From: Mucilaginibacter boryungensis
GTDB lineage: Bacteria; Bacteroidota; Bacteroidia; Sphingobacteriales; Sphingobacteriaceae
Direction: 5' to 3'
Length of the DNA stretch: 64,000 bases
NCBI RefSeq assembly: GCF_015221995.1
Contig: NZ_JADFFM010000001.1
Location: 1,612,001-1,676,000, forward strand
The position numbers and the translations under genes are program-made. Under the pieces are notes generated by a model that ran no database searches, was not told the DNA's origin, and saw nothing but the letters and a program-made list of their open reading frames with translations. Positions 1 through 64,000 of the stretch are shown one piece after another. How positions within the stretch are numbered: position 1 is the first letter of the stretch; every line of letters starts with the position of its first letter.

Positions 1-225
1 ACATCCTGGTCAGCCTCGGTAACTAATAATGACGGCGTAAAGATCATCCACCCTGATTATAGTGTATTACCGGACGATGCAGCCCTGTTTTTGCCGGCTA
101 CTTTAAACGGTCAAAAAACAGCATGTACAGTTACTATACGGATGATGCAGGCGGGTGAAAGTAATGACATTGCCGTACCTGAAGGTATTAAAGTTCACAC
201 TGGAAAAAAGAAAGGTAAATCTTAA
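1..225 (+). CDS. C-terminal fragment of an unrecognised protein
   Basis: The window opens inside a reading frame that runs from base 1 to a TAA at 223-225, giving about 74 residues. The visible part is mixed polar/hydrophobic with a lysine-rich tail (GKKKGKS). I see no motif, membrane segment or sorting domain that names it. The start lies upstream of the window. It is followed by about 110 bases without a gene before the first CHU_C-type gene. That this is a gene end is supported by the open frame and ordinary codon use; the function is unknown. Confidence 0.5.
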   Translation, partial: TSWSASVTNNDGVKIIHPDYSVLPDDAALFLPATLNGQKTACTVTIRMMQAGESNDIAVPEGIKVHTGKKKGKS

Positions 226-335
226 TTTTAAAGTTGCCGCCTGTATAGCGATAAATATCATTTAAACATAGGTATAACAGTATTACCCAAAGGTAGCCTC
301 TTTATTCGGGTTGTTATAGCATCATACGGTTGCAT

Positions 336-2045
336 ATGAAAAAGTATGGTTTATTAGTAATTGTCTTTTTCGTGGTGATAGCAGGCCTGAGCATGAAATC
401 AGGAGAGTTGGAAGCAAAAATAATGAAGCCGGTTAACAAGCATATTTTTGATTGCCCACAGTTAGATGATAGCCATAAAATTGTCACCGCCAGCGATTGC
501 AAGGGGGGGACAGGTGCAATTACCGGTATACAAGGTACCGGAACAGGTAACCTGGTATATACCTGGTATGATAGTACTGGTAAGGCGGTTGGCTCGCAAC
601 CCGATTTAACAGATGTGCCAGCCGGGCAATACCGGTTGGTTTTAAAAGATGAGAGCAAGTGCCCGGCTGCGTCGTTAACATTTATAATACCTGAATTAAA
701 CCCAATTATAATTGATAATAGCACAACAATAATAACTACCCCAGCCTGTAATACAGCCAATGGCAGCATTACTAACATCACGGTAAAAAATGCAACAGGT
801 TACCAGTGGCTAAACAGCAGCTATACCGTGGTGGCAAGCACTAAAGATTTGTTAAACGCTGCCCCTGGAGATTATATATTTACAGCCTCTAATACAGCAG
901 GTTGTTTCAAACAATCCAAATACACTATCGGGAGCGATAATTTGGCGCCCACACTTGTTAGCTACAGTATAGGCCCGGCTGATTGCGGGCCATCAGGTTT
1001 ATTTCATGCAACATTTGATATGAAACCGGGTGATCCTCTATATCAGTACAGTATTTCTGATACCAATGGCAAAGAAGTGTTTGCCGGTGGTTTGGCCTAC
1101 TCACCACAGGATTCGACACGAATAACAATAGACGCCAAATCACCACCTTTACCTGGTTTACGGGCTGGTACTTATACATTAGCAACAGTAGGGCCAAGCG
1201 GATGCGTTATGACTTTACTGAAGTTCACCATTGAGCATCCAGAATATAAGATTGACGTTAGCAAAATGGTTATTAAACCCAATGTGTGCGGTAAAAATAC
1301 CGGAACAATAGTAAACATTGGGGTCACCGGTGGCCCTGCCCCGCTATCAAGACTTATAGACCCGAACCCCAATCATGGGTATTTTTGGAAGGATAGTACA
1401 GGCAAGCAATTATCTTTTAAAGGGAATTATTTAGCCGGAGTTCCGTCAGCGTGGTATACTGTTTATGCAGTGAATTATGATGGCTGCGTGAGTGCCAGCG
1501 CACGCATATTTATGCCGGATAGCGTATCGGCTGCATCTGCACCGGTTTTAGATGATATTAAATTGTGCCTGCCTGCAAAGGTTGCACTTAGTGTAAAAAA
1601 TCAGGATGTTGATGCACATTATTATTTATATGATGCCGACAAGAATTTAATTGACAGTGCCAAAACCGGTTATTTTATACATCAGGTAAACGAAACCAGC
1701 ACTTTTTATGTTGGCGCGGTAAACGGCATTTGTGTTAGTCCACTGGGAAAGATCACTGTTAAAGTAGTTAACCCCGGCGTAAGTTTCCCCAATACTTTTA
1801 CACCTAATAATGATGGTATTAATGATGTGTGGAATATAACAGGGTTAGACCAATATCCCGGAACAGAGGTATCAGTGTTTGATCGTACAGGCAGCCGTGT
1901 TTACCATGCTATCAATTATACCCAGCCCTTTGATGGTAGACTGAACGGGGCAAATTTACCTGCAGGTGCATACTATTATATTATCGACACCAAAAAGCCA
2001 GGCTGTCAAAACGGGATAACAGGAAATATAACATTGATCAGGTAG
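336..2045 (+). CDS. Secreted repeat protein with type B T9SS sorting domain (paralog 1)
   Basis: About 569 residues. I prefer the ATG at 336 to the TTG at 330 because it opens directly on a signal peptide (MKKYGLLVIVFFVVIAG). The body is a string of SprB-like/Ig-like repeats, each about 80-100 residues, with recurring patterns such as DLTDVPAG.Y and a late Gly-Cys. The last 85 residues match the gliding-motility-associated CHU_C type B sorting domain (FPNTFTPNNDGIND, VFDRTGSRVY, AGAYYYIID), which directs export through the type IX system and attachment or release at the surface. The next gene, six bases downstream, is a paralog, so the two are probably co-transcribed. The ligand or partner is not visible. 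Confidence 0.85.
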   Translation: MKKYGLLVIVFFVVIAGLSMKSGELEAKIMKPVNKHIFDCPQLDDSHKIVTASDCKGGTGAITGIQGTGTGNLVYTWYDSTGKAVGSQPDLTDVPAGQYRLVLKDESKCPAASLTFIIPELNPIIIDNSTTIITTPACNTANGSITNITVKNATGYQWLNSSYTVVASTKDLLNAAPGDYIFTASNTAGCFKQSKYTIGSDNLAPTLVSYSIGPADCGPSGLFHATFDMKPGDPLYQYSISDTNGKEVFAGGLAYSPQDSTRITIDAKSPPLPGLRAGTYTLATVGPSGCVMTLLKFTIEHPEYKIDVSKMVIKPNVCGKNTGTIVNIGVTGGPAPLSRLIDPNPNHGYFWKDSTGKQLSFKGNYLAGVPSAWYTVYAVNYDGCVSASARIFMPDSVSAASAPVLDDIKLCLPAKVALSVKNQDVDAHYYLYDADKNLIDSAKTGYFIHQVNETSTFYVGAVNGICVSPLGKITVKVVNPGVSFPNTFTPNNDGINDVWNITGLDQYPGTEVSVFDRTGSRVYHAINYTQPFDGRLNGANLPAGAYYYIIDTKKPGCQNGITGNITLIR

Positions 2046-2051
2046 GCGGCT

Positions 2052-3740
2052 ATGAGGATAAGGGCATTAATATTGATTTTAGTTTTTTTGTTGGCGTTAA
2101 AGCAATTTGTACTTAGCGCTGATCATTGCAAAACGTACGGGTATTTACGGATGGAAACGGGTTTCAGTTTTGATTGCCCGCAATTAGACTATAGCAAAAT
2201 GATCGTCACACCCAGCGATTGTAAAGGAGGTACCGGTGCTATTACCGGTATACAGGGTACCGGAACTGGTACCCTTGTTTATACCTGGTATGATAGTAGT
2301 AATGCGGTTGTTGGTTCGGCCCCCGATCTTACAGACGTACCAGCCGGTACTTATAAGTTAACTTTAAAAGATGATTCGAAATGCCCCGCTGCTGTATTAA
2401 ATGTTACTATTGTAGAATTAAATCCTATAGTTATAGATAATACCACTACAGTAATTTCTTCGCCGGCGTGTAATGTTATAAATGGAAGTATAACAAACAT
2501 TACAATTAAAAACGCAACAAGTTACCTTTGGATAGATACAACAGATAATAGCACTATAGCCAACACAAAAGATTTGTTAAATGTTAATGCGGGCACTTAT
2601 AAGCTAATTGCATCTAACAACGGTGGGTGTTTCAGGCAGTCAACTTATACCATACCACTGGGCCCTTCCGCACCTGTTATGACCGCGTATAGCATAACGA
2701 ATTCTGATTGTAAAGGCACAGGGATGTTCCAGGCAACATTTGATATGAAATCAAATTCTCCAGGGTATCAATATTCTTTAACCACCCCTACGGGAAAGGA
2801 AGTTAACAGCGGAGGGATTTTTTATTCACCGGTTGACAGTACAAGGATTAAAATTACCGATCTATTGCCCGGCAATTATATCATTAGGACGGCGGGGAGC
2901 GACGGCTGTGTTACAAAATTACTATCCTTTACTATAGGTATAAATGATTTTAAGGTTGATACAAGGGAGGTGGTTATACATACCGACATATGCGGCAGGG
3001 CGGTAGGTACCATTACCGGTTTAAAATTTACCGGAGGGCCGCCGCCATCTGTTTTTGCACCACCCGGTACAGGTAATTTCTGGTTTGATAATAATGGTAA
3101 CAGGGTACCTCAGGGTTTAACTTATTTAGCCGGTGTAGCTGCCGGAAAATATACTTATTATGGTATAAATGCGAATGGCTGCAAAACACAAACAGTTACA
3201 TTCATAATTCCTGATAGTGTATCAGCGGCATCCGCCCCTGTATTGGATGATATGAAAATATGCTTACCTGCTAATGTAGCCTTAAGTGTTAAAAACCAGG
3301 ATAAAGATGCATACTATTATCTGTATGATGATGAAAAGAACTTGATAGATAGTGCAAAAACAGGGTATTTTACGCGTAAAATAAATGAAACCAGTACCTA
3401 TTATATTGGCGCGGTAAACGGCATTTGTATAAGCCCATTGGGGAAGGTAGTGATAATGGTAGTTAATCCCGGCGTTAGTTTTCCGAATGCATTTACACCC
3501 AATAATGACGGCATTAACGATACCTGGAACATTATAGGGCTTGATCAATATCCAGGTACAGAGGTATCAGTGTTTGATCGCACAGGCAGCCGCGTTTATC
3601 ATGCTATTAATTATGCTCAGCCCTTTAACGGTAAACTGAACGGTGTTAATTTACCTGCAGGTACATACTATTATATTATAGATACTAAAAAACCAGGCTG
3701 TCAAAATGGGATAACCGGAAATTTAACCCTTATTAGGTAA
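2052..3740 (+). CDS. Secreted repeat protein with type B T9SS sorting domain (paralog 2)
   Basis: 562 residues starting with a signal peptide (MRIRALILILVFLLALKQ). It follows paralog 1 by six bases and shares its architecture: a near-identical first repeat (SDCKGGTGAITGIQGTGTG), more divergent middle repeats, and a near-identical last 170 residues starting at PDSVSAASAPVLDD and ending in the CHU_C sorting domain. The shared C-terminal DNA differs mostly at third codon positions. This suggests an old tandem duplication whose ends are held by purifying selection while the middle diverges. Export through the type IX secretion system to the cell surface is inferred from the domain. What the repeats bind is not known. 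Confidence 0.85.
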   Translation: MRIRALILILVFLLALKQFVLSADHCKTYGYLRMETGFSFDCPQLDYSKMIVTPSDCKGGTGAITGIQGTGTGTLVYTWYDSSNAVVGSAPDLTDVPAGTYKLTLKDDSKCPAAVLNVTIVELNPIVIDNTTTVISSPACNVINGSITNITIKNATSYLWIDTTDNSTIANTKDLLNVNAGTYKLIASNNGGCFRQSTYTIPLGPSAPVMTAYSITNSDCKGTGMFQATFDMKSNSPGYQYSLTTPTGKEVNSGGIFYSPVDSTRIKITDLLPGNYIIRTAGSDGCVTKLLSFTIGINDFKVDTREVVIHTDICGRAVGTITGLKFTGGPPPSVFAPPGTGNFWFDNNGNRVPQGLTYLAGVAAGKYTYYGINANGCKTQTVTFIIPDSVSAASAPVLDDMKICLPANVALSVKNQDKDAYYYLYDDEKNLIDSAKTGYFTRKINETSTYYIGAVNGICISPLGKVVIMVVNPGVSFPNAFTPNNDGINDTWNIIGLDQYPGTEVSVFDRTGSRVYHAINYAQPFNGKLNGVNLPAGTYYYIIDTKKPGCQNGITGNLTLIR

Positions 3741-3798
3741 ATTTAGCAATGGTTGCAAATCGACATACAAATTAACTGCTCATCTAAAAAAATATTTA

Positions 3799-3806
3799 TA
3801 CCTTTG
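3799..3806 (+). promoter_or_regulatory. -7 box of the tig promoter
   Basis: TACCTTTG matches the Bacteroidota -7 consensus TAnnTTTG exactly. Transcription would start near 3812, giving an untranslated leader of about 70 bases before tig. No convincing -33 TTTG is visible at the usual distance. Confidence 0.5.
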
Positions 3807-3822
3807 CGCCTCTAAAATTAGT

Positions 3823-3855
3823 GGTACAAGGTATATTTTTTACCATTGTTGTGCC
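3823..3855 (+). other. Possible nested hairpin in the tig leader
   Basis: GGTACAA (3823-3829) can pair with TTGTGCC (3849-3855) with one G-U pair, and GGTA (3830-3833) with TACC (3841-3844) inside it. The structure lies between the proposed start of transcription and the tig start codon. It could stabilise the message or be accidental; there is no U-run for termination. Confidence 0.25.
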
Positions 3856-3884
3856 TGTTATGTAATAATTACACCGCATAAAAG

Positions 3885-5234
3885 ATGAACATCTCACAGG
3901 AAAAGAAGGACAACCTGAACGCAGTTATTAAGATCAATATCGACCCTGCCGATTATCAGCCACGTGTTGAAAAAGCAATTAAGGATCAGGCTAAAAAAGC
4001 AAAAATACCAGGTTTTCGTCCGGGTATGGTGCCTGCTGCGCATATTAAACGCATGTATGGTAAAAGCATTTTAGTTGACGAGATCAATAACCTGTTATCA
4101 GATACCCTGAATAATTACCTGAACGAGCAGCAACTGGAAGTATTAGGTCAACCACTGCCGCAAATGGATGACAGTAAAGAATATAATTGGGATTTTGCCG
4201 ATAACTTCGAATTTAATTATGAAGTAGGCCTGGCGCCAGATTTTGCTATTGACTTTTCATCAAAAGATAAAGTAACACAATACGAAATTAAAGTTGATGA
4301 CGAAACGTTAGATGCCCGTATTAAAAACCTGCGCAAAAGCTATGGCAAAATGTCAAATCCTGACGTATCGGCAGATGATGACGTGCTTTATGCTGAATTG
4401 AAACAACTTTCGCCAGATGGTTCTGTTTTTGAAGGAGGAATTGAGCATACAGGTTCTATCCGTTTAGACCAAGTGCAGGATGCGAAGGTTAAAAAATCAC
4501 TGATCGGCCTGAAAAAAGGAGATGTGGTTACCCTGGACGTGCAGAAAGCTTACAATAAAGACGCGGCAAAAATTGCAGGTGTTTTAGGTATTGATGAGGA
4601 AACTGCCGCAGAGGTAAAATCAAATTTCAGCCTTACCGTTAAAAACGTTAACCGTTTAGACGAGGCGGATTTGAACCAGGAGTTCTTTGATAAATTATTT
4701 GGTGAAGGTGTTGTTACAGACGAAGCGGGTTTTAAAGCTAAGGTTACCGAAGAGATTGAAATGATGATGGCGCAGGATTCGGAACGCAAACTGCAAAACG
4801 ACATTTATAATTATGCGGTTAACAAAATTAACTTTGAATTGCCTGATGAGTTTTTGAAACGCTGGTTAAAAGCAACTAACGAGAAAATAAGCGAAGAAGA
4901 GTTGGAAGGCGGTTACAACGATTTTGCAAAAAACCTGAAATGGACGCTGATCGGTAACAAGATCATGAAAGACAACGATATTAAAATTGAATATTCGGAT
5001 GTTTTTGAAATGGCTAAAGCGCGTTTAGATGCACAATTTCGCATGTACAGCCCGCAGCCTTTAGCCGAAGATCAGTTAGCGCAATACACTGTTCAGTTTT
5101 TACAGAACAAGGAAAATGCTAACCGTATATTCGACGAAGTAAAAGGCGCTAAAGTGATCGATTACATTAAAAACGTAATTACTTTAGATAAGAAAGCAAT
5201 TACGCATACCGAGTTTTCTAAGCTTTCAGCTTAA
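3885..5234 (+). CDS. tig: Trigger factor, ribosome-associated chaperone
   Basis: 449 residues, the usual length for the family. The N-terminal ribosome-binding domain carries the signature GFRPGMVP near residues 44-51. A central region (about 150-250) corresponds to the FKBP-like peptidyl-prolyl isomerase insertion, and the helical C-terminal region forms the chaperone cradle. The protein meets nascent chains at the ribosome exit tunnel in the cytoplasm. clpP and clpX follow on the same strand, the classic tig-clpP-clpX order, although hairpins separate each pair. The Bacteroidota PPIase region is poorly conserved, so isomerase activity here is uncertain. Confidence 0.95.
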   Translation: MNISQEKKDNLNAVIKINIDPADYQPRVEKAIKDQAKKAKIPGFRPGMVPAAHIKRMYGKSILVDEINNLLSDTLNNYLNEQQLEVLGQPLPQMDDSKEYNWDFADNFEFNYEVGLAPDFAIDFSSKDKVTQYEIKVDDETLDARIKNLRKSYGKMSNPDVSADDDVLYAELKQLSPDGSVFEGGIEHTGSIRLDQVQDAKVKKSLIGLKKGDVVTLDVQKAYNKDAAKIAGVLGIDEETAAEVKSNFSLTVKNVNRLDEADLNQEFFDKLFGEGVVTDEAGFKAKVTEEIEMMMAQDSERKLQNDIYNYAVNKINFELPDEFLKRWLKATNEKISEEELEGGYNDFAKNLKWTLIGNKIMKDNDIKIEYSDVFEMAKARLDAQFRMYSPQPLAEDQLAQYTVQFLQNKENANRIFDEVKGAKVIDYIKNVITLDKKAITHTEFSKLSA

Positions 5235-5311
5235 GTCGTAAAGTCAAAAGTTTAAAGACGAAAGTAATAAGGAGACTGAAGACTTTCGACTAAAGACTTC
5301 AAACTTAAAAT
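5232..5311. repeat. AGTC/AAGT-rich imperfect palindromic repeat after tig
   Basis: The stretch is built from short variants of AAGTC, AAAGT and GACTT. Its arms, agtcgtaaagt (5234-5244) and actttcgact (5282-5291), are near-inverted copies of each other. The same arms occur in the in-frame segment inside aroA at 12779-12851, which marks them as copies of one dispersed element. The tig stop codon lies at its left edge. Confidence 0.5.
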
Positions 5312-5315
5312 TCAC

Positions 5316-5347
5316 CAAAAAGCAACTCTCAACGGGTTGCTTTTTTT
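5316..5347 (+). terminator. Rho-independent terminator of tig
   Basis: AAAAAGCAAC pairs with GTTGCTTTTT around a ten-base loop and is followed by a run of seven T. It sits 80 bases after the tig stop, just past the repeat element. Confidence 0.75.
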
Positions 5348-5445
5348 GTACAAATAATTTTACTTTAGGCAAACCTTATGCGTTATATCATATTCAACTA
5401 AAAACTATATTTACCGGGCTTAAAAACCCATAAAAAAACCACAAA

Positions 5446-6159
5446 ATGGATAATATCAATAAAGACGAATTCAGAAAATACGCGGTAAAGCACCACCGCA
5501 TTAACAGCCTTGCTGTAGATAAATTTATATCAACATTTGATAGGGGCAATATGCCACAAGGTATTATTACCGGCATGACGCCTTATGTGATTGAGGAACG
5601 CCCGATGCCTTACCAGGCAATAGATGTATTCTCGCGCTTAATGATCGACCGTATCATATTTTTAGGCGATGCTATCTACGAGAATATCGCTAACATTATA
5701 CAGGCGCAGTTATTATTCCTTCAATCTACCGATTCAAAACGCGATATCCAGATCTATATCAACTCGCCGGGAGGTTCGGTTTATGCAGGTTTGGGTATTT
5801 ACGATACCATGCAGTTTATATCAAATGATGTAGCTACTATTTGTACAGGTATGGCTGCCTCAATGGCTGCGGTATTATTATGTGCCGGCGCCGATGGTAA
5901 ACGCGCCGCTTTGCCACACTCAAGGGTAATGATACACCAACCGATGGGTGGTGCGCAGGGCCAGGCATCAGATATCGAGATCACCGCGCGCGAGATCGCT
6001 AAACTGAAAAAAGAGCTATACGAGATCATTTCAAAACATAGCGGAACACCTTACGAGAAAGTTTGGGATGCATCCGACCGTGACCATTGGATGATTGCTG
6101 AAGAAGCAAAAGAATTTGGTATGGTTGATGAGATCTTACGCTCGAGCAGCGAAAAATAA
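5446..6159 (+). CDS. clpP: ATP-dependent Clp protease proteolytic subunit
   Basis: 237 residues. The serine protease triad is visible as Ser139 (in GMAASMAA), His164 (in RVMIHQP) and Asp213 (in DRDHWM). ClpP forms a double heptameric barrel in the cytoplasm and degrades proteins fed to it by ClpX. The N-terminal extension of about 35 residues before the conserved core is longer than in E. coli ClpP and is probably a propeptide. It lies between tig and clpX; hairpins on both sides suggest it can be expressed on its own. Confidence 0.96.
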   Translation: MDNINKDEFRKYAVKHHRINSLAVDKFISTFDRGNMPQGIITGMTPYVIEERPMPYQAIDVFSRLMIDRIIFLGDAIYENIANIIQAQLLFLQSTDSKRDIQIYINSPGGSVYAGLGIYDTMQFISNDVATICTGMAASMAAVLLCAGADGKRAALPHSRVMIHQPMGGAQGQASDIEITAREIAKLKKELYEIISKHSGTPYEKVWDASDRDHWMIAEEAKEFGMVDEILRSSSEK

Positions 6160-6174
6160 TTAAATAATATAAGT

Positions 6175-6208
6175 AATAAAGAGCAAATGAAACCATTTGC
6201 TCTTTATT
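6175..6208 (+). terminator. Hairpin between clpP and clpX
   Basis: A perfect 15-bp stem: aataaagagcaaatg (6175-6189) pairs with catttgctctttatt (6194-6208) around a four-base loop, with little U-run beyond the stem itself. It begins 16 bases after clpP. It may end or weaken transcription into clpX, or protect the 3' end of the clpP message. Confidence 0.55.
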
Positions 6209-6257
6209 ATTGTATATTAATCAACATTTATATAAATTTGTTAAACACTATTTTAAG

Positions 6258-7499
6258 ATGACAAAGAACAGCAAGGAAATCAGGTGCTCTTTTTGCGGTG
6301 CCGGTAAACAGGATTCCCTGATGCTGATAGCGGGGTTAGACGCGCATATCTGCGATAAATGCGTTAACCAGGCTAACGAGATTTTGGCGGAAGAGTTAAA
6401 GATACGCAAGGTGAAATCTTCGCCTTCCACACCTTCCATGTTAAAACCAGCCGAAATTAAATCGCATCTTGATCAATATGTTATTGGCCAGGATGATGCA
6501 AAAAAAATCCTTTCTGTAGCTGTATATAATCACTACAAACGTTTGAACCAGCGGGTTGAAAAAGACGATGTAGAGATAGAAAAATCGAACATTGTAATGG
6601 TGGGCGAAACCGGTACAGGTAAAACCCTACTTGCCAAAACTATAGCTAAAATATTGAACGTTCCGTTTTGCATTTGCGATGCTACTGTACTTACAGAAGC
6701 AGGTTATGTGGGCGAAGATGTTGAAAGTATATTAACCCGTTTACTGCAAAGCGCCGATTACGATGTAACCGCTGCCGAAAAAGGCATTGTTTATATTGAT
6801 GAAGTTGATAAAATTGCCCGTAAAAGCGATAACGCCAGCATCACTCGCGACGTATCGGGCGAAGGTGTGCAACAGGCTTTACTGAAAATACTGGAAGGCA
6901 CGATGGTAAACGTACCACCACAAGGCGGACGTAAGCACCCCGATCAGAAAATGATATCGGTTAATACCAGTAACATCCTGTTTATTTGCGGTGGCGCATT
7001 TGATGGTATCGATAAGAAGATAGCCAGCCGTTTGCGTACACAAACCGTTGGTTATCGTATGAAACGCGATGAAGGCGGCGATATTGACATAAAAAACCTG
7101 TACAAATACATCACTCCGCAGGATCTGAAATCATTTGGGTTAATCCCCGAATTAATAGGCCGCTTGCCCGTACTGACATATTTGAACCCCTTAGATAGGG
7201 AAGCCCTGCACAATATCCTTACCGAGCCTAAAAACTCGTTATTGAAACAGTACAAGAAACTATTTGAATATGAGGGTGTTAAGTTGGAATTTGAAGATGA
7301 TGTGCTTGATTTTATTGTTGATAAAGCAATGGAGTTTAAATTAGGTGCCCGTGGCCTGCGCTCAATCTGCGAAGCAATAATGATAGATGCCATGTTCGAA
7401 TTCCCAAGCAAAAAGGATATCAAGCGATTAGTAGTAACCTTAGATTATGCGCTGGACAAGTTTGAAAAATCAGATATTAAAAAATTAAAGGTAGCTTAA
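6258..7499 (+). CDS. clpX: ClpX, ATP-dependent unfoldase of the ClpXP protease
   Basis: 413 residues from the ATG at 6258. An upstream in-frame ATG at 6210 lies just past the clpP-clpX hairpin and would add 16 residues not seen in the family, so I reject it. The N-terminal zinc domain has Cys10, Cys13, Cys32 and Cys35. The AAA+ module shows Walker A GETGTGKT (116-123), Walker [13 protein letters not shown], and the pore and sensor regions, ending in the small alpha-helical domain. ClpX recognises tagged substrates in the cytoplasm, unfolds them and threads them into ClpP, encoded just upstream. Confidence 0.96.
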
Positions 7500-7545
7500 T
7501 ATAATATATCAGTAAAAAATCGTACATTTGCTATGCAAGCATAAG

Positions 7546-7570
7546 AAACCCTGGTGAAACGCCGGGGTTT
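7546..7570 (+). terminator. Terminator-like hairpin after clpX
   Basis: AAACCCTGG (7546-7554) pairs with CCGGGGTTT (7562-7570) with one weak pair and a seven-base loop. It sits 47 bases after the clpX stop. The following T content is low. Confidence 0.5.
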
Positions 7571-7701
7571 GTTGTATCCGGACTTTTGGTACGGCGGCAT
7601 ACTTAAGTCGGCTAAAAAGCAATAAAAAACAGTATAGTTTGAATAATTACCATAGGCGGCTTTAAACAAAACGAATAATAATAAATAAAAATAAATAATT
7701 A

Positions 7702-7722
7702 AATCCTCTGAACGGGAGGATT
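7702..7722 (+). promoter_or_regulatory. Hairpin just upstream of the amn ribosome-binding region
   Basis: AATCCTC (7702-7708) and GAGGATT (7716-7722) form a perfect 7-bp stem with a seven-base loop. The next bases, TAGGAGAGA, look like a Shine-Dalgarno sequence, unusual in this phylum, and the start codon is at 7737. The stem's own GGGAGGA is also SD-like, so folding could gate translation. This is inference from the sequence only. Confidence 0.35.
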
Positions 7723-7736
7723 AGGAGAGAAAAATT

Positions 7737-8597
7737 ATGAACGAAGAAAAAGACGTAAAAAAAGACGCAATTAAAAACGAATTTCCGAAAGTGAAGGAAG
7801 TAACATCGCCGGTAAAATCGGGATTGAAAACCAAGGAAAGTATAGTGGCCAATTGGCTGCCGCGTTATACCGGCCGGCCGCTGGATGATTTTGGGAGCTA
7901 TATTATCCTCACCAATTTTTCCAAGTACCTAACCATGTTTTCGGAGTGGAACGATAATGCCCCGATAATGGGTTTAGATAAACCAATGCAAAGCGTAACG
8001 GCCAACGGCATTACCATTATTAACTTTGGTATGGGCAGCTCGGTTGCGGCAACCGTGATGGACCTGCTGACGGCCATACATCCCAAAGCTGTGATATTTT
8101 TAGGCAAATGCGGAGGATTGAAAAGAAAGAACAATGTAGGCGACCTGATACTGCCTATTGCGGCCATAAGGGGCGAAGGTACATCGAATGATTATATGCC
8201 GGCAGAAGTGCCCGCATTGCCCGCGTTTGCGCTGCAAAAAGCTATTTCAACCACCATGCGCGATTTTGGCCGCGATTACTGGACTGGTACTTGTTATACC
8301 ACTAACCGCCGTGTTTGGGAACATGATAAGGATTTCAAAAAATACTTAAAAACCCTGCGGGCCATGGCGGTAGATATGGAAACAGCCACCATATTCACTA
8401 CAGGCTTTGCCAATAAGATACCAACCGGCGCCCTGCTGTTGGTTTCCGACCAGCCGATGATTCCAGAGGGTGTTAAAACTGCCGAGAGCGATTCGAAAGT
8501 TACCGAACAATATGTAGAAACCCACTTACGCATAGGCATCGAATCGTTAAAACAGCTGATAAATAATGGGTTAACCGTTAAGCACTTGAGGTTTTAA
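7737..8597 (+). CDS. amn: AMP nucleosidase
   Basis: 286 residues, like the short AMP nucleosidases of Bacteroidota and lacking the long N-terminal domain of E. coli Amn. It belongs to the nucleoside phosphorylase fold: the pattern NFGMGSSVAA for ligand binding, FLGKCGG, and MAVDMETATIF, where the Met-Glu pair contacts ribose. It hydrolyses AMP to adenine and ribose 5-phosphate in the cytoplasm. The first 30 residues are lysine- and glutamate-rich and probably disordered. The gene stands alone between the clpX terminator and a palindromic repeat. A related nucleoside phosphorylase is the main alternative. Confidence 0.85.
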   Translation: MNEEKDVKKDAIKNEFPKVKEVTSPVKSGLKTKESIVANWLPRYTGRPLDDFGSYIILTNFSKYLTMFSEWNDNAPIMGLDKPMQSVTANGITIINFGMGSSVAATVMDLLTAIHPKAVIFLGKCGGLKRKNNVGDLILPIAAIRGEGTSNDYMPAEVPALPAFALQKAISTTMRDFGRDYWTGTCYTTNRRVWEHDKDFKKYLKTLRAMAVDMETATIFTTGFANKIPTGALLLVSDQPMIPEGVKTAESDSKVTEQYVETHLRIGIESLKQLINNGLTVKHLRF

Positions 8598-8611
8598 TAC
8601 ATAGAAAAGAT

Positions 8612-8699
8612 ATGTCATTTCGAACGAGGAACGAGGAGAAATCTTCTAAAGGCGAAATATCCTCATGTAGAAGATTTCTCCCGCTGGTCGAAATGACAT
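8612..8699. repeat. Palindromic intergenic repeat, TGTCATTTCGA type (copy 1)
   Basis: Ends are perfect 12-bp inverted repeats (atgtcatttcga / tcgaaatgacat). Inside lies a second perfect pair, gagaaatcttcta / tagaagatttctc. The element begins 14 bases after the amn stop. A second copy of the type lies at 15403-15513. Confidence 0.8.
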
Positions 8700-8805
8700 C
8701 ATGGTAGAATAGTTTTTTACAAATAATCTACTAAATTAATAGATAAAATTTAGACCTTCGCAGATGGATGATCATTACAAATGGTCATCCATTAATTTTA
8801 TAACA

Positions 8806-10167
8806 ATGTGGTACAATAATATCCTTGAAACAATAGGCCATACGCCAATGGTGAAGCTGAACAAGATCACCAAAGATATCCCTGCAACAGTGCTGGCTAA
8901 AATAGAAACTACCAATCCCGGGAACTCTATTAAAGACCGTATGGCGCTGAAAATGATTGAAGATGCCGAAAAAAGCGGCAAACTAAAACCAGGCGGTACT
9001 ATTATTGAAGGTACATCGGGCAATACCGGTATGGGCTTGGCTATTGCGGCTGTTATTAAAGGATATAAATGTATTTTCACCAGTACCGATAAGCAATCAA
9101 AGGAAAAGTTTGACGCCTTGCGTGCCTTTGGCGCCGAGGTAATTGTTTGCCCAACTAACGTTGAGCCGGAAGACCCGCGTTCATATTACTCGGTATCATC
9201 ACGTTTAGAGCGCGAAGTGCCAAATTCGTGGAAGCCTAACCAGTACGATAACCTTTCTAACTCGCAGGCGCATTACGAGCAAACTGGCCCCGAGATTTGG
9301 GAACAGACTGAAGGCAAAATTACCCACCTAGTGGTAGGCGTAGGCACGGGCGGGACTATATCGGGCACTGCAAGGTATCTGAAAGAACAAAACCCAAACA
9401 TTCAGGTGTTAGGTATTGATACTTACGGCTCGGTGTTCAAAAAGTATAAGGAGACCGGCGAGTTTGATAAGAACGAGATATACCCGTATATCACTGAAGG
9501 CATAGGCGAGGATTTCCTGCCGCAAAACGTAGACTTTAGCCTGATTGACCACTTTGAAAAAGTAACCGATAAAGACGCAGCATTAATGACCCGCGAAATT
9601 GCCCGCAAAGAGGGCATCTTTGCCGGTAACTCTACAGGTTCTGCAATTGCAGGCGTGCTGCAAATGAAAGACCGTTTTAAGGAGGGTGATGTAGTTGTAG
9701 TGATATTCCCCGACCATGGCACCCGTTACCTGGGCAAAATGTATAACGACGACTGGTTGCGCGACCGTGGCTTCCTGAAAGATGAAAAACTGACAGCCCG
9801 GGATATTATAGCCAAAAAGGATAGCCAGGAGATTGTAACCATTGATATGGAGAAAACCGTATTGGAGGCTATCAATATTATCAAATCGTTAAATATATCG
9901 CAGATACCGGTAACTCAAAAAGGGATGATAGTAGGTAAAATAACCGAAAGCGCTATTTTGGATGCCCTGCTGGAAAACCCCTCGCTGAAATCTCAGCCCA
10001 TCAGAGTTATTTCATCAAATCCGTTCCCATTTATCGATCTGAACACCTCTATCGACCGTATCTCAGCAATGATCAATAAAGATAACATCGCCGTACTTGT
10101 TGAAGATGAAAATGGGAAGATCGAGATCATTACACAGTACGATATTATTAATGCCATATCGGCTTAA
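8806..10167 (+). CDS. PLP-dependent cystathionine beta-synthase / cysteine synthase with CBS domains
   Basis: 453 residues from the ATG at 8806. The upstream in-frame ATG at 8764 would add 14 residues outside the family start, so I prefer 8806. The catalytic domain is a fold-type II PLP enzyme: Lys43 in NSIKDR binds PLP, GTSGNTG (69-75) holds the substrate carboxylate, and GTGGTISG holds the cofactor phosphate. Residues from about 335 to the end form two CBS motifs (a Bateman module), which usually bind adenosyl ligands and regulate activity. This architecture matches cystathionine beta-synthase (serine plus homocysteine), but a role as O-acetylserine sulfhydrylase cannot be excluded. Confidence 0.85.
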   Translation: MWYNNILETIGHTPMVKLNKITKDIPATVLAKIETTNPGNSIKDRMALKMIEDAEKSGKLKPGGTIIEGTSGNTGMGLAIAAVIKGYKCIFTSTDKQSKEKFDALRAFGAEVIVCPTNVEPEDPRSYYSVSSRLEREVPNSWKPNQYDNLSNSQAHYEQTGPEIWEQTEGKITHLVVGVGTGGTISGTARYLKEQNPNIQVLGIDTYGSVFKKYKETGEFDKNEIYPYITEGIGEDFLPQNVDFSLIDHFEKVTDKDAALMTREIARKEGIFAGNSTGSAIAGVLQMKDRFKEGDVVVVIFPDHGTRYLGKMYNDDWLRDRGFLKDEKLTARDIIAKKDSQEIVTIDMEKTVLEAINIIKSLNISQIPVTQKGMIVGKITESAILDALLENPSLKSQPIRVISSNPFPFIDLNTSIDRISAMINKDNIAVLVEDENGKIEIITQYDIINAISA

Positions 10168-10185
10168 TTTCGGATTTGAAAGATC

Positions 10186-10272
10186 TGTCATTGCGAGCGA
10201 TAGCGTGGCAATCCCGTAGGTTGCAAATCAATACTACGAGATTGCCACGTCGCTACGCTCCTCGCAATGACA
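10186..10272. repeat. Palindromic intergenic repeat, TGTCATTGCGAG type (copy 1)
   Basis: Ends are perfect 12-bp inverted repeats (tgtcattgcgag / ctcgcaatgaca). Inner arms around gtggcaatc and gattgccac also pair. It lies between the convergent CBS gene and aroC, next to a long perfect hairpin. Related copies are at 11523-11609 and 22036-22118. Confidence 0.8.
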
Positions 10273-10277
10273 AACTG

Positions 10278-10327
10278 TGAATAAGTAAAATGGCTGCTTG
10301 ATTACAAGCAGCCATTTTACTTATTCA
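10278..10327. terminator. Bidirectional hairpin between convergent genes
   Basis: A perfect 23-bp stem around the four-base loop ATTA: the arm tgaataagtaaaatggctgc... (10278-10300) is exactly complementary to 10305-10327. It lies between the CBS gene (rightward) and aroC (leftward) and reads as a stem on both strands. The A/T-rich outer arms would give a partial U-tract in either direction. Its length is far above a normal terminator. Confidence 0.65.
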
Positions 10328-10360
10328 TAATTCCGAAATCGAACATCGAAATCCGAATTA

Positions 10361-11452
10361 TTACTGCAACTTCACCACCTTGTTCCTCATCCAATGATCG
10401 GCCAATACCAGTGCAGCCATAGCTTCAACGATAGGCACAGCACGTGGTACAACGCATGGGTCATGGCGGCCTTTGCCGGATATTTCGGCCGCATTGCCTT
10501 CGCTGTCTACCGTTTGCTGGTTATGCATAATGGTAGCCACGGGTTTAAACGCCACGCGGAATTCTAAAGGCATACCATTACTGATACCGCCCTGTATACC
10601 ACCGGAAAAATTAGTAAGTGTGTGGATGCCTTCATCGCCGGAAAGGAAAATATCATTATGTTCAGACCCCAGCATTTCGCTGCCACTAAAGCCCGAACCA
10701 AATTCAAAACCATGTACAGCGTTGATGCTCAGCATAGCCTTGCCTAAATCTGCATGCAACTTATCAAATACCGGGTCGCCTAAACCTACCGGGCAATTTT
10801 TTATATAACAGCTTACTTTGCCGCCAACCGTATCGCCGGCTTTGCGTACGCCATCAATAAATTCAATCATTTCTTCGGCTGTAGCCGGGTCGGCGCAGCG
10901 GACAATGTTCTTCTCGCGCTCGGCAATAAAGTCGTTAGCATCGTCTATAAATACGTTTGGTGCGTCAATTTTACCAACACTGCTCACATGGGCTACAATT
11001 TCAATGCCCTGGGTTTTTAATAACAGTTTAGCCAGCGCTCCTGCCGCTACACGCGCCGCGGTTTCCCGGGCCGATGATCGTCCGCCACCCCGATGGTCAC
11101 GGATGCCGTATTTGGTTTGATAGGTATAATCCGCATGCGATGGACGGAATACATTAGTGTTATGGCTGTAATCTTTAGACCGCTGATCCTCGTTAGGGAT
11201 GATCATGGCAATAGGTGTACCCGTAGTTTTACCTTCAAACACACCCGAAAGTATTTTTACTGTATCGCTTTCTTTGCGCTGGGTAGTAATTTTACTCTGG
11301 CCAGGTTTGCGTTTATCCAGTTCGCCCTGTATGTATTCCAGGTCAACGTCCAGTTGCGCGGGGCAGCCATCAATAATTACCCCGATAGCCTCGCCATGCG
11401 ATTCGCCAAATGTTGTTATCCTGAATAATTGCCCGAATGAATTGCCAGCCAT
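10361..11452 (-). CDS. aroC: Chorismate synthase
   Basis: 363 residues. Family signatures are visible: TFGESHG near the N-terminus, the Arg/Gly stretch [19 protein letters not shown] that binds FMN and substrate, and [15 protein letters not shown] towards the C-terminus. It removes phosphate from 5-enolpyruvylshikimate 3-phosphate to make chorismate, using reduced FMN, in the cytoplasm. It is the last common step to Phe, Tyr and Trp. aroA lies upstream on the same strand, about 280 bases away across two palindromic repeats, so co-transcription is possible but uncertain. Confidence 0.95.
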
Positions 11453-11522
11453 TGTTAAGTATTGATTTCACCGATGTTGTTTGATTTCACCGATTGTTAA
11501 GTTCTAAGTTATACATTATTTA

Positions 11523-11609
11523 TGTCATTGCGAGGAGCGGAGCGACGTGGCAATCTCGTAGCTGATGATATGCATGCTACGAGATTGCCACGCTATCGCT
11601 CGCAATGAC
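11523..11609. repeat. Palindromic intergenic repeat, TGTCATTGCGAG type (copy 2)
   Basis: Same ends as the copy at 10186 (tgtcattgcgag / ctcgcaatgac), with perfect inner arms cgtggcaatctcgtagc and gctacgagattgccacg. It sits between aroA and aroC, immediately beside a different palindrome at 11626-11714. Confidence 0.8.
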
Positions 11610-11625
11610 GAAGTTTTATCTATCT

Positions 11626-11714
11626 CGTCATGCCGAACTTGTTTCGGCATCCCACATGCATAGTTAAGTAAAAGTACTTGCAAAATGGGATGCTGAAACA
11701 AGTTCAGCATGACG
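11626..11714. repeat. Palindromic intergenic repeat, CGTCATGCCGAACTTG type
   Basis: Outer arms cgtcatgccgaacttgtttc and gaaacaagttcagcatgacg pair with few mismatches, followed by ggcatccca / tgggatgct. The right end lies 16 bases from the 3' end of aroA. It resembles the other repeats only in its GTCAT ends and is a third sequence type. Confidence 0.7.
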
Positions 11715-11730
11715 GATTGGTGGTAGCCTT

Positions 11731-13029
11731 TTACCTTTCGCCCTTCATCTTCCCCACAAATCCCACCTTTTCCAGATCCGTCCAAAAAGCCGGGTACGAT
11801 TTTTCAACCACGTTGGCATCTTCAAACTCCACCTCGGGGATGATAATAGCCAGCGGCGCGAAGGCCATAGCCATGCGATGGTCCTCGTAAGTGTTAAACA
11901 ATACCCGTTGGGGGATTTGTTTTTCGCTGCAATCCAATTTATACACCTGACCTTTTTCAATCAGCTTTACGCCAATTTTAGCCAGTTCGTTTTGCAGGGC
12001 GGCAATGCGGTCGGTTTCTTTTATCTTCAGGGTTTCCAGTCCGGTAAAGGTAGCTTCGTGACCTAAAGCCGCACATACCACAATCACGGTCTGCGCCAGA
12101 TCAGGACATGATTTCAGGTCGAATATTTTGCGGACGATCGGTTTGGGCTCCCTGGTTAAATGCACGCCGCCATCTTTAAATTGCGAGGTGATGCCAAAAT
12201 TGGCCATAATCTCGGTGATCACGCTATCGCCTTGCAGGCTATAGCTGGTAAGGCCGGGTAGAAAAATGTCGGCTTCATCACTCAGGGCTGCAATGGCATA
12301 CCAGTACGATGCTGCGCTCCAATCTGGTTCAACCCAAATGCTGGTTTCCTTAAAATCCTGTTTGGCGATGCTGATCACGTTATCCGCCCAATTGTGCTGA
12401 ATGCCCGCTTGTTGAAGCATAGCCAAAGTCATTTCCACATACGGGCGCGATGTCAGGTCGCCTTCAATTTCCAGTTCCAGTCCCAAGGGCAGGTTAGGGG
12501 CAATTAAAAGCAGCGCGGTAATATACTGACTGCTGATATTGCCTTTGATACTGATACGCCCGGTTTTCTGCTGTATATTTCCGGCTATTTTAAGCGGCGG
12601 GAAGCCTTCGTTCTCTTCGTAGCTAATATCGGCACCCAAAACTTGCAACGCATCAACCAACACGCCAATAGGGCGTTGCTTCATTCGCTCGCTGCCGGTA
12701 AGGATCACTTCCTCATCCTGCAAAGTAAAATATGCTGTAAGGAAACGCATGGCTGTGCCAGCAGGACCGATGTTGACAACTCTTAAGTCTTGAGTCGTAA
12801 GTTCTAAGCCATTAAATACTTCCGACTTTGAACTTTCGACTTTCGGCTTTCGCAGTATTCCCGCCAGCAACACCGCATCGGCAGCATCGGAAACGTTATC
12901 CACCTTTACCTTGCCTTTGCTTAACGCCTCAATAACCAATGCGCGGTTGCATTCGCTTTTCGAACCGGTGAGCTGGATAGTCCCCTTGCTTACACACGAT
13001 GGTTTAGATATGATGATGTTTGGTTTCAT
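11731..13029 (-). CDS. aroA: 3-phosphoshikimate 1-carboxyvinyltransferase (EPSP synthase)
   Basis: 432 residues. Landmarks are TGSKSECNRAL (substrate-binding Lys/Ser/Arg) at about 21-31, NIGPAGTAMRFLTAY (the Gly-Ala loop) at about 86-100, EPDWSAASYWY and KETDRI. It joins shikimate 3-phosphate and PEP to make EPSP. Residues 61-84, just before the Gly-Ala loop, are encoded by a dispersed repeat and look like an in-frame insertion; the frame stays open and the flanking motifs are intact. It starts six bases after the upstream DAHP synthase-chorismate mutase gene, so the two are one transcript. Whether the insert affects activity is unknown. Confidence 0.93.
   Translation of the reverse strand: MKPNIIISKPSCVSKGTIQLTGSKSECNRALVIEALSKGKVKVDNVSDAADAVLLAGILRKPKVESSKSEVFNGLELTTQDLRVVNIGPAGTAMRFLTAYFTLQDEEVILTGSERMKQRPIGVLVDALQVLGADISYEENEGFPPLKIAGNIQQKTGRISIKGNISSQYITALLLIAPNLPLGLELEIEGDLTSRPYVEMTLAMLQQAGIQHNWADNVISIAKQDFKETSIWVEPDWSAASYWYAIAALSDEADIFLPGLTSYSLQGDSVITEIMANFGITSQFKDGGVHLTREPKPIVRKIFDLKSCPDLAQTVIVVCAALGHEATFTGLETLKIKETDRIAALQNELAKIGVKLIEKGQVYKLDCSEKQIPQRVLFNTYEDHRMAMAFAPLAIIIPEVEFEDANVVEKSYPAFWTDLEKVGFVGKMKGER
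12779..12851. repeat. Dispersed repeat lying in frame within aroA
   Basis: The arms agtcgtaagt (12793-12802) and actttcgact (12832-12841) match those of the intergenic element after tig (5234-5244 and 5282-5291). The segment adds about 24 residues rich in Ser, Lys and Glu (KVESSKSEVFNGLELTTQD) immediately before the conserved NIGPAGTAMRF motif. Its length leaves the frame open. The base composition, built from AAGTC/GACTT units, differs from the surrounding coding sequence. Confidence 0.6.
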
Positions 13030-13035
13030 CAGTAA

Positions 13036-14166
13036 TTACGCGTGCGTTAACTTTTCCTGTGCTTGTCCTTCAGCCTGACTTTTGCTCATAATTTCGGTTT
13101 GCTTGCGGATAGATTCAGCGTGCATTAACTCTAATAATTTTTCAGCAAAATCTGTATTCAGGTTCAAAGCGCGGGCATAAGCGGTGCGTTTGTTCAGTAT
13201 CTCGTCCCAGCGGTTAACCTGCAAAATGGTAATGTTATTTTCTTTTTTGTAATTACCTATTTTTTCAACCACCTTCATCCGTTCTGCCATTTTCTGGAAT
13301 ACCAGGTCGTCAATTTTGTCAATCTGGTCACGCAATTCATCAAGTTTGTTGCTCAATTCTTTGCTGCTAACATCAGCTTTGCGCAATGTTAAACGATCAA
13401 TCAATTCAGCTAAGGCCGATGGGGTAACTTGTTGTTTAGCGTCGGTCCAGGCTACAGAAGGGTCTATGTGCGATTCTATCATCAAGCCCTGCATATCCAG
13501 GTCAAGCGCTTTTTGTGCAATGTAAGGGATCAGATCGCGGTTACCGCAAATATGGCTTGGATCGTTAATAATAGGCAACTCAGGCGCATGTGTTTTAAGG
13601 CTGATAGCCAAATCCCACATTGGTTCGTTACGGAAAGCCGATTTCTCGAATGATGAGAAACCACGATGAATAGCCGCCAGTTTAGTAATACCTGCGTTAT
13701 TGATACGCTCTAAAGCGCCTATCCATAAAGACAGATCGGGGTTTACCGGGTTTTTAACCATTACCGGGATGTCAACGCCTTTCAGGGCATCGGCAATTTC
13801 CTGTACAGTAAAAGGGTTAACGGTTGAGCGTGCACCCACCCAAAGGATATCTACACCGGCGTTTAAAGCTTCCTCAACATGTTTACCGGTAGCCACTTCA
13901 ATAGCGGTTGGCAAGCCTGTTTCCTGCTTGGCGCGGTCTAACCATTTCAGGCCAACGCTGCCAATGCCTTCAAACTCGCCCGGGCGGGTACGTGGTTTCC
14001 ATATGCCGGCACGCAGAGCGGTAATTTTGCCGGTTTTAGCTAATAAATGCGCGGTAGCCACCAACTGGTCTTCCGTCTCTGCGCTGCACGGGCCGGCAAT
14101 AACTAACGGCTGCTTGCCCGAGGTGATCCAGTTGTTTAGAGGCTGTATGTTCAAATCTAATTTCAT
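13036..14166 (-). CDS. Bifunctional 3-deoxy-7-phosphoheptulonate synthase / chorismate mutase
   Basis: 376 residues. The first 260 form a DAHP synthase of the KDO8P-synthase-like type (VIAGPCSAE, RAGIWKPRTRPGEFEG, HRGFSSFEKSAFRN). The last 90 or so form an AroQ-type chorismate mutase (LRDQIDKIDDLVFQKMAERM, followed by the Lys/Arg-rich helix). It catalyses both the first step of the shikimate pathway (PEP plus erythrose 4-phosphate) and the chorismate-to-prephenate branch step. The fusion lets the mutase domain act as a feedback sensor in related enzymes. It lies 12 bases after pheA and 6 before aroA, in one operon. Confidence 0.93.
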   Translation of the reverse strand: MKLDLNIQPLNNWITSGKQPLVIAGPCSAETEDQLVATAHLLAKTGKITALRAGIWKPRTRPGEFEGIGSVGLKWLDRAKQETGLPTAIEVATGKHVEEALNAGVDILWVGARSTVNPFTVQEIADALKGVDIPVMVKNPVNPDLSLWIGALERINNAGITKLAAIHRGFSSFEKSAFRNEPMWDLAISLKTHAPELPIINDPSHICGNRDLIPYIAQKALDLDMQGLMIESHIDPSVAWTDAKQQVTPSALAELIDRLTLRKADVSSKELSNKLDELRDQIDKIDDLVFQKMAERMKVVEKIGNYKKENNITILQVNRWDEILNKRTAYARALNLNTDFAEKLLELMHAESIRKQTEIMSKSQAEGQAQEKLTHA

Positions 14167-14178
14167 CGTGTTGGTATT

Positions 14179-15096
14179 TTATTGGGGATTACTTAATTTT
14201 TTAATTTCGATATATTTTCTTTTGGTTTTTTCTGTTTTTTTAGCCGGGCGGTCGTTAAGGCTCTCCTCTATATGCCTTTTATATTCGCCCAGGATATTAA
14301 AGTTGTGCGTATACTTTAATATCTGTTTAATGGTGGTATCGTATTTCTTGTTATCATCCCATTCCACATCCACATAAAAGTTATACTCATTGGGTTTACC
14401 CAGTACCGGCATGCTTTGGATCTTGCTCATGTTAATACCTTGTTCGGCAAAAATATTCAGCACTTTGGCCAGCGCGCCCACTTCGTTACTTACCTGGAAA
14501 CAAAGTGACGCCTTATCAGGGCGGTTAACCTTCGCGTTCTCGTGCGTGGTAAGGATCAGGAAACGGGTAAAATTCTTTTTGTTCGATTCTATCCGGCGCT
14601 CCAATACATCCAGTTCGTATAGTTTGGCGGCCAGCGTGTTGGCAATGGCCACAGTATCTTTTAACTGCTCATCGCGGATACGTTTGGCGCAGGCAGCGGT
14701 ATCGTTGCTTTCCACAATTTTAAGGTGCGGGTATTCATCAAAAAAATCAACACACTGGCGGATAGCGATAGGGTGCGAGGTTACATATTTTATCTGCTCA
14801 AACTTTACTCCAGGCAAAGCCATCAGATGCAGCTGTATGGGTAGATAAACCTCACCAACCACCGGGAAACTGTAACTTAACAGCAGCGAGTAGTTAGGCA
14901 ATATGCTGCCGGCAATGCTGTTCTCTATAGCCATTACCACGTAGTCGGCTTCGCCATTCTTTAAAGCCTCAAACGTTTGTTTAAAAGAGTTACACTCAAT
15001 GGTGGTAATATCCTCACCAAAGTAGCGGAATGCGGCTTCCTCGTGAAAGGAGGCGCGGATGCCCTGTATGGCAACTCTTGGTTTTTTTGGTTTCAT
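14179..15096 (-). CDS. pheA: Prephenate dehydratase with ACT domain
   Basis: 305 residues. The catalytic domain (about 1-195) has the periplasmic-binding-like fold of prephenate dehydratase, including AIENSIAGSI and the NKKNFTRFLIL motif with the Thr-Arg-Phe needed for catalysis. Residues of about 205-285 form an ACT domain (ALAKVLNIFAEQGINMSKIQS), the usual site of phenylalanine feedback. The tail is Lys-rich. It converts prephenate to phenylpyruvate on the way to Phe. It is the first gene of the leftward aromatic operon; a Tyr/Phe-rich leader peptide and hairpin precede it, so expression is probably controlled by attenuation. No tyrA is visible nearby. Confidence 0.95.
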   Translation of the reverse strand: MKPKKPRVAIQGIRASFHEEAAFRYFGEDITTIECNSFKQTFEALKNGEADYVVMAIENSIAGSILPNYSLLLSYSFPVVGEVYLPIQLHLMALPGVKFEQIKYVTSHPIAIRQCVDFFDEYPHLKIVESNDTAACAKRIRDEQLKDTVAIANTLAAKLYELDVLERRIESNKKNFTRFLILTTHENAKVNRPDKASLCFQVSNEVGALAKVLNIFAEQGINMSKIQSMPVLGKPNEYNFYVDVEWDDNKKYDTTIKQILKYTHNFNILGEYKRHIEESLNDRPAKKTEKTKRKYIEIKKLSNPQ

Positions 15097-15111
15097 ATGT
15101 GTGCTAAATGC

Positions 15112-15143
15112 AGAAAGTCCCGGCTGTTGGGCCGGGACTTTCT
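15112..15143 (-). terminator. Attenuator hairpin before pheA
   Basis: On the minus strand agaaagtcccggc (15143-15131) pairs perfectly with gccgggactttct (15124-15112) around a six-base loop: 13 bp. The 3' end is 15 bases from the pheA start codon. The bases after it (GCATTT) are a weak U-tract, so it may act as a poor intrinsic terminator or as a block to translation start. Its 5' arm is also complementary, over 9 bp, to the end of the leader reading frame (15184-15176), giving two mutually exclusive folds. Confidence 0.7.
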
Positions 15144-15173
15144 GATTGTGTTTTATGTCGTTTATCGCATATA

Positions 15174-15239
15174 TCAGTCCCGGCTCTTACCGCTAAAGTA
15201 AAAGTAGAAACCAAAATAGTATGCGTTGTTTAAATTCAT
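15174..15239 (-). CDS. Tyr/Phe-rich leader peptide of the pheA operon
   Basis: A 21-codon frame starting with ATG at 15239 and ending with TGA at 15176-15174. Codons 6-15 read AYYFGFYFYF: four Tyr and four Phe among nine successive codons after the Ala. Such density next to a prephenate dehydratase operon is the hallmark of a leader peptide whose translation reports Tyr/Phe-tRNA charging. The stop codon overlaps the sequence AGCCGGGACT (15185-15176), which can pair with the 5' arm of the downstream hairpin. A ribosome that finishes the peptide would cover this segment and favour the hairpin; one stalled on the aromatic codons would leave it free. No Trp codon is present. Confidence 0.75.
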   Translation of the reverse strand: MNLNNAYYFGFYFYFSGKSRD

Positions 15240-15256
15240 TGTTATTGTTTACGATG

Positions 15257-15286
15257 TAAATATACGGTTAGAATTTAATTTGTCAA
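15257..15286 (-). promoter_or_regulatory. Candidate promoter of the pheA leader
   Basis: On the minus strand TATATTTA (15264-15257) differs from the -7 consensus TAnnTTTG at the last base. TTGAC (15286-15282) lies 22 bases before it and could serve as the -33 element. Transcription would start about 10 bases before the leader ATG. Confidence 0.4.
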
Positions 15287-15402
15287 TAGATAATTTTATT
15301 TTTTCGTAAATAATTTATCCAAACCAAATTTTATTCTTTAAAAATTCACTTTTACAGATATGGTGTTTGGGTGAATTGGTGTTAAGTTTTGAATATGATA
15401 CC

Positions 15403-15513
15403 ATGTCATTTCGAACGAGGTACGAGGAGAAATCTTATACTATTTGCTTATCACTCGTATAAGATTTCTCCTCACCCCAAATCGCAGTCAACCCGGTTCG
15501 TTCGAAATGACAT
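15403..15513. repeat. Palindromic intergenic repeat, TGTCATTTCGA type (copy 2)
   Basis: Ends atgtcatttcga / tcgaaatgacat are identical to those at 8612-8699. The inner arms gaggagaaatcttatac and gtataagatttctcctc pair perfectly over 17 bp. It ends six bases before the 3' end of the M14 peptidase gene. Confidence 0.8.
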
Positions 15514-15518
15514 GTCGC

Positions 15519-18263
15519 TTACTTAGCTGGCGTATACAACTCGTTAAACAACAATTTAAACGTACCGTGCGATTGCGCCCTGAAGTTGATCTCGGGGCCG
15601 AATACGTACAGGTTACCTTTGCCTATGCTGGCCTGGAAGGCGGTCACATCATCTTTCAGATATTTCTGACCGAATGCCCAGCCACTGCGCAGCGGTTTAT
15701 CGGTTGCAAACCACATCAGCGGTTTTATGCCCCTGCTGGCGGCATCGGCATCCAGCTTAAAGGCGGGGCTGTTATCGTAAAGGACATCGGCTTCTGTTTC
15801 CATGCCATAGGTTGCGGGCTGAGCATTATCAACCGCTACACGTAATACCGCACCGGGAACGTAGAATTTATCGCCGGTCAGTGGCTGTCCGCTGGCATCA
15901 ACCAGGGCGTTTTTCACCGGCAGGTTAAGCTGGTAAGCCAGGTTGGCGCTGCTACCTATGGTTACTATGCTGCCACCGGCTTCTAAAAATGCTTTTAGTT
16001 GCGGGATAGTTTTTTCAGCAGTGATACGTCCTGTCATTTTGCTGAATTCGGCAGGTACATTTTCCTGACCGAAACCTGCAAAGCCGCCACCGCCGCGCCC
16101 GCCCCGGCCACCGGCGCCAGGAATGGCGCCACCTACAAATACGATGACATCGTACTTGCTTTTCAGATCGCCGGCATCAAATTCCTGCGGGTAAACTACG
16201 GTGAAAGGGAAGTGGTATTGCTCAAACATCCAGCGTGTCCAGCCTGATGCCATTGAACCACCATAGTTATCCCAAAGTGCAATACGCGATGCTTTGACTG
16301 CTGTTAACGTTTTTGGTTTTGCCGAAGCAGTTGCCTTTACACCCCATTGCGCAGCATCTTTATCTAATACAGTTTTTGCCGCTGCAGTGTAAGGGACATA
16401 AAAGTCACCGCCATTGGTTACGCGGTAAACCTGGGCGCCCGCTTTCAGCAAGTCATTCATGGCTATGAACGAGTTATTTGCTTTAGCGCTGATAAGGTAA
16501 CCTTTTGCTATGGCGGGTGTGATTACGGACGGCATAGGTTGTATTTCTCCGTAAGGGATAGCTTTGAAAGGGCCGTTGAAATCATCAAGGATACGGTCGA
16601 ATTTAACACCCATTTGGTAAGATAATGTCCAGCCGGTCATATCATACGGGCGGATTGGCGGCCCCCCGGGATATTGAAAATCGTTCGGATGGTCCTGTGG
16701 TTCAAACCTATCTAACACTTCGGGACGGAAAGCCTGGTTAGTTTTTAAGATATACGAGCCTGCCGGATAATTTTTACCTGCAACGGTAAATGCTGCCGTA
16801 GCTTTTTGTACCAGCAAACCACTGCGGATACAGGTATTAATAAATCGCACTGCTGTAGCGAAATCAGGCTGATCCGCAGGAATGATATAGCCACGAGGAT
16901 CGCGCAGGGCAGGGTTTTTCAGTACGGTATCGTAATATTTCATAGCCACACCGCCGCGGCCAAAACCAACTGCGCCACCCAGCGTAACTGCGCCACCACG
17001 ACCGCCACGACCAGCAGTTGAAGTATCGCCAGCTTTTGCCGCCGCATTTATTTGTTCAATACGTTTTGGTGATAAGGTCCAGTAGTCTTTACTGCCGCGC
17101 TCTATCGAATTTTTACCCATACGGTAAGCGTTGAATAGCATTTCATCGGCGTTGCGTGCCGCGTAATTCAGTACGGCGTAGTTTAAGGATACCGAATAAT
17201 CTATCGATTGTTTAAAGTGCCATTCCTGCGGGGTAACGGGATAAGGGGTAGAACCGTTCGGTATTAAACGGTCGGGCACCAGCGGTATGCGTGATGGGGT
17301 AGGGCTGCCAATAATTTCGGTAAGCAAGCCTATCATATTATGAAAATAAGTGGCCGTGCGTAAGCCGCCGTTCCACCAGGTTGAGTATTCCGATCCCTGG
17401 CGTTCAGTATAACCGGGTTTGCCTTCCTGATTCAGTCGGCTCACCATGGCCGCGCCAACAGCGTCCAGGCTGGTCACCATCAGCGGGTCGAATACATAGT
17501 TGAACGGGTCGCGGTAGGGTGGGCCCGAAAGCACGGTACCGGCAGGGCCGGTTTGGTGGTGGTTATATACAATTTGCGGCAACCATTCCAGGTATTGCTG
17601 GCGGGTAATGTTTTGCGTTTCCTTCATATTCATCATATAAAAGTCGCGATTGTTATCGTGCCCAATGTATTTTTCCCATAGGCGCGGCGTGCTGGTGTTG
17701 CGTTTTTTAAGGTCTTTTTCGCTCATATACCAGTTGCTTACCAGTTCCTGCCCATCAGGGTTGGCATGCACAAACAGAATGATATCTTTATCCAATATGC
17801 GCATGGTTTCCTCATCAGTGCGGGTAACAAAGTCATAAGCGGTTTGTATCAGCTGATGCGCGCCTACAACCTCGCTGGCGTGCAGGCCGCCATCTATCCA
17901 TACTACAGCTTTGCCTTGTTGGGCCAGTTTATGCGCTTCGGCATCAGTTAATCCTTCGGCGCGTGCCAGTTTGCGGGAAATATCTTTGTAAAGATCCAGC
18001 TTCTTAATGTTCTCCGGCGATGAAACGATCAGCATTAACTGGTGACGGCCTTCTTCGGTTAAACCCATATCAACATACTTTGCCCTTGGCGATGTGCCCA
18101 GCTTTTTAAAGAAAGCTTCGGTTTGGGTATAATTCGCCAGCTGATAATCATCGCCAATATCAAAACCAAAATGCTGTTTTGGCGTAGGGATGGTTTGTGC
18201 TTTTAATGTAACCGCGCCCAGCATAATTGCCGCGCACAATGTATAAAAGGTTTTAAAGGTCAT
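15519..18263 (-). CDS. Secreted M14-family zinc carboxypeptidase-like protein
   Basis: 914 residues with a signal peptide (cleavage near LKAQT, residue 22). The zinc-binding HxxE is His128-Glu131 in GGLHASEVVG; HANPDGQE, HDNNRDFY and YNHHQTGP follow in the order seen in large M14 peptidases of Bacteroidota. The catalytic domain covers roughly 40-370. The long C-terminal part (about 480-914) contains two Gly/Arg-rich low-complexity stretches (GRGGRGG near 415 and again near 730) and a domain resembling a glutamine-amidotransferase-like fold. It probably acts in the periplasm or at the cell surface on peptides. It is encoded alone, between a repeat and the VapC-like gene. Confidence 0.82.
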   Translation of the reverse strand: MTFKTFYTLCAAIMLGAVTLKAQTIPTPKQHFGFDIGDDYQLANYTQTEAFFKKLGTSPRAKYVDMGLTEEGRHQLMLIVSSPENIKKLDLYKDISRKLARAEGLTDAEAHKLAQQGKAVVWIDGGLHASEVVGAHQLIQTAYDFVTRTDEETMRILDKDIILFVHANPDGQELVSNWYMSEKDLKKRNTSTPRLWEKYIGHDNNRDFYMMNMKETQNITRQQYLEWLPQIVYNHHQTGPAGTVLSGPPYRDPFNYVFDPLMVTSLDAVGAAMVSRLNQEGKPGYTERQGSEYSTWWNGGLRTATYFHNMIGLLTEIIGSPTPSRIPLVPDRLIPNGSTPYPVTPQEWHFKQSIDYSVSLNYAVLNYAARNADEMLFNAYRMGKNSIERGSKDYWTLSPKRIEQINAAAKAGDTSTAGRGGRGGAVTLGGAVGFGRGGVAMKYYDTVLKNPALRDPRGYIIPADQPDFATAVRFINTCIRSGLLVQKATAAFTVAGKNYPAGSYILKTNQAFRPEVLDRFEPQDHPNDFQYPGGPPIRPYDMTGWTLSYQMGVKFDRILDDFNGPFKAIPYGEIQPMPSVITPAIAKGYLISAKANNSFIAMNDLLKAGAQVYRVTNGGDFYVPYTAAAKTVLDKDAAQWGVKATASAKPKTLTAVKASRIALWDNYGGSMASGWTRWMFEQYHFPFTVVYPQEFDAGDLKSKYDVIVFVGGAIPGAGGRGGRGGGGFAGFGQENVPAEFSKMTGRITAEKTIPQLKAFLEAGGSIVTIGSSANLAYQLNLPVKNALVDASGQPLTGDKFYVPGAVLRVAVDNAQPATYGMETEADVLYDNSPAFKLDADAASRGIKPLMWFATDKPLRSGWAFGQKYLKDDVTAFQASIGKGNLYVFGPEINFRAQSHGTFKLLFNELYTPAK

Positions 18264-18382
18264 GATTAATAAATTAAGCTTGATGAGTTTTAGTTGAAGC
18301 CTAATTTAGGGATTCAGGGCGAAAGAGGATGTAACTTTTTTGAGAGAAGGGGGGAGGATCGCGATTTATTGAAAGGGGTATG

Positions 18383-18802
18383 CTAATTGATATATTGCAG
18401 AAAATATTCGGCTGAAACAACCGGAAGTGTAGGCATTGATAATTTTTGAAAAACCTTATCTTCCGAAATGAAGAAATCCAATTGGTGGTGTAAAGCAGTG
18501 TAGTATTGTAGCGCATCCTCTATGTCATCTATTTTTGAATGTAGTGCAAGCAGCGTTATCTCGTGATCAATTTCAATGACATTAACGTCTATCAACAGCG
18601 TTAAAAGTAATTCTTTTGCAGTTTTTGTTCCATAACTTTTTGAAAGCCAATAACCTACAATATGAACAATGGAAGGTGTTATAAAGGCTTTAGCTTTTCC
18701 CTTAATAGCTAAATCGATTACGTTTTTGGCGTTATTGTAATTTGCTTTTTTTAACAGGAAATCGAGCAAAATATTTGCATCTAAAAATATTTTAAAAACC
18801 AT
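18383..18802 (-). CDS. PIN-domain toxin (VapC-like)
   Basis: 139 residues. The PIN fold is recognisable from FLDANILLDFLL at the N-terminus (Asp8), the central acidic DIEDALQYYTA, and LDFFISEDKVFQ near the end; together these give the acidic residues that bind Mg2+. PIN toxins of this kind cut RNA, commonly tRNA or rRNA. The start overlaps the end of the upstream small gene by 11 bases, the usual antitoxin-toxin arrangement with translational coupling. Function as a toxin is inferred from domain and context. Confidence 0.75.
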   Translation of the reverse strand: MVFKIFLDANILLDFLLKKANYNNAKNVIDLAIKGKAKAFITPSIVHIVGYWLSKSYGTKTAKELLLTLLIDVNVIEIDHEITLLALHSKIDDIEDALQYYTALHHQLDFFISEDKVFQKLSMPTLPVVSAEYFLQYIN

Positions 18803-19034
18803 ATTTCTGTGCCTGGTCTTCGTAAAAATCTTTTTTTAAGTCCTTATCAGATGAAATATTTGGTGCTTTTAACTGTTCAACCAAATCAATAATATTTTTA
18901 TGTTTGGCGGGTGTAGAAATGTTTTTGAAATAATCCTCTACCAAAGCTGATATGCTAACCTTTTTTACTTCAGCATACGATTTTATAACCGCTAAGGTAG
19001 TTTCGTCTATAGTTAAATTTAACCTTGCTTTCAT
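18792..19034 (-). CDS. Ribbon-helix-helix antitoxin partner of the PIN toxin
   Basis: 80 residues from the ATG at 19034; an upstream ATG at 19052 would add six residues, but would place the start inside one of the two operator repeats, so I prefer the shorter form. The N-terminus (KARLNLTIDETTLAVIKSYAE) fits a ribbon-helix-helix DNA-binding domain of the DUF6364 kind; the C-terminal half is charged and likely binds and blocks the toxin. Such antitoxins repress their own promoter together with the toxin. It overlaps the toxin gene by 11 bases. Confidence 0.68.
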   Translation of the reverse strand: MKARLNLTIDETTLAVIKSYAEVKKVSISALVEDYFKNISTPAKHKNIIDLVEQLKAPNISSDKDLKKDFYEDQAQKYGF

Positions 19035-19040
19035 ATTTTT

Positions 19041-19073
19041 AAATATACGCATAAAAATATAAATATGCGCATA
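19041..19073. promoter_or_regulatory. Direct-repeat operator of the toxin-antitoxin pair
   Basis: AAATATACGCATA (19041-19053) and AAATATGCGCATA (19061-19073) are direct repeats exactly 20 bases apart, close to two helical turns. They lie just upstream of the antitoxin start, where ribbon-helix-helix dimers would bind side by side for autorepression. Confidence 0.5.
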
Positions 19074-19085
19074 ATAATTTAAATT

Positions 19086-20735
19086 TTACACCACAGCTTC
19101 TTTTAGCACCAGCATCAGTGCTTCCAATTTCATTGGTTTGGTTAAATAATCATCCATACCCGCTTTAAGGCAGGCTTCTCGGTCTTCCAACATGGCACTG
19201 GCGGTCATAGCAACAATACGGGGTTGTTTGTTGTTGTGTGCGCGGATATAACGGGTGGCTTCAAGCCCATCCATTTCAGGTAAATGAAGATCCATTAATA
19301 TCAGATCGTAATACTTACGCGCCAATAAACCGATTATTTCGGTACCGGTTTTTGCCAACGCAGGTTTGTAGCCCAAACGGTCAAGAACTTTTAATATAAA
19401 CAGTTGGTTCATTTCGTTGTCTTCGGCAACTATAATGTGCAAAGGGTATTTTTTTGCAAATGTTTTGCTTAATAAGCCCTCGGCCTTATGCAAGGTGGCT
19501 GATTCTTCGTGTTCTAATACCAGTAATAACGATTTTGCTAACTGGGCCTGTTTAATAGGTTTGTTCAGTACCGCTGCAAACAGATCGGGGTGCTTCTTTT
19601 TGCTGTCGTCGCCAATAATGCCTAACAGAATAACGGGTATTTGCGGATAATCTAACTTTATTATCGAGGCTAGTTGCACCCCGTCCATATCAGGCATGCG
19701 CAGGTCGGTTAATATGGCGTCAAATTGCCTATCTTTTAAAATCTCTAAAGCTTCGGCCCCCGAAGCCGCTGTTACCGGCTGAAGCTTAAAGTGCTGCAAT
19801 TGTTGATGCAACAAATCTCGGCTGGTGGCATTATCATCCACAACCAATATTTTCTTTCCTTCAATAGCTGAAAGCCCGGCTATTTCTTCCCGGGGCCTTT
19901 GTTCATTAATCAGGCCACACTTAATGTTAAATGTAAATGTGCTGCCTATGCCTTGTTTACTTTTAACCGAAATATTACCACCCATTAAAGTCACCAGGCG
20001 GTCGGAAATAGTTAGCCCTAAGCCGGTGCCGCCATAATTGCGGGTAGTAGCCGTATCCACCTGCGAAAAGGCTTTAAACAGCTTGCCTATCTTATTCTCG
20101 GGAATACCAATGCCGGTATCCCTGACTTCAAACCCTACGTTAATTTGCTGTGGATTGAGTTGGTTTATTAACGTTACATCAACAAACACTTCGCCCTTAC
20201 GGGTAAACTTAGTGGCATTACCTACCAGGTTTATCAGCACCTGGCGCAGGCGCAGGCCATCACCTATTATATATTCGGGCAACCGGCCATCTATCCGGCA
20301 CATTACATCAAGGTTGGAATGGGCCGCTTTACCTGCAAATAGTTCCAGCACATTTTCCACACAGTCGCGCAAATTAAACTCGTGCATATCGATATCCATT
20401 TTGCCCGATTCGATCTTCGAGAAATCAAGGATATCGTTTATTACGTTCATCAGCGCCTCACCGCTGTGTACTATAGCGTGGATATATTCCTGTTGTTCGG
20501 CATCAAGTTCGGTTTCCTGTAGTAACGATGCCATACCTAATACGCCATTCATCGGGGTGCGTATTTCGTGGCTCATGGTAGCTAAGAAAATACTTTTGGC
20601 CTGATTGGCGCTTTTATGATGAAAAACGTCCAGTTGTTTGCGATAAATAACAATTAAAAAACAGATAACGATGGTGAACGAGCACATCATGGCCGTAATC
20701 ACCAATACGTCAATATTATCTGTTACCTCGTTCAT
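19086..20735 (-). CDS. Hybrid sensor histidine kinase with two receiver domains and almost no sensor region
   Basis: 549 residues. A single membrane segment (about 10-31) leaves only some ten residues outside. HisKA follows with His56 in [11 protein letters not shown], then HATPase_c with the DTGIGIP and [13 protein letters not shown] glycine motifs. Two receivers come next: one near 290-400 ([14 protein letters not shown]) and one near 420-545 ([14 protein letters not shown], with TASAM and KP). The first receiver has Gly where the conserved Ser/Thr is expected ([10 protein letters not shown]), so its switching may be altered. The start overlaps the upstream seven-helix membrane protein by 20 bases, which probably supplies the sensing part. 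No DNA-binding output domain is fused; the downstream target is unknown. Confidence 0.85.
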
Positions 20736-21363
20736 TTTTTATGGCCAGGAAAAAACAGATGTACATAATCAGCACAAAGGTATCGTGCAGGTTCCAGATC
20801 AGCATTTTTATGGGCTTACTGGCATGGTGACTGATCAGATTTGAAAAGATAAACTGGAAAAGCGAACCGCAAAAATACAACAGGAAACCGCTGGCTACCC
20901 AGCGCCCGGCGTTGTTTATCATCTTCTTATTTTCAAAAGTGTTTTGACTGTTAAGGTAAATACCGCTAAACACAATAATTATAATAGCCTCCAGCGGGCG
21001 GGTGTAGGTATTAAACTGGTAAATGCTTTGAAAAAAAGTAAAGTTAATGATACAGTAGACCGGGTAAAGTATCATTATAACAGTTGTCCATTTATTGGCC
21101 AGTTTGGTGTTAAATGCATGCCTGTAATACAGCATTACGGCCAGCAGTTCAAACATGGTATAAAAATGCAGCAGCGGCAGGTTATTTTTATGCAGCTGTG
21201 CCATAATTATCCCGCCAATATTTATAAGCAATGCAATAATTAAGTAAGCCACCAGGGTATGCAGCGGCTTACTTAATTTTTTATACCAAATTAATCCAGC
21301 AATAATAGGCAGCAAGGTGCTTGCAGGCACTATAATGCTCTGATAAAGGTTGGATAATGACAT
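20716..21363 (-). CDS. Seven-helix membrane protein, likely sensor partner of the kinase
   Basis: 215 residues with seven predicted membrane helices, at roughly 5-27, 33-57, 63-85, 92-114, 124-142, 155-178 and 186-209. Loops are short and no catalytic motif is visible. The C-terminus is short and charged (KNERGNR). Its last 20 bases overlap the start of the hybrid histidine kinase, which itself has only one membrane helix and no extracytoplasmic domain. That overlap suggests coupled translation and a joint complex, in which this protein senses and the kinase transmits. This is inference from gene order; I do not recognise a named family. Confidence 0.6.
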
Positions 21364-21371
21364 GGCTAAGT

Positions 21372-21842
21372 TTATCTTTTCTTTGCGCCATCGCCTCCGT
21401 TAAATAACGGGCTTGTCAGGTCGCAGCAATCAGGGCACGGACGGGTAAAGTCGTATACGTTCGAGTCGTCCAGCTCACCACCATCAGGCGAAAGGGCTTC
21501 CATACCCAGGCCAGGTGGGATATACAACAGGTCCTGGCCGTTATAATAGCCGGGGGTATCTTTTACCAATACCATGATAAATTTTACCTCGTTCTTTTCA
21601 CCTTCCTTAAACTCGTTTTCCAGCGTAAAATACGCGCGGACACCCAAAATGGAATCATCGGCTTCGCAATAACGGGCCATATCCTGAATGTCCGATTTAG
21701 AAATGTAAACTGCTTTTGGCAGTGCTTTAACGTCAGTTTCAGGGAAATTCTCGGCCATGAAATTGCGCCAGTGAGTGGTTTTGGCAATTGCTGCATCTAC
21801 CGGTATAATTACCTTGGTAGGGTTGATAAGTGGGTTTGACAT
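21372..21842 (-). CDS. Hypothetical protein with a cysteine-rich tail
   Basis: 156 residues, soluble, with no signal peptide. I do not recognise the family. The central part (about 50-120) is mixed alpha/beta. The C-terminus carries CPDCCDLTSPLF, a Cys cluster that could bind metal or be redox-active. It starts a three-gene unit with the seven-helix protein (8-base gap) and the hybrid kinase, so it may be part of that signalling system. A TATTTTTA box lies at 21871-21864 on the minus strand, about 20 bases before the start, and could be its -7 element. Confidence 0.55.
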   Translation of the reverse strand: MSNPLINPTKVIIPVDAAIAKTTHWRNFMAENFPETDVKALPKAVYISKSDIQDMARYCEADDSILGVRAYFTLENEFKEGEKNEVKFIMVLVKDTPGYYNGQDLLYIPPGLGMEALSPDGGELDDSNVYDFTRPCPDCCDLTSPLFNGGDGAKKR

Positions 21843-22035
21843 TGTGTAAGCGTTTGATTACTGTAAAAATAGTTATATTCCTGAAAAAACTGTTGATAGT
21901 TAAAAGAAATAACGATTAGCTATTCACTTGATTGGTGATTAGTGGATTAAGGTTTTGGCAGGGTGAGGGAGATACGCTGTTACACTTTGATATGCGGATT
22001 GCGGGAGCGCTTATTAGACAACATATTTTTCATTT

Positions 22036-22118
22036 CGTCCTTGCGAGGAACGAAGCAATCTCCCGATTAGCAGAGCGATTTGCATAGTTTGGAGATTGCT
22101 TCGTTCCTCACAAGGACG
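22036..22118. repeat. Palindromic intergenic repeat, TTGCGAGGAACGAAGC type
   Basis: The arms cgtccttgcgaggaacgaag... and the matching right arm ending ...cacaaggacg pair over about 28 bp with one weak pair. It shares TTGCGAGG with the copies at 10186 and 11523. It occupies part of the 315-base gap 21843-22157; besides it and the possible promoter near 21870 I see nothing else there. Confidence 0.75.
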
Positions 22119-22157
22119 TTGTTAGTATTGTGTGAGCATAAGCTTGGGTTCCTGATA

Positions 22158-24857
22158 TTAGTCATCATCATCCACATCAGTACCAGCTAATTTTTGCGGG
22201 TAGGGTTTGTTCTTTTTTACCGAGTTCCAGATGATTTTATTTAGCAGGTCATCGTTGCCGCCATCTATATGGTTAAACTCGGGGCGCATGGATTGGCGGG
22301 CATAATAAAGGTCTTTCCCTTTCAGTGCCGATAGCTTCTGGTTCATTTCGTTAAGCGGAATGCGGTTAGGCTGATGCTGGTAAGTAAAAGCCATATCAGG
22401 CCTGCCGGTAAAACATTTAAACATGGGCAGGGCAGTAGCATCAACCACGTTCATGGGTGGTATGCCCAATATCTGCTCAATAGTGCGCACAACACAGGTT
22501 TGGTTATAATTGGTATGCACTGTTTGCTTTAACCGGCTGTAGGCGCTGATCACAAAACCTGTAGTGCGATAGGCCGAAACATGGTCCCAGCCAGCTTGCG
22601 AGTCGTCCTCGGTAACAAATATCACCGTGTTTTTCCAGAACCGGCTTTTACTGACAGTTTCCACAATACGGCCCAAGGCCAAATCGTTATCGGCCACCAT
22701 AGCGCGTGGCGTAGGTAACCCAACGCGGGTACCCCCGGTATGGTCTGACGGTAGCGCCATGATCATCAGTTGCGGCAGTTTATCACCGGGTTGGTTTTCA
22801 TAGTCTTTAAATTCTTTTAAAAAGGCGCTGGCGCGCACCTGGTCATTAATTTCAAAGCCATCGAACCCCGGGTAAATTGGCGACAACAATGGTCGCACGC
22901 GAGAAATAGTGGTAGTATTAGTAAACTGGAAAGGTTTACCCGCCTGATAACCGGCATAAACGTCCGACCAGGTTGTGCCTTTTTTAAAGTGGGGTAAACA
23001 AGCTTCGCCATAAATGCGTACGTTTTTACCATGGTCAGCGGCATTGTTCCAGATAAAGCCATTTTTGTTGTACACCATCGCGTCGGTTTGCACGTGGGGG
23101 TAACTGCGGAACCAGGCGCGTACATTACGTTCCACATAATCGCTGGGCATAGCGGCGTCTGTCCATTGATGCCCCTCGGCTGATGACTTGCCCGAGGCGT
23201 AATAATTATCCATCAATAAAAAATCGCGTGCCAGCTGATGTTCGTTGGGGGTTACCTCGTTGCCAAATATGCACAGGTCGGCCCGTCCGTTGCCTTCCTT
23301 CATATCGCCCAGTACCTGGTCGTAAGTACGGTTCTCTTTAATAATATATATCACATGCTCAAAAACCGAAGGTTCGCCAATACGCTCGGGCACAGGCACC
23401 GGCGCTTTATCTTTTCGCGGCAGCAAATGCGCCAGTTGGGTACGATATATCAGGTTCAATTGGTTCACATTTTCAGTGTAAGCGGCCAGTTGGGCATCAT
23501 CAGGCATTTTAATGAATGAAACAGTAGCCAGTTGATGATGGCTGTTAAACGCGCTGCCGGTAGCAGTAACGGGTACATCGCCGGGGCGGCGTTTTATATC
23601 TTTAACATCCACCCGCGAGCCTTCGCCCTCCAGGTTGGTAACCAGCAGGGTGTTATCTTTAATAGCCAAGCCGCCGGGGTAAGCCTCGGTAGGGATGAAG
23701 CCTTTGGTTTTTTTATTGCCGATATCGATAACAGCCACGGCATTATCCAATCCATTGGCTACATAAAGTGTCTTTCCGTCGGCACTGATAGCCAGGGCAT
23801 TGGGCGTATCGCCGATAAAGCCTTTGTCGCCAGGGTTTAAGCGCGCATCAAGCACAGCAGTTATAGTGTTGCTCGCTGCATCAATCACCGAAATATTATC
23901 ACTGTTGCCGTTAGCCACATATACATACTTTTTATCGGGACTGGTTACCAGATCGCTGGGATGCAGCCCGGTTTCAATTTCCTTAACCAATGCGCCGGTT
24001 TCGCTATTAAAAATGGACACCGTACCGCGGTTTACGCCCCCGGTTTTAGGGTTGATATAAGCATTACCATAAGGCACACCTGCTGTTTCCTTACCTGCTG
24101 TATCGGTTGGGATGGGGCCGCCCCAGTTACTTACATACAGGTTATGGTTGGCCATAGTAATGCCATAGGGGGCAACGCCGGTAGGCTTTTTCCATATAAT
24201 GGTTTGTTTATCCCAATCAATTTTTAACAATTGGTTGTTGCCGTTCAGTACTACGTATAGGTAATTGGCGCCTTGCTGGTTATCTATTAACAATTCATTG
24301 GGCAGGGCAAGAGGAGAAGCGCCTTCCGGTTTAAGGACAAAACTGCGGCCGGGGGTTAGTTTGTTGCCGTCCCAGCTTAATTCCATTACGTACGATTGTT
24401 TGCTGCCGGGATTTGCCGCGCTCCATAATATTTTAAAAGTGCCATCGGGGGTTTTATAAACCTCCACGCCCGAATAGGTGCTTAGCGTGCCGCGATATTT
24501 CGTGTCCGAGTTGTATTCCCAGCGGTCGATAATGGTTTGTTTATTAATATCAATAACGGCCAAGCCATACCTGTCTTCAACCGCAACCCAATCGGTGCCG
24601 GGTATCAGTTTAACATCTAGGCTGTGGTTCTCCGACGCGTTGTCGCCATAGCGCAGCACCGTCCCTGCCGGACTAATAATACGATTATAAGGCATCAGTA
24701 CGGGTAAGAGGGTGCGGTTAAGCGTGCTATCGTCATAAGCGTTGTGGTATTTCGCCTGTTCGTTATCGGTGACAGTTGTACTGTGATTAATACGGTGGCA
24801 GGCGGTACCGAACGCGAGCAGGGTAATAGCAGGAAATAACTTTTGGATGTGTTTCAT
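22158..24857 (-). CDS. YVTN beta-propeller and phosphoesterase-domain lipoprotein
   Basis: 899 residues. The N-terminus (hydrophobic run ending LLAFGTAC, Cys20) looks like a lipoprotein signal. Residues of about 60-430 form a YVTN/YncE-type beta-propeller with repeats such as YVANGNSDNISVIDAASNTI. Residues of about 505-860 match the phosphoesterase family of the alkaline phosphatase superfamily (PF04185 type): HVIYIIKENRTYDQVLGDM, then DNYYASGKSSAEGHQW, and VTEDDSQAGWDHVSAYR with metal-ligand Asp/His. The acidic tail ends in DVDDDD. Location at the outer membrane or in the periplasm is inferred. The substrate is not evident. A TAAATTTG -7 box lies 24 bases upstream. Confidence 0.8.
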   Translation of the reverse strand: MKHIQKLFPAITLLAFGTACHRINHSTTVTDNEQAKYHNAYDDSTLNRTLLPVLMPYNRIISPAGTVLRYGDNASENHSLDVKLIPGTDWVAVEDRYGLAVIDINKQTIIDRWEYNSDTKYRGTLSTYSGVEVYKTPDGTFKILWSAANPGSKQSYVMELSWDGNKLTPGRSFVLKPEGASPLALPNELLIDNQQGANYLYVVLNGNNQLLKIDWDKQTIIWKKPTGVAPYGITMANHNLYVSNWGGPIPTDTAGKETAGVPYGNAYINPKTGGVNRGTVSIFNSETGALVKEIETGLHPSDLVTSPDKKYVYVANGNSDNISVIDAASNTITAVLDARLNPGDKGFIGDTPNALAISADGKTLYVANGLDNAVAVIDIGNKKTKGFIPTEAYPGGLAIKDNTLLVTNLEGEGSRVDVKDIKRRPGDVPVTATGSAFNSHHQLATVSFIKMPDDAQLAAYTENVNQLNLIYRTQLAHLLPRKDKAPVPVPERIGEPSVFEHVIYIIKENRTYDQVLGDMKEGNGRADLCIFGNEVTPNEHQLARDFLLMDNYYASGKSSAEGHQWTDAAMPSDYVERNVRAWFRSYPHVQTDAMVYNKNGFIWNNAADHGKNVRIYGEACLPHFKKGTTWSDVYAGYQAGKPFQFTNTTTISRVRPLLSPIYPGFDGFEINDQVRASAFLKEFKDYENQPGDKLPQLMIMALPSDHTGGTRVGLPTPRAMVADNDLALGRIVETVSKSRFWKNTVIFVTEDDSQAGWDHVSAYRTTGFVISAYSRLKQTVHTNYNQTCVVRTIEQILGIPPMNVVDATALPMFKCFTGRPDMAFTYQHQPNRIPLNEMNQKLSALKGKDLYYARQSMRPEFNHIDGGNDDLLNKIIWNSVKKNKPYPQKLAGTDVDDDD

Positions 24858-24880
24858 TGATAATATAAGCCGGGGAAGCC

Positions 24881-24888
24881 CAAATTTA
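24881..24888 (-). promoter_or_regulatory. -7 box upstream of the YVTN-phosphoesterase gene
   Basis: TAAATTTG on the minus strand matches TAnnTTTG exactly and lies 24 bases before the start codon. No clear -33 element is visible. Confidence 0.45.
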
Positions 24889-25005
24889 GAAGAAATATAG
24901 GTAAATACAATCTAAATTTAAGTGTAGGCATTGTTACGATGGTGTTTTAACAATATTGGTAACCAGTACGGTATAGTATTTGCATTTTTATTAAAAACAC
25001 TATCT

Positions 25006-25275
25006 ATGAAAACGCACGTACACTGCCCGCATTGCCAGGGTCATCGCATAAAAACCATTAGTAAAACTACGCAGATTATTATTGGGCTTGCTATAGCCGT
25101 GGTGGGTATCGGTTTTTTTGTACCAGCACTGTTTACCGCAGTGGGCTATTATCTATTCGCACTGCCTTTGTTTACGGTTGGTGCTATAAGGGCTTATAAA
25201 AGTTATAGCGATCCTGTTGGCAAGGCTTATTGCCATGATTGCCACGAGGAGTTTGAATACTATAGGGCAGAATAA
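25006..25275 (+). CDS. Small membrane protein with split zinc ribbon
   Basis: 89 residues from the ATG at 25006; the frame is open from 24931, but the extra residues precede a clean start at MKTHVHCPHC. A CPHC pair at 7-10 and a CHDC pair near 77-80 bracket two membrane segments (about 25-45 and 48-65), so the cytoplasmic ends could join in one zinc ribbon. I do not recognise a named family. It is divergent from the YVTN gene and closed by a strong terminator, so it is a single-gene unit. Confidence 0.6.
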   Translation: MKTHVHCPHCQGHRIKTISKTTQIIIGLAIAVVGIGFFVPALFTAVGYYLFALPLFTVGAIRAYKSYSDPVGKAYCHDCHEEFEYYRAE

Positions 25276-25320
25276 ACAAGGCACACCCCGAAATGCCTCC
25301 CCGGATTTTCGGGCCCCAGA

Positions 25321-25352
25321 AAGCGTTCGTTTTTATAACGAACGCTTTTTTT
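25321..25352 (+). terminator. Rho-independent terminator
   Basis: AAGCGTTCGTT (25321-25331) pairs perfectly with AACGAACGCTT (25337-25347), followed by T residues. It ends the zinc-ribbon gene; on the other strand it could also serve the leftward helicase gene only as a distant element. Confidence 0.85.
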
Positions 25353-25402
25353 GTTTCAATGCATATTCAAATCACAAATGACTGTTCACGTTGAATATGC
25401 GT

Positions 25403-26830
25403 TTACTCCTCATCTAATTTGGTCTGATAAAACTTATCGCTGAAGTTTACCAGGTAAAGCTCTTTTGTGGCACGGGTACAGGCAGTATAGAACCAGCGTA
25501 AAAAGTCGGTGTTTACCATTTCGTCGGTCAGGTAACCCTGGTCAACAAATACAGCATCCCACTGGCCGCCCTGGGCTTTGTGGCAGGTAATGGCATAGGC
25601 AAACTTGATCTGCAATGCGTTATAATAAGGGTTTTGTTTTAGTTCTTCGTGCTGTAATTTACGGCTGGGGATATGCTCATAATCCTTCATCACCTCCAGG
25701 TAAAACCGCTTCTGATCTATAGGTTGCAACGCTGGCGACTCGGAATACAGCGTATCCATCAGTACTTTGCAGTTAATAGTGGTATCTTCGGTATAATCGG
25801 TAAGTTCCAGTTGTACATCGGCAAAGCGCATACCGTACATCTCTTCAAAACGGCGCACTTTGCGTATCCGGCCAATATCGCCATTGGCAACAAAACCGGT
25901 GCTGCCCTCCTCGTTCGCCTGCAGCCAAAAATAATTGTTCTTTACAATCATCACCTGGTCGCCCCCGGTCAGTTCCTCATCGCGAAACAAAATGCGCCCG
26001 CGAATTTGCCGGTTATACAGGTTCGCGTTCTTATTGCTGCGGCAGATAACCAGCGTGCTTTCATCGCTATACTTATTGTAGGCGTAATTCAGGCCTTCCT
26101 CCAGTTTCTCGCTCGTCATACGGAAAACATCCTTGTAACCTTTGGTAACAATGTTAGGCATGTTTTCTTTTCCTTTACGGATGATCTCGCGTATACCGGT
26201 TACATTCAATAAAATGCCCGAATCTTTTTGCTGGCGCAGAACTTCTGTTAATTCATAGCTGAAAATGGTTAACCCAAACTGGTCTTTCATCAGCCTGGCA
26301 TCCAGTGCAGGGCTGTATTCAGAGCCTACGGGAGGCAACTGGGCAGTATCGCCTACCAGCATCAGTTTACAGTTGTTGGTGTTGTATACGTAGTTGATCA
26401 GGTCCTGCAATAGCGTCTCCCGGTTGTTGCCGCTGATCTCATCGGATATCATCGAGGCTTCATCAACAATAAACAGCGTTTGCGAGGCCATGTTATCGCC
26501 CAGCATAAAGGACTCATCTACATTCAACGCCGATTTTTTGCGATAAATACGTTTATGAATGGTAAACGCTTTACGGCCAGAGTAACTGGTCATTACCTTG
26601 GCCGCGCGGCCGGTAGGGGCCAGCAGCACATATTTAAAGTTGTAGTATTTCAATGCTTTAACCAGCGCGCCAATTATGGTGGTTTTACCTGTACCGGCGT
26701 AACCGCGCAGGATAAAGCATTCGTCGCCGTCATCGGCTATTAAAAACTGATGCAGCAAACCAAATAACTCGGCCTGCTGAGCATTGGGCTCAAAGGGAAA
26801 TGCCTTGTGGATATGATCTTGCTGCTGCAC
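25403..26830 (-). CDS. RecD/Dda-like superfamily 1 DNA helicase
   Basis: 475 residues, starting with a GTG at 26830; no in-frame ATG precedes the conserved region. Walker A is GYAGTGKT (43-50), the DExx motif is IVDEASMIS, and the GDTAQLPPVG motif III follows. The C-terminal UvrD_C_2 segment (YAITCHKAQGGQWDAVFVD) completes the SF1B fold. Such enzymes unwind DNA 5' to 3'; the protein is far shorter than exonuclease V subunit RecD and lacks its N-terminal domain, closer to the Dda/Pif1-like stand-alone type. It is divergent from the DUF3822 gene with 67 bases between them. Confidence 0.85.
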   Translation of the reverse strand: MQQQDHIHKAFPFEPNAQQAELFGLLHQFLIADDGDECFILRGYAGTGKTTIIGALVKALKYYNFKYVLLAPTGRAAKVMTSYSGRKAFTIHKRIYRKKSALNVDESFMLGDNMASQTLFIVDEASMISDEISGNNRETLLQDLINYVYNTNNCKLMLVGDTAQLPPVGSEYSPALDARLMKDQFGLTIFSYELTEVLRQQKDSGILLNVTGIREIIRKGKENMPNIVTKGYKDVFRMTSEKLEEGLNYAYNKYSDESTLVICRSNKNANLYNRQIRGRILFRDEELTGGDQVMIVKNNYFWLQANEEGSTGFVANGDIGRIRKVRRFEEMYGMRFADVQLELTDYTEDTTINCKVLMDTLYSESPALQPIDQKRFYLEVMKDYEHIPSRKLQHEELKQNPYYNALQIKFAYAITCHKAQGGQWDAVFVDQGYLTDEMVNTDFLRWFYTACTRATKELYLVNFSDKFYQTKLDEE

Positions 26831-26877
26831 GCAACAAAAATGGTGATAAGTAAATGAATTAGGTAATAGAAAAATAT

Positions 26878-26885
26878 TACTTTTG
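26878..26885 (+). promoter_or_regulatory. -7 box of the DUF3822-rsmD-coaD operon
   Basis: TACTTTTG matches TAnnTTTG exactly. It ends 12 bases before the ATG at 26898, so the transcript would have a leader of only about 5-8 bases. Confidence 0.5.
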
Positions 26886-26897
26886 TTGTAACCGTAT

Positions 26898-27683
26898 ATG
26901 AGCGAATACTCTTTTACTTATCGTAACGATAGCTTTAGCCTTGCCAAAGCCCATGATTCCGTGCTTTACATAAAAGCCGGTAAAACAGAATTTTCATTGC
27001 TGATTGCCGAAGAAGGCCGGGTATTGGCCTGGAAAGATAAATGCAGCCTGACAGATTTGGCCGAAGATGAAGCCCTGGGCGATATTTTAACCGCCCCATT
27101 TAATAAGGTGGTAGTAGGTTTAATACCCGATGCATTAACCTTGGTGCCGTCTGAATTAGTTAGTGATGAAACCACCCCTGCATATGCCCGTTACCTGGAT
27201 GTAAAAGCCGAGGATAGGGTATTCGCTGCTAAGCTGGATAATGAGAATCAGATCATTTACAAGTTAGACCATAGCGTGTCCGACGCTTTGGCTGTAAGGT
27301 TTAACCTGCAAAATACCGTACCGGCTTACCGGGGCTGGTTAGGGATTATTGCTAAAAACGACCCCGCTAACACTTCCATTTTTATCGACGTATGCTGCGA
27401 CCAGGTTACTATGGCCAATTTTAGCGAGGGGAAAGTCCGTTTTTTCAACAGCTTTAAAATAAGCGATGTGAACGATATACTTTACTACGCCCTTTTTGTA
27501 GCCAACCAATTAGCTATTGAGCCTGATTATGCCTCACTTATTGTAAGCGGTAATTTCTCGGCCAGTGATTTTCAGAAACTGAACGAGTTTTTCAGGATAG
27601 TTAAGTATAGCGACCTGAAAGTGACGGATGTACCAATGGGAGTGCCGTCTCATCAGGTACTGTCATTAGCCGCGCTTGCCTGA
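26898..27683 (+). CDS. DUF3822 family protein
   Basis: 261 residues. It matches the DUF3822 family of Bacteroidota by its position directly upstream of rsmD and by its general pattern (an actin/ASKHA-like layout of two similar halves with many acidic strands). No catalytic motif can be picked out with confidence. Its stop overlaps the rsmD start by one base (TGATG), so the two are translated together. The context, with rsmD and coaD, suggests a housekeeping role, but none is known to me. Confidence 0.75.
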   Translation: MSEYSFTYRNDSFSLAKAHDSVLYIKAGKTEFSLLIAEEGRVLAWKDKCSLTDLAEDEALGDILTAPFNKVVVGLIPDALTLVPSELVSDETTPAYARYLDVKAEDRVFAAKLDNENQIIYKLDHSVSDALAVRFNLQNTVPAYRGWLGIIAKNDPANTSIFIDVCCDQVTMANFSEGKVRFFNSFKISDVNDILYYALFVANQLAIEPDYASLIVSGNFSASDFQKLNEFFRIVKYSDLKVTDVPMGVPSHQVLSLAALA

Positions 27684-28237
27684 TGCGGATTATTGGCGGA
27701 CGGTTAAAAGGATTGCGGCTTAACCCACCCAAAGGTTTACCCGTGCGCCCCACAACCGATTTGGCTAAGGAAGCCCTTTTCAATATCCTGCAAAATCAAA
27801 TTGATATAGAAGGCCTGCGTGTGCTCGATTTGTTTAGCGGTACGGGAAACCTATCGCTGGAGTTTGCATCGCGCGATGCATCGGAAGTTATTTCGGTTGA
27901 TAAAAGCGTCCGCTGTGTGCATTTTCTGAAAGATATGGCACGCCAGCACGGTCTTGAACAGATAAAAACCTACAATGCAGATGTTTTCAAATTCCTGGAA
28001 CTGGAGACCGAACCCTACGATTTGATATTTGCCGACCCACCCTACGACCTGAGCCGGATTCCCGAGATAGCTAAGCTGGTATTCAGCAAAAACTTATTAT
28101 CTGCTGATGGTATTTTGATCATCGAGCATCAATCCATGCAAAACCTGAGCAACCATCCCGCCTTTAGCGAACAGCGTAAATACGGGCATTCGTCTTTTTC
28201 GTTTTTCAGAAATGAAATTAACGGGAATGATTTATAG
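27683..28237 (+). CDS. rsmD: 16S rRNA (guanine966-N2)-methyltransferase
   Basis: 184 residues. The family is clear from RIIGGRLKG and RPTTDLAKEALFNIL at the N-terminus, the SAM-binding DLFSGTGNLSLEFASR, and the catalytic DPPYDL. It methylates G966 of 16S rRNA on the assembled small subunit. It overlaps the upstream DUF3822 gene by one base and is followed 30 bases later by coaD; the rsmD-coaD pairing is common in bacteria. Confidence 0.93.
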   Translation: MRIIGGRLKGLRLNPPKGLPVRPTTDLAKEALFNILQNQIDIEGLRVLDLFSGTGNLSLEFASRDASEVISVDKSVRCVHFLKDMARQHGLEQIKTYNADVFKFLELETEPYDLIFADPPYDLSRIPEIAKLVFSKNLLSADGILIIEHQSMQNLSNHPAFSEQRKYGHSSFSFFRNEINGNDL

Positions 28238-28267
28238 ATTTGTGATACAACTTAAAAGCCAGCATCC

Positions 28268-28729
28268 ATGAAAATAGCGCTTTTCCCAGGCTCGTTCGAT
28301 CCCGTTACCAAGGCCCATGTCGATATTGTAAAACGCTCGGTCAACCTGTTCGATAAAGTTTACATAGGCATTGGCGCCAATAGTACCAAACCTGGCTTTT
28401 TAAGTATAGAAAAGCGCGAGCAAATGCTGCGGGCGGTGTTTGAAACAGAACCGCGTATACATGTAATAGCTTATGAAGGGCTTACGGTAGATTTTTGTAA
28501 AAGCATCAACGCCAAATACATGATCAGGGGCATCCGTACGGTATCCGATTTTGAATATGAAAAAGCTATAGCGCAAATGAACCATGCGCTGGCGCCCGAT
28601 ATTGAAAGTATATTTATTGTAAGCAAGCCAGGCTATTCATCTATCAGTTCAACAATTGTGCGCGAGATTATGAAGCACAATGGCGATGTAAGCCAGTTTA
28701 TCCCTAAAGAAGCGTTGGCGTACCTTTAA
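28268..28729 (+). CDS. coaD: Phosphopantetheine adenylyltransferase
   Basis: 153 residues. The nucleotidyltransferase signature reads GSFDPVTKAHVDI; the second His of the HxGH-type motif is present while the Gly position is Ala. YMIRGIRTVSDFEYE and the C-terminal SSTIVREI are also typical. It joins 4'-phosphopantetheine and ATP to make dephospho-CoA, the penultimate step of CoA synthesis. Its last 26 bases overlap the end of the convergent NUDIX gene. Confidence 0.95.
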   Translation: MKIALFPGSFDPVTKAHVDIVKRSVNLFDKVYIGIGANSTKPGFLSIEKREQMLRAVFETEPRIHVIAYEGLTVDFCKSINAKYMIRGIRTVSDFEYEKAIAQMNHALAPDIESIFIVSKPGYSSISSTIVREIMKHNGDVSQFIPKEALAYL

Positions 28730-29339
28730 GCAAGCCTACTTTTTCCAGCACATCCATAATAGATGGGAAGGTATTGTTCTTAATATCTTCCATATGCCCT
28801 TTGTTAAACCAGCGTACTTCCGTAATCCCTTCTTCAATTTGTGGCTTTAAGCGTTCGCTGCCTTTATATTTCATGCTGTACCAGTAGGTTTTTTTTAGTA
28901 CAACCTCGCCTTTGTATATGTAAGTGTGATAGGTATTAATAATTTTTTTGCCGGCCTTGCTAACCTTTATCCCGCATTCCTCCTCAACCTCGCGCACGGC
29001 GCCTTCTTTCTTCTTTTCACCTTTTTCCAGTTTGCCTTTCGGGATGTCCCATTTGTCGTTACGGTAAATAAACAGGTAATCACCTTCGGGATTTTTTACC
29101 AAACCTCCCGCAGCTTCAATTAACATTACCGATTTTTTTATCTTCTTTAAAAAGGCCTTCGCGTTATTACACAAAATATAAAAGCGTTTATTTTTATGCT
29201 GATTAACAACTTGTGCATAAATAGTTTTTAAGTCAAAAAACTGATTGTCAAGCCGCTGGAAATTTTCGGGGTGCTTGGGTTGTACAGTTGTGATGAGTAA
29301 AACCTTTTCGTTGATATAAATTCTGTATTTTTGGGCCAT
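28704..29339 (-). CDS. NUDIX hydrolase
   Basis: 211 residues. The Nudix box is complete in the middle of the protein (Gly, then GE, then REVEEECGI in the Gx5Ex7REUxEExGU spacing). An N-terminal extension of about 65 residues precedes the NUDIX fold. The substrate, a nucleoside diphosphate linked to another group, cannot be read from the sequence. Its 3' end overlaps coaD, and its start codon shares two bases with that of the divergent pyrE. A plausible promoter for it therefore lies within pyrE. Confidence 0.85.
   Translation of the reverse strand: MAQKYRIYINEKVLLITTVQPKHPENFQRLDNQFFDLKTIYAQVVNQHKNKRFYILCNNAKAFLKKIKKSVMLIEAAGGLVKNPEGDYLFIYRNDKWDIPKGKLEKGEKKKEGAVREVEEECGIKVSKAGKKIINTYHTYIYKGEVVLKKTYWYSMKYKGSERLKPQIEEGITEVRWFNKGHMEDIKNNTFPSIMDVLEKVGLLKGTPTLL
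29326..29333 (+). promoter_or_regulatory. -7 box of pyrE, implying a leaderless message
   Basis: TATTTTTG fits TAnnTTTG exactly and ends four bases before the pyrE ATG at 29338. A TTTTC at about 29305 could be the -33 element. If the usual distance to the start point holds, transcription begins at or within a base or two of the ATG. The box lies inside the NUDIX coding region. Confidence 0.5.
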
Positions 29340-29979
29340 GTTTAATAAAACTGAAACTGAACAAAAAGTAGCCGAGTTTCTGCTGCAAATTAAAGCAATA
29401 AAATTACAACCTAATAATCCTTTTACCTGGGCATCGGGATGGAAGTCGCCAATTTATTGTGATAATCGTGTAACACTTTCTCATCCCGCCATCCGTACCT
29501 ATATCCGCCAACAATTAACACAGCTGATACAGGATGAATTTGGTTCAGTTGGTTGTATTGCCGGGGTGGCTACAGCTGGTATTCCTCAAGGCGCATTGGT
29601 AGCGCAGGAGTTGGGTTTGCCATTTGCCTATGTACGTTCGAAACCTAAAGAGCACGGCACAGGAAGTATGATTGAAGGTGAAATTAAAACCGGTGAGCGG
29701 ATTGTAGTAATTGAAGACCTGATTTCAACCGGTAAAAGCAGTTTGCAGGCTGTAGAAGCATTGCGCGCAGCAGGGCACGACGTAGCTGGTATGGCTGCCA
29801 TATTTACGTATGGTTTTGATATTGCCGAAGAGAATTTTAAGAAAGCTAAATGCAGGTTTGTAACCCTATCAAACTATAACGCGTTATTAAAGTTTGCCGA
29901 AGAAGGCCAGTATATATTGCCTGAAAATGTTGAGTTGCTGAAACAATGGCGCGAAGATCCGGCCAATTGGGGTAAATAA
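29338..29979 (+). CDS. pyrE: Orotate phosphoribosyltransferase
   Basis: 213 residues. FTWASGWKSPIYCDNR near the N-terminus and the PRPP-binding motif VVIEDLISTGKS are typical of the family. It joins orotate and PRPP to give OMP, the fifth step of pyrimidine synthesis. The start at 29338 leaves a normal N-terminus, and no later ATG would keep the conserved part. The start codon overlaps that of the divergent NUDIX gene. No other pyr gene is in the window. Confidence 0.95.
   Translation: MFNKTETEQKVAEFLLQIKAIKLQPNNPFTWASGWKSPIYCDNRVTLSHPAIRTYIRQQLTQLIQDEFGSVGCIAGVATAGIPQGALVAQELGLPFAYVRSKPKEHGTGSMIEGEIKTGERIVVIEDLISTGKSSLQAVEALRAAGHDVAGMAAIFTYGFDIAEENFKKAKCRFVTLSNYNALLKFAEEGQYILPENVELLKQWREDPANWGK
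29362..29389 (-). promoter_or_regulatory. Candidate NUDIX promoter inside pyrE
   Basis: On the minus strand TTTG (29389-29386) stands 19 bases before TACTTTTTG (29370-29362), a -7 box with one extra base. Transcription would start about 15 bases before the NUDIX ATG, within the pyrE coding sequence. Confidence 0.35.
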
Positions 29980-30110
29980 AAATCCGCAGGTTTAGTGTGT
30001 TCCACGGATTTATGTTATTAATAGCCATCAGGAATTTAATGTACAAATTGCCAGAAACAAGGCAATTTGACTTAAATACTTTTTTAGTGGCTTACCGAAA
30101 ACAAAAAAAA

Positions 30111-30197
30111 TCAATAAACATTCCTGTTCTCAACATTACGGATAGCCAATACAATGTTGATCAAAATTAAACTTATAATTAAAACCGTCATAGTCAT
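30111..30197 (-). CDS. Possible 28-residue membrane peptide
   Basis: The frame runs from ATG at 30197 to TGA at 30113-30111. It encodes a short polar start, one hydrophobic stretch (VLIISLILINIVLAI) and a charged tail ending NVENRNVY, the shape of a single-pass small membrane protein. No good TAnnTTTG box is placed upstream; TACATTTT near 30255 is the best. The opposite strand also has a hydrophobic frame here, so composition alone could explain it. Confidence 0.25.
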   Translation of the reverse strand: MTMTVLIISLILINIVLAIRNVENRNVY

Positions 30198-30408
30198 TTT
30201 AGGTTATGCAATATTGAATGTTAGGCAACATTTAATACTACAATGTTATCATTGGTAAAATGTATGTCCTTATAACGTAATTAAATAACTCTTTGTTTTA
30301 ATTATGGATAAAATTTTGTGAAAATATTTACAATATAGTATTGTAATAGGTGGAAAATGCCTTTTCCTTGCGGGAATGTAATATTGCTTAATAATTAAGC
30401 TGAAATAA

Positions 30409-32073
<1,665 letters not shown>

Positions 32074-32095
32074 CTAATGCCGGTAATGGCATTAG
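32074..32095 (+). terminator. Terminator-like hairpin after the ABC-F gene
   Basis: CTAATGCC (32074-32081) pairs perfectly with GGCATTAG (32088-32095) around six bases, starting right at the stop codon. A short T-rich stretch follows ten bases later. Confidence 0.5.
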
Positions 32096-32114
32096 CGGAT
32101 TTCAATTTTTCCTG

Positions 32115-32122
32115 TATATTTG
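32115..32122 (+). promoter_or_regulatory. -7 box of the tRNA-Lys gene
   Basis: TATATTTG matches TAnnTTTG exactly and lies 23 bases before the mature tRNA 5' end. Confidence 0.5.
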
Positions 32123-32145
32123 CCATCCCGTTATTATAGGGAAAC

Positions 32146-32218
32146 GACTTGGTAGCTCAGTTGGTAGAGCAACTGACTCTTAATCAGTGGGTCGAGAGTT
32201 CGAGCCTCTCCCAGGTCA
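32146..32218 (+). tRNA. tRNA-Lys (anticodon CTT)
   Basis: 73 bases fold as a cloverleaf. The acceptor arm GACTTGG pairs with CCAGGTC (one G-U), the D arm contains AGCTCAGTTGGTAGAGC, the anticodon loop CTCTTAA gives CUU, and the T arm contains GTTCGAGCC. The discriminator is A; CCA is not encoded. It reads lysine codon AAG. Confidence 0.95.
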
Positions 32219-32228
32219 CAAAATTTAG

Positions 32229-32266
32229 AAAACCGTCTTTGCATCAACTAAGGCGGTTTTTGTTTT
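32229..32266 (+). terminator. Terminator of the tRNA-Lys gene
   Basis: AAAACCGTCTT (32229-32239) pairs with AAGGCGGTTTT (32250-32260), one G-U pair, followed by TGTTTTTT. Confidence 0.8.
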
Positions 32267-32396
32267 TTAAGCGTATCATTTTCCTGAGTATTACGATCGT
32301 TGGTACTGGTTTCAGGTAAATTGTTAAACTTTCCATTCAATAAATATCATATTTGAGTCATAAACAATTTAAATTTAAAATCACAGTAATAAAATA

Positions 32397-32416
32397 AACT
32401 TTTTAGTATATTTTTG
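32397..32416. promoter_or_regulatory. TetR operator overlapping its own -7 box
   Basis: The site is the inverse of the 19-base sequence found twice upstream of the SDR gene (core ATACTAAAAAGT). It overlaps TATTTTTG (32409-32416), an exact TAnnTTTG box for the tetR gene, so binding would block transcription of the repressor itself. Confidence 0.55.
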
Positions 32417-32435
32417 TTTCCAAAATCATATAACC

Positions 32436-33026
32436 ATGCTTACTAAAGCGGAACGAACAAAACAGTTTATCCTGGAAACGGCGGCCCCCATTTTTAATCA
32501 GAAAGGGATATCCGGCGCGAATATAGACGATGTGCTTGCTGCTGCTAAACTGACTAAGGGATGCCTTTACGGTCATTTTGAAAGTAAGGAAGACCTGGCC
32601 TTGCAGGTAGTTGACTATATGCTGAATACTAATGGTGAAAAAATGTCACTGACCATCAATCAGGCTAAAACAGCTAAGGCTAAGGTATTTGCCTTCCTCG
32701 ATTTTTATAAAGATCCTATAAATACTTACCTTAAAGGTGGATGCCCGGTATTTAATATCGCTGTAGAATCTGATGATAATTTCCCGGCCATTAAGGAAAA
32801 AATAGGCGGTATAATCCGGCATGGACAGGAAATGTTTGTCAATATTTTAAATCAGGGAATAGTTAACGGCGAGTTTTCCGACAAGTTGGATGCGCCTCTT
32901 TACGCGTTCAAGGCAGTGGCTGCTGTTGAAGGTGCTGTTGTGATGTGTAGAGCGATGAATACAGCAAAACCGATGCAGGGTTTGCTCAAAAGCCTGAAGG
33001 CTGAATTGGAGAGCTACGTAATATAA
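32436..33026 (+). CDS. TetR family transcriptional regulator
   Basis: 196 residues. The N-terminal helix-turn-helix is clear (FILETAAPIFNQKGISGANIDDVLAAAKLTKGCLYGHF spans about 10-48, with the LYGHF turn typical of TetR). The C-terminal part, residues 60-196, is the ligand-binding/dimer domain and resembles the AcuR/YxaF-like branch; the ligand is unknown. Its operator-like sequence occurs over its own promoter and twice before the SDR gene, so it probably represses both itself and the SDR-MDR pair. It lies just after tRNA-Lys. Confidence 0.88.
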   Translation: MLTKAERTKQFILETAAPIFNQKGISGANIDDVLAAAKLTKGCLYGHFESKEDLALQVVDYMLNTNGEKMSLTINQAKTAKAKVFAFLDFYKDPINTYLKGGCPVFNIAVESDDNFPAIKEKIGGIIRHGQEMFVNILNQGIVNGEFSDKLDAPLYAFKAVAAVEGAVVMCRAMNTAKPMQGLLKSLKAELESYVI

Positions 33027-33037
33027 TTTTTTAATAT

Positions 33038-33056
33038 AAAATATACTAAAAAGTCT
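33038..33056. promoter_or_regulatory. TetR operator, distal site before the SDR gene
   Basis: aaaatatactaaaaagtct, identical over 19 bases to the site at 33129-33147, 91 bases away. The core ACT-AAAA-AGT is an inverted repeat. Confidence 0.5.
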
Positions 33057-33128
33057 TTTTTAACAAATGTCCTAAAGCAAGCGGAAACAACTCCCAATTG
33101 AGGAAGAAAAAAAATAAAAAATCGTAAC

Positions 33129-33147
33129 AAAATATACTAAAAAGTCT
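33129..33147. promoter_or_regulatory. TetR operator, proximal site before the SDR gene
   Basis: Identical to the site at 33038-33056; it ends 17 bases before the SDR start codon. The same sequence, inverted, lies over the tetR promoter. Confidence 0.5.
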
Positions 33148-33164
33148 AAAATAAAACCACCAAA

Positions 33165-33971
33165 ATGAATGGAAAAACAGTATTGATCACAGGTGCCTCG
33201 TCTGGCATCGGTCTGCTTGTCGCCAGCAAGCTACACGAAAATGGCTACAAGGTAATCGGCACAAGCCGTAGTCCGGAAAAATACCAGGTTAAATTACCCT
33301 TCAAGCTACTGCCATTGGATCTGAATGACGACCGGTCCATAGCATCCTTTGGCAAACAGCTATTCAGTCATATCAGCCAATTGGATGTGCTGATCAATAA
33401 TGCAGGTTACTTAGTAAACGGACTTGCCGAAGAGACCCCGATTGACTTAGGTAAACAGCAGTTTGAAACTAACTTTTGGGGTACCATTAAATTAACTAAC
33501 GAATTGCTACCCTATTTCAGGAAGCAAAAACATGGGAAAATAATAACAATTGGTTCCCTGCTGGGTTTGGTGGGCCTTCCAAATGTAGCCTATTACGCGG
33601 CTTCCAAACATGCCCTTGAGGGTTACTTTAAATCACTTCGGTTTGAATTGAACCAGTTTAACATCAAGGTGGTTATGCTTGAGCCGATGAGTTTTAAAAC
33701 CAATATCGGCGAGAGTGGAACTATTGCAGCTGGAAGTATCACAGATTATGACGCGTTCAGGCAAAAGGTAACCGCATATACCAAAAGTGCATTTGATAAG
33801 GCCCCCGAGCCAGCGCCGGTTGTTGCTGCTTTGCTGCAAGCAGTAAAAGAAAAAAATCCAAAGTTTGGTTACCCTGTCGGAAAAGGATCATCAATCGTGC
33901 TCCTGCTTCAACATTTCGCCTATAAGGTTTTCGAGAAATCCATTCTCAGATCGGTTAACAATTCAAAATAG
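33165..33971 (+). CDS. Short-chain dehydrogenase/reductase
   Basis: 268 residues of the classical SDR type. The cofactor motif is TGASSGIG at 8-15, NNAG stabilises the sheet, and the catalytic Ser/Tyr/Lys are in GSLLG and YYAASKHAL. Arg residues after the second strand (GTSRSPEKY) favour NADP(H). The substrate is not known. It is followed by an MDR oxidoreductase 33 bases later and preceded by two copies of a TetR operator, so the pair is probably induced together, perhaps by a reactive carbonyl or other electrophile. Confidence 0.85.
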   Translation: MNGKTVLITGASSGIGLLVASKLHENGYKVIGTSRSPEKYQVKLPFKLLPLDLNDDRSIASFGKQLFSHISQLDVLINNAGYLVNGLAEETPIDLGKQQFETNFWGTIKLTNELLPYFRKQKHGKIITIGSLLGLVGLPNVAYYAASKHALEGYFKSLRFELNQFNIKVVMLEPMSFKTNIGESGTIAAGSITDYDAFRQKVTAYTKSAFDKAPEPAPVVAALLQAVKEKNPKFGYPVGKGSSIVLLLQHFAYKVFEKSILRSVNNSK

Positions 33972-34004
33972 TGTTAATAAAGAATCACACATTAAAACGA
34001 AAAA

Positions 34005-35006
34005 ATGAAAGCATTCATCATAGATAAATATAAAAGTAAAGACGGCGGGCGAATTGGGCAAATGCCCCTTCCGGAGCTTCAGCCTGATGAAGTATTGGTA
34101 GAAGTACATGCTGCTGCTGTAAACCTATTGGATTCAAAGATCAGAGACGGAGAGTTTAAACTTTTTTTACCTTATAAAACGCCGTTTATATTAGGTCATG
34201 ATGTGGCGGGCATTATAACTAAGGTGGGGGCAAGGGTGCAGCGATTTAAAGTTGGTGACGAGGTTTATGCGCGACCAGCAGATCATCACATCGGTACGTT
34301 TGCCGAATTTATTGCGATCAGGGAAGCAGATATTGCGATTAAGCCAAAGAACTTAACCATGGAAGAAGCGGCATCCGTTCCACTTGTTGGCTTAACCGTC
34401 TGGCAAGCACTGGTCGAAATAGGAAAACTGAAGAAAGGGCAGAAAGTTTTCATTCAGGCTGGTTCCGGTGGTGTGGGAACATTTGCTATACAACTGGCAA
34501 AGCATCTGGGGGCTACCGTAGCCACTACCACAAGTGCGGGCAACATGGAATTGGTAAAAAGCCTTGGTGCAGATGTTGTGATTGACTACAAGAAAGATGA
34601 CTTTGAGAAAGTGCTGCATGATTACGACCTGGTTTTAAATAGCCAGGATGGAAAAACACTCGAAAAATCACTGCGGGTATTAAAGCCTGGTGGACAGCTC
34701 ATCTCAATCTCCGGTCCTCCTGATCCGGCTTTTGCTGAAGAAATCAAATCTCCCTGGTTCATAAAATTAATTATTCACTTTTTGAGCCGGGGAGTAAGGA
34801 AGCAAGCAAAACGGCTTAAGGTGGGCTTCTCATTTTTATTTATGAAGGCCAGCGGAGAGCAGTTAAAGGAAATTACCTCGCTTATAAGTTCCGGCATTAT
34901 AAAACCCGTTATCGACAAAGTTTTCCCGTTCGAATCTATCAAAGACGCGATAACCTATGTTGAAAGTGGCAGGGCCAAGGGGAAAATTGTAATCAAAATG
35001 AAGTGA
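34005..35006 (+). CDS. Zinc-independent MDR oxidoreductase (quinone reductase-like)
   Basis: 333 residues. The N-terminal GroES-like domain (GHDVAGIITKVG) lacks the usual cysteine zinc ligands. The Rossmann domain shows GSGGVGTFAIQLAKHLGA and ends in GKIVIKMK. It belongs to the NADP-dependent quinone oxidoreductase/alkenal reductase branch. It lies directly after the SDR gene in the TetR-controlled unit and converges on the GH2 gene of the next locus. The substrate is unknown. Confidence 0.85.
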   Translation: MKAFIIDKYKSKDGGRIGQMPLPELQPDEVLVEVHAAAVNLLDSKIRDGEFKLFLPYKTPFILGHDVAGIITKVGARVQRFKVGDEVYARPADHHIGTFAEFIAIREADIAIKPKNLTMEEAASVPLVGLTVWQALVEIGKLKKGQKVFIQAGSGGVGTFAIQLAKHLGATVATTTSAGNMELVKSLGADVVIDYKKDDFEKVLHDYDLVLNSQDGKTLEKSLRVLKPGGQLISISGPPDPAFAEEIKSPWFIKLIIHFLSRGVRKQAKRLKVGFSFLFMKASGEQLKEITSLISSGIIKPVIDKVFPFESIKDAITYVESGRAKGKIVIKMK

Positions 35007-35089
35007 AATAGTTTTGCGCTGACCCAAACATTAACGCTATTTATTTCTCTTTAAAGCCATTGATTCGTTACATCTTCAATAAAATAATC

Positions 35090-37870
35090 TTATTTTTCAT
35101 TTACCAGATACATCAACTGCCCGGCATTTAATTCAACAACAGGATTAAAATTACCGCTGCTCATATATTGCTCCAAACTGTAACGAAGCTGCCTGGCTGC
35201 AGGCCTTTTATCTAAATTATGTGAAATGTCCATTGACACTATGATCAGTTTGCCTGGGCCTACGCGGGCTTCCAGTACATTTGCCATTTTCCTGTTTTTA
35301 TAAAAATTATCGATCACCCTTACAATAGGTTTCAGGGCCGGGAGGGAATCAATCACCATTGTTTTTGATGACGCAATTAAATCCCACCATTGCCAGTTAC
35401 TATAAAAATCAGTAGGAAAATTTGATAAAGCAGGTTGTTTCGGATCACACAATATTCCCATTGTTCCCGGCTGATTTGGAAAATGTACCGGACTCCAAAA
35501 TACAGGCGCGAAACGCCCTGTTACACCTATAATGCTTGCCGTATCAGGGTTCAGCAATACGGTTTTGCCCTGGTTTAAATATACCAATGCATTTTTAAGC
35601 GAACTGGTGCGTATTATCCCTTTGATTCCTGTTTCTACTTTTTCAGGATACACCCAGATATTCCAGCTGTTTTTATATGTAGTGCCCTTGAGTTCCAGCA
35701 GTATAGTTAACTGCTGCGCCTTTAATATATTTTTAAGATTGAAACCAAATTTACCTAACGCTATACCATTACCAACAGGTATGTCCTTACTATTTAAAAC
35801 GCCATTGAACAGTACTTTGCCTTGTCCGTCCTTAACGTTCCAAACAGGGGTAATATGTTTTAGATTACCTTTGCTAAAATTGGCTACTTCGGCCAGGGCC
35901 TCAAATTGTTCTGCACTTGTATAAACAGCCTTCGGAAAGCGGATTAAAGGCACTACCGGGGCGCAATACATACGCTGTTCTTGCGGAGTGATCAAACCTT
36001 TGCTATCCCAAAATGCATCCAGGATACCTACCAGTGCAGTTCCTTGTCCGGGAAAATCATGCAGATCCAGTAATTGAAAACCACTCATTCCCCTGGTTTT
36101 AAGATTGCGCTCTATTTCTTCCTTGTATAAATTAGCTGAAAACTTACCACTGGCCAACATAAAATCTCGGGCCAAATTAAGCATGCCTTTATTCTGAAGA
36201 TCATGCCGTATAGCTTTAAAATTAAGCGGATCAAGTACGCCTGTATATTTTTTGATCTCGTCCATATTGGGATAAACCGAATACTGGCCCATCTCGTGTG
36301 TGATCATCGGCACCGGCATTCCGGCAAGGGCGTTGGTATAATCCGTAGAAAATTCTGGCGGATAAGTATTAAATATTCCTTGTCCTCTTACCCATCCCTT
36401 TTTAGTACGCTGGGTGATAAAAAAATCATCATCAGTTTCTGGCCAGGCACCGTGGCCCTTTTGAAAGGACATGGTAGTAGTAGTATATAAATGCCGTTTG
36501 TCTTTGGCTTTTAAATTCAGCATTAACTTTGTCAGCCAATTAAAATCCCCTTCAAGTTCATTTCCCATTGACCATAAACAGAATGAAGGATGGTTGCCAT
36601 ATTCCTTACTGATACGCAGGGCCTCATCTTCTATAAACTTGCATGTTGAGGTGTCACTACCCACTTTTAAACTCCATAAAGGCAGCTCTATCTGTAAATA
36701 AAAGCCTAAAGAATCGGCAACTTCAAATGCGGGGTCAGGAGGGCACCAGGAATGGAAACGAATATGGTTAAGGCCATATTCTTTTGCTGTGTTGAACACC
36801 TTTAGCCAGCCGCTTTTATCCATTGGGGGGTGCCCGGTCAATGGGAAAATATCGCATTCAAGCGTTCCTCTTAAATAGATCTGCCGGCCGTTTACACGTA
36901 ATATGTTATTATCATGTGTAATTTCACGCATACCGAAGGTTGTGGCTAACTTATCCTGTAAACCAGATCGTTCATCAAGTATTTCTGCAGTAACTTTATA
37001 TAAATTGGGATTAAACTCATCCCATAACAAAGCTGCTTTGCCCAGGTTTATTTTTATATCCCTTTTATATTGTCCCGGAGGAATATTTAAAGCAATTTTC
37101 TGATCATAAACCTGTTTTTTATCCTTTTCGAATACCCGCAGCCTTAAAGTTTTATGAATCGGATTGTTTAGATCATTCTGTAAATCAACAGATAGCGTGA
37201 CAGATGAATTTTTAACATCCGGATAGGTTTCTATACCATTAATTTTCACCCTGTTATGCGAAACCAGGTCAATCTTTCCTATTACACCGTTCCAGATAAT
37301 TTGTGTGCCGTCGGTATAGGCATGCGCGTAATTTTTATGGCTGATGTCATATTGTTTGGAATTGTCAATACGCATAACAATCAGATGTTTTCCTGGTGTA
37401 AGGAAGGTACTGAGATCAAAGCGTTGAGGTACGCTTAAACTTTCTGCCGAACCGGCTGCGCGCCCATCAACCCAAACCTGTGTATGCCATATTACCCGCC
37501 CTAAATAAAGGCTTATATCCTTATCTTTCCAGTTTGATGGAACCTGAACTTCTTTTGAATACCAGGCCGGCCCTATATAGGAATGCTTCCTCGTTAATTC
37601 AAGCACTACTTCCCTGGTTAGGGTATCGGCCGTAAGAGTGCTTTTTTTGCCCATGCCCGCATCGTCCAGTGTACCGGGCAGTTTTATAGATTCTTCAAAT
37701 TTTTGAGTATACCATTTTTGCTGTAAGCCTGCATTCTGAGGGTCGAGTTTCACTTTCCAATTTCCGGCCAGAGAAATTTGTTGCTGTGCACTGCCTTGTA
37801 AAGCTACACAACACAAATGTGTTACAATTAGTGTTTTCAAAAATCCCGTTATTGCCTGTTTATTTATCAT
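35090..37870 (-). CDS. Glycoside hydrolase family 2 protein
   Basis: 926 residues with a signal peptide (ends near QGSAQQ, residue 29). Domains run in GH2 order: sugar-binding jelly roll (about 35-200), Ig-like domain (205-315), TIM barrel (320-620) and C-terminal beta domains. The likely acid/base is Glu438 in SMGNELEG and the likely nucleophile Glu526 in MITHEMGQYS. Specificity, beta-galactosidase or otherwise, cannot be read from the sequence. It is the last gene of the leftward locus with sialidase and O-acetylesterase and so may remove a sugar exposed after sialic acid removal. Confidence 0.83.
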   Translation of the reverse strand: MINKQAITGFLKTLIVTHLCCVALQGSAQQQISLAGNWKVKLDPQNAGLQQKWYTQKFEESIKLPGTLDDAGMGKKSTLTADTLTREVVLELTRKHSYIGPAWYSKEVQVPSNWKDKDISLYLGRVIWHTQVWVDGRAAGSAESLSVPQRFDLSTFLTPGKHLIVMRIDNSKQYDISHKNYAHAYTDGTQIIWNGVIGKIDLVSHNRVKINGIETYPDVKNSSVTLSVDLQNDLNNPIHKTLRLRVFEKDKKQVYDQKIALNIPPGQYKRDIKINLGKAALLWDEFNPNLYKVTAEILDERSGLQDKLATTFGMREITHDNNILRVNGRQIYLRGTLECDIFPLTGHPPMDKSGWLKVFNTAKEYGLNHIRFHSWCPPDPAFEVADSLGFYLQIELPLWSLKVGSDTSTCKFIEDEALRISKEYGNHPSFCLWSMGNELEGDFNWLTKLMLNLKAKDKRHLYTTTTMSFQKGHGAWPETDDDFFITQRTKKGWVRGQGIFNTYPPEFSTDYTNALAGMPVPMITHEMGQYSVYPNMDEIKKYTGVLDPLNFKAIRHDLQNKGMLNLARDFMLASGKFSANLYKEEIERNLKTRGMSGFQLLDLHDFPGQGTALVGILDAFWDSKGLITPQEQRMYCAPVVPLIRFPKAVYTSAEQFEALAEVANFSKGNLKHITPVWNVKDGQGKVLFNGVLNSKDIPVGNGIALGKFGFNLKNILKAQQLTILLELKGTTYKNSWNIWVYPEKVETGIKGIIRTSSLKNALVYLNQGKTVLLNPDTASIIGVTGRFAPVFWSPVHFPNQPGTMGILCDPKQPALSNFPTDFYSNWQWWDLIASSKTMVIDSLPALKPIVRVIDNFYKNRKMANVLEARVGPGKLIIVSMDISHNLDKRPAARQLRYSLEQYMSSGNFNPVVELNAGQLMYLVNEK

Positions 37871-37916
37871 TGTGTTGTTGTGGCTTAAAGTTTATAAAAA
37901 TACAATTGGATGAAAA

Positions 37917-39332
37917 CTACCAGTCATCCGTCCGGAAAGGGGCTAATGGCAATCCTTCGGTATTATAAACATCGCCAACTACCCAATCTTTAAAAGCGTA
38001 CCTTACGGCTACCGGCGTTTTTACATTTTCGCTTGAAACTATAATGCCGTTACCTGATATTTTTGCCTTAGCCGGATAAAACACTTTATCATCGCCTGCA
38101 ATTTCAAATGCCAATAGCTCTTTTCCAAATGTGGTAAGCCCGTTTGGCGTATAATTGAAATTAATATAAGCGTTACTACCGGTTATCTTCATTGATTTAT
38201 AAACCGGGCTTAGATAGTTAATGCCTTTTTTACCATAAGCATTAGCTAAAGCCCAATAAGCCAGCCGCTTGCTAACCGGCAATTTATCCGGCGGATGGAT
38301 AACCCGTTCGCTCCCCACATCCATTGTAACTACCATCCCTGCATTAGGAATTTCGCTCATCGCTTTTAATTGTGCTTCACGCAAGTAGGGGGCCAAACCT
38401 TGTTTATCTTTTAATGTGTAAGTATACGGTGCAATTTGTACATAATAAAAAGGCCAGTCGCCCATTTCCCATAGTTTACGCCACTCCTTTACCATACTAA
38501 CCATCAGTTTATCATAAATCTGATAATTGATGCGGTTTTGTTCGCCCTGATACCATATTACGCCTTTTATACCATAACCCACAAAGGGGTTAATCATAGC
38601 ATTAAACAATACGGTCGGGTCGTTTTTATTGATCCTGGCTGTATCAGCGGGTATTTTTACCTCGGGAAAGTTATTTATACTGGCTTTATCCATCCATGCT
38701 TCGATCATAGTACCGCCCCATACCGACATAATGATACCTACGGGTACTTTTAACCTGGCCTGCAGTAGTTTAGCATATTGATAGCCAACAGCACTGAAAT
38801 TTTTAACGCTTTCAGCATCGGCTTCCTGCCAGGGGGTAGCTTTACAATTGGCTTGTGGCTGCCGCGTTAAGGCCCGTTCCAGGCGGAACAAACGAATTTG
38901 CGGATTCTCGGCGTCCATCAATATATCGTTGCTATTCAATATTGGTTGATTTCCAAACCCCTTAACCGGCATTTCCATATTAGATTGGCCCGAGCAAATC
39001 CACACTTCGCCGATCAGGATGTTTTTTAGTTTTAATAGCTGCCCATCGTTAAAACTAACTTCATAAGGCCCGCCTGCTTTAGGTGTTTGCACAAAAACAC
39101 GCCAGGTGCTATCGTTTTTTGCCCATACGGTATACAGCTTATTGTTCCACGAGGTGATGACCGTAACCCTGGCATTTGGCTTCGCTTTACCCCATAGCGG
39201 CACGCGAGCGTTTTGCTGCAGCACCATATTATTATCAATAACAGATGGCAGTATTACCCGGGCAAAAGCCTGTCCCGATAATATTAGCAAGGCGCAGATA
39301 AACAGTTTTATCATTTTAGTGGGTTTTAGCAT
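37917..39332 (-). CDS. Sialate O-acetylesterase-like carbohydrate esterase
   Basis: 471 residues with a signal peptide (ILSGQAFA, residue 25). The SASA-family (SGNH-like) motif GEVWICSGQSNMEMP places the likely nucleophile at Ser117; VIWYQGEQNR is a later family motif. It would remove acetyl groups from sialic acid or other glycans before or after hydrolysis, in the periplasm. It lies between the sialidase (33-base gap) and the GH2 gene (46-base gap) in one unit, which supports sialic acid as substrate; related enzymes also act on acetylated xylan. Confidence 0.82.
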   Translation of the reverse strand: MLKPTKMIKLFICALLILSGQAFARVILPSVIDNNMVLQQNARVPLWGKAKPNARVTVITSWNNKLYTVWAKNDSTWRVFVQTPKAGGPYEVSFNDGQLLKLKNILIGEVWICSGQSNMEMPVKGFGNQPILNSNDILMDAENPQIRLFRLERALTRQPQANCKATPWQEADAESVKNFSAVGYQYAKLLQARLKVPVGIIMSVWGGTMIEAWMDKASINNFPEVKIPADTARINKNDPTVLFNAMINPFVGYGIKGVIWYQGEQNRINYQIYDKLMVSMVKEWRKLWEMGDWPFYYVQIAPYTYTLKDKQGLAPYLREAQLKAMSEIPNAGMVVTMDVGSERVIHPPDKLPVSKRLAYWALANAYGKKGINYLSPVYKSMKITGSNAYINFNYTPNGLTTFGKELLAFEIAGDDKVFYPAKAKISGNGIIVSSENVKTPVAVRYAFKDWVVGDVYNTEGLPLAPFRTDDW

Positions 39333-39365
39333 TTTTTGGCGATTTTTAATTCTTTTTACGGATGA

Positions 39366-40541
39366 TTAGTTTTTTTTAAACCCATCTAAATTAAAACGTT
39401 TCAATACGATGGAATAATTAAAATTAGGGCTGATGTTCGACTCGTACAGACAATAAATTGTGCCATTCGGGCCGGCAGCAGTGTCTGAATAACCGGTGTA
39501 GCCCTGGTGGATCAATTGACTATATGGCCAGGTTTTGCCGCTATCGTAACTAATTTTTGCTGTCAAGTTTTGTCGGGGAAATTTTGCTTTAGGTATATCA
39601 TGACTATCGGGATTAATAAACAGGAGGGTGCTTTCTGCGCCCTTTCTTTTATCAGGAATGTTTATAATACTGGCCATGCAAATAGGGTCGAATAACTCAG
39701 GGATAAATTGCACTGCCGACCAGCCACTGATCCCATCGGCGCTGAAACTTACTGCGCGCTGGTGCACAGTGCCGCCGTTGCGGATATTAAGCATTACGCG
39801 TCCGTCATTCAACTGCACGGCCATGGTTTCATTAGGGTTTTTAATCTGCGGCGAATTAATTGCCGCAATGGCCCCGCATTGCCGGGTAAGGCCTTTGTCA
39901 TCGCTGTAAATAGTTGCTACACAGGTAGGGCTATGACTGCGATGGGGTAACAGTTTTTCCGACTCGGCAAGCCAAACGGGGATTAGCAAACGGCCGCTTT
40001 TCATTTCAATGGCGTGGCCGGGGCCGGGTGCAAGTACTGTCCAGTTGTAGGTGGGTTTGAAGCCCTCAAACACTGCGGTCATATCTACCGCCTCAGACCA
40101 ATGCAAGCCATCGTCAACCGAGCGGGTGTAGTAGGCTGTATTATAATTGCGCTGGTACCACAAGTGGATGGTGCCATCCCTGTCAACTACCGGGGTTGGG
40201 TTGCTTACCGGGTTCCCGCCCTTATGTCCGGCCAATATGGTATGGGCCGACCAGGTTTTCCCTCCGTCGGTGCTGCGACGCATCAGCAGGTCCATATCAC
40301 CCCAATCGCTGGCGCTATTAATACGGCCTTCGCAAAAAGCCAGCAGGTTGCCCTTAGCGGTAACTACCAGGGCAGGGATACGCATAGATGCATAATTGCC
40401 TTTTATAGGTTCAAAAACTACTGCGCTATCGGTAGCGCTTAAACGGTAAGCCAGGCGTTTGATCTTGCAACCGCCCGGTAGCAAAGCAACCAGGCTAATA
40501 AGCGCTACCGCTATTAGCCTGGTGTGATATTTAAAGTTCAT
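39366..40541 (-). CDS. GH33-type exo-sialidase, lipoprotein
   Basis: 391 residues. The N-terminus is a lipoprotein signal with Cys25 in LLPGGC. The Arg-Ile-Pro motif of sialidases is at 54-56 (MRIPALV), followed by FCEGR and GDMDLLMRRS, and Asp-box-like repeats STDGGKTW, SVDDGLHW and SYDSGKTW. GPGHAIEMKSGRLLIPVW and the later NPNETMAVQ (likely acid pair) also fit the fold. It would release terminal sialic acids or related nonulosonates. It starts seven bases after susD, in the SusC-SusD-led unit. No sialic acid lyase or epimerase is in the window. Confidence 0.83.
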   Translation of the reverse strand: MNFKYHTRLIAVALISLVALLPGGCKIKRLAYRLSATDSAVVFEPIKGNYASMRIPALVVTAKGNLLAFCEGRINSASDWGDMDLLMRRSTDGGKTWSAHTILAGHKGGNPVSNPTPVVDRDGTIHLWYQRNYNTAYYTRSVDDGLHWSEAVDMTAVFEGFKPTYNWTVLAPGPGHAIEMKSGRLLIPVWLAESEKLLPHRSHSPTCVATIYSDDKGLTRQCGAIAAINSPQIKNPNETMAVQLNDGRVMLNIRNGGTVHQRAVSFSADGISGWSAVQFIPELFDPICMASIINIPDKRKGAESTLLFINPDSHDIPKAKFPRQNLTAKISYDSGKTWPYSQLIHQGYTGYSDTAAGPNGTIYCLYESNISPNFNYSIVLKRFNLDGFKKN

Positions 40542-40547
40542 TATTAA

Positions 40548-42398
40548 TTAGTAGCCAAAGGTTTGTACCATGTTGCGGTTTTTTTGCACTTCACTTTGTG
40601 GTAACGGTAATAAATAATACCTGTCGTTCCAAACGCGGGTGCTGGTCCTGGTGCGCACATAAAATGCCGGGTCGCTAAGGCCGGTACCGGTAAATACGTT
40701 CATACCAAAAAAGTCGCCACCCTGACGGCCTTCCGGTGTAGTGGCAATTTTCCAGCGGCGAAGATCAAAGAAACGATGCCCTTCATAAGCCAGTTCTATA
40801 CATCTTTCACGCTGGATTAAGCTACGCATAGTAGCCTGATCAAAACTGCCGGTTAATGCCGGGATGCCCGCGCGAACACGTATGGCATTTAAATAAGTAA
40901 GGATGTCTACACTGCCGGGGGCCGATTCATTCAGCGCTTCGGCATAGTTCAAATACAATTCGCCTAAACGTATATACATAGCCGGGCGTACAATGTTGCC
41001 CGCGTTAGTGGACAGGTTACGGTTCACGTTAGTGTTTTTACGCACTAAGTACCCTGTTTTTGGATACATAGACTGGCTGCCGTTGCCATTGCCGGAATTA
41101 CCCGCAGGCCAAAACTCAACCTTGGTTAACCCTGTTCTTGGCACAAACGGAATATTTGACCCATTGAACGTTACGTTAGCATAAAACCTTGGTTCGCGGT
41201 TTACATACATGTTTGATGTACCTGCTACATAATATCCGGTTTTAGCGGTTGCAGTAAAACCACTCTCAACATAAGTGCTGCCTGTCTCCTCAATTTGTTT
41301 ACCGTTAATCATGCGGTATTTGTCAATCATTTCCTGCGGCAAGGATAGTACCGCGTTGGTGGCTGTACCATTAGCGGCACGCGGGGCAGCGTCAAGTTCC
41401 CAGGCAGCATAGCCGGTTACGGTGCGCAGCCAAATGCCTTCATCGGCCCAGCCTGTTAAAAATAAGTTACGGCACGAGTTTACCGCCGCGGTAAACGGAT
41501 CGGCATTGGTTTCTTTATAAAGTTTTTTGCCGTTGGCTATAGCATGGTCAATGGCTACTTTAGCTGCTGTTGCCGCCTTGCCCCATTTGGTAGCATCATA
41601 AGTAAGGTTCATCAGTACTTTGCCATCAGGGTTTTTGAAGTTGGCGTAATAGGGGTTACCGTTAAACAAAGGACTGGCATCGTACAAAAGTACCTGGCTT
41701 AACACCGATTCCACAATCAGCTTATCAATACGGCCGGTTTGTGTCAGGTCTTCCGTACCTGTCGATGGGTTCAAGTGTTTTTCAGGCACCAGGTCTTTTG
41801 CGGCATTCATTTCTGAAACAATGTAATTGATACATTCGCTCCAGCTATTGCGGGGTAGCTGGAAATCATCATCAGTACCAGCTATTTTATCGCCTACCAA
41901 TACCACAGGCCCATATAGTTTAATCAGCATCCAGTAATAATAAGCCCTTAAAAAGCGGGCTTCGCCGGTATATTGCTTAATCAGGTCCTGGCCGTTGGGC
42001 TCATTTAATATATTACTTTGGGGGTTATTAATATTGGCCATAAAAATGTTGGCCAGCCTGATAGCCTGGTAGTAGGACGTATACACGTTAATACTGTTTT
42101 GACCATTAATGGTACCCGAAGCAATAATTGACGGAGTTGTTTCTTCCAGTTCGTCGCTTAGTTCGGCCAGGCCGCGCCCGGTTACACTGCCATCGGCCCA
42201 AACATCGGGCAAGCGGTTATACACGCCCGATAGCCAGTTCTCGGCCTCAAGCTTGGTGCTAAAAACCATATCAATAGTCTGTATATCTTTCGGGGCCTGG
42301 TCAAAGTACCCTTTTTTACAACTTGTGGGTAATATGGTAACTGCCGCTAAAAAAACAACTACTACCTGAGTTTTATATTTATTGATGTAGTATTTCAT
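40548..42398 (-). CDS. SusD/RagB-type surface glycan-binding lipoprotein (sialidase locus)
   Basis: 616 residues with a lipoprotein signal (TILPTSCKK, Cys near 27). The TPR-rich SusD fold is apparent from ARFLRAYYYWMLIKLYG in the N-terminal half and ECIELAYEGHRFFDLRRWK near the C-terminus. It forms the lid over the SusC barrel in the outer membrane and holds glycan for import. It is 18 bases downstream of its SusC gene and 7 before the sialidase. Confidence 0.94.
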   Translation of the reverse strand: MKYYINKYKTQVVVVFLAAVTILPTSCKKGYFDQAPKDIQTIDMVFSTKLEAENWLSGVYNRLPDVWADGSVTGRGLAELSDELEETTPSIIASGTINGQNSINVYTSYYQAIRLANIFMANINNPQSNILNEPNGQDLIKQYTGEARFLRAYYYWMLIKLYGPVVLVGDKIAGTDDDFQLPRNSWSECINYIVSEMNAAKDLVPEKHLNPSTGTEDLTQTGRIDKLIVESVLSQVLLYDASPLFNGNPYYANFKNPDGKVLMNLTYDATKWGKAATAAKVAIDHAIANGKKLYKETNADPFTAAVNSCRNLFLTGWADEGIWLRTVTGYAAWELDAAPRAANGTATNAVLSLPQEMIDKYRMINGKQIEETGSTYVESGFTATAKTGYYVAGTSNMYVNREPRFYANVTFNGSNIPFVPRTGLTKVEFWPAGNSGNGNGSQSMYPKTGYLVRKNTNVNRNLSTNAGNIVRPAMYIRLGELYLNYAEALNESAPGSVDILTYLNAIRVRAGIPALTGSFDQATMRSLIQRERCIELAYEGHRFFDLRRWKIATTPEGRQGGDFFGMNVFTGTGLSDPAFYVRTRTSTRVWNDRYYLLPLPQSEVQKNRNMVQTFGY

Positions 42399-42416
42399 AA
42401 TTCTGTTTTTATGAGA

Positions 42417-45400
42417 TTAAAAAGTAACCCTTACACCTATGTTATAGGCTTTAATGTTTGGGTATGATTCGCCACGTGAATAATTGTTGGAGCTTGTACC
42501 TGTATCATTTAGCTCGGGGTCCCAGTATTTCCATTTTGATAAGGTGATCAGGTTGGTCCCATTTAAAAATATCCTCATCTTTTTTATACCGTAACGTTTC
42601 ATAGAGGGTTGATCTAAAGTGTAACCAATTTCGGCGCTTTTTAACCTAACGAAACCTGAAGGTTTTAACCACCATGTGCTATTAAGATAGTTAGAGTTAG
42701 GGTCCTGGTTACTATTTAACCTGGGGTAAAAAGCGTTCGGATTGGGATTGTCTACTGTCCATCTGTCGGCTACCATAGTCATCAGGGCAGCGCTAATAGG
42801 CCCGGCCGAGAACGGTTGGGTCCCATCACCTAAACCATAGCTTAGCCACACTTTACCGGTACCCTGTATAAAGGCGCCAATATCAAATGCTTTGTATCCA
42901 AATGTCAGGTTAAGCCCATACATCATTTTAGGCGTCCCCGAAACATTAATACGCGCGACATCATTTGCATCAATTACGCCATCGTTGTTCAGATCCTTAT
43001 ATTTGATATCTCCGGGGCGGATATCGCCGGTTTGCCTGGCCGAAGCATCAATCTCTGCCTGATCTTTAAACAGCCCGTCGGCAATGTATAAGGTTTTGGC
43101 ATCTACCTCTTTGCCTTTCCATTCCATCCATGGGTATTTCTGAGGTGGTAGCCCGTCCTGTATATTGGTGTTGTTATTATAGGTAAATGTTCCGGCTATG
43201 TTTATCCATTTACGGTTGCCAAGGTTATGATTATAGGTTAATGTTGCGTCGATACCTTTGTTTAAAACTATACCGATGTTGCGGGTAGGGTTTACGCCGC
43301 CGAAACCGGATATCCCCGGAATGGTTTGATCGGCCCGTAAAATTCCTTTGCGCACTTCTCTAAATAATTCAGTAACCAACTTAAGGTCATTGTTAAAGAA
43401 ACCCATTTCTATACCCAAGTTGTGGCGATAGGAGGTTTCCCATGAAGGGTCGGTAGCAATTTGCGATTCGGCATACCCGCTATAGGCTGGCGAAAGCGAT
43501 GAAGGTGTACCAAACTGGTAACCCGTTGCCGTGGTTTTTGATAATTGTGTTAAGTATAAAAACCGTGTACCAAAAGCACCATTACCTGTTAAGCCATAGC
43601 TATACCTTACCTTAAAATAAGGCATCACTTTTTTGATTGACTTGTAGAAGCCCTCGTTGGAGACGATATAACCCATGCCTACTGATGGGAAGAACCCGTA
43701 CCTTTTATCCGGACTAAAGTTTTCTGACCCGGTATAACCAAAGTTACCTTCTAAAAAATAGCGGTTATTATAGCCATAGGTTGCCCGGCCTGTTAAACCG
43801 CGGTTACGAAAAGGCACAGCTGCTGTAAATGTAGTTGCATTGCCATCAATATACTCTGATTGGTTAAAAAGCAAAAGGGCGCTAACGTCGCTTTTACCAT
43901 AACTGCGCGTGTAGTTGACAGATGCTTCGCTATACATTCTCCGGGTCGAGCTTCTGGCCGAGCTATAGGAATAAGCCCCGGTTGCATCTTTAGTAACCTG
44001 CATAATCAGGTTGCCGTTAGCGTCCCTTCCGGTTGCATAGTAAGATGGATCGGCAATACCGATGGCATTGGAACCATCGGAGTAAATATCAAAAGAGAAT
44101 AAGCCTGAGACAGATAATCCTTTGGTAATCATACCAAGATCCTGCTTAAGTTTAATATTAGGGCGTATAGTAGCGGTATATATATTTTGAGACCCTAAAT
44201 CAAAAGCAATTTTGTTAGGGCTGCTAAAACCGCCCGGGTATTGGCTATACAACCCATTTGAATACACACCAGGCATAATATGCGGGGGCACACGCAGCGC
44301 CTGTGCAAATAAATTGTTCAAAGCATCGGTATTGGTGCCGCCATTGGGGCCGTTCCTTGAATCAATAATTGAACCGATACCTAAATCTAACTTTGTGGTA
44401 CTGGTTACATTTACACCTATGTTAATAGTAGCATTATAACGCTTATAGTAGGAGTTTACATTATATTTCTGATCGTCGGGGTTTTCCTTAAGTAGCCCGG
44501 TTTCATCATAATATCCAACTGATATATAGTAAGTTGATTTATCCGAGCCTCCGCTGATATTTAAATTAGCCCTTTGTGTTGAACCGGCTTTACGGAAGAT
44601 CTGATCGTACCAGTTTACATTTGGAGCCAAATCCGGGTCGGTACCTGCGGCATGCAGGTCGATATTGGCCTGCGTGTATAAAGGTTGCCTGCCGCGGTTA
44701 GTTAAAGCCTCGTTATAAAGGGTCATCCAGGTGGGGGCATCTAATAACTTAGGCACTTTTACAAACTGTGTAACACCTCTGTTTACTTCAACATTGATAG
44801 CTGGTTTACCTGCTACCCCTTTTTTTGTATTGATAAGGATTACTCCATTTGCACCACGGGTACCATAAACTGCAGTAGATACCGCATCCTTCAATACCGT
44901 AAATGATTCAATATCTTCCGGATCAACATCATTTAATTCGCGATCGGGTACCCCGTCAATAATGATTAGCGGTGTACGCGAACTGGTGCCAAAGGTAGAT
45001 ACCCCACGCACTAAAAAGCCGTTGTTGTCCTGGCCCGGGCCGCCGCCCCGCGAGGTAGTGATAATACCAGCTATGCGGCCACCCAGGGTGCTGGCAATAT
45101 CACGGACAGGTAATTTCAGGTCTTTGGCTTCCAGGGTAGATTGCGCACCAACTACGCTTATCTTTTTTTGTTGCCCGTAACCTACTATACTTACTTCATT
45201 CAATCCACCCGCTATGGCTTCTAATTTTACATTCAGGTCAACCCTGTTCCGAATAGCGAAGCGGACAGTTTTGTAACCGATGAAGGAAAATTCAAGCGAA
45301 TCTGTGGGGTTAACACTAATGCTATATTTTCCGTCGGGGTTAGTAACAACACCTTGCCGGGTGCCTACAATTCTAACACTTGCCCCAACTACGGGCCCGT

Positions 45401-45539
45401 CCAGTTCATCGGTAACTTTGCCAGACACCTTTAATATCCGATCCTGTGCGAATAGACTGGCGCTTAGCATACATGTTAAAAATAGTAAAGAGAGCAACCT
45501 CAGATTACATCTGAGACAGTGTAGTAATTCTTTAATCAT
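42417..45539 (-). CDS. SusC/RagA-type TonB-dependent outer-membrane transporter (sialidase locus)
   Basis: 1040 residues with a signal peptide (LSASLFAQ). A carboxypeptidase-D-like regulatory domain (about 35-115, GPVVGASVRIVGT) precedes the plug (LIIIDGVPDRELNDVDPEDIE, then VYGTRGANGVILI) and the 22-strand barrel, which ends in a C-terminal aromatic (VRVTF). It imports oligosaccharides across the outer membrane using TonB energy. It leads the five-gene leftward unit. Its promoter appears to differ from those of the other two susC genes: a TACGTTTG box is present but the shared activator site is not. Confidence 0.95.
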   Translation of the reverse strand: MIKELLHCLRCNLRLLSLLFLTCMLSASLFAQDRILKVSGKVTDELDGPVVGASVRIVGTRQGVVTNPDGKYSISVNPTDSLEFSFIGYKTVRFAIRNRVDLNVKLEAIAGGLNEVSIVGYGQQKKISVVGAQSTLEAKDLKLPVRDIASTLGGRIAGIITTSRGGGPGQDNNGFLVRGVSTFGTSSRTPLIIIDGVPDRELNDVDPEDIESFTVLKDAVSTAVYGTRGANGVILINTKKGVAGKPAINVEVNRGVTQFVKVPKLLDAPTWMTLYNEALTNRGRQPLYTQANIDLHAAGTDPDLAPNVNWYDQIFRKAGSTQRANLNISGGSDKSTYYISVGYYDETGLLKENPDDQKYNVNSYYKRYNATINIGVNVTSTTKLDLGIGSIIDSRNGPNGGTNTDALNNLFAQALRVPPHIMPGVYSNGLYSQYPGGFSSPNKIAFDLGSQNIYTATIRPNIKLKQDLGMITKGLSVSGLFSFDIYSDGSNAIGIADPSYYATGRDANGNLIMQVTKDATGAYSYSSARSSTRRMYSEASVNYTRSYGKSDVSALLLFNQSEYIDGNATTFTAAVPFRNRGLTGRATYGYNNRYFLEGNFGYTGSENFSPDKRYGFFPSVGMGYIVSNEGFYKSIKKVMPYFKVRYSYGLTGNGAFGTRFLYLTQLSKTTATGYQFGTPSSLSPAYSGYAESQIATDPSWETSYRHNLGIEMGFFNNDLKLVTELFREVRKGILRADQTIPGISGFGGVNPTRNIGIVLNKGIDATLTYNHNLGNRKWINIAGTFTYNNNTNIQDGLPPQKYPWMEWKGKEVDAKTLYIADGLFKDQAEIDASARQTGDIRPGDIKYKDLNNDGVIDANDVARINVSGTPKMMYGLNLTFGYKAFDIGAFIQGTGKVWLSYGLGDGTQPFSAGPISAALMTMVADRWTVDNPNPNAFYPRLNSNQDPNSNYLNSTWWLKPSGFVRLKSAEIGYTLDQPSMKRYGIKKMRIFLNGTNLITLSKWKYWDPELNDTGTSSNNYSRGESYPNIKAYNIGVRVTF

Positions 45540-45591
45540 AATGTTAGTTTTGGTTTTGTAATTGGTAATACAATCCTTATGTTGGACATAA

Positions 45592-45599
45592 CAAACGTA
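45592..45599 (-). promoter_or_regulatory. -7 box of the sialidase locus
   Basis: TACGTTTG on the minus strand matches TAnnTTTG exactly, 53 bases before the susC start. AAATACTATTT precedes it directly but is in the opposite orientation to the half-sites of the 49-62 kb regulon, so I do not count it as one. Confidence 0.5.
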
Positions 45600-45683
45600 A
45601 ATAGTATTTTATGTATTTCCAAATCAAAAGATGAAAATTGTATTTGTTAGGAGGGAAGGTTGTTTCGGCGTGATGATTGCGCA

Positions 45684-45731
45684 GCAGATAGGCTATCTGC
45701 GTAGATACCGGACATGGCTAACCATGTCCGG
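45684..45731. other. Two adjacent perfect hairpins between ppsA and susC
   Basis: GCAGATA-GGC-TATCTGC (45684-45700) and CCGGACATGG-CTAA-CCATGTCCGG (45708-45731) are perfect stems seven bases apart. They lie 80-130 bases after the ppsA stop. Neither is followed by a U-run on either strand, so intrinsic termination is doubtful; mRNA 3'-end protection is possible. Confidence 0.5.
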
Positions 45732-45811
45732 CAAATTACATTACTGAAAGATGATATGAAACATTAAAAATTTTCACAACTGGATTAAGAACCCTGATAA
45801 TTGAATATAAT

Positions 45812-48277
45812 TTAAACAAATGCCGCACCATTCGAGGCGATGCTAAAGACTTTTGACTCATCCTCTATTTTTTTGATCGCCTCAACTGTTTTTAGAAATG
45901 AATCGGGTGTTACCGAGATGCTATCTATACCTTCTTCTACCAGAAACTGCGCGAAATCAGGATAGTCTGATGGGCCCTGCCCGCAAATCCCTACTTTAAC
46001 ACCAGCCTTTTTTGCCGCACTGATCAGTTGTGATACCATACTTTTTACCGCCTCATTACGCTCGTTATATAGCCCGGCCACTAAAGCCGAATCGCGGTCA
46101 AGGCCAAGTACTAATTGTGTAAGATCATTCGAACCAATAGAAAACCCGTCGATATGCCTGGCAAACTGATCGGCAAGGATAACATTAGATGGTACTTCGG
46201 CCATCAAATATACTTCCAGTTCGTTCTGGCCACGTACCAGGCCATATTCGCGCATGGTATCATAAACCATCATTAATTCACCAACGGTGCGGCAAAATGG
46301 AATCATTACCACTACATTTTTTAATCCCATTACTTCGCGCACTTTTTTTATGGCTTTGCATTCCATACCAAAAGCCGCCCTATAACTGCTTGAATAATAA
46401 CGGGAAGCCCCACGCCAGCCTATCATTGGGTTTTCTTCCAGCGGCTCAAAATAACTGCCGCCAGGCATGCTCCGGTACTCGTTTGTTTTGAAATCAGAAA
46501 AACGGACAATTACCTTTTGCGAATAAAACGCCGCAGCTATTTTAGCAACACCGTACGATAACTTTTCGATAAAATAAGTTTCTCCATCGGCATAACCTTT
46601 AATGGTGTTTTCAATAAGCAATGTCAAGGCTTCATCATTCAGTTCCTTGTGCTGTAATAAAGCCTGGGGATGGATCTTAATATAATTATTAATAATAAAC
46701 TCTTCCCGGGCCAGGCCCACCCCGGAATGCGGATACCCGGCTAATTTAAAAGCCACATCCGGTGATGCTACATTCATCATTACCGGCGTGGCTATTTCAG
46801 GAAGCAGGCTCAAATCATACTCCTGCATGGTAAAATGGATTTCGCCCGCGTAAATAATTCCGCTGTCGCCTTCCGCGCAGGATGCCGTAATTAATTGTCC
46901 GTTGCTTAATAACTCGGTTGCATTACCGCAGCCTACAATGGCCGGCACCCCCAACTCGCGCGCTACTATAGCTGCATGACAGGTGCGGCCGCCCTTATTT
47001 GTAATTATGGCTGCTGCTTTTTTCATCAACGGTTCCCAGTCTGGGTCAGTCATGTCGGTCACCAGTACATCGCCGGTTTTAAAACCTACCTGCGCTAACG
47101 CGGCGGTATCTATGTTTTGCAACAGGTGTACACGTCCCGATGCAATTTTATCGCCTACGGCAACGCCCTGTAATATTATTTGTCCGGCACGGCGGTCATC
47201 TTCAATAGTGTAAATATTTACTGTATGTGCTGCCTTGCGCGAATGTATGGTTTCAGGCCTGGCCTGGACAATATAAAGCTGGCCGCTTTCGCCATCCAGC
47301 GCCCACTCAACATCCATGGGGCACTGCTTGCCTTTCAGGCGGGTATAATATTTTTCAATAGACGCTACCCAGCCAGCCAGTTGCAGTGCCATATCATCTG
47401 TTAAACAAAACGATTCCCTTTCTGCTGCCGATGTTGGGACGATCTTTACTCTTTCTTCATCTGCTTCACCATATATCATCTTATTATCTTTGGTGCCCAG
47501 TTTCTTTTCAATTAATGGCTTTACACCGCGTTGGCCCAGTAGGGGTTTAAATACTGTAAATTCATCAGGTTTTACAGCGCCTTGCACCACCATTTCGCCA
47601 AGGCCAAACGAGCCATTGATGATCACAACATCTTTAAAACCACTTTCGGTATCCAGCGAAAAGGCCACACCAGACGCGCCAATATCAGACCGCACCATTT
47701 TTTGTACGCAAACTGAAAGGCCGATCAGAAAATCGTCATAACCAAAGCTTTTTCGGTAACTAATGGCCCGGTCTGTAAATAATGAAGCAAAACAATTCCG
47801 TATGGCGTTAAGCAGGCCATCTAAGCCCGATATATTTAAATAGGTATCCTGCTGACCGGCAAAGGAAGCATCAGGCAAATCCTCGGCAGTAGCCGACGAA
47901 CGTACAGCAACATCTACGTCAGTCTTGTTATAGTATTGGCATAAATTTGTGTACGCTGCTGAAATTTGATCAGTAAGGGTTTGGGAAAAAGCACCATTAC
48001 GTATCATTTCACGTATGTTTTGCCCGCAATATTTAAGTTGCGCCAAGTCATCTACATTTGTCATTGCAATTAAGTCCTTAATCGCATTGTCAAGCATATT
48101 ATGTTTTAGGAAACTATAATATGCATCGGCTGTGATAATAAATCCGTAGGGAATGTTAATTCCCAGCACATCTAAATGTTGCAACATTTGGCCTAACGAG
48201 GCATTTTTGCCACCTACTCTGTCAATGTCGTGTATGCCGGCTTCATCAAGTTTTAAAATATAGTTAGCTATTTTCAT
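45812..48277 (-). CDS. ppsA: Phosphoenolpyruvate synthase
   Basis: 821 residues. The N-terminal ATP-grasp domain (VGGKNASLGQML, AVRSSATAEDLPDASFAGQQ) binds ATP; the phosphohistidine domain has GGRTCHAAIVARELG with His434; the C-terminal TIM barrel carries GICGQGPSD with the catalytic Cys. It converts pyruvate and ATP to PEP, AMP and phosphate, the entry to gluconeogenesis. Its place between a sialidase locus and an aldolase-containing regulon makes sense because sialic acid lyase and HpcH-type aldolases both yield pyruvate. It is divergent from the AraC gene. A clean promoter (TTTG, 15 bases, TATTTTTG) precedes it. Confidence 0.92.
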   Translation of the reverse strand: MKIANYILKLDEAGIHDIDRVGGKNASLGQMLQHLDVLGINIPYGFIITADAYYSFLKHNMLDNAIKDLIAMTNVDDLAQLKYCGQNIREMIRNGAFSQTLTDQISAAYTNLCQYYNKTDVDVAVRSSATAEDLPDASFAGQQDTYLNISGLDGLLNAIRNCFASLFTDRAISYRKSFGYDDFLIGLSVCVQKMVRSDIGASGVAFSLDTESGFKDVVIINGSFGLGEMVVQGAVKPDEFTVFKPLLGQRGVKPLIEKKLGTKDNKMIYGEADEERVKIVPTSAAERESFCLTDDMALQLAGWVASIEKYYTRLKGKQCPMDVEWALDGESGQLYIVQARPETIHSRKAAHTVNIYTIEDDRRAGQIILQGVAVGDKIASGRVHLLQNIDTAALAQVGFKTGDVLVTDMTDPDWEPLMKKAAAIITNKGGRTCHAAIVARELGVPAIVGCGNATELLSNGQLITASCAEGDSGIIYAGEIHFTMQEYDLSLLPEIATPVMMNVASPDVAFKLAGYPHSGVGLAREEFIINNYIKIHPQALLQHKELNDEALTLLIENTIKGYADGETYFIEKLSYGVAKIAAAFYSQKVIVRFSDFKTNEYRSMPGGSYFEPLEENPMIGWRGASRYYSSSYRAAFGMECKAIKKVREVMGLKNVVVMIPFCRTVGELMMVYDTMREYGLVRGQNELEVYLMAEVPSNVILADQFARHIDGFSIGSNDLTQLVLGLDRDSALVAGLYNERNEAVKSMVSQLISAAKKAGVKVGICGQGPSDYPDFAQFLVEEGIDSISVTPDSFLKTVEAIKKIEDESKVFSIASNGAAFV

Positions 48278-48293
48278 AAGAGATATTTTTTAA

Positions 48294-48320
48294 CAAAAAT
48301 AGGCTCCAATCAAAACCAAA
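48294..48320 (-). promoter_or_regulatory. Promoter of ppsA
   Basis: On the minus strand TTTG (48320-48317) stands 15 bases before TATTTTTG (48301-48294), a full -33/-7 pair. A TATAGTA half-site (48352-48346) lies 51 bases before the -7 box, one base off the 52 seen in the four regulon promoters; the expected second half-site is poor (GATAAGC). Confidence 0.6.
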
Positions 48321-48367
48321 TCAGGCTTATCAATTCAAAAAATGATACTATATTAACCATTTTAACA

Positions 48368-48375
48368 TATATTTG
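48368..48375 (+). promoter_or_regulatory. -7 box of the AraC-type regulator gene
   Basis: TATATTTG matches TAnnTTTG exactly, 27 bases before the ATG at 48403. No direct half-site pair stands at the regulon spacing before it. Confidence 0.5.
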
Positions 48376-48402
48376 AATTATTATAGTTAGTATAATAGGA
48401 TA

Positions 48403-49293
48403 ATGAAAGCAAGATTAAAAAAACTTGACCATTCAGGAAGTTCTTCTTTCCATGTTGAACTTGCGGGGCATTATCATTCCTATAACGAATTACATTATCA
48501 TCCCGAAATTGAAATTATTTACGTTGTTGAAGGGCAGGGTACCTTATTGGTTGGTGACAAAATTGAACCGGTAGCCACCGGGTGTTTATTAATGATCGGT
48601 GCAAATTTGCCGCATTTGTTCCGATTTGACTCACATACTTTTGAGCACCCGTTATTTAAACAGGGCAGAGTGGATTTACCCTTGAAACTGCTTACGCTGC
48701 ATTTTAACCCTGAAATTTTAGGCGAGCAGTTTATTAATTTACCCGAAAATGAATTTATGCAAACTGTTATACGCAACGCAGGCCATGCCCAACAGTTTTA
48801 TGGTGAATTACGGGGTCAATTGCTTGCGATGCTAAATACGATGCTGCAGGCAAAACCACACGAACGGCTGATATTGTTGATACAATTGATGGCAATTATA
48901 GCAACTGGTAAAGACTTTCGCTTTTTAAACCCAGGGATAAAACAGGTAGCTTATAACCTAACCGATGAAACCCGGCTGACTAAAATATATTTGTACACAT
49001 TAAATAATTTTCATCGCACTATTACTTTAAAAGAGATAGCGGCTACTATTTATATGTGCCCTAATTCTTTTTGCCGGTATTTTAAATCAAGGGTACATAA
49101 AAGCTATTTTGATTTTTTGCTTGAGGTGAGAATAAACCACGCCCGCAAACTATTAAAAGAAACGGATTACAGTATGGTTATTGTAAGTTACGAATCGGGT
49201 TTCCCAAATCTTTCAAACTTTAACCGTTATTTTAAAGCTATTACAGGAAAAACCCCGCTGGCTTGCCGCAAAGAATACAGGCAGTTTTTTTAG
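48403..49293 (+). CDS. AraC family transcriptional regulator
   Basis: 296 residues. The N-terminal cupin sensor domain (ELHYHPEIEIIYVVEGQGTL, then LPHLF) would bind a small ligand, probably a sugar or sugar acid. The C-terminal 100 residues carry the two helix-turn-helix units of AraC proteins, with ITLKEIAATIYMCPNSFCRYF and the signature VSYESGFPNLSNFNRYFKAITG. It is divergent from ppsA and sits at the left end of the region holding four promoters with 21-bp-spaced direct half-sites, the spacing used by AraC-type dimers. It is the leading candidate activator of those units; this is inference. Confidence 0.9.
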   Translation: MKARLKKLDHSGSSSFHVELAGHYHSYNELHYHPEIEIIYVVEGQGTLLVGDKIEPVATGCLLMIGANLPHLFRFDSHTFEHPLFKQGRVDLPLKLLTLHFNPEILGEQFINLPENEFMQTVIRNAGHAQQFYGELRGQLLAMLNTMLQAKPHERLILLIQLMAIIATGKDFRFLNPGIKQVAYNLTDETRLTKIYLYTLNNFHRTITLKEIAATIYMCPNSFCRYFKSRVHKSYFDFLLEVRINHARKLLKETDYSMVIVSYESGFPNLSNFNRYFKAITGKTPLACRKEYRQFF

Positions 49294-49381
49294 TCGCGAT
49301 ATACTTTGCATTTGTGAATGCCGGTAGGTTATTACCTGTTTAAGCTGTATATTAAATTCACAATAATTGTGGCAAGTATAA

Positions 49382-49441
49382 AATAGTATTAGCATACTAT
49401 ATAAACGTAGTGGAACTCTGTTAGCAATACCTATAAATTTG
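49382..49441 (+). promoter_or_regulatory. Two-box activator site and promoter of the esterase operon
   Basis: Half-site AATAGTA (49382-49388), second half-site AAACGTA (49403-49409) 21 bases on, and -7 box TAAATTTG (49434-49441) 31 bases after that. The second half-site continues into GTAGTGGAA, one base different from GTAGTAGAA at the two susC promoters. The first half-site is also part of a perfect palindrome ATAGTAT-TAGC-ATACTAT (49383-49400). Confidence 0.65.
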
Positions 49442-49490
49442 ATATCACTTACTGCTATAATGCTCAACAGTAAAGAAAATCAATTTTAAA

Positions 49491-50462
49491 ATGCCTGCTG
49501 TGAATAAAAGTAACAGAGTTATATATTTCCTTATTATCACTTGTGTTACGGTAAGTAATCTTTGGCCGGCAAATGCAAAAGCCGTACCTGCCGATTCATT
49601 AACCAATTATATCCAAGCATTTTGGAAAACAACTAAACAGCGCCTGGCAGCCGAACCTATAGAGGCCGTTGTTACCCCAACCAAAGAAGCATTGCCATAT
49701 CATACTTATAAAGTTAAGCTGCGTGGATTAAATGGGGTATATTTTTATGTGATGATGTCTGTACCAGTGCAGGGTGAGGCCCCGACAAAACCCTGGCCGG
49801 TAATTATTACTACCTGTGGTTATGGCGTTAGTGCAGGGCAGGGCATAATGCTGGCCGAGTGCCAGCGCGGGTACGTGATTTTACAGGTATACCCACGTGG
49901 GCAGGGCATATCTGATGAGTTTTTTAAGATAACCGGCGACAAGCTTACCATGAATGGTGAAAATCCGGACGGGGCATATTATCAGGGTTGTTACGCTGAT
50001 ATGATACGCACCATAGATTTTGCCATGACACAACCGGATATTGATCCTGATCGTGTGGCATTAATGTCAACCAGTCAGGGTGGTGGTATTTGCCTGGCTG
50101 TAGCATCGCTTGACCCGCGTGTTAAAGCAGTGGTGGCACATGTGCCGTTTCTTTGCAATATGCGCCTTGCGGCTACCACGCCATCACTTGTAAAAACGAT
50201 TTTGGACAAACACAAAAACAGCGATACTTACCTGGCAACCCTGAATTACTTTGACCCATATTATTTGGTACAAAACATACATTGCCCGGTATTAATGAGC
50301 GCAGGTGGTAAGGATATGATGTGTCCCCAATCTACCATAGAGTCTGTATATGATATATTAAAGTGCAAAAAGAAGCTGAAGGTCTATCCAAACTTAGCGC
50401 ATACCACTTGCCTCGACTTTTATAACGAGTGGTGGCCCTGGGTTAAAAAACAATTGAAATGA
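49491..50462 (+). CDS. Secreted acetyl esterase of the acetyl-xylan esterase (CE7-like) type
   Basis: 323 residues with a signal peptide (cleavage near ANAKA, residue 31). The alpha/beta-hydrolase triad is placed at Ser195 (STSQGGG), Asp275 (GGKDMMCP) and His304 (NLAHTTC), and the CE7 hallmark RGQ is at 136-138. Enzymes of the family remove acetyl groups from xylo- and cephalosporin-type substrates. Its promoter has the two-box activator site. An SGNH hydrolase (38 bases on) and a PhyH-type dioxygenase follow on the same strand, probably as one operon. Confidence 0.8.
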   Translation: MPAVNKSNRVIYFLIITCVTVSNLWPANAKAVPADSLTNYIQAFWKTTKQRLAAEPIEAVVTPTKEALPYHTYKVKLRGLNGVYFYVMMSVPVQGEAPTKPWPVIITTCGYGVSAGQGIMLAECQRGYVILQVYPRGQGISDEFFKITGDKLTMNGENPDGAYYQGCYADMIRTIDFAMTQPDIDPDRVALMSTSQGGGICLAVASLDPRVKAVVAHVPFLCNMRLAATTPSLVKTILDKHKNSDTYLATLNYFDPYYLVQNIHCPVLMSAGGKDMMCPQSTIESVYDILKCKKKLKVYPNLAHTTCLDFYNEWWPWVKKQLK

Positions 50463-50500
50463 GCACTAATTAGCTGGTTTTATATAATCGATATAATCTA

Positions 50501-51187
50501 ATGAATATAACTGCACACCGAACATTACTATTAGGCATATGCCTTGTATTAATAACTATTTCAGGTTATTCACAAACAGTTACCTGGGATAGCACTTACA
50601 GGCCAGCCATATATGCAGGTAAGGTTGGACAGTTTAAATCTTTCCCTAAATCAACAAGCGACATCATTTTTCTGGGTAACAGCATTATGACCTATACCGA
50701 CTGGAATGAACTTTTAGGATTATCAACCGCTAAGAACCGGGGTATCCCTGGCGATATGACTTTTGGCGTATTGGAACGATTGGGTAATGTTATTGAAGGT
50801 AAGCCAGCTAAAATTTTTATACTGATAGGGATTAATGATATTACCCGTAATGTGCCTGATAGTGTGATCCTTAATAATTATAAAAAGATCATTTATAGGA
50901 TCAAAGCAGGGTCACCGAGGACGAGGATCTATTTCCATACCCTGCTGCCGGTTAACGATACTTATACTGCGTTAAAAGGGAAAACAGGCCATATTGTAAG
51001 TGTTAACAGCAAATTGAAAAAGTTAGCTGTTGAGGAGAAAATAACGTTGATTGATCTTTATCCGAATTTTTTAGATCAAACCGGGATGTTAGACCCTAAA
51101 TACACGTTTGACGGCCTGCACCTGAACGAACTGGGATATTTTAAATGGGCCGGTATTTTAAAAGAGGGAAAGTACCTTACCAATTGA
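50501..51187 (+). CDS. Secreted SGNH/GDSL hydrolase
   Basis: 228 residues with a signal peptide (ISGYSQ, residue 25). The four SGNH blocks are visible: FLGNSIM with Ser61 (Asn in place of the usual Asp of GDSI), the Gly of the second block, GIND (110-113), and the C-terminal FDGLHLNELG with Asp204 and His207. Such proteins are mostly sugar O-acetylesterases. With the CE7-like esterase next to it, this suggests a heavily acetylated glycan as the substrate of the regulon. Confidence 0.82.
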   Translation: MNITAHRTLLLGICLVLITISGYSQTVTWDSTYRPAIYAGKVGQFKSFPKSTSDIIFLGNSIMTYTDWNELLGLSTAKNRGIPGDMTFGVLERLGNVIEGKPAKIFILIGINDITRNVPDSVILNNYKKIIYRIKAGSPRTRIYFHTLLPVNDTYTALKGKTGHIVSVNSKLKKLAVEEKITLIDLYPNFLDQTGMLDPKYTFDGLHLNELGYFKWAGILKEGKYLTN

Positions 51188-51241
51188 CCCTGTTACACAT
51201 AGATTAAGAAAGCATTTATATATTTTAATAGCCAATAAGCA

Positions 51242-51994
51242 ATGGAAAATAAAGACTCCTTAAAAGCAGCATTTGAAAAAGATGGTTTTGTGTTTATCCC
51301 CGGTTTTTTGAGTATTGAAGAAACGGAGACAATAAGGCAAAATTTTAACAGGGTAATTACAGATGTTTTGCCCAATATGCCTGCAACCAAAGTGTTTTAT
51401 GAAGACAAAAATGATGCATCAACCCTTAAACAGGTAATGGACATTCATGCACACGATAATTTTTTTAATACGGTTTTATTTGATAGTAAGTTTAAAGAAT
51501 TGGCCGAGCTTTTACTCGGCGATAAAGTTATCGGTAAGAACCTGGAATATTTTAATAAACCCCTTTTAATAGGCAAGCCAACGCCCCCGCATCAGGATGG
51601 GTATTATTTTATGTTAGACCCATCAATAGCGGTAACTATGTGGATGGCACTTGAACCAGCAGATGAAGAAAATGGCTGTGTTAAATACGTTAAAGGCTCG
51701 CATTTAAAAGGGATGCGGCCGCATGGGCGCACAAAAACATTGGGCTTCTCTCAAGGCATTACCGATTTTGGGACAGACGAGGATATGCAGAACGAAATAG
51801 CTTTCCCGGCAAAACCAGGCGACTTATTAGTACATCATTCTTTAACTATCCACAGGGCAAATGGCAATACAAGCGCTAATCGCACACGCAAAGCTTTAGG
51901 ATTGATATATTTTGGCGAATCGGCCCGGGAAGATGTTACAGCAAAAAAAGCCTACCAGGATAAACTGCAACAGGAAATGGTTGCTAATAATTAG
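51242..51994 (+). CDS. Phytanoyl-CoA dioxygenase family (PhyH) 2-oxoglutarate/Fe(II) oxygenase
   Basis: 250 residues, cytoplasmic. The iron triad is likely His117 and Asp119 (PPHQDGYYF) with His204 (SLTIHRANGN), and a nearby Arg (SANRTRKAL) would bind 2-oxoglutarate. PhyH proteins hydroxylate many small molecules, not only fatty acyl-CoA. It lies 54 bases after the SGNH gene with no visible promoter between them, so it is probably the third gene of the esterase operon. The role beside sugar esterases is unknown; oxidation of a sugar-derived or methylated compound is possible. Confidence 0.83.
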   Translation: MENKDSLKAAFEKDGFVFIPGFLSIEETETIRQNFNRVITDVLPNMPATKVFYEDKNDASTLKQVMDIHAHDNFFNTVLFDSKFKELAELLLGDKVIGKNLEYFNKPLLIGKPTPPHQDGYYFMLDPSIAVTMWMALEPADEENGCVKYVKGSHLKGMRPHGRTKTLGFSQGITDFGTDEDMQNEIAFPAKPGDLLVHHSLTIHRANGNTSANRTRKALGLIYFGESAREDVTAKKAYQDKLQQEMVANN

Positions 51995-52082
51995 AAATTA
52001 GATAAATGGTAATTAATACAATTTAACCGGAAAATCTGTTCCAACTGGCCATTTATTAAGTATGTTTAATGCATCGAATGAA

Positions 52083-52142
52083 TATAGTATCAGTATTGTA
52101 AATAAAAGTACGACTAATTAATATCCGCAAAAGATACATTTG
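52083..52142 (+). promoter_or_regulatory. Two-box activator site and promoter of the MFS-aldolase operon
   Basis: Half-site TATAGTA (52083-52089), second half-site AAAAGTA (52104-52110) 21 bases on, and -7 box TACATTTG (52135-52142) 31 bases after that. The half-sites are weaker matches than at the susC promoters but the spacing is identical. Confidence 0.6.
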
Positions 52143-52173
52143 AATACAATAATTACACACAATAAATCTTTCT

Positions 52174-53442
52174 ATGGACGCTTCCCTAACCAATGTAAAC
52201 ACATCGCCAGGTAAGGCAATGCCCTTTAAAGCCTGGCTGGTAGTAGGTTTACTTTGCGTGGTTGGCTGTTTGAATTATCTCGACCGTAACATGATCACCA
52301 CCATGCGTGGATCAATTGTTACCTCCATCCCTATGACCGATGCACAGTTTGGGCTGCTGACATCGGTTTTTTTATGGGTTTATGGTTTTTTAAGCCCTAT
52401 AGCAGGTTTTTTAGCTGATAGATATAGCCGTAGCCGCGTAATTATCGCCAGCCTGTTTATCTGGTCGGGCGTTACTTTTCTTACCGCACATGCAACCAGT
52501 TTTCAAGGGCTGTTAGTCAGCCGGGCTTTAATGGGGATAAGCGAGGCTTGTTATTTGCCGGCTGCTTTAGCTTTGATAGCCGACTATCATAAAGGCAGTA
52601 CCCGGTCGTTGGCCATTGGTATTCATTTGGCCGGCGTAATGATAGGATCGAGTCTTGGGTTTTTAGGTGGCTGGATTGCCCAGGACAGTCATTGGAATAA
52701 TGCTTTCACAATTTTTGGTGGCATTGGTATAGTTTATTCGGGGATACTGTTTTTCTTTCTGCGCGATGCCAAAACTAAAGCAACCACGGTTGACGCGGGC
52801 ACCGATATTCTTAAGCCCAAATTTTTCCCCGCACTTAAAGATCTGTTCTTAAAACGGTCATTTATAATGCTGTTTATATTTTGGGGGCTTTTAGGTATTG
52901 TGGGTTGGATGATAGTTGGGTGGCTGCCTACATATTATAAAGAACACTTTAACATATCCCAGGCCAAAGCCGGGGCTTTTGCTACTGCTTATATGTACCC
53001 TTTTGGCATGGCCGGGGTAATTATAGGCGGCATTTTGGCCGACTGGTGGAGCCGTAAAAACGCTAACGCGCGAATTTTAGTACCCATTATTGGTCTTTGC
53101 GCAGCCGCGCCGGCAGTATTTATTGCCGGCAGCACCAGTGCCATATTTTTAGCCTTAGCCGGGTTTATAACCTACGCTTTTGCCCGGGTGTTTAGCGATA
53201 CTAACTTAATGCCTATTTTAACTATGGTGGCCAATAAACGCTATGTGGCTACCGGCTATGGTGTGTTGAATATGTTTGCCTGTGTTATTGGTGGTTTAGG
53301 TAATTATGCTACTGGCGTGCTGCGCGATCAGCATGTAAGTATGACCCTGCTATTCAGGATGGCATCTGTTTTAATGATCGTATGTGTGGGGCTGCTATAT
53401 GTAGTGAAAAAGGATGTTGAAAAATCTGCTAAAGCTCAATAA
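52174..53442 (+). CDS. MFS transporter of the anion:cation symporter type
   Basis: 422 residues with twelve membrane helices. LNYLDRNMITT in the first helix and GFLADRYSRSRVI in the loop after helix 2 are typical of the ACS branch, which carries hexuronates, galactonate and other organic acids with protons. It would import a sugar acid or an oligosaccharide-derived acid across the inner membrane. It leads an operon with the HEAT-repeat protein (2-base gap), HpcH-type aldolase and aldo-keto reductase. The promoter carries the two-box activator site. Confidence 0.88.
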   Translation: MDASLTNVNTSPGKAMPFKAWLVVGLLCVVGCLNYLDRNMITTMRGSIVTSIPMTDAQFGLLTSVFLWVYGFLSPIAGFLADRYSRSRVIIASLFIWSGVTFLTAHATSFQGLLVSRALMGISEACYLPAALALIADYHKGSTRSLAIGIHLAGVMIGSSLGFLGGWIAQDSHWNNAFTIFGGIGIVYSGILFFFLRDAKTKATTVDAGTDILKPKFFPALKDLFLKRSFIMLFIFWGLLGIVGWMIVGWLPTYYKEHFNISQAKAGAFATAYMYPFGMAGVIIGGILADWWSRKNANARILVPIIGLCAAAPAVFIAGSTSAIFLALAGFITYAFARVFSDTNLMPILTMVANKRYVATGYGVLNMFACVIGGLGNYATGVLRDQHVSMTLLFRMASVLMIVCVGLLYVVKKDVEKSAKAQ

Positions 53443-53444
53443 CA

Positions 53445-54398
53445 ATGTTGTTATATCTGTTAACCGGCATTATTAATATCATAAATCTGTCTGCAATGCA
53501 AACTACTACTACTGCCGACCAAAATAAAAAGGCCCTGGCCGAACTTAATTTAGTATTGGCCCAACGCCAGAAATTTATAAAAGTGCACGCGGCAGAATAC
53601 CTGATCTGGACTGGTCATGCCCAGGTGGCACTGAAAGAATTTTTACAGCAGGATAAACTTTACCATAACGAGCCCAAATACCGCATAACCATTTGGCGGG
53701 TGCTGGAACAGGCCGATACCGACCCTGTGCGCAAAAAAAAGTGGCTGAATAACATTTATGAAGCATATAAAGACATGAACGGTCCCGACAGGACTCATGC
53801 CACTGAAACGCTGGCTAAGCTTAAACAGCCTGTCGCAACCCTTTTCCCTGAAATTACGGCAAAAACTATGGCAGCGGCCGACCGCAATCTTGCCACATAT
53901 GCTTTATGGGCCGATTCATATGGATCAGAAACCCGAATGGTAGCAAACAGGGAAAAGCTGTTGAATATGGCATTGACTGATACGAACGTTATCATCAGAA
54001 GGATCAGCACATTTGTTTTACGCAAAGAGCAGGGATTAAGTATGCCGCAATGGGAGCGCTTGGTTACGGCAGCTATGGCGATGAGCAAGACGGACGAGTT
54101 ATATGTAACGTTTTTGTCTACCGCATTGGTTACGGCTCCGGCTGGCGCCAGTACACACCAACTTGCATTAATTGATGCTTTAATTACTTCAAATATCAAA
54201 CCCTACAGCGTGGCGGTGCGTACAGAACTTGCATTGGCTTTAGCTGAAAAGGGGACAAAAAAACATCTGAACCTTTTAATGGGGATGTTAGAAAATAAAG
54301 ATTGCGAGGGGATATACGACCCGGCATCGGATGAAGGGGCAGATTTGCGCGCGGCGGCAGCTTTTGCTATATTGAAAATTAACAGCAGGAAACACTAA
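53445..54398 (+). CDS. HEAT-repeat-like protein of unknown function
   Basis: 317 residues if the ATG at 53445 is used; the ATG at 53496 is an alternative that removes a short hydrophobic start (LLYLLTGIINIINL), which might otherwise act as a signal or anchor. The rest is alpha-helical with HEAT/ARM-like repeats (for example HAAEYLIWTGHAQVALKEFL near the start and VRTELALALAEKGTKKHLNLL near the end). Similar helical-repeat proteins are sometimes encoded with sulfatases or oxidoreductases. It lies two bases after the MFS gene and 14 before the aldolase. It may scaffold the pathway; no catalytic motif is visible. Confidence 0.6.
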   Translation: MLLYLLTGIINIINLSAMQTTTTADQNKKALAELNLVLAQRQKFIKVHAAEYLIWTGHAQVALKEFLQQDKLYHNEPKYRITIWRVLEQADTDPVRKKKWLNNIYEAYKDMNGPDRTHATETLAKLKQPVATLFPEITAKTMAAADRNLATYALWADSYGSETRMVANREKLLNMALTDTNVIIRRISTFVLRKEQGLSMPQWERLVTAAMAMSKTDELYVTFLSTALVTAPAGASTHQLALIDALITSNIKPYSVAVRTELALALAEKGTKKHLNLLMGMLENKDCEGIYDPASDEGADLRAAAAFAILKINSRKH

Positions 54399-54412
54399 TA
54401 TATCAGCTACAA

Positions 54413-55231
54413 ATGAAAATGAGAGAAAGCCGGGTACTGGCAAAATTAAAGGCAGGCGGTGCAGCGAGTTGTTTAAAGGTAAACTTAGGCGATGGCCAGG
54501 CGGCAGAAATTGCAGCCATATGCGGTTTTGATTGCCTCTGGATAGACCAGGAGCATTTGGCCCAGGATTGGTCGGTGCTTAATTCGCAGATATGGGCGGC
54601 CAAATCGCGCAATGTTGATGTGATGGTGCGTGTGCCGCGTGGTAGTTACAGTGGTTATGTAAAACCATTGGAAATGGACGCTGCCGGCATATTAGTGCCG
54701 CATATTATGAATTTAGAAGAAGCCAAACAAGTGGTGCAAATGACCCGTTTCCACCCCATCGGCCGCCGTGCTATCGATGGTGGCAGTGCCGATGGCGCTT
54801 ATACCAATATGGATTTTTCTGACTATCTGAAAGATTCGAACGAGCAAAAATTTGTGGTGCTACAAATTGAGGACCCTGAAGTATTACCCGATATTGAAGC
54901 CATAGCCGCTTTAGATGGCGTCGATATGCTGTTTTTTGGCCCCGGCGACTTTAGTCAGGGTATTGGTCATCCCGGCGAATGGAACCACCCGCAATTACTG
55001 GAAGCCCGCAAGCTGGTAGCCCAGGTGGCTAACAAATATGGCAAGTTTGCCGCCACATCGGGCGGAATAGATAGCCTGGATAGCTTTTTAGAAATGGGCT
55101 ATAAGTTTGTAAATGTTGGCGCGGATGTGGTTGGATTGAGTAGTTACTGCAAAACCCTTGTCGACAGGTTTGATAAATCAGCTGCCGAAAAAATTATCGG
55201 CGCCACCATTAATCCGGGTAAGCCCTACTAA
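54413..55231 (+). CDS. HpcH/HpaI family class II aldolase
   Basis: 272 residues. The TIM barrel carries the family residues in order: WIDQEHL (base and metal side chain), FHPIGRRAI with the Arg that binds pyruvate, LQIEDPEV with a metal-binding Glu, and FFGPGDFSQG with the metal-binding Asp. Enzymes of the family split 2-oxo-3-deoxy (or 4-hydroxy-2-oxo) acids into pyruvate and an aldehyde. The MFS carrier for acids upstream and the aldo-keto reductase five bases downstream (which could reduce the aldehyde) fit a short pathway for a sugar acid. The exact substrate is not readable. Confidence 0.87.
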   Translation: MKMRESRVLAKLKAGGAASCLKVNLGDGQAAEIAAICGFDCLWIDQEHLAQDWSVLNSQIWAAKSRNVDVMVRVPRGSYSGYVKPLEMDAAGILVPHIMNLEEAKQVVQMTRFHPIGRRAIDGGSADGAYTNMDFSDYLKDSNEQKFVVLQIEDPEVLPDIEAIAALDGVDMLFFGPGDFSQGIGHPGEWNHPQLLEARKLVAQVANKYGKFAATSGGIDSLDSFLEMGYKFVNVGADVVGLSSYCKTLVDRFDKSAAEKIIGATINPGKPY

Positions 55232-55236
55232 TAATT

Positions 55237-56190
55237 ATGAAAAAAAGGGTTTTAGGCAAAACCGGTATAGCGGTTTCTGAAATTGCATTTGGCGGTGTAG
55301 AAATTGGTATACCTTATGGTATAGGGGTTAATAGCGAAGCGGATATGCTTTCGCGTGATGAAGCCGTTAGCTTATTGCATGAAGCGCTGGATAAAGGGAT
55401 CAATTTTTTTGATACTGCCCGCTTATACGGCGAAAGTGAAGCCATAATGGGCGAAGCTTTTCACGATCGCCGGGACAGGTTGGTGCTTGCTACTAAATGC
55501 AAACATTTTAAAAATAATGATGGGCAGATACCATCTTATCAAGTGCTAAAAAAGATAATTGAATCGTCACTTGAAGAAAGTCTGGGGCTTTTAAAGACTG
55601 ATTATGTAGACGTTTTTATGCTTCATCAAGCCGATTTAGAAATACTGGCTAATGATGATGTAAAAGAGATTTTTACCAAACTAAAAGATACAGGTAAAGT
55701 ACGGGCCATAGGTGCGTCTACTTATACCTCGGCCGAAACTAAGCGTGCCATAGAAAAAGGTTGGGATGTTATACAACTGCCTTTTAACCTGATGGATCAG
55801 CAACAGGCGGATAATTTTAATTTTGCTGAAGAAAAAGGTACCGGTATTGTTGTCCGTTCTGTATTAATGAAAGGTTTGCTGAGTGATAAAGGCAGAGGCT
55901 TGCACCCTGCATTGCAACAAGTAGAGCAGCACATTGGTAAGTATCGTGAATTACTGACAGATGAAATTCCTGAAATATCAACCCTGGCTACAAAATTTGC
56001 TTTATCATTTAAACAGGTATCAGCGGTTTTGGTAGGCATCGACCGTTCAGAATATTTAAATAGAGCATTACATTCTGTTGATGGTAGGTTATTAAATGCA
56101 GCTGAGCTTTCAGAATCTAAAGCATTAGTTTACCCCGATCCGTCATTCCTTGATTTGCCCCAATGGGACCGGTTGGGGTGGTTGAAATAA
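55237..56190 (+). CDS. Aldo/keto reductase
   Basis: 317 residues. The catalytic tetrad is placed at Asp59 and Tyr64 (FDTARLYGESE), Lys87 (ATKCKHF) and the His of FMLHQAD. The C-terminal region has the phosphate-binding loop of NADPH-using members. It may reduce the aldehyde made by the aldolase just upstream, or oxidise a sugar such as L-fucose or galactose to a lactone, as related enzymes do. It is the last gene of the operon, closed by a good terminator. Confidence 0.86.
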   Translation: MKKRVLGKTGIAVSEIAFGGVEIGIPYGIGVNSEADMLSRDEAVSLLHEALDKGINFFDTARLYGESEAIMGEAFHDRRDRLVLATKCKHFKNNDGQIPSYQVLKKIIESSLEESLGLLKTDYVDVFMLHQADLEILANDDVKEIFTKLKDTGKVRAIGASTYTSAETKRAIEKGWDVIQLPFNLMDQQQADNFNFAEEKGTGIVVRSVLMKGLLSDKGRGLHPALQQVEQHIGKYRELLTDEIPEISTLATKFALSFKQVSAVLVGIDRSEYLNRALHSVDGRLLNAAELSESKALVYPDPSFLDLPQWDRLGWLK

Positions 56191-56218
56191 TAAATTTATT
56201 AGCTATTACTATGGAAGG

Positions 56219-56250
56219 ATGAGCCCGCTTTTGTGGGCTCATTTTTTTTT
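56219..56250 (+). terminator. Rho-independent terminator after the aldolase operon
   Basis: ATGAGCCC (56219-56226) pairs with GGGCTCAT (56235-56242), followed by eight T. Confidence 0.9.
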
Positions 56251-56288
56251 ATGGAGTGTGTGATAATATTATGGTTCCGATAATGAAA

Positions 56289-56348
56289 AATAGTACCATA
56301 AATGAATTTAATAGTAGTAGAAATGCCTTTTTCTAAGCTATAGATTTG
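56289..56348 (+). promoter_or_regulatory. Two-box activator site and promoter of the second susC-susD pair
   Basis: AATAGTA (56289-56295) and AATAGTA (56310-56316), 21 bases apart, then -7 box TAGATTTG (56341-56348) 31 bases after the second. The surrounding 39 bases (56284-56322) are almost identical to those at 61347-61385 before the next susC. No -33 TTTG is present, in keeping with a need for an activator. Confidence 0.7.
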
Positions 56349-56400
56349 ATAATTGCTAATAGCAAACTCTCTACATCTCATTTATTTAAACCAATAATTA

Positions 56401-59400
56401 ATGAAAAAAAGCTTTACTAAAACTAATGGATTTTACAAAAAATGTACTGGTATTTTACTGCTGCTTTTTTGCTTAATTTCCACAGCAACATTTGCAGCCA
56501 AGCCTGTGAATGTTACTGCATTGCCACCACAAACTATTACTGGTATAGTTAAAGACCAAAATGGGAATACCTTACCTGGGGTTACTATTAAGGTAAAAGA
56601 TAAAACGGTTGGCACCCTTACAGATGCTACAGGCAAGTTTAAGCTTACCGTACCGGCTGGCAGCCATATCATCATAGTCAGCTTTATTGGATATATCCCG
56701 CAGGAAATCGATATCAATGGCAGGTCTGCATTTGATATTACACTGGTTGACGATGTTTCAAAACTAAAAGAAGTAGTGGTAGTGGGTTACGGCTCGCAAT
56801 CGCGCGAAAAGTTAACCACTTCGGTATCTAAGCTGGATGCCCGGGTACTTAATAATGTCACCTATACTAATGTGGGCTCGGCCTTAGAGGGGAATATCTC
56901 AGGTTTGCAGGTGCAATCAACAGGCGGCGGTCAGCCGGGTGCTTCGCCAAGGATAGTTTTACGTGGCGGCACTTCAATTACTAACCCTAATGGTGCATCG
57001 CCGTTATACATTGTTGATGGCATTATCAGGCCCAATGGTTTAAACGATATCAATTCCGCGTCTATCGAATCTGTACAGGTATTAAAAGATGCCGCATCGA
57101 CAGCCATATATGGTGCACGCGGGTCAAACGGCGTGGTAATTGTAACCACCCGTGCGGGTAAGCCCAATCAAAACAGGGTAAGTTATACTTTTAACGGTTC
57201 GGCGGGTAATGCCAGCCGTTTGCTGCAATATTCCAACGCGCACGATTATATTTACTGGAACAGGTTAGGCGTACAGGCAGCTTCTTTTTATCAATCAAAT
57301 CCGAATACGTATTTAGCCAAACTTTCACAAACCTCGGCTTATGGCACAGCTAACGACTTAACTAATAATACACCCTATACAACTCAGTATTTAACAGCAG
57401 CTAATCAGTTTAAGCTATCGCAGGGCTGGCAAAGTATGCCCGACCCGATAGACCCAACCAAAACCATTATTTACGATGATAACGATTTTCAGAAAACACT
57501 TTATCGTACAGGTAAAACTAACGACCATTATTTGGATATATCAGGTGGGGGAGATAAGGCGACATTTTATGCGGGCTTAGGCTACACAAATGCGCAAGGG
57601 GCTGCTATTGAAACTAACTACAAACGTTTAAGCATTAACTTCAACGGCAGCTATAAAGTAAATGATGATCTGAGCTTTTTTGGCCGTTTAGCTTACACTA
57701 ATCGCACTTGGAAAACCGTGGCCAGCCTTGCCAATGAATTTTACCGTTCCGCATCCCTGCCACATTCTGCTAAACTTACATTTGAGGATGGCACTTATGC
57801 GCCGGGGCAAAACAGTTCAATAGGTAACCCATTATACTATTATACAGGCCCTTATTCTCCCCAAGGTAAATCAGGAGATGAGGTGACCACTATTTCATTA
57901 GGCTCGAAATGGAATATTATTAAAGGTTTATCTTTCGACCCGCAGGTATCCCTATTTCGCCAAAACACACCATCTTACTCTTTCCAGCCCGCGGCTTATT
58001 TAAATGGCATATTAAGCCCGATTGTTACTACACGGAACCAATCAAGTTCGGCTCCTACTGTAAGACAATATCAGGCCGATGCGGTGCTTACCTATGTTAA
58101 TACCTTCGCTTCTAAACATAACCTGGAAGTTAAAGGTGGGTTTTCACACTATTACCGGGAAAATACCACATTTACGGTCAATGCTTCTGGTGCGCCAACA
58201 GACCTGATCACCACATTAAATTCAGGCGCTACCGCAACGTCAATAACAAGTTCTGTTTCTCCGTTAGTGATACAGAGTTTATTTTCCCGGGTTAACTATG
58301 ATTATGACGGCAAATACCTGTTGTCGGCTAACGTACGTTATGACGGTGCCTCTAACTTGGGCAACGATCATAAATTTGGTTTTTTTCCGGGTATTTCAGT
58401 AGGATGGAATGTTCATAAGGAGGAATTCTTTAACAATTTAATATCCGACAAAATACTACAGCTAAAATTACGTGCAAGTTACGGTGTTAATGGTAACATT
58501 AGTGGCTTGGGCGATTTTCAACCACAAGGCAGCTTTAGTACAACTACCGGTACAACGTTAAATTATGCAGGGTTGCCCATAGTAGTTCCAGGTAACATTC
58601 CAAATCAGGACTTGAAATGGGAGCAATCAAAAACTTTCGATATAGGTGCCGACATAGGTTTATTTAATGGTAAAGTAGGGATTGTAGTTGATTATTATAA
58701 TCGCAGAACTGATGACCTGCTGACAACGGTAAGCTTACCAGCTTCTACCGGCTTCACAAGTATATTTACCAATAACGGTACTTTACAAAACCGGGGATAT
58801 GAGCTTGAATTGAATGTTGATGTATTGCCATCACAATCTAAGCTAAAATGGAATACTTCATTTAATATTGCGCATACAAGCCGCAAAATCCTAAAATTGC
58901 CCAATAACGGTGTTTTAAATAACCGTCAGGGAGGCTTCCAGGTTTGGGACCCGAACACCGGGACCTACGTATATATGGGAGGCTTGCAGGAAGGCGGGCG
59001 CCCGGGCGATCTTTACGCTTTTCATGAGTTAGGTGTTTATCCTACCGATGCCGCTGCAGCCAACGCGCCTATTGATAACCAGGCCCCATCAGCAATAAAA
59101 AAACGCTTTGGTGGCGATGTAATTTGGGATGATCTGGATAAAAATGGCATTATTGACGGCCGCGACTTAGTGTATGTGGGTAATCCTTATCCCACATTGT
59201 CTGGCGGGTTTAACAACTATTTTACCTACAAAAGCTTCGGTTTAAATATTCGCACCGACTTTACAACAGGTAACACCATATGGAATTATCCGGCTGTTAT
59301 TGCTAATGCCCAGGCCCAGGGCGATGCTTCGCCATTGCAAAGCTACCTGGATAAAATGTGGAAAGCCCAGGGCGATGTAACTATGGTGCCCAGATATACC

Positions 59401-59697
59401 TGGCAGGACCAGCCTTACAATATATTCAGAGGATCGGTTAACGGGGTTTCGCTTGGCAATTCTACCTATTATGAAAAAGGGGATTTTCTGTGTTTAAGAG
59501 AAGTTACCCTAAGTTATAAGCTTCCGGCACAATTAACACGCAAAATTGGGCTTAGCGGGGCCAGGGTTAATTTTACCGGCTATAACTTACATTATTTTAC
59601 TTCATATACTGGTTTGAATCCGGAAGACGGCGGTATGGATAATGGTCATTATCCAATTGTCAGGACATTTTCACTGGGTGTTAATATTACCCTATAA
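56401..59697 (+). CDS. SusC/RagA-type TonB-dependent transporter (second locus)
   Basis: 1098 residues with a signal peptide (ISTATFAAK). The CarboxypepD_reg domain (about 43-120, ITGIVKDQNGNTLPGV) is followed by a TonB-box-like KEVVVVGYG, the plug (SPLYIVDGIIRPNGL, AIYGARGSNGVVIV) and the barrel, ending in LGVNITL. It brings oligosaccharides across the outer membrane. SusD follows after 11 bases. Its promoter shares the activator site with the esterase and MFS operons, so its glycan is presumably the source of their substrates. Confidence 0.95.
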   Translation: MKKSFTKTNGFYKKCTGILLLLFCLISTATFAAKPVNVTALPPQTITGIVKDQNGNTLPGVTIKVKDKTVGTLTDATGKFKLTVPAGSHIIIVSFIGYIPQEIDINGRSAFDITLVDDVSKLKEVVVVGYGSQSREKLTTSVSKLDARVLNNVTYTNVGSALEGNISGLQVQSTGGGQPGASPRIVLRGGTSITNPNGASPLYIVDGIIRPNGLNDINSASIESVQVLKDAASTAIYGARGSNGVVIVTTRAGKPNQNRVSYTFNGSAGNASRLLQYSNAHDYIYWNRLGVQAASFYQSNPNTYLAKLSQTSAYGTANDLTNNTPYTTQYLTAANQFKLSQGWQSMPDPIDPTKTIIYDDNDFQKTLYRTGKTNDHYLDISGGGDKATFYAGLGYTNAQGAAIETNYKRLSINFNGSYKVNDDLSFFGRLAYTNRTWKTVASLANEFYRSASLPHSAKLTFEDGTYAPGQNSSIGNPLYYYTGPYSPQGKSGDEVTTISLGSKWNIIKGLSFDPQVSLFRQNTPSYSFQPAAYLNGILSPIVTTRNQSSSAPTVRQYQADAVLTYVNTFASKHNLEVKGGFSHYYRENTTFTVNASGAPTDLITTLNSGATATSITSSVSPLVIQSLFSRVNYDYDGKYLLSANVRYDGASNLGNDHKFGFFPGISVGWNVHKEEFFNNLISDKILQLKLRASYGVNGNISGLGDFQPQGSFSTTTGTTLNYAGLPIVVPGNIPNQDLKWEQSKTFDIGADIGLFNGKVGIVVDYYNRRTDDLLTTVSLPASTGFTSIFTNNGTLQNRGYELELNVDVLPSQSKLKWNTSFNIAHTSRKILKLPNNGVLNNRQGGFQVWDPNTGTYVYMGGLQEGGRPGDLYAFHELGVYPTDAAAANAPIDNQAPSAIKKRFGGDVIWDDLDKNGIIDGRDLVYVGNPYPTLSGGFNNYFTYKSFGLNIRTDFTTGNTIWNYPAVIANAQAQGDASPLQSYLDKMWKAQGDVTMVPRYTWQDQPYNIFRGSVNGVSLGNSTYYEKGDFLCLREVTLSYKLPAQLTRKIGLSGARVNFTGYNLHYFTSYTGLNPEDGGMDNGHYPIVRTFSLGVNITL

Positions 59698-59708
59698 ACT
59701 TTACCAAC

Positions 59709-61205
59709 ATGAAAAGATCAAAATATATATTATTGCTTGCAGCGGGACTAATTTCTGTTGCATCATGCCGCAAAGCTATAGATGTAGACCCCATTAGTAC
59801 AATTACAGCTACTTCGTATTATAAAACCCCCGATGATGTTACGGGTGGGATAAGGGGTATGTATGCATCGCTGCGCATTGCCGCCACAAGTGATATGTTT
59901 TTTATGGGCGAAGGCAGAAGCGATGTTTTAACATCCGCAACAGCGGGCACCACCGGGCTTGATAAATACTATCTTAATACGCTTAATGCAACTAACCCAG
60001 GGCCTAACTGGCAACAGTTTTATACAACTATAAATGCAGCCAACCTGCTAATAAAATATATCCCTGCCATTAATTTTACATCGCAAACAGTTAGGGATAA
60101 TGCTTTGGCGCAAGCTTATACTATGCGCGCATTTATTTACTTTGTGCTGGTAAGAACATGGGGCGAAGTACCCATCAGAACCCAGCCGACCGAATCGTAT
60201 GATCCGGCCTCGGTACAAGTTGCCAAATCATCTGTTCAGGATGTATTTAAACTGATAAAAGCGGATATAGATATGGCCATATCGTTATATCCTAATGTTA
60301 CACCAGATGCGAACAGGGCACAATGGAGTAAGCCTGCTGCCGAGGCGCTAAAAGGCGATGTTTATTTATGGACAGGTAAAATGTTAAGCGGCGGCGCTAC
60401 CGATTTTACCACCGCACTTACTGCGCTTAACGATATTTCAACAACTGATTTTACTTTATTACCCAATTATAGCGACATTTTTAGCTATACAAACAAGGGC
60501 AATAAAGAAGAATTATTTGCAGTACGCTTCCAGCAAAGTGACTTTACAACCGGCAATGGGAACAATTACTGGTCAAACATGTACATTACTAATTTGGGGG
60601 CATCAACCGCGCCCAAAGGTGTTTCGGCTGCTTCAATAGCTATTATTGGTACACAGGGCAACGGTAACAACGGCGCTAATATTATGCAAATTACACAAGC
60701 CGTAAGAAACCAGTTTACTACAGATGACCAAAGGCGCGCGGGTACTTTTTATGAGATCTATAATAATGATGGTACATATCTTACATCAATAACCACTAAA
60801 GGGGCCGGTACAGTAATAGGTGGCTCGCGGAATTTTTATACCGATGTAATGATATATCGTTATGCCGACGTTTTATTAATGAAGGCCGAAGCAAAAAACG
60901 CACTGGGGCAAGATCCGTCAGCCGAAATGATTGCAGTTAGGCAGCGCGCCTATGGCAGCAATTACAGCAGCCATGTTTTTGTAAACGGGACCCAGGCCGC
61001 AAACGATGCTGCTATACTGAAAGAAAGATTGCTAGAGCTTGCTACTGAAGGTAAGCGCTGGTGGGATTTAGTACGCTTTGGACAGGCGTTTAACCTGGTG
61101 CCGTCATTGGCTGGCAAACAAAGCCAAACATATTTATTATTGTTTCCAGTAGGCTCAACTATACGCAGCCTTGAACCTTTGGTGACAGAAAATACGGGGT
61201 GGTAA
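59709..61205 (+). CDS. SusD/RagB-type glycan-binding lipoprotein (second locus)
   Basis: 498 residues with a lipoprotein signal (ISVASCRK, Cys21). SusD landmarks are AQAYTMRAFIYFVLVRTWGEVPIRT in pieces along the N-terminal TPR region and ERLLELATEGKRWWDLVRFG near the C-terminus. It caps the preceding SusC. A terminator closes the pair; no glycosidase follows, so this pair relies on enzymes encoded elsewhere, including the esterases at 49-51 kb. Confidence 0.94.
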   Translation: MKRSKYILLLAAGLISVASCRKAIDVDPISTITATSYYKTPDDVTGGIRGMYASLRIAATSDMFFMGEGRSDVLTSATAGTTGLDKYYLNTLNATNPGPNWQQFYTTINAANLLIKYIPAINFTSQTVRDNALAQAYTMRAFIYFVLVRTWGEVPIRTQPTESYDPASVQVAKSSVQDVFKLIKADIDMAISLYPNVTPDANRAQWSKPAAEALKGDVYLWTGKMLSGGATDFTTALTALNDISTTDFTLLPNYSDIFSYTNKGNKEELFAVRFQQSDFTTGNGNNYWSNMYITNLGASTAPKGVSAASIAIIGTQGNGNNGANIMQITQAVRNQFTTDDQRRAGTFYEIYNNDGTYLTSITTKGAGTVIGGSRNFYTDVMIYRYADVLLMKAEAKNALGQDPSAEMIAVRQRAYGSNYSSHVFVNGTQAANDAAILKERLLELATEGKRWWDLVRFGQAFNLVPSLAGKQSQTYLLLFPVGSTIRSLEPLVTENTGW

Positions 61206-61244
61206 ATTGCATATTTAGTTGGTTAATTTAATAAATAAGGTTGG

Positions 61245-61276
61245 GCGGGCTCCATATATTGGGCCCGCTTTTTTTT
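61245..61276 (+). terminator. Rho-independent terminator after susD
   Basis: GCGGGCTC (61245-61252) pairs with GGGCCCGC (61261-61268), one G-T pair, followed by eight T. Confidence 0.88.
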
Positions 61277-61351
61277 GCTATGCAAATTCCAATTAATCCC
61301 CTTACTGCCTATAAATAATTAGATATCAGCGTTTTTATTACGGTTGTGAAA

Positions 61352-61411
61352 AATAGTACCATAAATCTAATTAATAGTAGTAGAAGCCAGTTTTAATTAA
61401 AATTAAATTTG
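61352..61411 (+). promoter_or_regulatory. Two-box activator site and promoter of the third susC
   Basis: AATAGTA (61352-61358) and AATAGTA (61373-61379), 21 bases apart, then -7 box TAAATTTG (61404-61411) 31 bases after the second. The sequence around the boxes is nearly the same as at 56284-56322, while the flanks are not. Confidence 0.7.
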
Positions 61412-61482
61412 GTAAGCCAACTTATTTTACAATACAATATTTCATGAATGCTAATCTTATTCACTCATAAACCCAGGATTAT

Positions 61483-64000
61483 ATGCTCCAATTTTACAAC
61501 CATAAAAAAAGCCTGTTATCTCTAATACTTTTAATCTTATCACTTACTGCTTTTTCGCAAACTTTTATCAGGGGGACAGTTAAGGATGCCAATGGGAACA
61601 CCTTGCCAGGGGTAAGCGTGAAAGTAAAAGAAGCCGCCCAGGTAGGTGCGATAACTGATAATAACGGCGATTTTTCGATCAGATCAGCCCCTTCCTATAA
61701 AACATTGGTGGTTAGCTTTATCGGCTATAAAACCCAGGAGGTAGTTATAGGCGGCAGAACTACAATTGCAATTACCTTAGAAGACGCCCTGACAGGTTTG
61801 AATGAAGTAATTGTAACCGGTTATACATCGGTCGCCCGTAAGGATTTAACGGGATCAATAAGCACAGTTAACATGGCCGACTTGCAAAAAGCGCCTGTAC
61901 AATCATTTGCCGAAGCATTAGGTGGCCGTGTACCCGGTGTTCAGGTAGTATCTCCTGATGGTAAGCCGGGTTCATCTCCAAGTATTCTCATCCGTGGCCT
62001 GGGCTCACTTACCCAGGATAGTTCGCCATTATATGTTATTGATGGCGTGCCGATTGAAAACCCGGATAATAATATGATCGATCCGGCTAATATTGAAAGC
62101 TTGTCGGTACTTAAAGATGCCTCGGCAACAGCCATATACGGTGCCCGCGGTGGTAATGGCGTAATTGTTATTACTACAAAAAGAGGACAAAAAGGCCCAT
62201 CCAAGGTTGATTATAATGGATATTATGGCATTAACCAGCCCTATAAATTTTATAAACTGTTAAGCCCTTACGAGTTTGTCCGGTTAGCCTCCGACCAATT
62301 TGGCGCCGCTAATAATCCGTACTTAAACGGCGGCAAAACTTTAGAAAGTTATAGAAATGTTAAGGGAACCGATTGGCAGGACCTGTTGATAAGAACAGGA
62401 ACATCTAATAATCATTCTATTAACGTTTCCGGCGGTAACGACAATACGATATATTCCATGTCTGGTAATTATATCAAACAAACAGGTATCGTCCTCGCGT
62501 CAGACTATACCAGGTACCAGGGGAAGATAACAATAGATCAGAAAGTGGGCAGCAAAGCAAAGGTGGGCGGATATTTAGCTTATACCGACAATATGACTAC
62601 GGGTGGCGACCCATCACCAGGTGCAACATCTTCATTGTTTTTTAGTGCATATACTTATCGGCCTATAGCAATTCCGGCATTTTCCGATGTATTGATAGAA
62701 GATCAATTATATGACCCGGAAAATACCTATCCAACAGACAGCCGACTGAACCCAGTAATATCATATGTAAATGAATTAAGGAAGAGGATCAATAAGAATA
62801 TTATCGGCAGCGCATACGTAGATTATAATATACTTAAAAACTTAAAGCTAACCATAAAGGGTTCCATTAACTCTACCGATTACCGGCAGGAAGTATTTAA
62901 TAATAGTAAAACCAGAAGCGGCGGTCAGTATAGCGCCTTGGGTGTTAATGGGTCTGTTTTGAACGGGAATATAGATATCTATACCAATACTAATTTGCTT
63001 CAATACAATGCCGTATTTGGACAAAAACATCATTTAAACGTACTATTGGGTACAGACATTCAACAAACCAATTACAAGACCTTTGGCTTGGGTGCAACCA
63101 ATATACCCGACGAAACATTAGGTATAAGCGGAATTGACGTAGGTATCGTACAACAAAACCTCGCGTCGGCCAGGCTATCAAGTAATTCATTAACATCGGG
63201 TTTCGGAAGTATCAATTATAATTTTGCGGGTAAGTATTATGCCACTGCTACTTTCCGTGCCGATGGTAGTTCCAAATTCATAAATAACAGGTGGGGTTAT
63301 TTCCCTTCAGGGGCTATCAAATGGAAAATAAGTGAGGAGAAATTCTTTAAAAAACAATTCATTATCTCCGATGCCAACATCAGGGCCAGCTATGGCGCTG
63401 CTGGTAATAACCGTGTGGGTGATTTTGATTATGCCGCGAATTTAAATTTCACAAGCCAGTTATATTTAAACGGCAGCTTAGTGGGTTTAAATGCTGTAAC
63501 CGGAACACTTGCTAACCCCAATTTGAAATGGGAAACAGATACGAAACAAAACCTGGCATTTGATTTAGGATTTTTTAAGGACCGCATTAATTTAACGGTA
63601 GATATTTATAAAAACAAAGTTAAAGATCTGCTTTATCGCACTCCGTTACCAGGTAATACTGGTTATTCATCAACTGTGAAAAATATTGCGAGCTTAAGTA
63701 ACAGGGGTGTTGAAATTTCGCTGGGTGCCGACATTATAAAAAATAAAAACTTTGAATACTCCACCAACTTTAATATATCATTCAATAAAAACAGGTTAGA
63801 AGCACTCTCAGACCCAACAGAAGAGGGCATAACAACTGCTGTAAACTGGGATGCAAACTTCACAACCGTTCCGGCTTTTATATCAAAAATAGGTGGCCCG
63901 CTTGGCCAGATATATGGTTACATATCTAAAGGGTTATATCAATTAGAGGATTTTGACAAACTTCCAAATGGCACTTATTCATTAAAAGGGAACTTGCCGC
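61483..64000 (+). CDS. SusC/RagA-type TonB-dependent transporter, cut by the window end
   Basis: The frame is open from ATG at 61483 to the last base, about 839 residues, with no stop. The start opens on a signal peptide (hydrophobic stretch SLLSLILLILSLTAFSQ). The CarboxypepD_reg domain (IRGTVKDANGNTLPGVSV), TonB-box-like EVIVTGYTS, and plug motifs (SPLYVIDGVPIENPD, AIYGARGGNGVIVI) follow in order, then the start of the barrel. It is a separate unit from the second locus, since a terminator and its own promoter precede it, but the promoter carries the same activator site. A susD should follow beyond the window. Confidence 0.93.
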   Translation, partial: MLQFYNHKKSLLSLILLILSLTAFSQTFIRGTVKDANGNTLPGVSVKVKEAAQVGAITDNNGDFSIRSAPSYKTLVVSFIGYKTQEVVIGGRTTIAITLEDALTGLNEVIVTGYTSVARKDLTGSISTVNMADLQKAPVQSFAEALGGRVPGVQVVSPDGKPGSSPSILIRGLGSLTQDSSPLYVIDGVPIENPDNNMIDPANIESLSVLKDASATAIYGARGGNGVIVITTKRGQKGPSKVDYNGYYGINQPYKFYKLLSPYEFVRLASDQFGAANNPYLNGGKTLESYRNVKGTDWQDLLIRTGTSNNHSINVSGGNDNTIYSMSGNYIKQTGIVLASDYTRYQGKITIDQKVGSKAKVGGYLAYTDNMTTGGDPSPGATSSLFFSAYTYRPIAIPAFSDVLIEDQLYDPENTYPTDSRLNPVISYVNELRKRINKNIIGSAYVDYNILKNLKLTIKGSINSTDYRQEVFNNSKTRSGGQYSALGVNGSVLNGNIDIYTNTNLLQYNAVFGQKHHLNVLLGTDIQQTNYKTFGLGATNIPDETLGISGIDVGIVQQNLASARLSSNSLTSGFGSINYNFAGKYYATATFRADGSSKFINNRWGYFPSGAIKWKISEEKFFKKQFIISDANIRASYGAAGNNRVGDFDYAANLNFTSQLYLNGSLVGLNAVTGTLANPNLKWETDTKQNLAFDLGFFKDRINLTVDIYKNKVKDLLYRTPLPGNTGYSSTVKNIASLSNRGVEISLGADIIKNKNFEYSTNFNISFNKNRLEALSDPTEEGITTAVNWDANFTTVPAFISKIGGPLGQIYGYISKGLYQLEDFDKLPNGTYSLKGNLP

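Follow-up and report, generated by a model that had tools for sequence, protein, structure and literature searches.

A shared promoter element and a candidate AraC-type activator define a predicted catabolic regulon in Mucilaginibacter boryungensis

The window considered here is a stretch of 64,000 nucleotides from Mucilaginibacter boryungensis, corresponding to C1:1612001–1676000 of a 4.88-Mb genome. Its right-hand part contains a gene for an AraC-family protein, termed AraC1, two enzyme operons, and two SusC loci, and each of the last four is preceded by a promoter with paired direct half-sites, P1 to P4 (Table 1). SusD1, encoded under P3, is NanU-like by NCBIfam with a score below the family cut-off, and the unit under P4 has the gene order susC2-susD2-DUF5017-fasciclin-BNR. 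A further SusC gene of the window, at 42417–45539, was considered and rejected as a member of this group; on inspection by eye, its promoter combines an ordinary TTTG with TACGTTTG and lacks paired half-sites.

The gene cluster continues past the window with a second SusCD pair, several BNR/sialidase-like proteins, a sulfatase, and two GH36-type genes, together with genes for a sugar-acid dehydratase, SDRs, a GlcD-type oxidase, RidA, an aminotransferase, and others. The best NCBIfam match of the cluster FAA hydrolase is 2,4-didehydro-3-deoxy-L-rhamnonate hydrolase, at 356 bits against a cut-off of 500. The gene content suggests that the cluster imports a sulfated or acylated glycan and employs a non-phosphorylative deoxysugar-acid route. 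The short RidA (Ribonuc_L-PSP) gene, at L030:16381–16770, is the first gene of an operon that also encodes a 3HCDH protein, an aminotransferase, and an M19 dipeptidase, and it is kept in the congeners G087, G154, and G167 and in Chitinophaga alhagiae. A riboswitch or other RNA element in a 450-bp leader before the 3HCDH gene was also considered and dismissed: the stretch is the short RidA gene, and it has no Rfam match.

Table 1. Features of the locus and its extension. Positions are those of the window unless a contig or locus label precedes them.
Feature	Position	Strand	Description
ppsA-like gene (phosphoenolpyruvate synthase)	45812–48277	−	named from reading the sequence
Conserved element GGTTAATATAGTATCATTT	48340–48358	−	in the ppsA-AraC1 gap; near-invariant in 7 genomes
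AraC1	48403–49293	+	cupin plus HTH_18 regulator; Pfam AraC_binding and HTH_18
P1	49376–49441	+	half-site 1 AATAGTA 49382–49388; half-site 2 AAACGTA 49403–49409; -7 box TAAATTTG 49434–49441
Operon under P1	49491–51994	+	AXE1 esterase, GDSL hydrolase, PhyH dioxygenase
P2	52077–52142	+	half-site 1 TATAGTA 52083–52089; half-site 2 AAAAGTA 52104–52110; -7 box TACATTTG 52135–52142
Operon under P2	52174–56190	+	MFS transporter, 317-aa protein of unknown family, HpcH/HpaI aldolase, aldo-keto reductase
P3	56283–56348	+	half-sites both AATAGTA, 56289–56295 and 56310–56316; -7 box TAGATTTG 56341–56348
Operon under P3	56401–61205	+	SusC1 and SusD1
P4	61346–61411	+	half-sites both AATAGTA, 61352–61358 and 61373–61379; -7 box TAAATTTG 61404–61411
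SusC2 under P4	61483–64000	+	start codon from reading; gene runs past the window edge
Additional site	L029:8166		before mandelate-racemase-type dehydratase gene at 8272; beyond the right edge of the window
Additional site	L030:16266		before RidA/3HCDH/aminotransferase operon, RidA ATG 16381; beyond the right edge of the window
Additional site	L031:8613		before GH36-type gene, ATG 8702 by reading; beyond the right edge of the window
AraC2	C1:1708329–1709186	−	inside the cluster, ~32 kb beyond the window

A sequence-only reading of the window had assigned two half-sites and a -7 box to each of P1 to P4, and all twelve of these coordinates are correct to the base. The offsets that it reported, 21 bp between the half-sites and 31 bp from the second half-site to the -7 box, are present at all four promoters, and the half-sites, described as AATAGTA or close variants, depart from this motif by one or two bases at most. 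Its remark that a clear -33 TTTG is lacking also agrees with the sequence, in that no TTTG lies 22–26 bp ahead of the -7 boxes of P1 to P4.

The pattern of half-sites and -7 box from that reading, searched with up to three mismatches through the 4.88-Mb genome, has eight matches on the forward strand and none on the reverse strand, and a reversed-pattern control gave three and two matches on the two strands in the same search. Seven of the eight matches lie within one 60-kb stretch, C1:1661382–1720672, as do all five matches with two mismatches or fewer. Of the 575 spacing pairs possible, (21,31) occurs most often in the 64.7-kb cluster, where it accounts for 7 of 48 matches. A match with three mismatches outside the cluster, at C1:592700, was rejected as being at chance level (profile-scan E 0.78). 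The profile is sequence-only and was built from 14 aligned sites of G087, G154, and G167, with the sites of the own genome left out. Because these training sites had themselves been picked with the same pattern, at up to four mismatches, the profile scan tests ranking and flanking conservation and does not amount to fresh motif discovery. When the whole own genome is scanned, the top seven matches are exactly the seven cluster sites, with E values from 6.2e-11 to 1.4e-5. P3 is the best match in the genome (E 6.2e-11), followed within the window by P1 (49377–49443, E 1.6e-8), P4 (E 4.7e-8), and P2 (E 2.0e-7), all values being genome-wide. The eighth match, C1:1698096 (E 0.02), precedes a MocA-type oxidoreductase gene and is again part of the cluster, and the best match outside the cluster is partial (E 0.06).

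The shared promoter element is far beyond chance. The earlier count of four sites was too low, as three further clear sites and one probable site (E 0.02) lie past the right edge of the window. Judged from these sequences, the predicted regulon is real and larger than four sites, with at least seven, all before cluster operons; C1:1698096 is a probable eighth member. A weak partial site at L030:8544 (AATAATACCATTAATCAG...), before an F5/8-BNR gene, has a genome-wide E of 0.95 and is a possible ninth, and the regulon probably totals eight or nine sites spread over about 60 kb.

The seven cluster sites share one architecture. Each has a -7 TAnnTTTG of the primary-sigma, sigma-ABfr type, none has a -33 TTTG 22–26 bp ahead of the -7 box, and the place of the -33 element is covered by the proximal half-site. 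The half-sites are spaced by 21 bp at all seven and at 14 sites from other genomes. The combined consensus reads TGAAArATAGTAYYATaAAT, then AAAGTAgYAnnAA, about 17 unconserved bases, and TAnnTTTG. In G087, the corresponding operons carry the site: L077:1396 precedes the operon orthologous to the P1 operon, and L077:4048 and L077:8328 are the orthologous sites for P2 and P4. The susC1D1 pair of G087 lies ~0.93 Mb from the cluster, yet it has a perfect site (L081:9581, 0 mismatches). In G087, G154, and G167, six to eight profile matches are found per genome at E ≤0.1, and the strong ones (E <1e-8) all precede cluster genes.

A second AraC-family protein, AraC2, is encoded inside the cluster. It comprises 286 residues and matches the Pfam family HTH_18 with an E value of 4.5e-21; at a threshold of 1e-3, neither a cupin nor an AraC_binding match is found in it, and it aligns over ~270 residues (33% identity) with AraC1, which has AraC_binding. 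A sensor kinase or receiver domain was not found in AraC2, the only domains detected being those of the AraC HTH. AraC2 orthologs are present in G087 (93% identity), G154 (63%), and G167 (62%), each within a counterpart of the cluster in which the element precedes the operons. Outside the genus, orthologs with 63–66% identity are surrounded by cluster genes in Chitinophaga alhagiae, Niabella aurantiaca, and Parapedobacter indicus, and the element was found beside each when these loci were searched (E 4.4e-10, 5.5e-5, and 2e-5, respectively). In P. indicus, the cluster contains two AraC2-like copies (64% and 63%; L098:5806–6663 and 10454–11311), separated by ~4 kb.

AraC1 has a different genomic setting. 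Six orthologs, with 53–72% identity, were found among 150 congeners, and in all six genomes they are divergent from ppsA, itself 70–80% identical; no cluster gene lies beside any of the six within the stretches read around them. The conserved element GGTTAATATAGTATCATTT in the ppsA-AraC1 gap is a probable AraC1 site, and its TATAGTA lies 51–52 bp upstream of the -7 box of ppsA in those genomes in which the distance was measured. The ppsA promoter has no conserved second half-site, and in GGTTAATATAGTATCATTT the AraC half-sites may overlap as an inverted repeat instead of forming a direct one. Since its orthologs are tied to ppsA and have a conserved element of their own, AraC1 is best read as the regulator of the ppsA locus; most likely it controls the divergent ppsA and not the regulon described here.

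The sequence-only reading had proposed that two SusC loci and two enzyme operons form one regulon under AraC1. The single regulon with these four members and the AraC-type direct-repeat layout stand, whereas the choice of regulator is probably wrong; AraC2, encoded past the window edge, was out of sight of that reading. AraC1 is of the right family, its gene ends 88 bp before P1, and its probable site in the ppsA promoter has ATAGTATCAT, 51–52 bp from the -7 box and thus at nearly the distance of half-site 1. However, its orthologs accompany ppsA and not the cluster. Convincing sites are missing from five genomes that encode AraC1 and lack AraC2 (no profile match below E 0.01). In G154 and G167, where the cluster, the element, and AraC2 are all present, there is no ortholog of AraC1, and its paralogs there reach at most 34% identity. 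The AraC1 ortholog of G087 (C1:1.57 Mb) is widely separated from the cluster (C1:5.55 Mb). On this phyletic pattern and synteny, AraC1 was rejected as the main regulator, activation of all sites by it is very improbable, and the closeness of its gene to P1 is best read as a matter of position. Half-site sequence alone cannot name the protein, because the probable AraC1 site contains ATAGTATCAT and the gene of a distant AraC protein is preceded by AATAGTACCAT half-sites.

As AraC1 seems to use a similar half-site, cross-talk at the regulon sites is possible. A stronger form of this idea would have AraC2 act as the substrate-specific activator and AraC1, on the same half-sites, couple the cluster to the gluconeogenic state through its link with ppsA. 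The half-sites of the two proteins are similar, their second recognition helices look alike by eye, and the products of the predicted pathway would join metabolism near pyruvate or lactate; the lack of a conserved second half-site at ppsA and the full retention of the element in genomes without AraC1 argue against such sharing, which we regard as unlikely. It is also conceivable that the bound protein represses, the proximal half-site blocking RNA polymerase at the -33 region until a ligand releases the protein. The -33 position does lie under the proximal half-site, but a -33 TTTG, which would make a promoter strong unaided, is absent from all of them, and the exact 31-bp phasing at ~20 sites is a requirement for an activator but not for a blocker; repression is accordingly a slim prospect.

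AraC2, whose presence the element tracks across the genomes compared, is the likely regulator, acting as a tandem-bound, class II-style activator of one catabolic regulon. It would sense a product of the imported substrate and would occupy, as a dimer in tandem, a pair of direct half-sites that are separated by two helical turns and follow the consensus ATAGTAYYATaAAT, then AAAGTAgYAnnAA. The AraC2-bound proximal half-site would occupy the place of the -33 TTTG, and AraC2 would substitute for the absent -33 contact and recruit RNA polymerase with the Bacteroidota primary sigma to TAnnTTTG. Because the proximal half-site lies over the -33 place and the -33 element is absent, activation is probably class II-style. 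In Bacteroides, the sigma-ABfr consensus comprises TAnnTTTG and a TTTG near -33, and in Flavobacterium johnsoniae the -33 motif was not found (PMC7366714); as it is undetected there too, the missing -33 TTTG carries little weight.

AraC-type proteins bind with two subunits to half-sites that lie on the same face of the DNA. At the E. coli araBAD promoter, the I1-I2 half-sites are spaced by 21 bp and overlap the -35 region; the proximal half-site of the present element lies ~8 bp nearer the core promoter. The sigma factor and promoter type of araBAD also differ from the TAnnTTTG type. Similar to the proposed AraC2 arrangement, E. coli AraC uses two neighbouring half-sites, I1 and I2, both of which are occupied when the protein is in its active state (PMC3711423). 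The hybrid two-component systems (HTCS) of Bacteroides, with their PUL regulons, likewise have an AraC-type HTH, and their sites, which lie ahead of susCD and catabolic operons, are direct repeats with a mean spacing of 21 bp (PMC3878776). In an HTCS, however, a single polypeptide contains the sensor kinase, the receiver, and the AraC HTH, whereas AraC2 is a short, one-component protein, and a constant interval of 31 bp to the -7 box is not among the features stated for HTCS sites in the parts of that source consulted (PMC3878776). Nothing specific on this motif or on AraC regulons in this lineage was found in the literature.

The same 21/31 geometry occurs at a second kind of locus within the genus. 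In eight congeners (L087–L089, L091–L095), an AraC gene that precedes a DUF983-like gene carries AATAGTACCAT half-sites in the 21/31 layout before its own TAnnTTTG, which suggests that this AraC protein autoactivates. It differs from AraC2 in having only ~22–24% identity to it and in that its site precedes the regulator's own gene rather than a catabolic cluster. One-component AraC proteins of the Bacteroidota, including paralogs ~23% identical, may tentatively be proposed to share a layout of activated promoters, in which an ATAGTAYYA pair with fixed 21/31 spacing replaces the -33 element; this is a plausible reading that we do not favor outright. A direct-repeat scan around other AraC paralogs gave an excess at 21 bp. 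It was set aside as independent proof of a generic layout, since many examples resemble coding or simple repeats and the loci of the strong examples had been chosen by motif. If the proposal is true, AraC-activated promoters would be readable directly from sequence across the phylum.

For an environmental lineage of the Bacteroidota, these results provide a precise and testable map of a PUL-type regulon, which comprises seven strong sites of fixed geometry and a single candidate activator, and they correct the tempting assignment to the adjacent regulator as probably wrong. Because the element ranks the seven sites first in a 4.88-Mb genome, such regulons can be extended and unlinked members found, as for susC1D1 in G087. 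The position of the proximal half-site over the -33 place gives an entry point for studying how an activator may help RNA polymerase at promoters without a clear -33 element.
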